This document shows positions 1 through 34,973 of a stretch of 34,973 nucleotides of DNA, piece by piece. The position numbers were made by a program, and so were the translations under genes. Origin of the DNA: Candidatus Gastranaerophilales bacterium (lineage in GTDB: Bacteria; Cyanobacteriota; Vampirovibrionia; Gastranaerophilales; Gastranaerophilaceae); contig CALVAY010000018.1 of assembly GCA_944325665.1 (NCBI GenBank), positions 1 to 34,973 on the forward strand, written 5' to 3'. The notes beneath the pieces were generated by a model. That model had not been told where the DNA came from. It was given only the letters and a program-made list of their open reading frames with translations, and did not search any database. How positions within the stretch are numbered: the first letter of the stretch is position 1; each line of letters begins with the position of its first letter.

Positions 1-356
1 TTGCGAAGAAGTTTAGCAAGGCTTGTTTTCTTTTCAATTACCGAAAAAGTCATCATAACGTTACCGGTAAAAAGTTCAGCACCTGTTAGAACAACCATCA
101 TAAGACCTGTTGAGAACACCATCGCACCGATTAGCTTAGCTAAACCCCAGCTTACAGCTTCAGTTCCTGTCATAACGTTAAGAGAAACTTGAGCACCGAA
201 GGCAATCAATGCACCTGCTGCTATTGCAAGTACAAAAGTTTTTGATTTTCTAAAGTTAGCTTTTGCCGGCATAACGTTATCTGTAAGTTCATGTGCCACC
301 TTATTCGGCGTAAGACAGTCTTTTGTCTCTAAATCATTTAACATTTCTGTTGTCAT
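1..356 (-). CDS. Formate/nitrite transporter (FNT) family channel, 3' end cut by window edge
   Basis: The reverse strand reads from an ATG at 356-354, with an AAGGAGA ribosome site about 10 bases upstream, through 118 codons to the window edge without a stop. The protein has a short soluble N-terminus, a first membrane segment (about residues 33-52) and a second ending in GAELFTGN (about residues 100-107). GAELFTGN is the hallmark of FNT pentameric channels (FocA, NirC and relatives), which move formate, nitrite or hydrosulfide across the inner membrane. The C-terminal half of the usual ~280 residues is missing. It is divergent from the hydrogenase-like operon, which makes formate the likeliest substrate; that choice is inference. 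The family call is firm, the substrate is not. Confidence 0.85.
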   Translation of the reverse strand, partial: MTTEMLNDLETKDCLTPNKVAHELTDNVMPAKANFRKSKTFVLAIAAGALIAFGAQVSLNVMTGTEAVSWGLAKLIGAMVFSTGLMMVVLTGAELFTGNVMMTFSVIEKKTSLAKLLR

Positions 357-402
357 CTTTAATTTTTCTCCTTTAATTCCAAAATCCACATATCAACAAC
401 AC

Positions 403-421
403 CGCAAATGGTTTATTTGCG
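403..421. promoter_or_regulatory. Palindrome in the leader of the FNT gene
   Basis: Two perfect 7-base arms, CGCAAAT and ATTTGCG, are separated by GGTTT. The palindrome lies about 50 bases upstream of the FNT start codon, between it and the divergent operon. It could be an operator or an mRNA hairpin. I do not recognise a specific regulator. Confidence 0.35.
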
Positions 422-513
422 TTAGATACGGTGCATATATAAAATACGGCTCTGTATATAAAATCTTAAGTTGTTAATAATTCGATTAATTTTTTACGAA
501 AAAAATTTTAACT

Positions 514-541
514 CTTGAAATAAAAATTTCAAGCATTTTTT
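514..541. promoter_or_regulatory. Palindrome or hairpin just upstream of the hydrogenase-operon promoter
   Basis: Arms CTTGAAAT and ATTTCAAG flank a 4-base AAAA loop, followed by a T-rich run on the + strand. The ending resembles an intrinsic terminator, but no + strand gene precedes it. An operator about 20 bases upstream of the -35 box is at least as likely. Confidence 0.35.
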
Positions 542-559
542 TAATTGTAAAATTTACAC

Positions 560-588
560 TTGACAATTCATTTTGTTAGATTTATAAC
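560..588 (+). promoter_or_regulatory. Sigma-70-type promoter of the hydrogenase-like operon
   Basis: A perfect -35 box TTGACA (560-565) is followed by a 17-base spacer and a -10 box TATAAC (583-588, 5 of 6 matches). Transcription should start near 595. A TTG codon that could open the reading frame at 560 lies inside the -35 box, so translation must begin downstream, at 617 or 626. Confidence 0.8.
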
Positions 589-625
589 CAGCTTGTATTT
601 ACAGCCGAATTTTGGGATGGAAGTA

Positions 626-2602
626 ATGAACATATATTTTATCGGAATTATTTTATTGTTTTTAAGCGGATTTATATCAGCAATTTTTAGTCAAAAAAAC
701 AAATTAAAAGTTTTATCAACCCTTTTAGCCATATCGACGCTTTTTTGTTTAAAACCCGCCGTTATGGTTTTTTTAACGGGCGAAAAACTTTCTTATGCAC
801 TGAATTTTAACCCTATATTTGGTGAAATAAGCTTTAATATAGACTATTTAAGTGCATTTTTCATTGTTGTTATATCAATAATGAGTTTGCTTTCAATTAT
901 TTATTCTAACGGATACTTAAAACCATACATCGAAAAAGGTAAAAACGTTTCTTATCATACAATGTTTTTACCTGTTTTGATTGCATCAATGATGCTTGTG
1001 GTAACAACTTCAAACGCTCTTGCTTTTCTTATTTTCTGGGAAATTATGTCCTTGAGTTCATTTTTCCTTGTTATTTTTGAAAACGAGAAAAAAGAAGTAC
1101 TGCAAGCGGGTATTAAATACCTTGTATTTATGCACATCTCGGTATTATTTATAATAATAGCTTTTGCAATTGCTTCAATTAATGCTTCAAGTTATGACTT
1201 TGCAGCATTTGTACAGGTCTTAAAAAATAACTCTCAGCTTGCAAATACGGTATTTTTACTTGCCTTTATCGGCTTTGGTACAAAAGCAGGTTTTGTACCT
1301 TTCCACAACTGGCTGCCTGAAGCTCACCCCTGTGCACCGAGCCACGTTAGTGCGGTTATGTCAGGCGTTATGATTAAAACAGGTATATACGGGATTTTAA
1401 GAATTTTATCCATGGTGGAAGAGCCGACAAAATTCGCTTCGTTCCTTGTTTTAACAATAGGCGTAATAAGTGCGCTATACGGTATTTTATACGCCATTGG
1501 TCAAAATGACTTTAAAAAGATGTTGGCTTATTCATCTATTGAAAACATCGGTATCATAGGTATAGGCATAGGCATTGGCATGCTTGGTTTAACTTATAAT
1601 ATGGAAATTCTTTCTATATTAGGTTTTTGCGGTGCAATTTTGCACATTTTAAACCACTCTATATTTAAAGAGTTAATGTTCTTAGCAGCAGGAAGCGTTT
1701 ATGTAAAAACTCATACAAGAGATATGGAAGTTTTAGGCGGTTTGGCAAAAGTAATGCCAAAGACAGCGGCACTATTTTTAACAGGCTCTGTTGCAATATG
1801 CGCTCTGCCTCCTTTTAACGGCTTTATCAGCGAGTTTTTAATATATTTTGCAATGGTGCAGGGGCTAAAAATAAATGACTTCTTTGGTCTTGTAGCAATA
1901 CTTTTATCAATCTCCGCTCTTGCTCTTGTAGGTACAATGGCTATTTTATGCTTCACAAAAGCATACAGTATAATTTTTCTTGGCATGCCAAGAAGTGAAA
2001 TAGTAGAGAAAATTAACAGCGATAATACAAAAGTTATGACTCTACCGATGGGCATTTTAGCGGGTTTTGCACTTTTAATTGGTCTATTCCCGCAATATGC
2101 ATTTAAGTTTGTGCTAAACCCTGCAAGCATAATTTTAAGCCACAATCTTGAACTTAATTCGCAAATATTTGAAATTATGCAAACAATTTCAATTTGCTTC
2201 TTGGGCTTTATTTTATTCACCTTGCTTTTACTTTTTATCAAAGCAAAGTTAAACAAAAATGTCCAAAGCTACACAACTTGGGGCTGTGGCTATGACAGAG
2301 CGAATAATTTTATGCAATACAGTGCCTCATCTTATGTAAGTCCGTTTTTGTCAATGTTAAAACCTTTATTTAAAAAAGTTTTTGATATTGAAAAACCAAA
2401 ACAACTTTTCCCTAAAAAAGCACACTTTAGCTTACATATAGATGACATTGAAGAAGCTTACGTTATTAATCCGCTTGTTAAATTTGACGAATGGTTCTTA
2501 TCAAAATTTGAAAAAATGCAAAGCGGAAACATTCAAAGCTATATTAAATACGGATTAATATTCTTGGTTGTAATTATAATTGGAAGTTTATTTATAGGAT
2601 AA
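626..2602 (+). CDS. hyfB: HyfB/NuoL-like proton-translocating membrane subunit of the hydrogenase-related complex
   Basis: An antiporter-like integral membrane subunit (about 658 residues, some 14-16 helices) of the NuoL/MrpD family, closest in type to HycC/HyfB of formate hydrogenlyase. Conserved features include the membrane Glu in WEIMSLSSF, the Lys in GFGTKAGFVPFHNWLPEAHP and a second Lys in VMIKTGIYG, which in the family form the ion channel. The reading frame extends back to a TTG at 560, but that codon lies in the promoter. ATG 626, with GGGATGG upstream and a hydrophobic start, is preferred; ATG 617 is possible. First gene of the operon, with the next gene 4 bases on. The long hydrophilic stretch near the C-terminus followed by a last helix is normal for HyfB-type proteins. 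Confidence 0.88.
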   Translation: MNIYFIGIILLFLSGFISAIFSQKNKLKVLSTLLAISTLFCLKPAVMVFLTGEKLSYALNFNPIFGEISFNIDYLSAFFIVVISIMSLLSIIYSNGYLKPYIEKGKNVSYHTMFLPVLIASMMLVVTTSNALAFLIFWEIMSLSSFFLVIFENEKKEVLQAGIKYLVFMHISVLFIIIAFAIASINASSYDFAAFVQVLKNNSQLANTVFLLAFIGFGTKAGFVPFHNWLPEAHPCAPSHVSAVMSGVMIKTGIYGILRILSMVEEPTKFASFLVLTIGVISALYGILYAIGQNDFKKMLAYSSIENIGIIGIGIGIGMLGLTYNMEILSILGFCGAILHILNHSIFKELMFLAAGSVYVKTHTRDMEVLGGLAKVMPKTAALFLTGSVAICALPPFNGFISEFLIYFAMVQGLKINDFFGLVAILLSISALALVGTMAILCFTKAYSIIFLGMPRSEIVEKINSDNTKVMTLPMGILAGFALLIGLFPQYAFKFVLNPASIILSHNLELNSQIFEIMQTISICFLGFILFTLLLLFIKAKLNKNVQSYTTWGCGYDRANNFMQYSASSYVSPFLSMLKPLFKKVFDIEKPKQLFPKKAHFSLHIDDIEEAYVINPLVKFDEWFLSKFEKMQSGNIQSYIKYGLIFLVVIIIGSLFIG

Positions 2603-2606
2603 GAAA

Positions 2607-3521
2607 ATGGAAATTATATTAAATTTACTGGTTATATTATTTGTCCCCTTTCTAATGATTGGGGTAATAAGAAAAACAAAAGCCTTCTGGGGCGGAAGGT
2701 ACGGTGCAAGCATATTTCAGCCTTTATATGATTTTGTAAAGCTAATCAAAAAGGATTATGTGATAAGCAAAACAACTACAAAAGTTTTCAGGCTGACACC
2801 TGTCATTATGCTCTCATCAATACTTTTTAGTTCGCTTTTTGTACCGATGATAGGTTCAAAAACAATAATAAACATCCCTTGCGGCTTTTTGATTTTCGCT
2901 TATATTTTAGGCTTTTCAAAGTTCTTCTCACTAATTAGTGCAATGGACACGGGAAGCAGTTTTGAAGGTATGGGAGCATCTCGTGAAGCTTGCTTTACAA
3001 CAATAGTAGAGCCTGCGTTCTTTATGCTTTTGGCTTCAATTATGGCTTTAACCGGAAATTATACGTTTGACTCATTAACCAAAATTATTGAATTTTCAGG
3101 CAGTTACGGGGTTTTAATCTGCATTTTTGCAATTTTGGTTTTATTCATAATGATTTTAACCGAAGGCTCAAGAGTTCCTGTTGATGACCCCGCTACGCAC
3201 TTAGAACTTACAATGATTCACGAAGTTATGATTTTAGACAACTCTGCAAGCGATTTGGCACTTATAAGCTGGTCGGTTGCAATTAAGATGATGCTTTTAT
3301 CTTCACTTATCGGCGCAATTATCATACCGCAAGATTTAAGCTTAGGTTTATCGACTTTATTATATCTTTTATTAATGTTTATAATTTCAATTGTTATAGG
3401 AACGGTTGAAAGTGCAATGGCAAGAATAAGAATGTCGCACGTTTTTGAATTTGTATTCATTATGAGTTCACTTGCTTTAATTGTCTTGTCCTTGGTTGTT
3501 GCAAGGATGTTTGGGGGTTAG
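2607..3521 (+). CDS. hyfC: HyfC/HycD (NuoH-like) membrane subunit
   Basis: A 304-residue membrane protein of the NuoH/HycD/HyfC family, which anchors the soluble redox arm and forms the entry of the ion path. Visible marks are the FQPLYDFVKLIKKD segment (about residues 37-50), GSSFEGMGASREA (about 116-128) and the acidic loop EGSRVPVDDPATHLELTMIHE (about 185-205), which carries the conserved Glu/Asp residues of the subunit. About eight membrane helices. It starts 4 bases after the HyfB stop and is followed 3 bases later by the HyfE gene. The assignment is secure; the physiological partner is uncertain because the large subunit is atypical. Confidence 0.9.
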   Translation: MEIILNLLVILFVPFLMIGVIRKTKAFWGGRYGASIFQPLYDFVKLIKKDYVISKTTTKVFRLTPVIMLSSILFSSLFVPMIGSKTIINIPCGFLIFAYILGFSKFFSLISAMDTGSSFEGMGASREACFTTIVEPAFFMLLASIMALTGNYTFDSLTKIIEFSGSYGVLICIFAILVLFIMILTEGSRVPVDDPATHLELTMIHEVMILDNSASDLALISWSVAIKMMLLSSLIGAIIIPQDLSLGLSTLLYLLLMFIISIVIGTVESAMARIRMSHVFEFVFIMSSLALIVLSLVVARMFGG

Positions 3522-3524
3522 AAA

Positions 3525-4178
3525 ATGGAAAACGGCTTTATAATATTATTTGGTCTTACAATGTTATATTTAGCTGCAACCAGCAGAATTGTTTCGCACA
3601 TCAGACTGGTCGCACTTCAAGGGATTTTGTTGTTCTTGATTTGTGCTTGCAATTTTGAACATCAAAATGCACTTAATATAGCGTTTTTAACGGTTGAAAC
3701 ACTAATTGTAAAATCAATTGTAATTCCTTGGTTTTTATTTAAAGTATTTAAAAGAGCAAAAGCAAACAGGGATGTAAGTGCTAATATTCCACACTTCTAT
3801 TCTCTTGTTGTAGCAAGTATAATCTTAATTTTAGGCTTTTTGATACCTAACTATTATAACGCTTCGGACACAATGAAAATGATTTCGCCAATTTATTTTG
3901 GTGTTTCAATTTCAACAATAATAATAAGCTTGTGGTTAATTACGATTAAACACAAAATCATCTCTAACGTAATTGAATTTATTACAATGGAAAACGGTAT
4001 TTTTCTTCTTTCCTTATCCGTTGCAAAAGAAATGCCTGTTTTAGTTAATTTAGGGGTGCTTTTGGATGTATTTATCGCAATTTACATCTTAGGTTTGTTT
4101 ATTAACGAAATTAACAGAGAATTTAAAGACTTAGAAGTTTCAAATTTATCGGATTTGAGGGACGACAATAATGATTAA
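3525..4178 (+). CDS. hyfE: HyfE-like membrane subunit
   Basis: A 217-residue polytopic protein with about seven helices and a short charged C-terminal tail. Sequence character and position between HyfC- and HyfF-like genes match hydrogenase-4 component E, a subunit related to the N-terminal part of HycC together with NuoK-like helices. A conserved-looking Glu lies in the segment VETLIVKS. It overlaps the next gene by 8 bases, indicating translational coupling. The family call relies partly on gene order, because HyfE proteins are poorly conserved. Confidence 0.8.
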   Translation: MENGFIILFGLTMLYLAATSRIVSHIRLVALQGILLFLICACNFEHQNALNIAFLTVETLIVKSIVIPWFLFKVFKRAKANRDVSANIPHFYSLVVASIILILGFLIPNYYNASDTMKMISPIYFGVSISTIIISLWLITIKHKIISNVIEFITMENGIFLLSLSVAKEMPVLVNLGVLLDVFIAIYILGLFINEINREFKDLEVSNLSDLRDDNND

Positions 4179-5601
4179 TACAATTTTGATATTTCCAATT
4201 ATAGCCTGTATTTTAATGGGTCTAATAAAGAAAAAAGCTTTTGACTGTGCTATGGTAAACGTGTATGCGGTTTTGCACTTCGTTGCATCTTGCCTTCTTG
4301 CCTGCGGAATTGGCAAACTCGGCAATATACCTTACTTTACGGTAGATAATACGAATATTATTTTCCTTTTAGTGCTTTCATTGGTATTTTTAATGGTTGC
4401 CTTCTACAACAGCAACTACATAAGAAACTTAGAATATGAAGACAAAAAAATAGGCCATTATTCTTTTATGATAATGGTATTTGTTCTTGCTATGACAGGA
4501 ACGATATTATCCAGCAATTTAGGTATTGCTTGGATTTTTGTTGAAGCAACAACTCTATCAAGTGCTTATTTAATATACTTCAACAAAACAAAACACTCTA
4601 TCGAAGCGGCTTGGAAATATGTTTTCATCTGTTCAATCGGTATTGCACTTGCTTTTGTTGGTATAATCTTCTTAAATATCGCACAAGGAGATATTAACAC
4701 ACTTGATTTTGCTCAACTATACAAACACGCCAGCGCTTTTGACCCCTTCTGGTTAAAGCTTGCGTTTGTATTTATGTTATTCGGTTTCGGTACAAAAATG
4801 GGTCTTGCACCTGTACACTACTGGCTTCCTGACGCACACTCCGAAGCCCCCTCGCCAATATCAGCCCTTTTATCGGCTACACTTTTAAACTCTGCATTTT
4901 TAGTAATTATAAGGGTGTTTAAAGTTTTAGACATAGCACAATGCGACAAGTGGGCAAGAATAATGTTCATAATCGTCGGCTTTGTTTCGCTTTTTGTAAC
5001 GGCAGTTTTTGTATATCACATTAAAAACTACAAAAGAATGCTTGCTTACTCATCAATTGAGAATATGGGTATTTTGGCAATAGGTACAGGTCTTGGCGGA
5101 GCAGCACTTTATGCGGTTGTTTTACATTTAATCGGACACTCTCTTGCAAAAGCTTCGTTCTTCCTAACTTCAGGAAATGTTTTAGAATTATTTGAAACAA
5201 AAAGAATAAAATCTATTAACGGATTGATGAGCGCAGACAATAAAACAGCTTGGCTTTGGATTTTATCCTTCCTTGCAATTTGCGCTTTCCCGACATCAAT
5301 TTTATTTATAAGCGAATTTTTAATCATCAAAACAATGATTATGCAAGGTCATCTGCTCCTTTGCGCATTGTTTGTACTGCTTTTAACAATAGTTCTTTGG
5401 GGTATAGCAAAAGTTGTTATTAAAATGACTTTTGGCAAATTGAGCGAAGACAAAGAAGAAACGGTTAGAGCAAATAAGAAAAAATTCTCAATACTTATGT
5501 ATCTTCCTCAAGTTATAATGCTTTTATTGGTATTTGTTTTAGGAATTTACATACCGCCATTTTTAAACAGTATGATAATCTTAGCAACAGCAGGATTTTA
5601 G
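4171..5601 (+). CDS. hyfF: HyfF/NuoM-like second antiporter-like membrane subunit
   Basis: A 476-residue antiporter-like subunit of the proton-conducting transporter family. It has a membrane Glu in IFVEATTLSSAYLIYF, the Lys-containing GFGTKMGLAPVHYWLPDAHSEAPSP segment read in two parts, and YKRMLAYSSIENMG, which closely matches the equivalent part of the HyfB-like protein (FKKMLAYSSIENIG). Two such subunits imply at least two potential ion channels, as in hydrogenase-4, and differ from the single one of FHL-1. The start overlaps the HyfE stop; the large-subunit gene follows after 9 bases. Confidence 0.88.
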   Translation: MINTILIFPIIACILMGLIKKKAFDCAMVNVYAVLHFVASCLLACGIGKLGNIPYFTVDNTNIIFLLVLSLVFLMVAFYNSNYIRNLEYEDKKIGHYSFMIMVFVLAMTGTILSSNLGIAWIFVEATTLSSAYLIYFNKTKHSIEAAWKYVFICSIGIALAFVGIIFLNIAQGDINTLDFAQLYKHASAFDPFWLKLAFVFMLFGFGTKMGLAPVHYWLPDAHSEAPSPISALLSATLLNSAFLVIIRVFKVLDIAQCDKWARIMFIIVGFVSLFVTAVFVYHIKNYKRMLAYSSIENMGILAIGTGLGGAALYAVVLHLIGHSLAKASFFLTSGNVLELFETKRIKSINGLMSADNKTAWLWILSFLAICAFPTSILFISEFLIIKTMIMQGHLLLCALFVLLLTIVLWGIAKVVIKMTFGKLSEDKEETVRANKKKFSILMYLPQVIMLLLVFVLGIYIPPFLNSMIILATAGF

Positions 5602-5610
5602 AGGTTAAAT

Positions 5611-7074
5611 ATGAATTGGATTAAATTAAAAAATAACGGAAAAATCGATATAAACTCTATACCTACTCTAAAAATTGAGCAGTTAAGAGAGGAAATTATA
5701 AACCTTAACTTAAGACCCGTGGCTTTCTTTGGTAAAGACTGGGGAAACAACACAACAAAGCTTTTTGTTGTGTTGGCGGATGATAAAAATTCAGAGTTAA
5801 ATGTAAGCTCTGCTATTTTTAATCAGGATGAAAAATGCTATGAGAGCATAACTCAAGTGCTTCCTTCGTTTCATATTTTTGAAAGAGAATTTTATGAACA
5901 GTTTGGAATAAAACCCCTTAACCATCCTTGGTTAAAGCCCTTAAGAAAAAATCAAAAGGATTATAAATTCTTTGAAATGGAAGGGGAAGAAGTTCACCAA
6001 GTAGCAGTGGGTCCAATTCACGCAGGTGTAATTGAACCGGGGCATTTTAGATTTATGTGTAACGGTGAAACGGTTTATCACCTTGAAATTATGCTCGGAT
6101 ACCAGCACAGAGGTGTTGAAGATTTAATGATTAAACATCCTTCAAACAGGCTTGCAGAGTCAATTTGCGGAGATAGTGTAATAGCAAACAATCTGGCTTA
6201 TTCAAAAGTTATGGAAACACTTTGTGATTGCAAGGTAAGCAAAAGAGCCCAACTGATAAGGACTTTAGCCCTTGAGATGGAAAGAGCTGCAATTCACATC
6301 GGCGATTTAGGCGCAATATCTGGCGATATTGCATATCTTATGGGAGCCTCGGTCTTTGGTGCAACAAGAACTCTTGTAATCAACACTATGCTTGAATTTT
6401 CAGGTAGCCGTTTTGGAAGAGGCTTAATTGAATTGGGCGGTGTTAATTTTGATATAGATAACGAAAAAATAAAAAGAGCGCTTGAAACACTTACAAAGGT
6501 TGAAAAAGACGTTGACAGAATGGTAAAAACAATGCTTAAAAACACTTCCGTTATGTCAAGGCTAGAAAAAACAGGCGTTGTAAGCAAGGAAAAAGCAGAG
6601 CAAATCGGACTTGTCGGTATGGCAGCAAGAGCTTGCGGTTTAACCTTGGATTCTCGTTTTGACTTTCCTGACGAGTGCTACAAGTTCTTAGCTCTGCCAA
6701 GAAAAATGTTTAAAGGGAAAGGCGATGTTAACTCCAGATTTAAACTAAGACACCAAGAGGCAATGGAGTCTTTAGACATTTCAAAAAGAATACTTGAAAT
6801 GCTTAAAAATACCCTTAAAGAGGAAGTTAAAACAAATTGCGAATTAAATCTTCCTAAAGATACAATGGCAATTTCAATTGTCGAAGGCTGGAGAGGCGAA
6901 ATAGTCCACATTGCCTTAACTGATATGAACGGCACTTTGTCAAAATATAAAATTAAAGATCCGTCTTTCAACAACTGGTACGGACTTGCTCTTGCCGTAA
7001 GAAATAACGGGGTTTCAGACTTCCCGCTATGTAATAAAAGCTTTAACTTATCCTACTGCGGATGTGATTTATAA
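5611..7074 (+). CDS. hyfG: Fused 30-kDa/large subunit of group-4 hydrogenase-related complex, lacking canonical NiFe ligands
   Basis: 487 residues. The N-terminal NuoC-like domain (about 1-115) contains FEREFYEQFGI at 90-100. The NuoD/HycE-like domain follows (about 125-487), with the LGYQHRGVE motif near 162-170. Group-4 [NiFe] enzymes bind nickel with two CxxC pairs. Here the first site reads ESICGDSVIANN: Cys186 is kept, the second Cys is Ser189 and the usual His is Asn. The C-terminus ends SYCGCDL, a CxC (Cys483, Cys485) replacing DPCxxC. It has no tail for a maturation protease to remove. The protein fits the Ehr type, intermediate between complex I and hydrogenases, with three unexpected cysteines. 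The family is firm; hydrogenase activity is doubtful. Confidence 0.87.
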   Translation: MNWIKLKNNGKIDINSIPTLKIEQLREEIINLNLRPVAFFGKDWGNNTTKLFVVLADDKNSELNVSSAIFNQDEKCYESITQVLPSFHIFEREFYEQFGIKPLNHPWLKPLRKNQKDYKFFEMEGEEVHQVAVGPIHAGVIEPGHFRFMCNGETVYHLEIMLGYQHRGVEDLMIKHPSNRLAESICGDSVIANNLAYSKVMETLCDCKVSKRAQLIRTLALEMERAAIHIGDLGAISGDIAYLMGASVFGATRTLVINTMLEFSGSRFGRGLIELGGVNFDIDNEKIKRALETLTKVEKDVDRMVKTMLKNTSVMSRLEKTGVVSKEKAEQIGLVGMAARACGLTLDSRFDFPDECYKFLALPRKMFKGKGDVNSRFKLRHQEAMESLDISKRILEMLKNTLKEEVKTNCELNLPKDTMAISIVEGWRGEIVHIALTDMNGTLSKYKIKDPSFNNWYGLALAVRNNGVSDFPLCNKSFNLSYCGCDL

Positions 7075-7085
7075 GGAATAAAATT

Positions 7086-7844
7086 ATGTTTGATACACTA
7101 AAATCAAGAATATATCAAGGAAACCAATTTATAAAAGATATTAAAAATGCTCCTATGAGAGAACAATTCAGGGGGCTTCCAAAACTTTGCAATTCAAACT
7201 GCAACAACTGCAAAGACTGCTTGAATGTTTGCCCGACAGGCGCACTGAAGCTTAACCCTTTATCAATCGATATGGGCAAATGCACTTTCTGCGGTGCTTG
7301 TAAAAACGTATGCAAAACAGGTGCAATAGATTTTACAAACTTCTACAAATTATCAACCACAAAAAGAGAAAACTTGATAATAACTGAAGATATGACTCAG
7401 GAAGAATTCTCAAAAATCGCAATAGAAGTCAGAAAAGAAATTAAAAGAGTTTTTGGAAAATCTTTAAAGTTAAGACAAGTGTCGGCAGCAGGCTGTAATG
7501 GTTGCGAAATGGAGCTTAACGCTTGCTCTAACGTAAACTTTGATATGGGCAGATTTGGCATAGATTTTGTCGCCTCTCCTCGCCATGCTGATGGTCTTGT
7601 AATTACGGGGCCGATTTCAAAAAATATGGCATACGCTCTTGAAGATTGCTACAAATCAACACCTGACCCGAAAATCGTTGTCTTGTGCGGTGCTTGTGCA
7701 ATATCAGGCGGAGTTTTCCAACAAAGCAGCGAACTTAACAGAGAATTTTTGGAAAAATACCCGATAGACCTATATATTGCAGGTTGCCCGGTTCACCCGC
7801 TGACCTTTATAAACGGTATTTTAGGATTTATTCAAGGAAAGTGA
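7086..7844 (+). CDS. hyfI: Ferredoxin/NuoB-like fused small subunit (HyfH-HyfI fusion)
   Basis: 252 residues. The N-terminal third carries two [4Fe-4S] ferredoxin motifs: C39xxC42xxC45xxxCP and C66xxC69xxC72xxxC76. The C-terminal part (about 120-252) is the small subunit with the proximal cluster ligands C137xGC140, C204 in LCGACAISGG and C234 in AGCPVHP. In formate hydrogenlyase and hydrogenase-4 these are two proteins (HyfH and HyfI). No separate HyfH gene exists here, so the fusion completes the electron path to the large subunit. All twelve cluster cysteines are present, so the electron wire appears intact although the catalytic site is altered. Last gene of the operon, followed by a terminator hairpin. 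Confidence 0.88.
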   Translation: MFDTLKSRIYQGNQFIKDIKNAPMREQFRGLPKLCNSNCNNCKDCLNVCPTGALKLNPLSIDMGKCTFCGACKNVCKTGAIDFTNFYKLSTTKRENLIITEDMTQEEFSKIAIEVRKEIKRVFGKSLKLRQVSAAGCNGCEMELNACSNVNFDMGRFGIDFVASPRHADGLVITGPISKNMAYALEDCYKSTPDPKIVVLCGACAISGGVFQQSSELNREFLEKYPIDLYIAGCPVHPLTFINGILGFIQGK

Positions 7845-7849
7845 TTATT

Positions 7850-7875
7850 AAGGCTCATCAAACGATGAGCCTTTT
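7850..7875. terminator. Shared terminator between convergent operons
   Basis: A 10-base-pair stem (AAGGCTCATC / GATGAGCCTT) with the loop AAAC, followed by TT on the + strand. It sits in the 35-base gap between the small-subunit gene and the convergent sulfhydrylase gene, and could serve both. Confidence 0.75.
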
Positions 7876-7879
7876 AAAT

Positions 7880-9145
7880 TTATATGGCATCTAATGCCGT
7901 ATTTATATCTTCTAAAATATCTTCAAGATTTTCCAAACCAACGGAAAGTCTTACAAGTCCGGGGTTAATACCGCAAGCCACAAGCTGCTCGTCGCTTAGT
8001 TGCCTGTGAGTAGCAGAAGCAGGATGAAGCACGCAAGTTCTGATGTCTGCAACATGGACTTCATTTGAAGCCATTTTAAGACTATCCATAAACTTAATAC
8101 CGTTTTGTTTTCCGCCTTTAATATTAACCGCCATAACCCCGCTTTGTCCGTTAGGCAAGTACTTTTTAGCCAAAGCGTGATATTTATTTCCTTCTAATCC
8201 GGGGTAGTTAACACTTTCCACTTTAGGGTGTCCTTCAAGATATTTTGCAACGGCAAGTGCGTTTTTGCAGTACCTTTCCATACGAATTGCCAATGTCTCA
8301 AGACCCAAATTTAATAAAAACCCGCTATGTCCTGAAGGATATGCTCCAAAATCCCTCATAAGCTGCATTCTTGCTTTTATTATGTAGGGTGCAAAAGCAT
8401 AATCTCTTGTGTAGATTGTGCCGTGGTATGATTCGTCAGGCTCACAAAATTCGGGGAAATTGCCGTTTGTGTAGTCAAATTTTCCACTATCAACAATAAC
8501 ACCACCGACTTGAAGAGCATGTCCGTCCATATATTTTGAAGTAGAGTGAATTACAACATCTGCGCCAAAATCTATTGGTTTGCATAAAATCGGCGTTGCA
8601 AAAGTATTATCAACAATAAGCGGCAAGCCGTTTTTGTGTGCAACTTTTGCAAATTTTTCTATATCAAATATTTGAAGTGAGGGATTAGTGAGGGTTTCGC
8701 CAAAAATTGCTTTTGTATTCGGTTTAATTTTAGATTGAATTTCATCTTCATCGGCGTCAACATCAACAAAGATGCACTCAATGCCCAATTTCTTAAGAGT
8801 ATAGGCAAAAAGGTTTACCGTACCGCCATAAATTGCACTTGCACTTACAAAACTGTCGCCTGCTTGGCAAAGATTTAAAATAGACATTAAAGATGCCATT
8901 TGACCTGATGAAGTACACATTGCGGCAACACCGTGCTCTAAATCCGCAATTTTTTTCTCAACAACATCAACAGTCGGGTTTGTAAACCTTGAATAGATGT
9001 GCGCGCGTGTCGGGTCATCAAAAACAGCCGCAATTTCATCGGTCGAATTAAACCTAAAGGTTGTACTTTGATATATCGGCATTACCCTTGGGCCACCGTT
9101 TTCGGGAGTATAGCCCGAATGTAAACATTTTGTTTCATCTCTCAT
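7880..9145 (-). CDS. metY: O-acetylhomoserine sulfhydrylase (aminocarboxypropyltransferase), PLP-dependent
   Basis: 421 residues, full length for the Cys/Met-metabolism PLP family. It makes homocysteine from O-acetylhomoserine and sulfide in the cytoplasm. Marks of the MetY branch are the N-terminal ETKCLHSGY, the TNPT segment at 56-58 onward, and the Schiff-base lysine K204 in HSTSKYMDGH. A good ribosome site (GAGGT) precedes ATG 9145. It stands alone and diverges from the small membrane protein genes. Methionine gamma-lyase and cystathionine gamma-synthase are less likely because of the longer MetY-type length and insertions. Confidence 0.9.
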   Translation of the reverse strand: MRDETKCLHSGYTPENGGPRVMPIYQSTTFRFNSTDEIAAVFDDPTRAHIYSRFTNPTVDVVEKKIADLEHGVAAMCTSSGQMASLMSILNLCQAGDSFVSASAIYGGTVNLFAYTLKKLGIECIFVDVDADEDEIQSKIKPNTKAIFGETLTNPSLQIFDIEKFAKVAHKNGLPLIVDNTFATPILCKPIDFGADVVIHSTSKYMDGHALQVGGVIVDSGKFDYTNGNFPEFCEPDESYHGTIYTRDYAFAPYIIKARMQLMRDFGAYPSGHSGFLLNLGLETLAIRMERYCKNALAVAKYLEGHPKVESVNYPGLEGNKYHALAKKYLPNGQSGVMAVNIKGGKQNGIKFMDSLKMASNEVHVADIRTCVLHPASATHRQLSDEQLVACGINPGLVRLSVGLENLEDILEDINTALDAI

Positions 9146-9226
9146 AATAAATTACCTCAGCTTCTTTAAAAATAATACCATAATATTTGCATTATGTTAT
9201 ACTTAATTCAACATTAGGACAATTTT

Positions 9227-9577
9227 ATGCAAGAGATAAATAAAAAATACAGCAAAATTAAACTGATTTTTAACCTGTCTTGGCTCCCAATAGGGGCAAT
9301 TTTTAGCTTTTTGTTTATTATCAGTCCTATTGTTAAAATATTATGTGAAATTATGGGAATTGCCTCTTCTTGCGTTTTGGTACTAAACCATGGGGTTGCC
9401 TTGCAGCTTTTTGTCATGTCGGGAAGAATAAACCCGGTAAGCGGCATTTGCGTATTATTAATTTCAATAATCTATACAATAGCCTTATATGTAATTTTAA
9501 TGGAAATAATTGAGAATAAACGCATTAAAGAAATTAAGCAGTGGGAACAAGATGAATTTTTCAGAAACCTTGTATAA
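9227..9577 (+). CDS. Small membrane protein of unknown function
   Basis: 116 residues with about three hydrophobic segments (near 13-40, 45-65 and 70-95) and a charged C-terminal tail. I do not recognise a family. It starts at an ATG preceded by AGGAC; a possible -10 box TATACT lies at 9198-9203. It overlaps the next membrane-protein gene by 26 bases, and that gene overlaps a flavoprotein gene, so the three are probably one transcript. Confidence 0.65.
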   Translation: MQEINKKYSKIKLIFNLSWLPIGAIFSFLFIISPIVKILCEIMGIASSCVLVLNHGVALQLFVMSGRINPVSGICVLLISIIYTIALYVILMEIIENKRIKEIKQWEQDEFFRNLV

Positions 9578-10322
9578 CAAGATTAGAGTTATATTTAAAA
9601 ACCCGATAATATTATTTTTAACAATAGGTATTGTTTTATGCTTATTTTTGCTGATTAAAACAAATCTGCAACTGGTTGATTTTTATACCGACAGAAATGC
9701 TGCGGAAGAATTTGTACAAACCCTTGACCCGCATTTCGATATGAAAATTCCAACTGCAAAATTTGGCAACCCTGAGCATAAAATTTATAATTTTATTTTT
9801 AAGATGTTTGCAGCATCATTAAGTCTTCTATTGTTCTCACTTGTATTCAAAATAAAAAATTGGAGCAATTTTAAAGACATTAAACTTATAAAAAACAAAG
9901 CTTTCATCTTTACTTGGATAAATTTAGCATATATTTTAATGTGCAATTTTCATATGCTATCTTATATGGCAAACATTGAAAAATATGTCTATCATTCAGC
10001 CGCAGATTCATTTGGAATACCCTATTTTACAGAACTTTTTATCTGCCTGTTTTTTTCGATAGCATATTACCCGCTTGTTAATTTGCTATTTTTTGGAATT
10101 TATAAAACAAGGATAGACAATATCTTTTACACCATATTGTGTGCGTTGGCAATTCTAATATTTGTTTTATATGCTCTAAAAATAACTTTCCTTAGGATTT
10201 TTATATGGCAAGACATTTTAGGATATTTATACATTGCAATTTGGATAGCCATTTTAGCAAATGCAATTAAGACACTAAACTACAAAAGAAAGGATAAGCA
10301 AAATGAAAGTACTTCTTGTTAA
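9552..10322 (+). CDS. Six-helix membrane protein of unknown function
   Basis: 256 residues from ATG 9552, which has GGGAAC upstream. An earlier in-frame TTG at 9510 would give 14 extra residues with no ribosome site. About six membrane helices (near residues 18-36, 75-95, 118-140, 155-180, 190-212 and 220-242) and a soluble, acidic loop after the first helix. No recognised motif. The 3' end overlaps the following flavoprotein gene by 20 bases, implying co-translation. Together with the preceding gene it may form a small membrane assembly; this is inference. Confidence 0.65.
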   Translation: MNFSETLYNKIRVIFKNPIILFLTIGIVLCLFLLIKTNLQLVDFYTDRNAAEEFVQTLDPHFDMKIPTAKFGNPEHKIYNFIFKMFAASLSLLLFSLVFKIKNWSNFKDIKLIKNKAFIFTWINLAYILMCNFHMLSYMANIEKYVYHSAADSFGIPYFTELFICLFFSIAYYPLVNLLFFGIYKTRIDNIFYTILCALAILIFVLYALKITFLRIFIWQDILGYLYIAIWIAILANAIKTLNYKRKDKQNESTSC

Positions 10323-10920
10323 CTCAAGCCCAAATGCTGACGGTTGTACAAACAGGGCTCTTATTGAAGTTGCAAAGTCCTTAAATGAAGAAGGAATTGA
10401 AACAACAATCTATCAAATAAAAGAACAGGTAAAAGACTGCACAGGTTGTGCTGCTTGCAGAAAAATCGGCAAATGCGTTGTTGATGACGAAGTTAACGCT
10501 TTTGTAGAATTGGCAAAAGACTATGACGGCTTTATCTTTGGCTCTCCCGTATATTACGCTCACCCCTCGGGCAGACTGCTTTCCTTTATGGACAGAATCT
10601 TCTACTCAGGCTCATCCGCTTTTGCATATAAACCCGCAGCCGCCGTTGCAAGTGCAAGAAGAGCTGGAACAAGCGCTACTCTTGATGTAATTACAAAACA
10701 TTTTACAATCAACAAAATGCCGGTAATTTCTTCAAATTACTGGAATATGGTACATGGAAAAACAAAAGAAGATGTTGAAAAAGACCTCGAAGGGCTACAA
10801 ATTATGCGTATTTTAGGCAAAAACATGGCTTGGATTATAAAATGCATTGAAGAAGGTAAAAAAGCAGGCATTGAACCAAACAACACAGAAGATAAAATAA
10901 TGACAAGTTTTATCAGATAA
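10303..10920 (+). CDS. Flavodoxin-fold NAD(P)H-dependent oxidoreductase, iron-sulfur-flavoprotein-like
   Basis: 205 residues with an FMN-binding flavodoxin-like fold. The N-terminal phosphate loop is NSSPNADGCTNRAL (7-20), and FGSPVYYAHPSG near 80-91 contacts FMN. A cysteine cluster CTGCAACRKIGKC (about 46-58) matches the NADPH-dependent FMN reductase/iron-sulfur flavoprotein group, where similar cysteines bind a [4Fe-4S] cluster in some members. Probable cytoplasmic redox enzyme of an anaerobe; substrate unknown. It overlaps the membrane protein upstream and converges with the permease gene, overlapping it by 8 bases. Confidence 0.85.
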   Translation: MKVLLVNSSPNADGCTNRALIEVAKSLNEEGIETTIYQIKEQVKDCTGCAACRKIGKCVVDDEVNAFVELAKDYDGFIFGSPVYYAHPSGRLLSFMDRIFYSGSSAFAYKPAAAVASARRAGTSATLDVITKHFTINKMPVISSNYWNMVHGKTKEDVEKDLEGLQIMRILGKNMAWIIKCIEEGKKAGIEPNNTEDKIMTSFIR

Positions 10921-11794
10921 TTTTTTGAATTAAATACAGGATAAAACCTGCTAAAACACTAATCAAGAACAGGGAAGAAACTATAAAAAGAGAGTCTTTT
11001 CTGTTCTTATTTTTAGATACAACAACCCAAAGCCCCAACCCCGCATTGGCACATAAGCCCGATATTAAAGAATAAAAAGCAATTGTGCCTTTTGTGTATA
11101 AAATAATTAATGCAACAGATACCGCACAGTTTGGTATCAAACCAAAAAGACTTGCCCCGACAGGCTGAAGGGGTGAATTTAGCATCAGATATTCGCCCAA
11201 TTTTTGAGCCGAGCCTAAGTGAGATATAAATACGTTTAAAATTGATGTAATAACAAGCAAAAATAAGCTTACATAAAAAGTATGAATAAAAGGATGAATA
11301 ATTAGTTCATTTTTATCCTTGCCCTCTAAACTATGCTCGCAGCAACCTTTTTGCTCAAATTCAATTTGTTTATCTTCAAGCTCTTTTGAAGGGAAAATAA
11401 AATCTATTAAGTATCCTGCAACAATACCTATTGTAATTTTGATTAAAATAACGGGCAAAACAATTTTTAACTTGTCAGGCATAGCCAACAGCACAGGTAT
11501 AGCTTCATCAGAGGTTGAAAGATAAATCGATAACAAAGTACCCTTTGAGATTAGCCCTCTTATATATAAAACGCTTGCAATAACCGAAAAACCGCACTGG
11601 GGAACACAAGCTAAAATTGCCCCCAAGAAAGGGCCTAATTTTTTGATTTTAAGAGCAAAGTCTGCAACTTTTTTAAAATAAAAGTACTCGATAATTTCTA
11701 TAAACAAAAAGGTCAAATATAAAAACGGCAAAATATGCACTAAGTCAACAAGTGCATCTTGTATTGAATTTAAAATAAGCTCAAAGTTAATCAC
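10913..11794 (-). CDS. Putative multi-helix heavy-metal permease (ArsP_2-like)
   Basis: 293 residues, about nine to ten helices in two related halves. The first half contains CVPQCGFSVIASVLYIRG and STSDEAIPVLLA; the second has LIPNCAVSVALIILY, an internal repeat of the PxC pattern. This matches the family annotated as putative 10TM heavy-metal exporter or manganese transporter. The hydrophilic mid-loop (about 135-165) carries KGCCEHS, a plausible metal-binding stretch. It starts with GTG at 11794 and the ribosome site is weak. Substrate unproven. I see no manganese riboswitch in the 143 bases upstream. Confidence 0.7.
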   Translation of the reverse strand: MINFELILNSIQDALVDLVHILPFLYLTFLFIEIIEYFYFKKVADFALKIKKLGPFLGAILACVPQCGFSVIASVLYIRGLISKGTLLSIYLSTSDEAIPVLLAMPDKLKIVLPVILIKITIGIVAGYLIDFIFPSKELEDKQIEFEQKGCCEHSLEGKDKNELIIHPFIHTFYVSLFLLVITSILNVFISHLGSAQKLGEYLMLNSPLQPVGASLFGLIPNCAVSVALIILYTKGTIAFYSLISGLCANAGLGLWVVVSKNKNRKDSLFIVSSLFLISVLAGFILYLIQKII

Positions 11795-11937
11795 AAAAAC
11801 ACTTTACAACTTAAAGTAAAATATTCAATCACCCTAATTCTCGAATTTATTATCACATTTTGTAAAAACAAGACTTTTATAATAACAAAAAAAATTTTAT
11901 ACGCCTTGTAGGCAAAAGTATTTTGCGAGGATAAAAA

Positions 11938-12389
11938 ATGAAAGTAAATTCAATAAGCATTAACAACTATTACAGCTTAAAAAGACAAAAAGTAAAAAAC
12001 AACACTCAAAATCCGATTTTACGGAAGCATTTTTACAGACCACAACAGGCAGAGTTTCAATAAGACCAAACCACCTAGGCGCACTTGACATATCAGATAC
12101 ACTTAGAGAAAGAATTGACTCTGATGTTGAAGTTCTTCTAAGAAATTCTGAACACTGTGCAGACAGAATTGTTGAAGTTTATAGCGACTTTATAGAACAA
12201 TTCTCGCAAAAATACGCTCCAAAAGTTGGAGGAGGTGAGTGCATAATAACCTCAGAGCAATTTAACAAAGAACTCGAAGCTTGGAGGGAAAGCCTAAGTG
12301 ATGAAAAACTTAAAGAATTAGATGAGCTGGAAAGAGAAATTCTTGAAGTAATCCAAAAAACAAAACAAGGTAAATTAGCAAAAGAATAA
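11938..12389 (+). pseudogene. Frameshifted gene of unknown function (about 150 residues if repaired)
   Basis: An ATG at 11938 with AGGA upstream opens a frame that stops after 41 codons near 12063. A second frame, shifted by -1, runs open from about 12010 to a TAA at 12387-12389, giving some 125 residues of protein-like sequence. Adding one A to the A6 run at 11994-11999 joins the frames into 150 codons. The repaired product is hydrophilic, has an acidic helical C-terminus (ELEAWRESLSDEKLKELDEL) and no recognised domain. It may be a real decayed gene or a homopolymer sequencing error. A terminator follows 5 bases after the stop, supporting a real former gene. Confidence 0.65.
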
Positions 12390-12393
12390 AATA

Positions 12394-12417
12394 AAAGCCC
12401 TCATAATAGAGGGCTTT
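12394..12417. terminator. Shared terminator between convergent genes
   Basis: A 9-base-pair stem (AAAGCCCTC / GAGGGCTTT) with the loop ATAATA. It separates the frameshifted + strand gene from the convergent small secreted protein gene. Confidence 0.75.
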
Positions 12418-12421
12418 AAAA

Positions 12422-12706
12422 TTATATTCTATTTTTCCAAACACCGCCATCACGGTCAATAACGGCATCATAACAAGACCAAAATCTAAAAATGCCCGTT
12501 AAGCCTAAAAGCGCGTGCGTTACAACTTTATCTTCGTGCTGGTCGTTAACGATTTGACCTAACCCTGGCCAAATCAACAAAGACAACAAGCCTGCGCCAA
12601 TTGATCTTGCGCTTACGTGTCCGTCAACACCGTGAGTTCCTGCAAAAACAGGAGCGCTCAAAGATAACATAACGCCTAAAAGTATTGTTGATAGTAACTT
12701 TTTCAT
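12422..12706 (-). CDS. Small secreted or membrane-inserted protein of unknown function
   Basis: 94 residues. An N-terminal signal peptide (MKKLLSTILLGVMLSLSAPVFA, read as positive, hydrophobic and AxA parts) predicts cleavage after VFA at about residue 22. The mature part has one hydrophobic stretch, GAGLLSLLIWPGLGQIV (about 38-54), and ends with conserved-looking WSCYDAVIDRDGG. The WPGLGQ pattern recalls small TM2-like envelope proteins, but I do not assign a family. Strong ribosome site GGAG upstream. Probably envelope located. Confidence 0.75.
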   Translation of the reverse strand: MKKLLSTILLGVMLSLSAPVFAGTHGVDGHVSARSIGAGLLSLLIWPGLGQIVNDQHEDKVVTHALLGLTGIFRFWSCYDAVIDRDGGVWKNRI

Positions 12707-12724
12707 AACTTCTCCTTCAAACTT

Positions 12725-13753
12725 TTAATTCATTTTAACAAAATTTTCCATAATTGGCTCGTCTTTTTTGATATTGTTACACAAAGTTAAGCCCTCTATT
12801 ATGTCGTTATGAGTTAATTGTCCTTCAAAACAAGGAATGGCATAGTAAAAATCCTGTTTGCAAAGCACTTCGCCTTCTTTAATATCTCTTTTTGAATAAA
12901 CTCCTCTTTGAAATTTTTTTATAACAAACGCTTCTTTCTCCTTTGTCAGAAGTTCTTTTTCTTTTGGCTGAAAGCAGGTTTTTGAAGCATACAGATACAT
13001 TTGAACCAACTGCAAAATATCCTTCGGGCAAGTTGTGTAATCTCTTTTTATCTTGCCTTCAAACTCAATATCTATATGTCTTTCAATTATCCTTGCACCT
13101 AAAGCCCTTGCCATTAAAATACATTTTGGCAGATTATCGCTTTTCTGATGTGTTGAAAAACCAATAGTGTGCCTTGGGTATCTTTCCTTTAGGTAAGATA
13201 TTTTTGCAAGGTTTAAATCTTCATCCGACACAGGGTACAACGACACGCAGTGGTTAATTGCAAAATTAATATTATTCGCCTCAAAAAAATCAACTAAATT
13301 ATCGCACACATCATTATCGCAACCGCCAAAAGAAACTATAATCGGCTTATTAAGCTTTACAACTTCATCTATTAAAGGAAAATTTTTAATGTCGGATGAG
13401 GCAATTTTTACAATGTCTATTTGAAAATTCTTGCAAGCGTCAATGCTTCTTTCATCAAAAAAAGTTGCGCAAGTCAAAAAGCCTTTTTCTTTTGCATAAG
13501 AAAAAAGTTTTGAATAATCATCATATTCAAGCTTTGTATCCAAAACTTTTCTTATGTATCTGACATCTTGTCTTAATCTGTGGTCTTTGTGTACAAAGCT
13601 CTCACAATCTCTTATTTGAAATTTTATTGCAAACTTAAGAGGATAATTTAGTAAATAAGCGCACTCGTCAATCATTTGGTATGCACGTTTGACATCTCCC
13701 AAATGATTGTTCGCAAATTCAAGTATAAATAAGTCCTCAAAAAAGTTTTTCAA
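12725..13753 (-). CDS. NeuB-family sugar acid synthase (sialic, legionaminic or pseudaminic acid synthase type)
   Basis: 342 residues. A TIM-barrel NeuB domain (about 8-265) is followed by a SAF antifreeze-like domain (about 283-340), the full domain set of N-acetylneuraminate synthases that condense phosphoenolpyruvate with an amino sugar. Seen are EFANNHLGD (12-20), K116, NHCVSLYP (167-174), GFSTHQ (198-203; usual GYSDHT, so the Asp is Thr) and ERHID (224-228) with metal-type histidines H202 and H226. The start is TTG 13753, with AGGTG upstream. No NeuA- or NeuC-like gene is nearby. The isochorismatase-family gene lies 8 bases upstream in the same operon. Family certain; the exact nonulosonate is unknown. 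Confidence 0.82.
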   Translation of the reverse strand: MKNFFEDLFILEFANNHLGDVKRAYQMIDECAYLLNYPLKFAIKFQIRDCESFVHKDHRLRQDVRYIRKVLDTKLEYDDYSKLFSYAKEKGFLTCATFFDERSIDACKNFQIDIVKIASSDIKNFPLIDEVVKLNKPIIVSFGGCDNDVCDNLVDFFEANNINFAINHCVSLYPVSDEDLNLAKISYLKERYPRHTIGFSTHQKSDNLPKCILMARALGARIIERHIDIEFEGKIKRDYTTCPKDILQLVQMYLYASKTCFQPKEKELLTKEKEAFVIKKFQRGVYSKRDIKEGEVLCKQDFYYAIPCFEGQLTHNDIIEGLTLCNNIKKDEPIMENFVKMN

Positions 13754-13761
13754 TTTAGCAC

Positions 13762-14310
13762 CTATTTAATCAGCGCTTGAACTTCTTTAAATTTAGGGTT
13801 TTTTGCACCGCCAAGCCAATCAAACAGAATAATTTCAAGACAGCTTACCTTTGCGCCCTCTTGCCTTAGTAAATCCATAGCACATTTGAATTCAAATTTA
13901 TTTCTTGAAGCGCAAACATCTTTTGCAACAACAACCTCAAAGCCCATTTGCATTAGATGTTTTGCTGTTTGATAAACGCAAATGTGAGATTCTATTCCGC
14001 ATATTACAATTTGCTTTTTATTAAGACCTTTAACTTTTGCTAAGAAATCTTCTTCTAAAAGTGCATCAAAATAAGTTTTTTCAAACGGTGAAAAGTCTTC
14101 TTTTAGCACTTCTTTTAAAGGCTCAATTGTTTCTCCAAGCCCTTTTGAATACTGCTGTGTAACAAGTACGTCTATACCAAGAGTTTTTGCGGCACTTATA
14201 AGTTTTTTGGATTTTTCCTTAATCTGCTCAGATACGTCATCTTTTAGCATATTAACAAGTTTTTCTTGTATATCAATAACAACCACTGCTACATCTTGTG
14301 TATTTATCAT
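13762..14310 (-). CDS. Isochorismatase-family cysteine hydrolase
   Basis: 182 residues with the Asp-Lys-Cys triad of the isochorismatase/nicotinamidase fold: D13 in VVVIDIQEKL, K78 in FEKTYFDAL and C111 in CGIESHICVYQTA. Such enzymes hydrolyse amides or vinyl ethers; this branch (often called YcaC-like or hydrolase YcaC-related) has no fixed substrate. A cis-peptide motif (GIESHIC) is intact, so it should be active. It is co-transcribed with the NeuB-like gene, but a metabolic link is not evident. Ribosome site GAGG before ATG 14310. Confidence 0.85.
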   Translation of the reverse strand: MINTQDVAVVVIDIQEKLVNMLKDDVSEQIKEKSKKLISAAKTLGIDVLVTQQYSKGLGETIEPLKEVLKEDFSPFEKTYFDALLEEDFLAKVKGLNKKQIVICGIESHICVYQTAKHLMQMGFEVVVAKDVCASRNKFEFKCAMDLLRQEGAKVSCLEIILFDWLGGAKNPKFKEVQALIK

Positions 14311-14354
14311 ATTTTTGCCTCTTTAAACTGTTCAATTTAAAGTATAGCAAAAAT

Positions 14355-15995
14355 TTATCTGTGAATAAACATTTCTTTTGCTTTTTGAGGGTAAGGAATA
14401 ATAAACCCGAAAGAAGTGTGGTTATTTTTAGATGAAGCTATCATTGAGCCAAGATGAGCACTTATTATTCTTTGAGAAAGATAAAGTCCTAAGCCTGTTC
14501 CCACTTTGTTAAACTTTGCAGCGCCGGAGACGTACTTTTCAAAAACTTTATCCAAAACATCATCGGGAATATTTGGGCTGTCGTTATTTGAAGTGAATAC
14601 TATTCCGTCTTTTGCCTCTTCAATTACAACGTTAATTTCCGTATTGTCGTAACCGTGCGAAATTGAATTTGAAACAAGGTTCATTACAACCCTTTTAAGC
14701 TGTGTTCTGTCCCCAAAAACAATTGTAGGTTTAAGTTTGCATTTTAAATTTATACTCTGACCTTTCTGTGAAGCCAAAGTAGTAAGCTCAAGACAACACT
14801 CTTTTGCAAGTGCATAGAAGTCAAAATCTTGATTTATTAATTTTGCATCCCCGTTTTCATATTTATAAGTCGATAACACATCACTTATCATTGTAAGCAT
14901 ATATTTACAGGACTCATGGGTCTGACAAACCATTGCTTCCTGCTCTTTTGTAAGAGGGCCGAAAACACCGTTTAAAAGAAGCTCAAGCATTCTTATCTGC
15001 GCTATTGTAGGAGTTTTAAGGTCATGAGTTAATGTAGCGACAAAGGTTTCCTTGTGCGTTTCCGTTATTTTTTCCTGTTCAATGTTTTTAAGGAAAACGG
15101 TAATACCCTTTAGTTGTCCGTCCCTGCTTAAAATTGGGGCTTTTTCAATTCTATACCAAGCTTCACCAGTATTTGCAAGGTTATATTTGCACTCTTTTAC
15201 CAAAAATTCTTTATTTTTAATAATTTCCGAATCTTCAATTTGAGTAAAAATTTTCTCGTTTTTTAACACGTCAACGGCATTTTTGCCGACTAAATCCGCA
15301 CATTTTATTCCGCTTAATTCTTCAAGCCTTTTATTAGCTCCGACAATTTTACCGTCTAAGTCTTTTAAAAAGGCTATAAAGGGCAAATTATCCAAAATTG
15401 AAATCATATAAAACTGTTTTTGCAAAAGCGTGCTTTTAAGCTCTTCTTCTTTTGTAATATCCCTTGAAATGCTTATTATTCCTGCTACAACGCCGTCTTG
15501 AATTAAAGGAGCAAAAAATGTGTCAAAGCATTTTCTCTCTCCCTTATCTGTTTTAAAGTCCAGCCTAAAGCTTACGCTTTCGCCGCTTTGAAGAACTTGA
15601 TCGGAGTACTTGGAAACAATTTCCCTTATTTCGCTCGGAACAATTTCGCTGTCGGGTTTTCCTAAAATTTCTTTTTCGCTTTTGCCAAAGAAATTTATAA
15701 CAGCATCGTTAACTACAATATATCTGCGTTTGTAGTCCCTGTATGAAATTAAATCGGGACAATATTTACAGATATTTTTTAAAATTTGTTTTGAACTGTC
15801 GTATTTTGAACTCAAAGATTTAAGTAAAAATCTGTTCTCAAAATTCAAGTGTATAAGACCTGCTATTACAAGTATTAAAGCAGCGTCTTTAATTGTAAAA
15901 ATAGAAATTTTACTTCCGCCATGCAAAATCAAAAATGCAATTAGGGTGCATAAAATAACATATATTAAAACTTTGAAAATTTTTGTATATGACAT
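14355..15995 (-). CDS. Membrane-anchored PAS-PAS sensor histidine kinase
   Basis: 546 residues. Two N-terminal membrane helices (about 7-25 and 34-51) are followed by PAS 1 (about 75-182), PAS 2 (about 198-308), a HisKA dimerisation domain with the phospho-acceptor H324 in LTHDLKTP, and an ATPase domain with the N-box VMNLVSNSISHG and G-box GTGLGLYLSQRI. The domain ends shortly after the ATPase. It is the second gene of a pair, 12 bases behind a NarL-type regulator, so the two should be cognate. No cofactor ligand for the PAS domains can be told from sequence alone. Confidence 0.9.
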   Translation of the reverse strand: MSYTKIFKVLIYVILCTLIAFLILHGGSKISIFTIKDAALILVIAGLIHLNFENRFLLKSLSSKYDSSKQILKNICKYCPDLISYRDYKRRYIVVNDAVINFFGKSEKEILGKPDSEIVPSEIREIVSKYSDQVLQSGESVSFRLDFKTDKGERKCFDTFFAPLIQDGVVAGIISISRDITKEEELKSTLLQKQFYMISILDNLPFIAFLKDLDGKIVGANKRLEELSGIKCADLVGKNAVDVLKNEKIFTQIEDSEIIKNKEFLVKECKYNLANTGEAWYRIEKAPILSRDGQLKGITVFLKNIEQEKITETHKETFVATLTHDLKTPTIAQIRMLELLLNGVFGPLTKEQEAMVCQTHESCKYMLTMISDVLSTYKYENGDAKLINQDFDFYALAKECCLELTTLASQKGQSINLKCKLKPTIVFGDRTQLKRVVMNLVSNSISHGYDNTEINVVIEEAKDGIVFTSNNDSPNIPDDVLDKVFEKYVSGAAKFNKVGTGLGLYLSQRIISAHLGSMIASSKNNHTSFGFIIPYPQKAKEMFIHR

Positions 15996-16007
15996 AACTC
16001 TCTTCTC

Positions 16008-16673
16008 TTAAAATAATTTTGTTCTGACTGCTTTTACCGCCGCCTGTGTTCTGTCGGCTACGTTTAATTTACTTATAATCGAGCATACATGGGCTTTTGC
16101 AGTATGAGCACTGATTGAAATCTCCTGTGCTATTTCAATATTTGACTTTCCTTCGACCAAGAGCTTTAGCACTTCAAGCTCTCTTTCGGTCAAAAGATTT
16201 TTAATTTCATCTGATGACGGGTAAAGGTTGTTAAACTCATAAGATTGCGGTTTTGGTATGGAGTTAAAAGGAATATGAGCAATGTGAGGATCATACCAGT
16301 TAGCACCAAAGTTAACCGCTTTTATTACCTCAACTAACTTCTCAATTGGAATATCTTTAAGCGCATAAGCGCTTGCACCGGCATAAAGACACGCCAGCAC
16401 CTCATTTTCACTTTCATGGGAAGTTAAAATTATTACTTTTGTATTTGGATATTTTTGCTTAATTATTTTTGTGGCTTCAATCCCGTTCATATTCTCTAAG
16501 CCCAAATCCATAAGGATTATATCTGCTTGTTTTTTATCCATTGCATCTATGCAGGATTGGGCATTTTCAAAATCACCTAAAAATTCTATTTGTTCAAATT
16601 TCTCAAGTGAATATTTATATGATGCTCTGCTTAGGAAATAATCTTCTACAAGGTATAGCGAAATCTTTTCCAT
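16008..16673 (-). CDS. NarL/LuxR-type response regulator
   Basis: 221 residues. The receiver domain (about 3-125) has phospho-acceptor D56 in IILMDLGLENMNG, T84/S85 and K106. The LuxR-type helix-turn-helix (about 160-218) begins LTERELEVLKLLVEGKSNIEIA. It is a cytoplasmic transcription regulator, the partner of the histidine kinase 12 bases downstream. Pairing a NarL-type regulator with a HisKA-type kinase is less usual than with a HisKA_3 kinase. Ribosome site GGAG before ATG 16673. Targets are unknown; a direct role in the neighbouring lysozyme-like gene is only a possibility. Confidence 0.9.
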   Translation of the reverse strand: MEKISLYLVEDYFLSRASYKYSLEKFEQIEFLGDFENAQSCIDAMDKKQADIILMDLGLENMNGIEATKIIKQKYPNTKVIILTSHESENEVLACLYAGASAYALKDIPIEKLVEVIKAVNFGANWYDPHIAHIPFNSIPKPQSYEFNNLYPSSDEIKNLLTERELEVLKLLVEGKSNIEIAQEISISAHTAKAHVCSIISKLNVADRTQAAVKAVRTKLF

Positions 16674-16787
16674 TCTTACTCCAAATTTAATTAGAAATTA
16701 TATTTATACATTATATGTAAATTATAATTATAAAAAACTACAAGCACAAATAAATTTGTATTACCCATTTGGCTAATTTTTAAAAAT

Positions 16788-16826
16788 AAAAAACTTCCTC
16801 TGAAAGCTCAGAGGAAGAATTTTTTG
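16788..16826 (-). terminator. Terminator of the GH108 gene
   Basis: A perfect 10-base-pair stem (16794-16803 with 16808-16817) and 4-base loop. On the minus strand it is followed by TTTTTTATTTTTA. It lies about 20 bases beyond the stop of the GH108 gene. The A/T tracts on both sides could also act on the other strand. Confidence 0.85.
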
Positions 16827-16835
16827 TAATTATAA

Positions 16836-18755
16836 TTAAGCTATGTAGTTTTCGTATTTGTGGTTTGGATCAATAAAGCTGTAAACCTTGTTCCATCTGT
16901 TTTGCCAACCCTTTTCAAATACTGCTTGAGAAGGATTATTTGCAACAATACCGATATATTTTTGTTTTCTTACTTCCATAAATTTATCAACATCGCCGCC
17001 TGCTTGTGCGTCCATTTTTTGAGCTGCGCCTACACCGTGGTTAACGGCTGCATCAAATACTGCAAATGCATAAGCGCTGTCGCCTGCTTGCGCGTATTTG
17101 TCAGCTCCTGAAGCTTTATAGTAGTTATTGTAATAAATTTCTTTAACTTCTTCTTGCGTAATATTTCTTACATCGGCATTATTATCGCCTTTGTAGGCTC
17201 TGTATGTAGCTTCGGTAATACCGTAATTTGTAGCACCGCCGTTGTCGTTAGGGTGATCGCTAAATCCGCCTTCATATCCTAAAACTTGACCTAACATTTC
17301 ATCGAAATCGGCACTAAAGTTGCTTTCAGCTTGCTTGTTTTCAGAAGTTTGAATTTCGTCTTCAACCTTTTTCAATTCTTCTTGAGCTGTTTTTAATTCG
17401 CCTTGTACTTCGTTTAATTTTTCGGCTTTAATTTCTTCAACAGCAGCTTTTTTATCTTCGTAATTTTTAATTGCTTCTTTTGTTTCAGGTGAACAATTTT
17501 TTTCTATTTCTTTTTGTAATTCTTCTTTCTTTTTAGTTAAATCCTCTTTTTGTTCTTCCAATTTTTCTTTTTTATCGTTTAATTCTTCAAGCTTTTCTTC
17601 AAGCTCTTTGTTAGCTTCTTCTTGTTCTTTTATTTGTTTTTCAAGTGAAGATTTTCTTTCATTAATTTTCTTGTCAGATTCTTTGTCTTCTTCTTTGCCT
17701 GTGGGTTTTGCAAGTGAAGAAAGAGCAGATTTTAAAGAAGATAGCGTATTTTCACCTTTAGTTAAAGAGCTTTCGGTTTGAGAAATTTCACTTTCGCAAG
17801 CAGAAATTTCTTCCTCTTTTTTTACTAAATCATCATTTACCTTGGTGAATTCTTCTTTAGTTTCTTTGTTTATTTTTTCATCATTTTTAATTTGTTTTTC
17901 CATTTCTTCTTTTGCAGCTTTTTCATCTTCAATTGCTTGTTTTACTTCAGGATGAGTGCCGGCATTAATTTCTGAAATTTCTTTGTTGTATTCTTCAATT
18001 TTTTCTTCAAGTTCTTCTTTTGTTTGAGCAGGAGTTTTTACTTCTTTAGCTTGAGCATTTGAAGCACTGCTGCTTGCCTTTTTAGAATTTGATGAAGAAG
18101 GAGACCAAGACGAACCTGAAGCAGGTGCATATGATACTGAAGGAGCAGTATTTGTAGCTTTTTGCTTCAAGTTTTCAATTGTATCAAGAGCATCTTGGGT
18201 AATTTTACTAAATGCGTCCTGAAAGCCTTCAAACATTTTTTCAAACGGATTGTCCATAACGCTTTGACCGGCTTTGTCAACTAGAGCGGAAATATCATCA
18301 AGCGAAATGTTCAAATCATTATTATCAAGACCTTTGATTGAGTTTAAAAAATCTTTTGCTTCTTTATCCGATATTACGCCGTCGCCGTTAGCATCAATTA
18401 CTTGTGATAGCGTATCATCGGAATATATTTTATTTAAAATTGAATAAAAACCTGCATCTTCTTTTTCGCTGTCAATCTGTTTTTCAACACTTAAACCAGA
18501 TAAATCAAGATTTTCTAAATCTTTGTATGCCTTTGTAAAAACAGACTCATCAACGCCTGTTGAGCTTGTTAGGTAGTTTTTGAAGTTCTCACCTGATGCA
18601 AAAATATCAATATCGTTTAACTTTGCAGCCTCAACAAGAGAAGAGTCTAAAGAATTAACATAAGACTGCGCTTCGCTTAGTGTCTTAGCTTTATCTGTTG
18701 AATTGGTAGAATTTTTAAAATCAGTGATAAATTGTCTAATTTTTTCAAAACTCAT
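16836..18755 (-). CDS. Large EF-hand/coiled-coil protein with C-terminal GH108 lysozyme-like domain
   Basis: 639 residues in four parts. A helical N-terminus (1-110) is followed by a region with an EF-hand calcium loop DANGDGVISDKE (121-132) and a second degenerate one soon after. A Ser/Ala/Pro-rich linker (about 205-240) leads to a long, Glu/Lys-rich coiled coil (about 245-480). A GH108 N-acetylmuramidase-like domain (about 487-639) has catalytic-type E495 in GYEGGFSDHPNDNGGATNYG. I see no signal peptide or membrane helix, so export would need another route (holin-like, type I or lysis). A ribosome site GAGAGG precedes ATG 18755. It could be an autolysin or a secreted, cell-wall-active toxin. 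Confidence 0.82.
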   Translation of the reverse strand: MSFEKIRQFITDFKNSTNSTDKAKTLSEAQSYVNSLDSSLVEAAKLNDIDIFASGENFKNYLTSSTGVDESVFTKAYKDLENLDLSGLSVEKQIDSEKEDAGFYSILNKIYSDDTLSQVIDANGDGVISDKEAKDFLNSIKGLDNNDLNISLDDISALVDKAGQSVMDNPFEKMFEGFQDAFSKITQDALDTIENLKQKATNTAPSVSYAPASGSSWSPSSSNSKKASSSASNAQAKEVKTPAQTKEELEEKIEEYNKEISEINAGTHPEVKQAIEDEKAAKEEMEKQIKNDEKINKETKEEFTKVNDDLVKKEEEISACESEISQTESSLTKGENTLSSLKSALSSLAKPTGKEEDKESDKKINERKSSLEKQIKEQEEANKELEEKLEELNDKKEKLEEQKEDLTKKKEELQKEIEKNCSPETKEAIKNYEDKKAAVEEIKAEKLNEVQGELKTAQEELKKVEDEIQTSENKQAESNFSADFDEMLGQVLGYEGGFSDHPNDNGGATNYGITEATYRAYKGDNNADVRNITQEEVKEIYYNNYYKASGADKYAQAGDSAYAFAVFDAAVNHGVGAAQKMDAQAGGDVDKFMEVRKQKYIGIVANNPSQAVFEKGWQNRWNKVYSFIDPNHKYENYIA

Positions 18756-18839
18756 ATTTTATCCTCTCTTGTTGTATATATAAAAAGTATATACTCATAA
18801 AAAAATTGACATATTTTATATATACTGTGTAATATTTCT

Positions 18840-19499
18840 TTACAAATTCAAAAGAGAGGAGATAATGCCGTAAACCTCAGCTGTATTATCTGCAATAATT
18901 TTATTATTTTCTTCTAAAACATTTTTTGCGCAATACCCCCAAGTTACGCTAATACAGGGAATATTGGCATTTTTCGCCGTTTGAATATCAACAAGAGAAT
19001 CGCCAATAAATACTGCATTATTAACATCCGAACCTAATATTTCTAAAATATCCATAACGCCCTTCTCATTTGGCTTTTTAGGGCAATTAGGGCGTTCTCC
19101 TATTGCGCATTGAACATAATTTTTAAAATATTTGTTCACTAAATCTTTTACGGCAGAGTCAATTTTATTTGAATTTATTGCAATCAGGCAACCTTTTTGT
19201 TTTAAATCACCCAAAAGTTCAATTATACCGACGTAGGGTTTTGTGTTATTTTGAGAATTTTTTTGGTAATAAGGGACAAAGATTTCAAGACATTTTTGCA
19301 CGGTATCCTCTGAAACATCTTGCGGCAGGGCCCTTTCAATTAATTTTTTAATGCCGTTACCTACAAAACTTCTTACTTCGTCAATCGTTCTTTTTTTATA
19401 ACCCAACTTTTCAAGAGAGTAGTTTAAGCTAAGGTATAAATCCTCTAAAGTATAAAGCAGTGTTCCGTCTAAATCAAATATAGCGCATTTTTTAGGCAT
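18840..19499 (-). CDS. gph: HAD-superfamily phosphatase, phosphoglycolate-phosphatase-like
   Basis: 219 residues with HAD motif I FDLDGTLL (D9 nucleophile, D11 acid/base), motif II INSNK (about 105), and motif III/IV with the conserved Lys in PKKPNEKG and GDSLVDIQTA. The cap and length match phosphoglycolate phosphatase/PPase-like HAD proteins that dephosphorylate 2-phosphoglycolate or similar metabolites. AAGGAA precedes ATG 19499. It lies alone between the GH108 gene and a divergent small gene. Substrate is assigned by family only. Confidence 0.85.
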   Translation of the reverse strand: MPKKCAIFDLDGTLLYTLEDLYLSLNYSLEKLGYKKRTIDEVRSFVGNGIKKLIERALPQDVSEDTVQKCLEIFVPYYQKNSQNNTKPYVGIIELLGDLKQKGCLIAINSNKIDSAVKDLVNKYFKNYVQCAIGERPNCPKKPNEKGVMDILEILGSDVNNAVFIGDSLVDIQTAKNANIPCISVTWGYCAKNVLEENNKIIADNTAEVYGIISSLLNL

Positions 19500-19540
19500 T
19501 TTATAAATTCCTTTTTAAGGTTTTTATATATAAATTATAT

Positions 19541-19569
19541 TTGCATATTTTTATAAAAAAATATAAAAT
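19541..19569 (+). promoter_or_regulatory. Candidate sigma-70 promoter for the small membrane peptide gene
   Basis: TTGCAT (19541-19546), a 17-base spacer and TAAAAT (19564-19569). The surrounding DNA is nearly pure A/T, so chance matches are easy. Confidence 0.4.
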
Positions 19570-19603
19570 TACTTATATATTATATCCAAAAAAGAAGATA
19601 ATT

Positions 19604-19756
19604 ATGAAAACTTTGAGTAAGGGTAAAATTATTAATTTTATTTCAATTATCACAACAATTTGCATGTTTGCTTTTGCAATGATTTTTATTTTTGACAGGG
19701 CAGATGATAAATATATTTTTCAAACTGCAAAAAGAATTAAGCATCAGGCAAGGTAA
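19604..19756 (+). CDS. Small single-helix membrane peptide, unknown function
   Basis: 50 residues from ATG 19604: a basic N-terminus, one membrane helix (about residues 11-29) and a charged C-terminus. An AGAAG stretch lies about 8 bases upstream. The open frame extends back to a TTG at 19541, but that codon is the likely -35 box. No homologue recognised. The prediction rests on a plausible promoter, a ribosome-site-like stretch and a helix, so it is tentative. Confidence 0.45.
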   Translation: MKTLSKGKIINFISIITTICMFAFAMIFIFDRADDKYIFQTAKRIKHQAR

Positions 19757-19816
19757 TTTGTGTCCTATTTTTAAAACTTTGCAAAAACCAATAAATTAAA
19801 TCATAATAGTTTTTGT

Positions 19817-20884
19817 ATGAAAAAAATTAAACTCAATTCTAAAATAAAATCTGTTGCAATATACGGTGCAAACCTAAGCGGATACGCTTTTAAGCATTTT
19901 TTAGAAAGTAATTACCCAAAAGTTAAAATTGAATATTTTATAGATTTTAATGCGCAAAATTCTAATAAATTTGAAGAAATAGAGGTAATTTCACCTGAAG
20001 ATTTTATTAAAAAAGAAAACAAACCTGATATGACAATAATTGCACCATACAGACAAAGTGCAAATATAGAGCTTATTTTAAGGTCATACGGGGTTAGTAA
20101 TTTACTTGTTCTTGAAAAAGATTTCGAGGCAAAATATGTTGCAGGTTTTTTAAAAAACAAAAAAGAAAAGTTGCTGTTCACTAAACTGTATTTAGCCTTA
20201 AAAGAGGGGTCAAAAAACCTTGATTTTATTAATAATATTGACATAAATACACACGGCGAAAGCAGTTCAAGACAGTATCTTGATTTTATTAAAAAAGACA
20301 AAATTAAAAATGCGCTCGACTGCGGCGGGCTAAACGGCTATACCAGCCTTGTTTTTGAAAAGGAATTTAAAAATGTGGAAAATATTTTCTGCTTTGAGCC
20401 TTTATACGATGATTTCAAAGATTATATTCAATGCTTAGATAAAAAAAGCACCTTATACAGCGAAATTATTGAAAAATCAGGAAAAATAAGAATTATTAAA
20501 AAGGGCGTATGGGATAAAGCCGAAACTTTAAAATTCTTTAAAAATATCAAAAATCCAACTGCTTCAAGCGCAAATATAAGGGCGCAAAAAGAGAATTTAT
20601 ACGAGCAAGAGATTCAAGCAATAAGCATTGACGACTTTAGGGATGAAAATAAGCTTAAAATTGATTTTATTAAAATGGATATTGAGGGTGCCGAGCTAAA
20701 GGCGCTTATGGGTGCGAAAAAAACTATAAGGGAAGACCGCCCACAGCTTGCAATAAGCATATATCACAGCTTGAGCGATTTTATTAAAATTCCTTGCTAC
20801 CTTAAATCAATTTGCAAAAACTATGCTTTTCACTTTGGGCATTACTCAAAAACACAATGCGAAAGCGTTTTTTACGCGGTTTAA
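19817..20884 (+). CDS. FkbM-family SAM-dependent methyltransferase
   Basis: 355 residues. The N-terminal Rossmann-like domain (about 10-110) starts SVAIYGANLSGYAFKHFLE, a nucleotide-binding pattern seen in PglD-like or sugar-modifying fusions. The C-terminal FkbM methyltransferase domain (about 155-350) has the SAM-type motif ALDCGGLNGYTSLVF, the acidic FCFEPLY and the signature FIKMDIEGAELKALMGA. Such proteins O-methylate sugars of surface glycans or small metabolites in the cytoplasm. There are no glycan genes next to it. The ribosome site is weak. The family is clear, the substrate is not. Confidence 0.85.
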   Translation: MKKIKLNSKIKSVAIYGANLSGYAFKHFLESNYPKVKIEYFIDFNAQNSNKFEEIEVISPEDFIKKENKPDMTIIAPYRQSANIELILRSYGVSNLLVLEKDFEAKYVAGFLKNKKEKLLFTKLYLALKEGSKNLDFINNIDINTHGESSSRQYLDFIKKDKIKNALDCGGLNGYTSLVFEKEFKNVENIFCFEPLYDDFKDYIQCLDKKSTLYSEIIEKSGKIRIIKKGVWDKAETLKFFKNIKNPTASSANIRAQKENLYEQEIQAISIDDFRDENKLKIDFIKMDIEGAELKALMGAKKTIREDRPQLAISIYHSLSDFIKIPCYLKSICKNYAFHFGHYSKTQCESVFYAV

Positions 20885-21060
20885 GAACTGGTTGTTATAA
20901 TATTTTCTGCATGAGAACAGTTTAAATATGAGATCTTATGTACACCGATAAATCAAGCCACCCGCCTTCATATTATAAATACATAGGTTTAATTTTAGGG
21001 GTAACACTTTTCAATTACAAAAAGAGGACTCCAAAATAATTTGAAATCCCCTTTATTTAC
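20885..21060. other. Intergenic stretch left of the integrated element
   Basis: Outside the element, between the FkbM gene and the tRNA remnant. It contains TATAAT at 20895-20900 without a matching -35 box. A 33-codon frame (20938-21039) runs into the tRNA terminator hairpin and has no clear ribosome site, so I do not call it a gene. This was the downstream flank of tRNA-fMet before insertion. Confidence 0.5.
21018..21054 (-). terminator. Ancestral terminator of tRNA-fMet, now separated from its gene by the element
   Basis: On the minus strand a 14-pair stem (21041-21054 with 21024-21037 approximately, four G-U pairs or fewer) is followed by UUUUUG. It lies directly beyond the displaced tRNA 3' half, as expected if it once terminated tRNA-fMet. 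Confidence 0.65.
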
Positions 21061-21106
21061 TTGGTTGCGGGAGCTGGATTTGAACCAACGACCTTCGGGT
21101 TATGAG
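21061..21106 (-). pseudogene. Displaced 3' half of tRNA-fMet (distal attachment site)
   Basis: Identical over 46 bases to 28870-28915, from the anticodon loop (CTCATAA) through the encoded CCA plus one base. It lacks the 5' half, so it is not a functional tRNA. It marks the far end of the element; sequence then diverges (TTGAGA here, CCCGAC in the intact gene). Confidence 0.95.
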
Positions 21107-21224
21107 TTGAGAAATTTACTTTTTGCAATTTTTAGCAATATATCCCAAACTCTATTATTATAAATGTTTTAGCTATTTTAAATCAATTAATTTTTAATAA
21201 TTTTTAGTAGTTTTTTGTAAAAAA

Positions 21225-21246
21225 GTTGAATTATTGTTGAATTATT
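21225..21246. repeat. Tandem 11-bp repeats, candidate integrase arm sites (distal end)
   Basis: Two perfect, adjacent copies of GTTGAATTATT (21225-21235 and 21236-21246), spaced one helical turn and ending next to the stop of the first gene. The same repeat occurs near the other end of the element in the same orientation, as expected for arm-type binding sites of a tyrosine integrase. Confidence 0.6.
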
Positions 21247-21528
21247 TTATGTAAAATTTTTTTGTATATCCTCAATATACTCTTCACCCCTTAATGTCAA
21301 ATAATCCTCTGGTATAGTTGTAAAAAAGTTCTGCCCTATACCTCTTTTAGCTACTATATGCGTATAACCTAGTGTATTCAATTCATTTATAACCTCAATC
21401 ATACCGCTTACATCTTTTCTTATAAGTTCCTTAACTCCTTGATTTACTTCTAGTAATGTTTTGTTATTCTGCTTTGAGTTATATAGCAAATTTAACAATT
21501 CGTTTGTATATTCTTGACGTTTACCCAT
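21247..21528 (-). CDS. Small winged-helix-like protein of unknown function
   Basis: 93 residues. The arrangement of helices followed by a likely beta-wing (GYTHIVAKRGIGQNFFTTIP) and LTLRGEEYIEDI at the end is like small phage winged-helix proteins. It is encoded 4 bases behind an XRE regulator, so the two should be made together. It could be a co-regulator or a toxin-antitoxin-like partner; I cannot decide. Ribosome site AGGAT before ATG 21528. The last gene before the distal attachment site. Confidence 0.6.
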   Translation of the reverse strand: MGKRQEYTNELLNLLYNSKQNNKTLLEVNQGVKELIRKDVSGMIEVINELNTLGYTHIVAKRGIGQNFFTTIPEDYLTLRGEEYIEDIQKNFT

Positions 21529-21532
21529 AATC

Positions 21533-21874
21533 CTATCCCTTAATTTCCTTATTATATTTCTTTATCGACTCTATGAAATTTAAAAATAACTCTAACTCGG
21601 CATTATTAGAAGAATACACTTCTTTAATAATCTTATCCCTATTCGTATTTTTGTTTTCTTCAACTTGAAACCCAAACTCTGATAGCGGAACATTTAAAAC
21701 ATCTATTAATTTAAAAAATGTTTCAAGACTAGGCATAAAAACACCTCTTTCCAGTTTTCCATAGTGTTTTTCTGCAATTCCTATCTTTTCCGATAGTTCT
21801 TCTTGGGTTAATTTCGCCTTTTTTCTATATTCTTTAAATTTTTTGCCTAAAAATTCCTTGTCGTAAAATATCAT
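21533..21874 (-). CDS. XRE-family helix-turn-helix regulator
   Basis: 113 residues. The HTH_3 domain (about 9-65) contains YRKKAKLTQEELSEKIGIAEKHYGKLERG, read in two parts: the LTQEELSEKIG helix pair and recognition helix EKHYGKLERG. The C-terminal tail is acidic and helical. GAGGT precedes ATG 21874. It is divergent from the nuclease operon, 152 bases away, a layout typical of a regulator controlling a possibly harmful neighbour (compare restriction-modification controller proteins). It differs clearly from the element's main repressor. Confidence 0.85.
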   Translation of the reverse strand: MIFYDKEFLGKKFKEYRKKAKLTQEELSEKIGIAEKHYGKLERGVFMPSLETFFKLIDVLNVPLSEFGFQVEENKNTNRDKIIKEVYSSNNAELELFLNFIESIKKYNKEIKG

Positions 21875-22026
21875 AGGGTTGTACCTCGCTATTTTTCTTA
21901 AAATAGAATATTTATGACTACTTTTTAACTCTCTTTCTATTCCTTAACTCAAATAAGGTATATTTATATTCCTTTTTGTGTTAATATCCTGTTGAGGTAG
22001 TTAAAAAATAATGAGGTATTTGCTAT

Positions 22027-23082
22027 ATGGAATTTATTGAAAAGATTAACCAGCTAAAGGAACGCTGTTCGGCTATGAAAGACAGCTTGCAAACAGAGGA
22101 AGCAACAAAAAACGCATTAATTATGCCTTTTATTAATGCTCTTGGGTATGATGTTTTTAACCCTATAGAAGTTGTACCTGAATATATTGCGGATGTCGGA
22201 GTTAAAAAAGGTGAAAAGGTTGATTACGCAATATTAAAAGATAATAAACCGATAATACTCATTGAGTGCAAGAAAGTTGATAATAAATCTTTAGATATTA
22301 AAAAACACGCAACTCAACTTATAAGATATTTTAGCGTTACTGACGCAAAGTTTATAATTTTATCAAATGGCATTGTATATAAATTCTTTTCTGATATTGA
22401 ATCTGCTGGCAAATTAGATAATGAACCGTTTTTTACCTTTAACTTATTAGATTTCAAAGAAAATCAGATAGAAACCCTCTCTGAATTTTGCAAAGAAAAT
22501 TTTGATATAGAAAAAGCATTTTCAAACGCAGGTGATTTAAAGTATATCAAGCAATTTGAAGAAGTTATTGAAAATGAATACAGACAGCCCAGCGATGATT
22601 TTATAAGGTATTTAATAAATAAATCTGGAGTTTGTGAAGGTCGCATTACCGATAGAATTATTGAAAAACATAAAAATACTACCATAGAAGCATTTAATCT
22701 CTTTATGTCAAAAGTAATGAAAACATCCCTCGATTTTAATTTAAGCTCCAAACAAGAAACTAAAGAAACAAAAAACGAAATTATAACGACCCTTGAAGAA
22801 TTAGAAGGCTACGCAATAGTAAAAAGTCTTTTAAATGGTGTTGTTGATACAAAAAGAATAACATATAGAGATAATGCAAGCTATTTTAATGTTTTGTTAG
22901 ATGATAATATAAGAAAAACTATATGTAGACTATATTTTAACCGCTCTCAAAAATATATAGCATTTGTAAAAGATAAAAAAGAAGAAAAAATTGCTATTAA
23001 TTCTATTGATGATATATTTAATTTTTCCGAACAGATAAAAGAAAAAATTAATGAAATATTGGCTGTACAATCAAGTAATTAA
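22027..23082 (+). CDS. PD-(D/E)XK nuclease of the HsdR-N / predicted type IV restriction family
   Basis: 351 residues. The N-terminal nuclease domain (about 20-160) shows the PD-(D/E)XK core: D66 in KVDYAIL, then E80-C-K82 in ILIECKKVD, and the Gln of HATQLIRYF. This matches the HsdR N-terminal type 2 domain found in standalone predicted type IV restriction enzymes (COG2810-like). The C-terminal part (about 175-351) ends in a beta-rich domain with YIAFVKDKKEEK and may bind DNA. No methyltransferase is adjacent, so it would act on modified or foreign DNA, or under another control. GAGGT is about 10 bases upstream. The two next genes follow at 11 bases and then 5-11 bases. Confidence 0.8.
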   Translation: MEFIEKINQLKERCSAMKDSLQTEEATKNALIMPFINALGYDVFNPIEVVPEYIADVGVKKGEKVDYAILKDNKPIILIECKKVDNKSLDIKKHATQLIRYFSVTDAKFIILSNGIVYKFFSDIESAGKLDNEPFFTFNLLDFKENQIETLSEFCKENFDIEKAFSNAGDLKYIKQFEEVIENEYRQPSDDFIRYLINKSGVCEGRITDRIIEKHKNTTIEAFNLFMSKVMKTSLDFNLSSKQETKETKNEIITTLEELEGYAIVKSLLNGVVDTKRITYRDNASYFNVLLDDNIRKTICRLYFNRSQKYIAFVKDKKEEKIAINSIDDIFNFSEQIKEKINEILAVQSSN

Positions 23083-23093
23083 GGAGGTATATA

Positions 23094-23408
23094 ATGTATT
23101 GTAAGAATTGTGGAAAAGAAATAGATGATAAAGCGGCAATATGCGTTCATTGTGGTGTACCAACTGGGAATTCGGCATATACTCTAGGTAACAAAAATTG
23201 GGTAACTGCTTTGTTGCTATGTTTATTTTTGGGTGGGATGGGTGCTCATAGGTTTTACACTGGACACACAGGAACAGCTATTTTGCAATTAATTTTAACG
23301 TTCTCCTTTTTTGGTCTTATAATTTCAGCACCTTGGGCTTTGATAGATTTAATTTATATAATATGCGGTAAGTTTAAAACCAGTGATGGTTATGAACTTT
23401 CAAGATAG
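23094..23408 (+). CDS. Zinc-ribbon plus TM2-domain membrane protein
   Basis: 104 residues. An N-terminal zinc ribbon (CKNCGKEIDDKAAICVHCG; C3, C6, C17, C20 region) is followed by a TM2 domain: two helices (about 36-50 and 60-90) with the conserved FLGGMGAHRFYTGHTG between them. TM2 proteins are small membrane proteins of poorly known role. AAGGAGG precedes the ATG. It is in one transcript with the nuclease and a second zinc-ribbon protein, so it probably belongs to the same cargo module. Confidence 0.85.
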   Translation: MYCKNCGKEIDDKAAICVHCGVPTGNSAYTLGNKNWVTALLLCLFLGGMGAHRFYTGHTGTAILQLILTFSFFGLIISAPWALIDLIYIICGKFKTSDGYELSR

Positions 23409-23419
23409 GAGGAATGAAA

Positions 23420-23902
23420 ATGTTTTGTCCAAATTGCGGAAAAGAGATTGACGATAAAGCCGTTATGTGCCCTTATTGTCAGAAAGAATTAATAATAAAA
23501 TCTAAAAACAATATTGGTAGAAATATTGCTGTAGGTTGTCTTACACCAGTAATAATTCTAATTTTAATGGCAACAATTCCATCTTTTATGGAGGATGGCT
23601 CCAATAATTCAATAAACAACAAGACAAAATCAAAGCCAAAATTAGAAGTATTGAATTCGCATAATTGTAATATATCGTCATACGGCGGTAGGGCTATTTG
23701 TGGAACCGTTATAAACAATACAGATAGAACATACGGATATGCACAAATTCAAATTAATCTGTACGACAAAAATGGAACACAAATCGGAAGTACAATGGAT
23801 AATATAAATAACCTAGCTCCACATACCAAATGGGATTTTAAAGCTATGGTTGTCGAAGATAGAGCTGATAACTACAAAATCATTGATGTATCAGGATTTT
23901 AA
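23420..23902 (+). CDS. Zinc-ribbon, single-helix protein with FxLYD-like C-terminal domain
   Basis: 160 residues from ATG 23420, chosen because AGGAGG (23407-23412) sits 7 bases before it and only one base before the alternative ATG 23414. A zinc ribbon CPNCGKEIDDKAVMCPYC starts the protein, nearly identical in pattern to the gene before it. One membrane helix (about 32-50), then an extracytoplasmic beta domain with GTVINNTDRTYGYAQIQINL and YDKNGTQIGS, matching FxLYD domains. It may sense or bind an envelope partner. It converges on the packaging-like genes with a 7-base gap and no visible terminator. Confidence 0.8.
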   Translation: MFCPNCGKEIDDKAVMCPYCQKELIIKSKNNIGRNIAVGCLTPVIILILMATIPSFMEDGSNNSINNKTKSKPKLEVLNSHNCNISSYGGRAICGTVINNTDRTYGYAQIQINLYDKNGTQIGSTMDNINNLAPHTKWDFKAMVVEDRADNYKIIDVSGF

Positions 23903-23909
23903 TTAATAT

Positions 23910-24287
23910 TTATCTTGTTTGTTTCGCTATAATACCAGCTACAATTTGCTGTGCTTTGGTTTTAGCTTCAAGTGTTGGTGATAAACTCATTGTCTTTTCA
24001 ATGGGTTTTTCACCTATTGTATTTTGTATAAATTCAACCGCCTTTAAATCGCCTGAAAGAGCCTTTTTAACAACTTGAACCATAATAGCTTCTTTTGTGC
24101 TTTTTAACATTCCTGATTGTTTTAAATCCTGTGATAATAAGATTTCTAATATCTCACGCATTTTGCGTTTTTCTAATCTGACTATTCCTGATTTTTTCCC
24201 GCCTTGTTTTGCAATCAACCTCTGTTCATTCACTGTTAATTTATTAAAAGGTTTTAAATTTTCAACTTTAGGCTGTTTATTTGACAT
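23910..24287 (-). CDS. Small phage-type protein, packaging (TerS-like) candidate, copy 2
   Basis: 125 residues, basic and helical. It shares with its upstream neighbour an N-terminal PFN(K/E)L segment, GGxKSxxVRxE(K/R)(K/R) near residues 29-42 and the xIGEKP motif (about 91-95), so the two arose by duplication. The pattern resembles small phage-borne proteins often found near terminase genes, but I cannot place it in a named family. A TerS-like packaging role would fit the satellite layout. AGGAG precedes ATG 24287. Only 2 bases separate the two genes. Confidence 0.6.
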   Translation of the reverse strand: MSNKQPKVENLKPFNKLTVNEQRLIAKQGGKKSGIVRLEKRKMREILEILLSQDLKQSGMLKSTKEAIMVQVVKKALSGDLKAVEFIQNTIGEKPIEKTMSLSPTLEAKTKAQQIVAGIIAKQTR

Positions 24288-24289
24288 TC

Positions 24290-24649
24290 TTATAACTCCT
24301 TTAGTTTATCCATAACTTTATTTATAGTTTTTTCGTCTATTTCGCCTGTTATGTGTTGTGCGATTGTGTCTGTTGGTTTTTCTCCTATACTTGCTTCGAT
24401 TGCCTGATATGCTTGTACTTTACCCCTTATAGCTTCATTTATAAGAGATAAGCATATTTTTGTTTGCATTGTTTTACCTGTTTTATCCTTGCTTGCAAGT
24501 AAATAAAGCAACTCATCTTTCAAGCGTTTTCTTTCTTGCCTGACAAGAGCGGATTTTACACCGCCCTTTTTCGTGATTTCTTTTATAGCTTCTTTTGAAA
24601 GCTCATTAAATGGTATTAAATTTTCTGTTTTGGGATTTTTATTTGTCAT
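24290..24649 (-). CDS. Small phage-type protein, packaging (TerS-like) candidate, copy 1
   Basis: 119 residues from ATG 24649, which has GGAGG 6 bases upstream; an in-frame ATG at 24667 lies above that ribosome site and is rejected. Paralogue of the next gene (GGVKSALVRQERKRL versus GGKKSGIVRLEKRKM, and IGEKPTDT versus IGEKPIEK). Helical with a short, acidic C-terminal extension. The start overlaps the 3' end of the small membrane protein gene by 11 bases. The function is as uncertain as for its twin. Confidence 0.6.
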   Translation of the reverse strand: MTNKNPKTENLIPFNELSKEAIKEITKKGGVKSALVRQERKRLKDELLYLLASKDKTGKTMQTKICLSLINEAIRGKVQAYQAIEASIGEKPTDTIAQHITGEIDEKTINKVMDKLKEL

Positions 24650-24875
24650 TTTGTACCTCCGAAACATAAATATTTTGTTGGTGATTGCTAAAAATTTTCT
24701 TAAGAATTTGTATGTTGCAATAAAAACAGAAATTAAACATAATTACAAATATTAGCAAAATTGCAATTAGTAATTTGTGTTCCCTTATTCTTGTACGTAA
24801 ATCAGCTAATCTATTAAGATAAATCTCTGTTACGATTTCTTCATTTAGAATTTTTTGTTCATTTTGTTTAGTCAT
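24639..24875 (-). CDS. Small membrane protein of the element
   Basis: 78 residues from ATG 24875, which has AAAGGAGAA upstream; the frame extends to 24932 but without a ribosome site. A charged N-terminal half is followed by one membrane helix (about 34-53) with Phe/Cys-rich FNFCFYCNI and a soluble tail. No family recognised. It lies between the replication genes and the packaging-like pair and overlaps the latter by 11 bases. Confidence 0.6.
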   Translation of the reverse strand: MTKQNEQKILNEEIVTEIYLNRLADLRTRIREHKLLIAILLIFVIMFNFCFYCNIQILKKIFSNHQQNIYVSEVQNDK

Positions 24876-24970
24876 TTTGTTTTCTCCTTTTAGTATTCTG
24901 TAAATATTCTTCACTTCTGTGATTACTTTCAATGATATTTCTATTATTATTGATATGTACTTAACAGCTC

Positions 24971-25043
24971 GTTAACCATTTGTTGACGAATTTATCAACA
25001 ACTGTTAACAAACTCGTTAACACTGTTAATTAGTTTGTTTAAC
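24971..25043. repeat. Iteron-like cluster, candidate replication origin of the element
   Basis: Copies of GTTAAC or a one-base variant begin at 24971, 24982 (GTTGAC), 25004, 25016, 25025 (GTTAAT) and 25037 (GTTTAAC). Spacings are mostly about 11 or 22 bases. Two copies extend to CTCGTTAAC and two to ACTGTTAA. They overlap the 3' end of the replication-initiation-like gene, where SaPI-type origins also lie close to the rep gene. Confidence 0.5.
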
Positions 25044-25507
25044 TCCTCTGATTTTGCCAGTTCTCCCTTTGATTCCGCTTTTTTTAGTAAATCTTCAAGA
25101 GCTATTACTATTTCATACAATTCTTTATTAAATTCCGCAGTGAAAAGCACCCAAAGGTCTGGCTTATTAAGTAGCTCTCGCTCTCTCAACATAGTTTTAG
25201 AAAGGGTTATTGGGCTTTTAATTGTGCCTTTTGTATATCTAAAAAATTTATGGATAAAAATTAAATTTTCATCTTGCCATAACCTTATAATATTTAGCTT
25301 GTGCATTTCTTTTAATATTTTTACAACTTCTATTTCATCAATGCTACAATCCGTCGCAATATAGGACGGCTTAACCCTGCATATCCCCATTTGAGTTGTA
25401 AAATTGTTCGTAAGAAGATAAAGATATATCAGCTTGCCATTATTGCCTAGTTTATCAAAACAGGAGCTAGTCCATATACTTTTATAAACTGGATAATAAT
25501 TTCCCAT
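24995..25507 (-). CDS. Replication-initiation-like winged-helix protein (phage replisome organiser type)
   Basis: 170 residues. The N-terminal part (YYPVYKSIWTSSCFDKL...GKLIYLYLLTNNF, about 4-37) and following winged-helix region, with CRVKPSYIATDCSIDEIEVVKILKEM (about 43-68, read in two parts), have the pattern of phage replisome organiser/DnaD-like N-terminal domains. The C-terminal tail is helical and low in complexity. GGAGG precedes ATG 25507. The 5' end overlaps the primase-like gene by 26 bases. The last codons are written by the iteron-like cluster. It probably recognises the origin of the element. Confidence 0.7.
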   Translation of the reverse strand: MGNYYPVYKSIWTSSCFDKLGNNGKLIYLYLLTNNFTTQMGICRVKPSYIATDCSIDEIEVVKILKEMHKLNIIRLWQDENLIFIHKFFRYTKGTIKSPITLSKTMLRERELLNKPDLWVLFTAEFNKELYEIVIALEDLLKKAESKGELAKSEELNKLINSVNEFVNSC

Positions 25508-26429
25508 TTTGAACCTCCCGTAAGCATTTTTTAGCCGTTCTTATTAAATAATCCGCTCTTTCTATTTTTAACTTGTGCAAATGGTCTTTTTGTATTGCAT
25601 AAGGGCTTAATTTAAATAATTCAATAGCATTGGCAATATCATAGCCATTCCAATATAAAATTTTAGACATTAACCCTAAGTCGTTGCAGCTTTCGTCATT
25701 AGAGTATCTTTGACCGTTCCACATTTTTAAAAATTTCAAATCTCGTTTTAACCCTAAATCAAATTTATTTGTGTGAATTGCTTTGCCTGTAAAAACTCTT
25801 TTATCTTCCTTTTTAAAGTATTTTTTATAAAAAATTTCTAATTCTTTTTGTAGATTATTTAGAATTTTGTTATGAGATAAAGCATTTGCAGTTAAGGCAA
25901 TATATCTATTTGAATCATAGCATTCCAAAGATTTACACCAATTAAAAGTGTTTATTTTACAACACCAATCAGATTTTTTCCTTCCTACAAACAATATGTG
26001 AATACCTTTCCCACTTTTGCTGATTTCAATATAGGCATTTTGAAATAGCTGTAAAATTTTTTCGGCTTCTTGCGTGATATTGCCAGCTTTATCTATGCAG
26101 TTATCTATGTCTATTGCACAAATATTACCAATTTCGGTATCGGTTAAAATCAAACCTATTCCATCTGCATTTTTAAATTGCTCTAACGCATTTAAAGCGG
26201 TTTTGAGGTCTGCAAAATGCTGTTTACTGTGTATACCAATCTTTTTACCAGTTACAGGACTTAAAGGTCTTTTTTGAGCATCATATAGAATAAAAATTCT
26301 ATCATTTTTAATGAAATAAAAATTTTGAAGAAGATTATTGTAATTGCATTTGAGCGTATTTTTTGCTACACTATTAATATCGCTTGTGCTTTTACTATTA
26401 TTGGTAAAAGCATTTTTCATTTTTAACAT
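25482..26429 (-). CDS. Primase-polymerase-like protein of the element
   Basis: 315 residues from ATG 26429, with GGGAGG just upstream; the frame reaches 26459 but that start overlaps the excisionase gene and has no ribosome site. A prim-pol (AEP)-type catalytic domain (about 30-215) shows the acidic pair AIDIDNCID (D107, D109), SKSGKGIHILF (about 138-148) and a later ECYDSNRYIALT. A helical domain after about residue 230 has LMSKILYWNGYDIANAIELF, seen in primase C-terminal domains. There is no helicase domain in this protein, so host or partner helicase would be required. First or second gene of the leftward operon. Confidence 0.75.
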   Translation of the reverse strand: MLKMKNAFTNNSKSTSDINSVAKNTLKCNYNNLLQNFYFIKNDRIFILYDAQKRPLSPVTGKKIGIHSKQHFADLKTALNALEQFKNADGIGLILTDTEIGNICAIDIDNCIDKAGNITQEAEKILQLFQNAYIEISKSGKGIHILFVGRKKSDWCCKINTFNWCKSLECYDSNRYIALTANALSHNKILNNLQKELEIFYKKYFKKEDKRVFTGKAIHTNKFDLGLKRDLKFLKMWNGQRYSNDESCNDLGLMSKILYWNGYDIANAIELFKLSPYAIQKDHLHKLKIERADYLIRTAKKCLREVQNGKLLSSL

Positions 26430-26439
26430 ATTTACCTCC

Positions 26440-26637
26440 CTAATCTTCTGATTTACCATTTAAAAAATCAACGAGTTTTTCGACATTCACGAGAATTTTT
26501 TTACCAGCTCTCACATTTTTAATCTTATTTTGCAAGGCTAGCTGTCTAATGAAATGTTTAGCCAGCCCTGTTATGGTCGCCGCTTCATTAATTGTTGCCA
26601 TTTTCGGAACCCTAAATTCTAAAACGTCTTGTGTCAT
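26440..26637 (-). CDS. Excisionase-like helix-turn-helix protein
   Basis: 65 residues. A MerR-like/excisionase winged helix: ATINEAATITGLAKHFIRQLALQNKI (residues 14-39, read in two parts) followed by the wing RAGKKILVNVEKLVDFL. Such proteins bind DNA at attachment sites and steer integrase to excision, or activate the operon. AAAGGAG precedes ATG 26637. First gene of the leftward operon, divergent from the repressor, in the position of xis or the early activator of SaPI-like islands. Confidence 0.8.
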   Translation of the reverse strand: MTQDVLEFRVPKMATINEAATITGLAKHFIRQLALQNKIKNVRAGKKILVNVEKLVDFLNGKSED

Positions 26638-26691
26638 TTTTGTTTCTCCTTTTATTTTGTAATATTGACAGCAAATTTATTGTGATGTATT

Positions 26692-26821
26692 ATTTCTTTT
26701 GAGAAATGTTTATAATGTTTATTTCTTTTAATAAATATAGCATAGCTTTTTACAATTTCTTATTTTTTGCGATTAAAGAAATTTCAAGAATTTTACAAAC
26801 TTACAATTTCTTGAAAGAAAG
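26692..26821. promoter_or_regulatory. Divergent control region with three similar 16-bp operators
   Basis: Consensus ATTTCT-N4-AGAAAT. Site 1 (26692-26707) is perfect. Site 2 (26721-26736) has one mismatch, ending ATAAAT. Site 3 (26806-26821) ends AGAAAG and touches the repressor ribosome site (about 26819-26825). Further half-sites lie at 26755 and 26777. The likeliest ligand is the XRE repressor encoded to the right. Confidence 0.6.
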
Positions 26822-26829
26822 AGGAACAA

Positions 26830-27522
26830 ATGAAAAAGAATAACGATAAAACAAAATACGAAAGAGAAAACTTAAAACACCATATTGCAGAATGCCTTTA
26901 TGATTTAGTTAATGATACAAAAATTAGCAAAAACTTGAGTAATGCCGAACAGGCTCGAGAAATAGGAATAAAAGATACGACATTATCAAAAACAATAAAT
27001 GGTGGAACTCTACCTGATAGTTATACAATATATAAGTTAGCTCAATATTATAAGTATGATAACGAATCCATTACAAGCGATTATATATTAGGACTTAGTA
27101 AAAATAAAACAGCAAGTAACACTAATATAAGTAAAGAAACTGGCTTGTCAGATAAAGCGATAGGGGTTTTGAAAAATGTAGAAAACATGAAAGAGAAAAA
27201 CCCAACATTATATTATAAGCAATATGCGTTAAATTATTTAATTGAAAATATGAACAATACGGAATTTTTAGGGCATTTATACTATTATTTGTTTGCAATT
27301 GCTTCATTTGAATATGGCAATGAAGAATTATTAGCACGACCGATTAAATACAAACTTGGTCATAATGAAGAATCAATGAAAAGGGCTACAACAAGAATAT
27401 TAGACCAAAATGACATTTCCGACTTGTATTTTTCAAAAATTCAACAAGATATACATAGTTTAAAACTTTTATTAGAACAACAAGAGGTGGTAAATGGCAA
27501 ACGTTCAAGAAAGAAGGAATAA
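26830..27522 (+). CDS. XRE-family repressor of the element
   Basis: 230 residues. An N-terminal helix-turn-helix (about 36-85) with LSNAEQAREIGIKDTTLSKTI is followed by a larger helical C-terminal domain. There is no Ser-Lys peptidase pair of LexA/CI-type repressors and no metal site, so it is not obviously a self-cleaving repressor. In SaPIs the comparable Stl repressor is relieved by a helper-phage protein. GAAAGAGG precedes the ATG. The integrase gene overlaps it by 29 bases. It likely represses both its own gene and the excisionase operon. Confidence 0.75.
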   Translation: MKKNNDKTKYERENLKHHIAECLYDLVNDTKISKNLSNAEQAREIGIKDTTLSKTINGGTLPDSYTIYKLAQYYKYDNESITSDYILGLSKNKTASNTNISKETGLSDKAIGVLKNVENMKEKNPTLYYKQYALNYLIENMNNTEFLGHLYYYLFAIASFEYGNEELLARPIKYKLGHNEESMKRATTRILDQNDISDLYFSKIQQDIHSLKLLLEQQEVVNGKRSRKKE

Positions 27523-28744
27523 AAACGGTGAAATTATTTCATATTCCATTAGAGTTCATAAAGGTCGGGATATGAACGGTAAACAGTTGAAACCATATAC
27601 AATGACTTTTAAAGTGCTGCCAAATTGGAGTGAAAGAAAAACACAAACAGAGTTAAAAAAAGCTGTTGTATTGTTTGAAGAACAGTGCAAAAAAGGTATA
27701 GTTGCAGATAATAAACAATCTTTTGAAAGATATGCAGATTATGTAATTAATCTTAAAGATAGAACAGGTGTAAAACATAGAACAATAATTCGATATAAAG
27801 AATTATTGGGAAGAATAATTCCAGCAATTGGTCATTTAAAATTATCAGAACTAAAGCCTCAACACTTAAATGCATTATATGAACAACTTAGCAAAGATGG
27901 TTTGAATAAAAAAACTGGTAAAACTCTTAGTAATAAAACTATTCTTGAACACCACAGATTAATAAGAACCATATTAGCTCAAGCAGAAAAAGAGTTATTA
28001 GTACAATACAATGCTGCAGCAAAAGCAACACCTCCAAAAGTCGATAAAAAAGAAGCAAATTACCTTCAAGTAGAAGATGTTGAAAATATCTTGTTTTATT
28101 TGCAAAAAGAACCATTAAAACAACAAGTAGCAATGAATTTACTTATATTTACAGGTTGCAGACGTGGTGAAATTATGGGATTAAAATGGAATAAAATTGA
28201 CTTTAAAAACAATCTTGTAACAATAGACACAAACCTTTTATATTCAAAAGAACGTGGAATATATGAAGATACACCAAAAACAGAACAATCTAAACGAGTT
28301 ATAAATATTCCGATTACCGTTATGGAGTTATTAAAAACTTATCGCAAAGAATATAACACCAAAAGGCTTGCTCTTGGCTCATATTGGAATGATACAGGAT
28401 TTGTATTTGTACAAGAAAACGGAAAACCAATGCACCCAGATACTCTAACAGATTATTGTAGCAAATTTAGAAACAAGTATAACGCTATAATAGAGCAAGA
28501 AAACAGCAAAAAATCACATAAAGAAAAATTAAGACTATTACCCCATATTAATCCACACGCATTCAGGCATACTCAAGCAAGTATATTAATATTAAGTGGT
28601 TTAGATTGTACAACAGTTAGCAAAAGACTAGGACACGCAAAAACAAGCACAACAACCGATATTTATGGCCATTTATTACAAAAAGCTGACGCAAAAGCTG
28701 CAAATGTTTTAGAAAATATATTGCTCAAACAAAAGCAAGCATAA
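27494..28744 (+). CDS. int: Tyrosine-type site-specific integrase
   Basis: 416 residues. An N-terminal arm-binding domain (about 1-65), a core-binding domain (about 73-175) and a catalytic domain (about 185-400). The catalytic set is R223 in TGCRRGE, K262, H355-x-x-R358 in NPHAFRH, H381 in LGHAKT and nucleophile Y391 in DIYGH. All are present, so it should be active. Start ATG 27494 with GAGGTGG upstream. It ends 125 bases before the attachment site at tRNA-fMet, the normal place of an integrase that targets the anticodon loop and 3' half of a tRNA gene. Confidence 0.92.
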   Translation: MANVQERRNKNGEIISYSIRVHKGRDMNGKQLKPYTMTFKVLPNWSERKTQTELKKAVVLFEEQCKKGIVADNKQSFERYADYVINLKDRTGVKHRTIIRYKELLGRIIPAIGHLKLSELKPQHLNALYEQLSKDGLNKKTGKTLSNKTILEHHRLIRTILAQAEKELLVQYNAAAKATPPKVDKKEANYLQVEDVENILFYLQKEPLKQQVAMNLLIFTGCRRGEIMGLKWNKIDFKNNLVTIDTNLLYSKERGIYEDTPKTEQSKRVINIPITVMELLKTYRKEYNTKRLALGSYWNDTGFVFVQENGKPMHPDTLTDYCSKFRNKYNAIIEQENSKKSHKEKLRLLPHINPHAFRHTQASILILSGLDCTTVSKRLGHAKTSTTTDIYGHLLQKADAKAANVLENILLKQKQA

Positions 28745-28789
28745 ATTATTTATGAATTTTTCTTTTTAGAACTGCATATATTTATAAAT

Positions 28790-28811
28790 GTTGAACTAAA
28801 GTTGAATTATT
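28790..28811. repeat. Tandem 11-bp repeats, candidate integrase arm sites (proximal end)
   Basis: GTTGAACTAAA (28790-28800) followed directly by GTTGAATTATT (28801-28811). The second is identical to both repeats at 21225-21246 and in the same orientation. The cluster lies 58 bases inside the attachment core. Confidence 0.6.
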
Positions 28812-28826
28812 ACTAAATTATATCAC

Positions 28827-28860
28827 TAAAAAAGAGGGGTTCAAAAATCTTGAAACCCTC
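28827..28860 (-). terminator. Terminator downstream of tRNA-fMet, carried by the element
   Basis: On the minus strand an 11-base-pair stem with one mismatch (28850-28860 with 28834-28844) is followed by TTTTTTAG. It replaces the ancestral terminator left behind at 21018-21054. Confidence 0.75.
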
Positions 28861-28870
28861 TCTATTCAAT

Positions 28871-29160
<290 letters not shown>

Positions 29161-29294
29161 TATTCAATTTTCAAACAAACATTGTCTGACAACATCATTA
29201 TTAAACGCTGAAAAATAAATTTCAACCCTTAATTTTACTTAATTTTTAACAACTTATCCGCCCCATTTCAAAAGGTTTATGGTAGTATTTAATC
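29161..29294. other. Intergenic stretch upstream of the LPS operon
   Basis: AT-rich. It continues a diverged remnant of the 103-bp unit (TTATTCAATTTTCA) for a few bases, then is plain leader of the lptC-like gene. A clear promoter is not obvious to me; the operon's promoter should lie here. Confidence 0.4.
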
Positions 29295-29909
29295 ATGGGT
29301 TTAAGTAAGAAAAAAATTTATTTTATAGTTTTTCTCTCAATCGCCATTTTATGCACAGCGGGCTTTTTGTGGGCTTGGTTTGTTACCCGTGATATAAGAA
29401 AAAACATCTCGGGAGCACTTAATCAAAAGCAAAAAGTCATTGTAAAAAATTTAATCTTAACCGAAACAAAAGACGGACATAAATACTGGGAACTCTACGC
29501 CAAAACAGGCAGCTACGACAGCGGAGACGAGGTTGTTGTACTTACAAATATAATCGGAAATTTTTACGACAAAGACAAAAAAGTTGCCCTGAGCTTCGAA
29601 TCACCCAAAGGAACATATAAAGATTCAGACAAAACTATTGTTTTAGAAGGCGAAACATACATTGTATCAAAAGACGGAGCTTCCATTTTGGCAGATAAAA
29701 TGCAGTGGGGCGGCAAAGGCACTGATATTGTTGCTTCCGGCAATGTAAGAATAAGAAAAGACAAAGATTTTTTGACGTACAGCGAAAAAGCGGTCTTTAA
29801 TTCTGACCTGACTTCGTTTAAAATAATAGGAAAATCAAAAGTCGAAATTTTCCAAAAAGAAGGTACAACACAAGAAAAACACGATTTGTTTAATATCAAA
29901 GGAAATTAG
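29295..29909 (+). CDS. lptC: LptC-like LPS export protein
   Basis: 204 residues. One N-terminal membrane helix (about 9-28), then a beta-strand-rich periplasmic domain with the repeated (E/A)LYAKTGSYDSGDEVVVLTNI, SPKGTYKDSDKTIVLEG and ILADKMQWGGKGTDIVASG pattern of LptC/OstA folds. LptC connects the LptBFG pump to the LptA bridge for LPS transport. Sequence divergence from enteric LptC is strong, as usual. First gene of the operon; its stop is directly followed by the lptA start. Confidence 0.8.
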   Translation: MGLSKKKIYFIVFLSIAILCTAGFLWAWFVTRDIRKNISGALNQKQKVIVKNLILTETKDGHKYWELYAKTGSYDSGDEVVVLTNIIGNFYDKDKKVALSFESPKGTYKDSDKTIVLEGETYIVSKDGASILADKMQWGGKGTDIVASGNVRIRKDKDFLTYSEKAVFNSDLTSFKIIGKSKVEIFQKEGTTQEKHDLFNIKGN

Positions 29910-30863
29910 ATGAGAAAGATACTGGCAACATTTTTTATATTAGCTTTCACAATGATGCAGGCATACTGCGCAAATGTGGTCATTGAGGCAAGAAAGCAGA
30001 CAATTAAGCTTGATCAGAATAAAGGCTTTTTTGAGGGCGATGTTCAAGTTGGTGTGGGCGACATAAAGGTAAAAAGCCCCCGTGCCGAGCTGGATTTAGA
30101 CCCTGTATCTAAAAAACCTTCTCTTGCAACGTTTTTTGACAATCCGTACGCTTTTCAAAACAAAGAAGCAAAAAAACACGAAATAAAAGCCGACATAATA
30201 AAAGTTTCATTAATCAAGAAAAGCGTTCTGGCACAAGGAAATTCGCAATCTATTATCATGGAAAACCGTCAGCCGATAATCACAATCAACGCTGACTCGC
30301 AAGAATACGACACAAATACAAAACTTATGAAGGCACAAGGCTCCGTTGTTGTTCGCTATCAAGATTTAGAAACTTTTTCAGACAAGGCAAACGCCGTAAT
30401 TGACAAAAGCGGAAACATCGAAAACCTTAAATTAATAGGCAATGTCGTTATGAAAGAAAAGGCAAATGTTGTTAAGGGCAGTGTTTTTGAATATGAACCC
30501 AAAAGAGGCGAGTTTCAGGTTTCCGGTAACACCTCTTCAGACGTTACTTTTGAGGATGGCACAAGGGTTTATGTCGAGGCAAGATACCAACAGTTCAATA
30601 AATTTACAAATTCACTTATCGCAGGCGGAAACGTAAAAGTAAAATACAAAGACTACTTTGCACAAGGCCCGAAGGCACAATTAATAGTTGACCCTAAAAC
30701 AAACAAGCCAAATACGGTAATCTTTACCGGACGCTCTAAAATTACAAGCCAAGGCTCAACCGTTGAGGCAGACAAGATAAGAATGACACTTAATCCGAAA
30801 TCATTTTTTGCGGACGGAAACGTAAAAACAAGTATATCACAAGAAGGCAGTATGGAATTATGA
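29910..30863 (+). CDS. lptA: LptA/OstA-like periplasmic LPS bridge protein
   Basis: 317 residues. A signal peptide (about 1-20, ending AYC-A) is followed by multiple OstA-type beta repeats: IEARKQTIKLDQNKGFFEGDV, then ADSQEYDTNTKLMKAQGSVV and ADKIRMTLNPKSFFADGNV. The jellyroll repeats form the hydrophobic groove that carries LPS across the periplasm. It is longer than enteric LptA (about 185), with roughly twice the repeats, which could span a wider periplasm. AAAGGA precedes the ATG. It overlaps lpxI by 4 bases. Confidence 0.8.
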   Translation: MRKILATFFILAFTMMQAYCANVVIEARKQTIKLDQNKGFFEGDVQVGVGDIKVKSPRAELDLDPVSKKPSLATFFDNPYAFQNKEAKKHEIKADIIKVSLIKKSVLAQGNSQSIIMENRQPIITINADSQEYDTNTKLMKAQGSVVVRYQDLETFSDKANAVIDKSGNIENLKLIGNVVMKEKANVVKGSVFEYEPKRGEFQVSGNTSSDVTFEDGTRVYVEARYQQFNKFTNSLIAGGNVKVKYKDYFAQGPKAQLIVDPKTNKPNTVIFTGRSKITSQGSTVEADKIRMTLNPKSFFADGNVKTSISQEGSMEL

Positions 30864-31678
30864 GTATAACTTTAGAAAACAAACAATGTTTAATAGCAGG
30901 CGACGGACTTTTGCCCGTCAGAATGGCTCAAGGAGCTAAAGAAAACGGTTTTGAAGTAATTGCAATTTCGCTTTCATCGGATAATTGCAAGGAATTGCAA
31001 AAATACTGTTCAAAGGTTGTTTCCCTTGGCTTTGGACAAGTTGAAACAATTGAGAAAATTCTTAAAGAGGAAGGTATTAAACAACTTACTTTTTTAGGAA
31101 AAGTATCAAAAACAATGTTATTAAAACGTCCCAAACTTGAACCAAAGGCAATTCAGTTTTTAAAAGAAGCTTTCAAGTTAAACGACGACGCTATTATGTT
31201 AAAAATCGTTGACGAGCTTAAATCAATCGGAGTTGAAGTTTTGGATCAAACAATTTTCATAAAGAACTTAATGGTGCAAAAAGGCGTTTTAACTAAACTT
31301 GCTCCGACTCAAGAGCAGCTCTACGACATTGAATACGGCTATAAAACAGCAAAAGAAATGGGCAAATTGGATATAGGTCAATCTGTTGTAATGAAAAACC
31401 GCATGATAATGGCAGTTGAGGCAATAGAAGGTACTGATAAGTGCATCAAAAGAGGCGGCAAGCTGGCAAGAAGAAAAGGGGCTGTTGTTGTTAAAGTTGC
31501 AAAACCGCATCAAGATAACAGATTTGATATTCCAACCGTCGGTTTAAGAACTCTTAAAACCATGAAAAGATACGGTGCAAGCGTTTTAGCTCTTGAAGCC
31601 GGAGAAACAATAATTGTAGGGCAACAAGAGATGATTAATTACGCCGATAAAAATAAAATGTCAATTATAGCAATATAG
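30860..31678 (+). CDS. lpxI: LpxI: UDP-2,3-diacylglucosamine pyrophosphatase
   Basis: 272 residues, full length for the LpxI (DUF1009) family. It cleaves UDP-2,3-diacylglucosamine to lipid X and UMP, the fourth step of lipid A synthesis, in organisms lacking LpxH. The N-terminal AGDGLLPVRMAQGAKENGFEV and the conserved C-terminal AVEAIEGTDKCIKRGG (about 185-200) and DNRFDIPTVGLRTL are clear. It overlaps lptA (ATGA) and is followed by lpxB, the next enzyme. Confidence 0.93.
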   Translation: MSITLENKQCLIAGDGLLPVRMAQGAKENGFEVIAISLSSDNCKELQKYCSKVVSLGFGQVETIEKILKEEGIKQLTFLGKVSKTMLLKRPKLEPKAIQFLKEAFKLNDDAIMLKIVDELKSIGVEVLDQTIFIKNLMVQKGVLTKLAPTQEQLYDIEYGYKTAKEMGKLDIGQSVVMKNRMIMAVEAIEGTDKCIKRGGKLARRKGAVVVKVAKPHQDNRFDIPTVGLRTLKTMKRYGASVLALEAGETIIVGQQEMINYADKNKMSIIAI

Positions 31679-31686
31679 CAGGAATT

Positions 31687-32802
31687 ATGCCAAAAAAAGT
31701 ATTTATAATTACGGGTGAGCACTCCGGAGATAAGCACGCAAGCGGAGTTGCAAGAGAGTTAAAAAAAATAAATCCCAATATTATTATTGAAGCCGTTGGC
31801 GGAGAAAACCTTAAAAACCAAGGCGTCAAGCTTTTTTGCGACCATTCAAAAATGTCGGGCGTCGGGCTAACTCCAAAAATTATCTACAACCATTTTACCT
31901 TAGGAAAAAGAATAGTTGACTATCTTAAAAACGACTTTAAGCCTGATATAGTCTTACTTGTGGATTACGGTGCTTTCAACCTTACCATTTCAAAATTCCT
32001 TAAAAAAGAAGGGTTTAAGATTTTCTACTTTATTCCCCCGCAGGTTTGGGCATCAAGAAAATGGCGACTCAAAACAATTAAGAAAAACATCGACAAAGTT
32101 TTTACAATCTTTCCCTTTGAAGGGCAAATGTATGACAAAGAAGGCATAAATTCAACATTTGTCGGACATCCGCTTAACTTTGAGCTTCCAAAAAAAGCAA
32201 ACAGGGACGAATTTTTTGAAAAATACGGTTTGGACAAAAACAAACGTCTTGTGGCGGTTTTTCCGGGTTCAAGGACTTTTGAAATAAAATATTTATTTAA
32301 AACTTTTACTGATGCAGTTAAAATTATTGAAAAAGCCTGTCCTGACGTACAATTTGTGTTCTCACATGCTACAAACTTAAGCCCTGACGCATTTACAAGC
32401 GAATACAAAACCATAACAGGGGATAACCAAGCGCTTTTAAGCGTAGCCGATGCTCTAATTTTAGCATCAGGAACCGTTGCACTTGAAGCAGGGCTGTATA
32501 ATACGCCAATGATAATAAGCTACAAGGGGCCGTTATTTTTCTACTTAATTTATCTTTTGGTAAGAAGCATTAAAAAAGCTTGCCTTGTAAACATCATAAC
32601 AGGCAAAGACATTGTAAAAGAATTTTTAATGTACGACTCAAGAGCTGATAAAATTGCACAAGAAATTATAAAACTTTTGGAAGATAAAAATTACAGAGAA
32701 GCTCAAATTCAAGGCTTAAAAGAGCTTTCGGAATTAATGGGTAAAAACCACTGCGTCCAAGAGGTTGCAAGGATAATCAACGAGGAACTGGAAGGAGAAT
32801 AA
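31687..32802 (+). CDS. lpxB: LpxB: lipid-A-disaccharide synthase
   Basis: 371 residues, a typical GT19 glycosyltransferase. It joins lipid X and UDP-diacylglucosamine to the lipid A disaccharide at the inner membrane. The N-terminal FIITGEHSGDKHASGVARELK and EAVGG, the IPPQVWASRKWR stretch (about 117-128), VAVFPGSRTFEIKYLF (about 190-205) and the LASGTVALEAGLYNTPMII segment (about 258-276) are the family signatures. AGGA precedes the ATG; it lies 8 bases after lpxI. Confidence 0.95.
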   Translation: MPKKVFIITGEHSGDKHASGVARELKKINPNIIIEAVGGENLKNQGVKLFCDHSKMSGVGLTPKIIYNHFTLGKRIVDYLKNDFKPDIVLLVDYGAFNLTISKFLKKEGFKIFYFIPPQVWASRKWRLKTIKKNIDKVFTIFPFEGQMYDKEGINSTFVGHPLNFELPKKANRDEFFEKYGLDKNKRLVAVFPGSRTFEIKYLFKTFTDAVKIIEKACPDVQFVFSHATNLSPDAFTSEYKTITGDNQALLSVADALILASGTVALEAGLYNTPMIISYKGPLFFYLIYLLVRSIKKACLVNIITGKDIVKEFLMYDSRADKIAQEIIKLLEDKNYREAQIQGLKELSELMGKNHCVQEVARIINEELEGE

Positions 32803-32803
32803 A

Positions 32804-33391
32804 ATGGCGAATATCATTACGCTTTCAAGAATTTTTATGGTGTTTATAGTTGTCATTCTTTTATTTTTAAATACCGAAAAAACCACTCTGGGAGCACTTA
32901 TTTTGACAATTTTTGTTATGTGGTTTGACGGACTTGACGGCTATGTTGCAAGAAAATTCAACGAAGTATCCAAACTTGGTGCAGTTCTTGACATTATGGG
33001 CGATAGAATTGTGGAAAATATTTTCTGGATTACTTTTTGCGCACTGGGTTGGATAAATGTTGCCGTTCCTATTATTGTTTTAACAAGAGGCATTATAACC
33101 GACTCGCTTCGCTCACTTGCACTTGCTCAAGGTTACACTGCATTTGGCGAAAAAACAATGATGCAAGGCAAAATCGCAAAATTTATTGTAGCGTCTAACT
33201 TTTCAAGATTTACCTACGCACTTTGTAAAGCAGTAGCGTTTTTATTCATAATTGCAGGGCATTTAAGCTTTAATTACGATCATTCAATTTTAGCCCTTGG
33301 TATAATTTGCGCTTACATTGCCGTAGCATTCTGCGTTTTAAGGGGCCTGCCCGTTATCTTTGAAAGCAAGAGATTTTTTGAAGAAAAATAA
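32804..33391 (+). CDS. pgsA: CDP-alcohol phosphatidyltransferase, PgsA-like
   Basis: 195 residues, about five to six helices. The CDP-alcohol motif DGLDGYVARKFNEVSKLG followed by AVLDIMGDR (about 46-71) contains all canonical D, G, A and R residues. It transfers a phosphatidyl group from CDP-diacylglycerol to an alcohol, most likely glycerol-3-phosphate. PgsA is the best guess, but phosphatidylinositol- or serine-type enzymes share the motif. GGAG precedes the ATG; it begins one base after lpxB and abuts trmL. Confidence 0.85.
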   Translation: MANIITLSRIFMVFIVVILLFLNTEKTTLGALILTIFVMWFDGLDGYVARKFNEVSKLGAVLDIMGDRIVENIFWITFCALGWINVAVPIIVLTRGIITDSLRSLALAQGYTAFGEKTMMQGKIAKFIVASNFSRFTYALCKAVAFLFIIAGHLSFNYDHSILALGIICAYIAVAFCVLRGLPVIFESKRFFEEK

Positions 33392-33867
33392 TGAAAAAGA
33401 ATTTTTTAAACATAGTTATGGTAGAGCCTGAAATCCCGCAAAATACGGGCAATGTCGCACGACTTTGTGCTTGCATCGGTGCAAAACTTTTTTTGTGCGG
33501 ACGTTTAGGGTTTTCTATGTCAAGCAAATATCTAAAACGCTCGGGGCTTGATTATTGGGACAAAGTTGAAATTGAACACTTGGTTAGTTTTGACGAACTT
33601 GTAGAAAATTTTCCCGCAAACGAGAATAATTACTACTTTTTTACAACGAAAACCAATAAAAAATATACGGACATTGAATTTAAAGAGGGCGATTTATTGG
33701 TCTATGGCCCTGAAACAAGAGGCTTGAGCAATAAAATTCTTGAAAAATACAAAAACAGCCTTGTAACAATACCGATGAGAGAGCAAACACGGAGCCTGAA
33801 TTTATCTAATTCCATTGCAATCGGAGCGTATGAAGCAGTAAGGCAAATCGGACATTTGGGAGAATAA
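33391..33867 (+). CDS. trmL: TrmL: tRNA (cytidine/uridine-34-2'-O)-methyltransferase
   Basis: 158 residues with the SPOUT knot. The N-terminal MVEPEIPQNTGNVARLCACIGAKL and the C-terminal knot VYGPETRGLSNKIL, then TIPMREQTRSLNLSNSIAIGAYEAVRQ, are the TrmL (YibK/CspR) signature. It methylates the wobble ribose of leucine tRNAs using SAM. The start overlaps the previous stop by one base (TAATG). Confidence 0.93.
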   Translation: MKKNFLNIVMVEPEIPQNTGNVARLCACIGAKLFLCGRLGFSMSSKYLKRSGLDYWDKVEIEHLVSFDELVENFPANENNYYFFTTKTNKKYTDIEFKEGDLLVYGPETRGLSNKILEKYKNSLVTIPMREQTRSLNLSNSIAIGAYEAVRQIGHLGE

Positions 33868-33868
33868 A

Positions 33869-34762
33869 ATGGAAAGTAACGTATCTATAACTAATTTAAA
33901 TAAAGAAATTGTTTCCAGATTTTTACCGCAAAGGACGCAAATTTCAAACAAAGGGACATACGGCAATGTTTTAAATATTGCCGGCTCAATGTTTTACCCC
34001 GGAGCAGCCTATTTAAGCTCAATTTCCGCTCTTAAAGTCGGTGCAGGTGCTTCAATGCTTGCTACTGCAACGGATGTAATCCCAATTGTTGCCTCAAACT
34101 CGCCTGATATAACCTTTTTAGACCTTGGACAAAGTTCATTAGGTACAATTCCAAAAGACGCAATAAAATATTTGGACGGGGTTGCCAATTCTCACGCTAT
34201 TTCAATAGGTTGCGGGCTTTCCACTCTTGGAGGCACAAAACAGTTTGTTATGAATTTTCTTCAAAAGTACATTGACTCGCAAACTCCGATTATAATCGAT
34301 GCAGACGCAATAAATTCGCTTGCTGCGTCAAATAAAAAGGTTTTCCCGCTTAATTCGATAATTACTCCTCATCCGCTTGAGCTTTCAAGGCTGCTTGAGG
34401 TTGATGTTAAGGAAATCCAGTCCAACAGGGTAAAATGGGCTTGGGAAGCAAGTAAATATTTTGACTGCATTGTACTTTTAAAGGGACACGAAAGTGTTAT
34501 TGCAATTCCAAACGGCAAAATTTTCATTAACCCGACAGGTAATTCCGCACTGTCAAAAGCGGGTGCAGGAGATGTTTTAACAGGTATTATAGCAGGGCTT
34601 TGCGCTCAGGGTGCAACTTTAGAAAATGCAGCTTGCCTAGGAGCATATCTTCATGGGCTTTTGGGCGAAATTGCAAGCAGAACTCAAGGTGAATACTCCG
34701 TCCTTGCATCAAACTTGCCAAATGTAATTCCTATGGCAATCAAAGAGATTTTAAGTGTATAG
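33869..34762 (+). CDS. nnrD: ADP/ATP-dependent NAD(P)H-hydrate dehydratase
   Basis: 297 residues. Ribokinase-like fold. GNVLNIAGSMFYPGAAYLSS (about 33-52), ITPHPLELSRLL (about 167-178), and the C-terminal nucleotide-binding SALSKAGAGDVLTGIIAGL (about 229-247) are typical. It repairs hydrated NAD(P)H in the cytoplasm. The epimerase half (NnrE) that is often fused is absent, so it must be encoded elsewhere. Last gene of the operon, one base after trmL; no clear terminator follows. Confidence 0.92.
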   Translation: MESNVSITNLNKEIVSRFLPQRTQISNKGTYGNVLNIAGSMFYPGAAYLSSISALKVGAGASMLATATDVIPIVASNSPDITFLDLGQSSLGTIPKDAIKYLDGVANSHAISIGCGLSTLGGTKQFVMNFLQKYIDSQTPIIIDADAINSLAASNKKVFPLNSIITPHPLELSRLLEVDVKEIQSNRVKWAWEASKYFDCIVLLKGHESVIAIPNGKIFINPTGNSALSKAGAGDVLTGIIAGLCAQGATLENAACLGAYLHGLLGEIASRTQGEYSVLASNLPNVIPMAIKEILSV

Positions 34763-34789
34763 ATAGGAAAATTTTTCGCACTGTTTATT

Positions 34790-34933
34790 CTAAGCTCGCT
34801 CGGCTTGGGTTCGCAGTGAACGGGTACGGTTACGCCCTGTCGGCAAGGCTCTTCGCCTTCCCGTTCGGGCTTCACACACCTAAGCCCTCGCCTTCACTTG
34901 CTAAGCTTGCGCTAAGCTCGCTCGGCTTGGGTT
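34790..34933. repeat. GC-rich intergenic repeat block with direct repeats and hairpins
   Basis: A 22-base direct repeat (34790-34811 and 34912-34933, beginning CTAAGCTCGCTCGG) bounds a block with a GAACGGG (34818-34824) / CCCGTTC (34860-34866) stem and an inner AAGGC-TCTTC-GCCTT hairpin (34845-34859). A further CTAAGC occurs near 34900. It is much richer in G+C than its surroundings, and no protein or RNA family is evident to me. Confidence 0.65.
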
Positions 34934-34973
34934 AGAGCCATGTTTTTCTTTCTTTTGGTTCTGTTTTCTTTCT

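Follow-up and report, generated by a model that had tools for sequence, protein, structure and literature searches.

Energy-converting-hydrogenase-related (Ehr) complexes are known from Geobacter (PMC7894505) and from Nitrospira, whose complexes are devoid of the CxxC motifs; they occur in hundreds of species. Gut Melainabacteria were reported to encode a six-subunit membrane-bound NiFe hydrogenase devoid of hydrogen-binding motifs (Di Rienzi et al. 2013, PMC3787301, citing Marreiros et al. 2013), and Ehr was found in four Melainabacteria genomes by Matheus Carnevali et al. 2019 (PMC6349859). A literature search on the energy metabolism of Gastranaerophilales returned nothing further. Here, we analysed an operon of this kind on a single contig of 34,973 bases (the window, used throughout for the whole stretch of DNA analysed), which belongs to a 1.65 Mb, 97%-complete genome in 30 contigs. 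The genome is that of a gut Gastranaerophilaceae (Melainabacteria), and its nearest named relatives, among the matches listed, are Candidatus Gastranaerophilales/Melainabacteria MAGs.

A complete six-gene operon of the Ehr type

The operon occupies positions 626–7844, is complete and lies on one strand, with the large subunit gene in fifth place:

626..2602, + strand, HyfB-like antiporter-type membrane subunit (NCBIfam hydrogenase 4 subunit B, 570 bits, under the equivalog cut-off; Proton_antipo_M)
2607..3521, + strand, HyfC/NuoH-like membrane anchor subunit (Pfam NADHdh, 1.1e-31; aligned with NuoH, HyfC and HycD)
3525..4178, + strand, HyfE-like membrane subunit (NCBIfam hydrogenase 4 membrane subunit, 2.7e-18)
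4171..5601, + strand, HyfF-like antiporter-type membrane subunit (NCBIfam hydrogenase 4 subunit F, 5.2e-97)
5611..7074, + strand, EhrL/HyfG-like large subunit with fused NuoC-like and NuoD-like domains, without the [NiFe] ligand pairs
7086..7844, + strand, small subunit with a 2[4Fe-4S] ferredoxin domain (NuoI/HyfH-like) fused to a NuoB/HyfI-like domain

The open reading frame of the HyfB-like gene extends over 560–2602 and opens with TTG, and the ATG at 626 matches the starts of its relatives. The proteins scored under the equivalog cut-offs of the hydrogenase-4 and Nuo models, a result to be expected of a sister group. Antiporter-like, NuoH-like and HyfE-like membrane subunits are thus combined with a large and an Fe-S small subunit and no NADH module, a composition shared, together with a large subunit lacking NiFe ligands, with described Ehr complexes (Geobacter sulfurreducens, PMC7894505; Marreiros et al. 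2013). In alignments, equivalents of NuoM E144, K234, K265 and E407 are all present in the HyfB-like subunit; the HyfF-like subunit has E144, K234 and E407, with Asn at the K265 position, as in E. coli HyfF.

No partner gene is conserved beside the operon in the Gastranaerophilales loci, and the operon appears self-contained. The O-acetylhomoserine sulfhydrylase gene adjacent to it in the window was considered as a clue to the substrate and set aside, as it is not a conserved neighbour. At 27 loci of other phyla, the Ehr operon is preceded, on its own strand, by a gene of ~235 amino acids whose product begins with an excisionase-like helix-turn-helix (for example, L046:2247-2918 and L053:2241-2948); none was found in Gastranaerophilales loci. 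As a guess from its sequence, the C-terminal half of this protein may be PTS-IIA-like.

Elsewhere in the window, inspection by reading only showed helix-turn-helix regulators, small phage-like genes and a tyrosine-recombinase-like integrase (27494–28744) at 21247–28744, probably an integrated element, and, at 16836–18755, a coiled-coil protein with an apparent peptidoglycan-hydrolase (GH108-like) C-terminus, EGGFSDHPNDNGGATNYGIT.

The large subunit has lost its [NiFe] ligand pairs

The large subunit gene starts with ATG and encodes 487 residues, which match Complex1_30kDa (residues 40–111) and Complex1_49kDa (residues 251–486). Two stretches take the place of the hydrogenase ligand motifs in the alignment:

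6166..6177, + strand, CGDS (residues 186–189) replacing the CGxC ligand motif
7051..7071, + strand, C-terminal SYCGCDL (residues 481–487), with S481 and G484 at the ligand positions

Residues 186–193 read CGDSVIAN, compared with CGICGFAH in HycE/HyfG and CGICSFSH in MbhL, and the His that follows the motif is replaced by Asn193; the C-terminus reads NLSYCGCDL, compared with DPCYSCTDR in E. coli HycE. HycE C241, C244, C531 and C534 correspond to C186, S189, S481 and G484, so that three of the four [NiFe] ligand positions are replaced, and the fourth, C186, varies among relatives. Both the N-terminal CxxCxxxH and the C-terminal DPCxxC of group 4 [NiFe] hydrogenases are therefore missing. The last residue falls at the position of HycE R537, with HycE running 32 residues further; the C-terminal extension of HycE is cleaved off by the HycI protease in hydrogenase maturation.

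The same loss was found throughout the family: the ligand pairs are absent from all 17 orthologues in other genomes of the family (50–85% identical), and the nearest relative, in an independent congeneric genome, carries CGDS and SYCGNDL, which rules out a sequencing error at the motif. Between these two genes dN is 0.115 and dS 1.37 (dN/dS ~0.08), indicating that the large subunit gene is maintained. A first-pass annotation of this DNA, made from the sequence alone, had described a hydrogenase-like large subunit without NiFe cysteine pairs, with CGDS for CGxC, no His and SYCGCDL for DPCxxC; comparison with HycE, HyfG and MbhL and the 17 orthologues agrees with it in each of these respects, and the sequence error that it had named as a caveat is not the case.

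The three remaining cysteines are not conserved as a set

The same annotation had proposed that the three cysteines retained near the site, C186, C483 and C485, might bind something else or mark an evolutionary intermediate. Of the three, C186 does fall on a true ligand position, and 30 of 35 aligned Ehr sequences have Cys at 483, which would speak for a new metal site. However, the HycE residues opposite C483 and C485 are S533 and T535, off the ligand positions; the residues at the C-terminal ligand positions, S481 and G484, are invariant among the 35 sequences. None of the three cysteines is conserved family-wide: position 483 is Cys, Ser or Ala within the family, and, among the 35, position 485 is Cys in the window only, with Asn, Phe, His or Arg elsewhere. 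At position 186, 24 of these sequences have Ala and nine have Cys; the residue is Cys, Ser or Ala in the Gastranaerophilaceae orthologues, and outside the Gastranaerophilales clade mostly Ala, with Ser, Val or Gly in plasmid-borne lineages. Since Ala prevails in the outside lineages, C186 is probably secondary rather than a relic of the [NiFe] site, and the idea of an intermediate loses its footing. The AlphaFold model, with pLDDT below 50 at residues 483–487, is unable to place C483 and C485 or to show a site. On conservation and alignment register, we rejected a metal site formed by these cysteines, to which we now give almost no credence. That they have no metal-ligand role is part of the overall reading set out below, which, taken as a whole, we regard as somewhat more probable than not.

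Retained residues of a proposed proton path and a hydrogenase-like fold

Other residues of the large subunit are kept, among them one in the following loop:

6010..6045, + strand, beta1-beta2 loop GPIHAGVIEPGH (residues 134–145), located by alignment

Here and for the proton-path and canopy residues below, residue roles are taken from PMC9474812 and PMC7684303. E142 in this loop corresponds to HycE E193 and MbhL E21 and is invariant in Ehr. With H229, R340, E383 and R428, the large subunit has the residues of the proposed proton path, and R428 (the canopy Arg), H229, R340 and E383 are kept in nearly all Ehr; the canopy Asp position is Asn or Asp. The quinone-site residues of complex I are not retained: the position of Nqo4 Y87 is an invariant Gly (G187), and that of Nqo4 H38 is I141. 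The AlphaFold model of the large subunit (pLDDT 91) is of low confidence mainly in loop 135–143 and the last five residues, and its best match among solved folds is E. coli HycE in formate hydrogenlyase (7z0s_E; TM 0.87, 25% identity).

Iron-sulfur ligands of the small subunit

All 12 ligand cysteines of clusters I and II and the proximal cluster are present in the small subunit of the window, the proximal four with hydrogenase-like CxxC spacing. The earlier statement that the small subunit keeps all iron-sulfur ligands therefore holds for the window, but not for many relatives, which miss cluster I ligands: C39, C42, C45 and C76 are partly or wholly gone, with cluster II and the proximal cluster kept, at L021-L026, L028, L029, L031-L033, L035, L037, L038, L076, L077, L086, L096 and L099.

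The intact proximal cluster bears on a comparison with the sulfane-sulfur reductase MBS of Pyrococcus, which is driven by ferredoxin, as our complex probably is, and is likewise a relative of complex I that lacks H38/Y87 and a complete NiFe site (PMC7684303). MBS, however, needs a three-Cys proximal cluster and a shortened loop (PMC7684303), where the window has four Cys at CxxC spacing, and it carries an Mrp-type Na+/H+ module whose subunits are absent from our operon, with its only two antiporter-like subunits. As the four proximal cysteines make MBS-like sulfur chemistry less likely, we consider a sulfane-sulfur reductase very unlikely here.

A separate departure was seen at seven loci (L050, L057, L061, L078, L082, L089 and L100), all labelled Bacteroidales, Bacteroidetes or Bacteroidia, where the four proximal [4Fe-4S] ligand positions read D-C-D-N. 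These small subunits contain the motifs GDNSCE, G(T/I)DAISGG and PGNPxHP with cluster II intact; their large subunits are unremarkable, and the small subunit gene lies downstream. If these replacements are real, such Ehr would apparently lack a NiFe site as well as a normal proximal cluster. Other losses of proximal ligands occur at L068 (N/E/E/W) and L098 (D/V/C/W). A literature search for complexes without a proximal cluster returned nothing further.

Phylogeny and distribution

An IQ-TREE phylogeny of 46 NuoD-domain sequences, midpoint-rooted and with some long branches, separated the NiFe-less large subunits from NuoD, HycE/HyfG and MbhL by a 100/100 branch. On the NiFe-less side are sequences from Gastranaerophilales, Bacteroidota, Spirochaetota, Planctomycetota, Thermodesulfobacteriota, Variovorax, Rhizobium and others, and the Gastranaerophilales large subunits form one clade (100/98). 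The window's large subunit groups here, outside NuoD and the true hydrogenases, in a tree without published Ehr references of the kind of Geobacter EhrL. Together with the absence of HypD (below), this placement upholds the Ehr affinity suspected in the first-pass annotation and supports, at the sequence level, the identification of the gene product as an Ehr large subunit. Relatives are encoded on at least 583 contig stretches of the genome collection.

Operon organisation varies among them. One Gastranaerophilales contig (L024:8001-10279) has Ehr large and small subunit genes with no membrane subunit genes directly upstream. In genome G015, a small subunit gene (L127:3973-4710) stands without a neighbouring large subunit gene and a search of that genome turned up no Ehr-type large subunit, so that the operon seems to be decaying there.

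A probable ferredoxin-linked ion pump

In the view that we favour, the six subunits form a membrane-bound complex that is related to complex I and group-4 hydrogenases, has lost [NiFe] and would work as a ferredoxin-linked ion pump with an acceptor in the cavity; we hold this to be somewhat better than an even proposition. Reduced ferredoxin would hand its electrons to the small subunit's ferredoxin domain, from which they would pass through the proximal [4Fe-4S] cluster into the former hydrogenase cavity. There, a small acceptor rather than a bound metal site would be reduced, with the invariant E142 providing protons, while the two antiporter-like subunits would pump H+ or Na+. The leading guess for the acceptor is a hydrophobic small molecule, such as a scavenged quinone. 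Since many relatives have lost cluster I, ferredoxin is uncertain as the donor for the group as a whole.

Gene content of the family narrows the choice of acceptor

We compared gene content across 60 Gastranaerophilaceae genomes, including the window's own, family by family, with HypD standing for the hyp genes. The Ehr large subunit occurs in 18 of the 60, patchily even inside genera. HypD was found in none of them, with a positive E. coli control; the first-pass annotation had suggested looking for hyp maturation genes. A separate NuoD-like protein is present in 15 of the 60 genomes, five of these with Ehr; our genome has none. PF01512 matches number at most one per family genome, and the single match in our own is HydB, the neighbour of a HydA6-type [FeFe] hydrogenase, which leaves neither NuoF nor RnfC in this genome.

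Within the ferredoxin-linked pump, the acceptor might be a quinone, the complex acting as a ferredoxin:quinone oxidoreductase like photosynthetic complex I, with which it shares superfamily and architecture. A distant MenA-like prenyltransferase of the UbiA family in our own genome (59 bits against a cut-off of 277) speaks for this idea; UbiA-family proteins occur in 58 of the 60 genomes, with or without Ehr. Against it stand the missing H38 and Y87 equivalents and the absence of MenD above cut-off, MqnA/D and cytochrome bd from all 60 genomes. De novo menaquinone synthesis was rejected, as all MenD matches fell under the cut-off, the weak one in our genome being acetolactate synthase, and MqnA/D are absent; any quinone would need scavenging. 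A scavenged or unusual quinone is thus a rather unlikely form of the ferredoxin-linked pump.

The complex has also been proposed to run in reverse, proton-motive force pushing electrons uphill to give reduced ferredoxin for [FeFe] hydrogenase (Di Rienzi et al. 2013, PMC3787301), and our genome does hold one HydABC-type and one B1-type [FeFe] hydrogenase. For this direction, no donor is known at the old NiFe pocket. Ehr also occurs where a PF02906 [FeFe] hydrogenase is missing, in four of five such genomes, compared with 14 of the 55 that have one (Fisher p = 0.025); this association with the missing hydrogenase is weak, the four genomes coming from three genera. We regard reverse operation as distinctly unlikely.

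A third possibility, a formate dehydrogenase-Ehr complex, has been suggested for Riflemargulisbacteria and Saganbacteria and, with greater doubt, for some Melainabacteria (PMC6349859), and Ehr is raised on formate in Geobacter (PMC7894505). PF00384 molybdopterin oxidoreductases, however, are found in none of the 60 genomes, our own included; we rejected a formate dehydrogenase partner, which is refuted for this genome barring an assembly gap and has next to no probability.

For the ferredoxin-linked pump, we counted the operon and its protein families, the ligand-less relatives, the 100/100 clade, the HycE-like fold, the absence of HypD, the intact iron-sulfur ligands of the window, the kept proton-path and antiporter residues, the lack of NuoF, RnfC and a partner gene, and, weakly, the distribution relative to PF02906. 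Operon composition, ligand loss at all but one position, HypD absence and the iron-sulfur and antiporter residues can be read directly from the sequence. Counted against it were the missing complex I quinone residues, the absence of MenD, MqnA/D and cytochrome bd from the 60 genomes, the cluster I losses among relatives and the patchy occurrence of Ehr within genera.

For gut Gastranaerophilaceae in general, it is a tentative possibility that Ehr is a ferredoxin-driven ion pump operating without [NiFe], self-made quinones, formate dehydrogenase or an NADH module; if true, it would use a terminal acceptor new to the complex-I superfamily. The family narrows the choice of Ehr acceptor, having no HypD, formate dehydrogenase-type enzyme, menaquinone-synthesis marker or cytochrome bd in the 60 genomes, and the presence or absence of Ehr among close relatives makes it useful for asking what the former hydrogenase pocket reduces.

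Comparison with known systems

With E. coli hydrogenase-3 and -4 (HycE, HyfG), the complex shares the fused NuoC-NuoD large subunit, the EPGHFR loop, the canopy Arg and the best fold match; it lacks their CGIC and DPCYSC ligands, C-terminal extension and hyp genes (HypD searched). Fold and position in the complex are shared with NuoD/Nqo4 of complex I, whose Tyr87/His38 equivalents and NuoEFG are missing here. Relative to other Ehr, Cys at position 186 is common in the Gastranaerophilales group only, in a comparison whose tree held no Geobacter sequence. The complex is apparently the system of Di Rienzi et al. 2013 (PMC3787301), with which lineage, subunit number and motif loss agree, the sequences being matched by description only. 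The finding itself is therefore known already, Ehr in this lineage having been reported in 2013; what is new is the corrected register of the cysteines, their non-conservation and the gene-content table.
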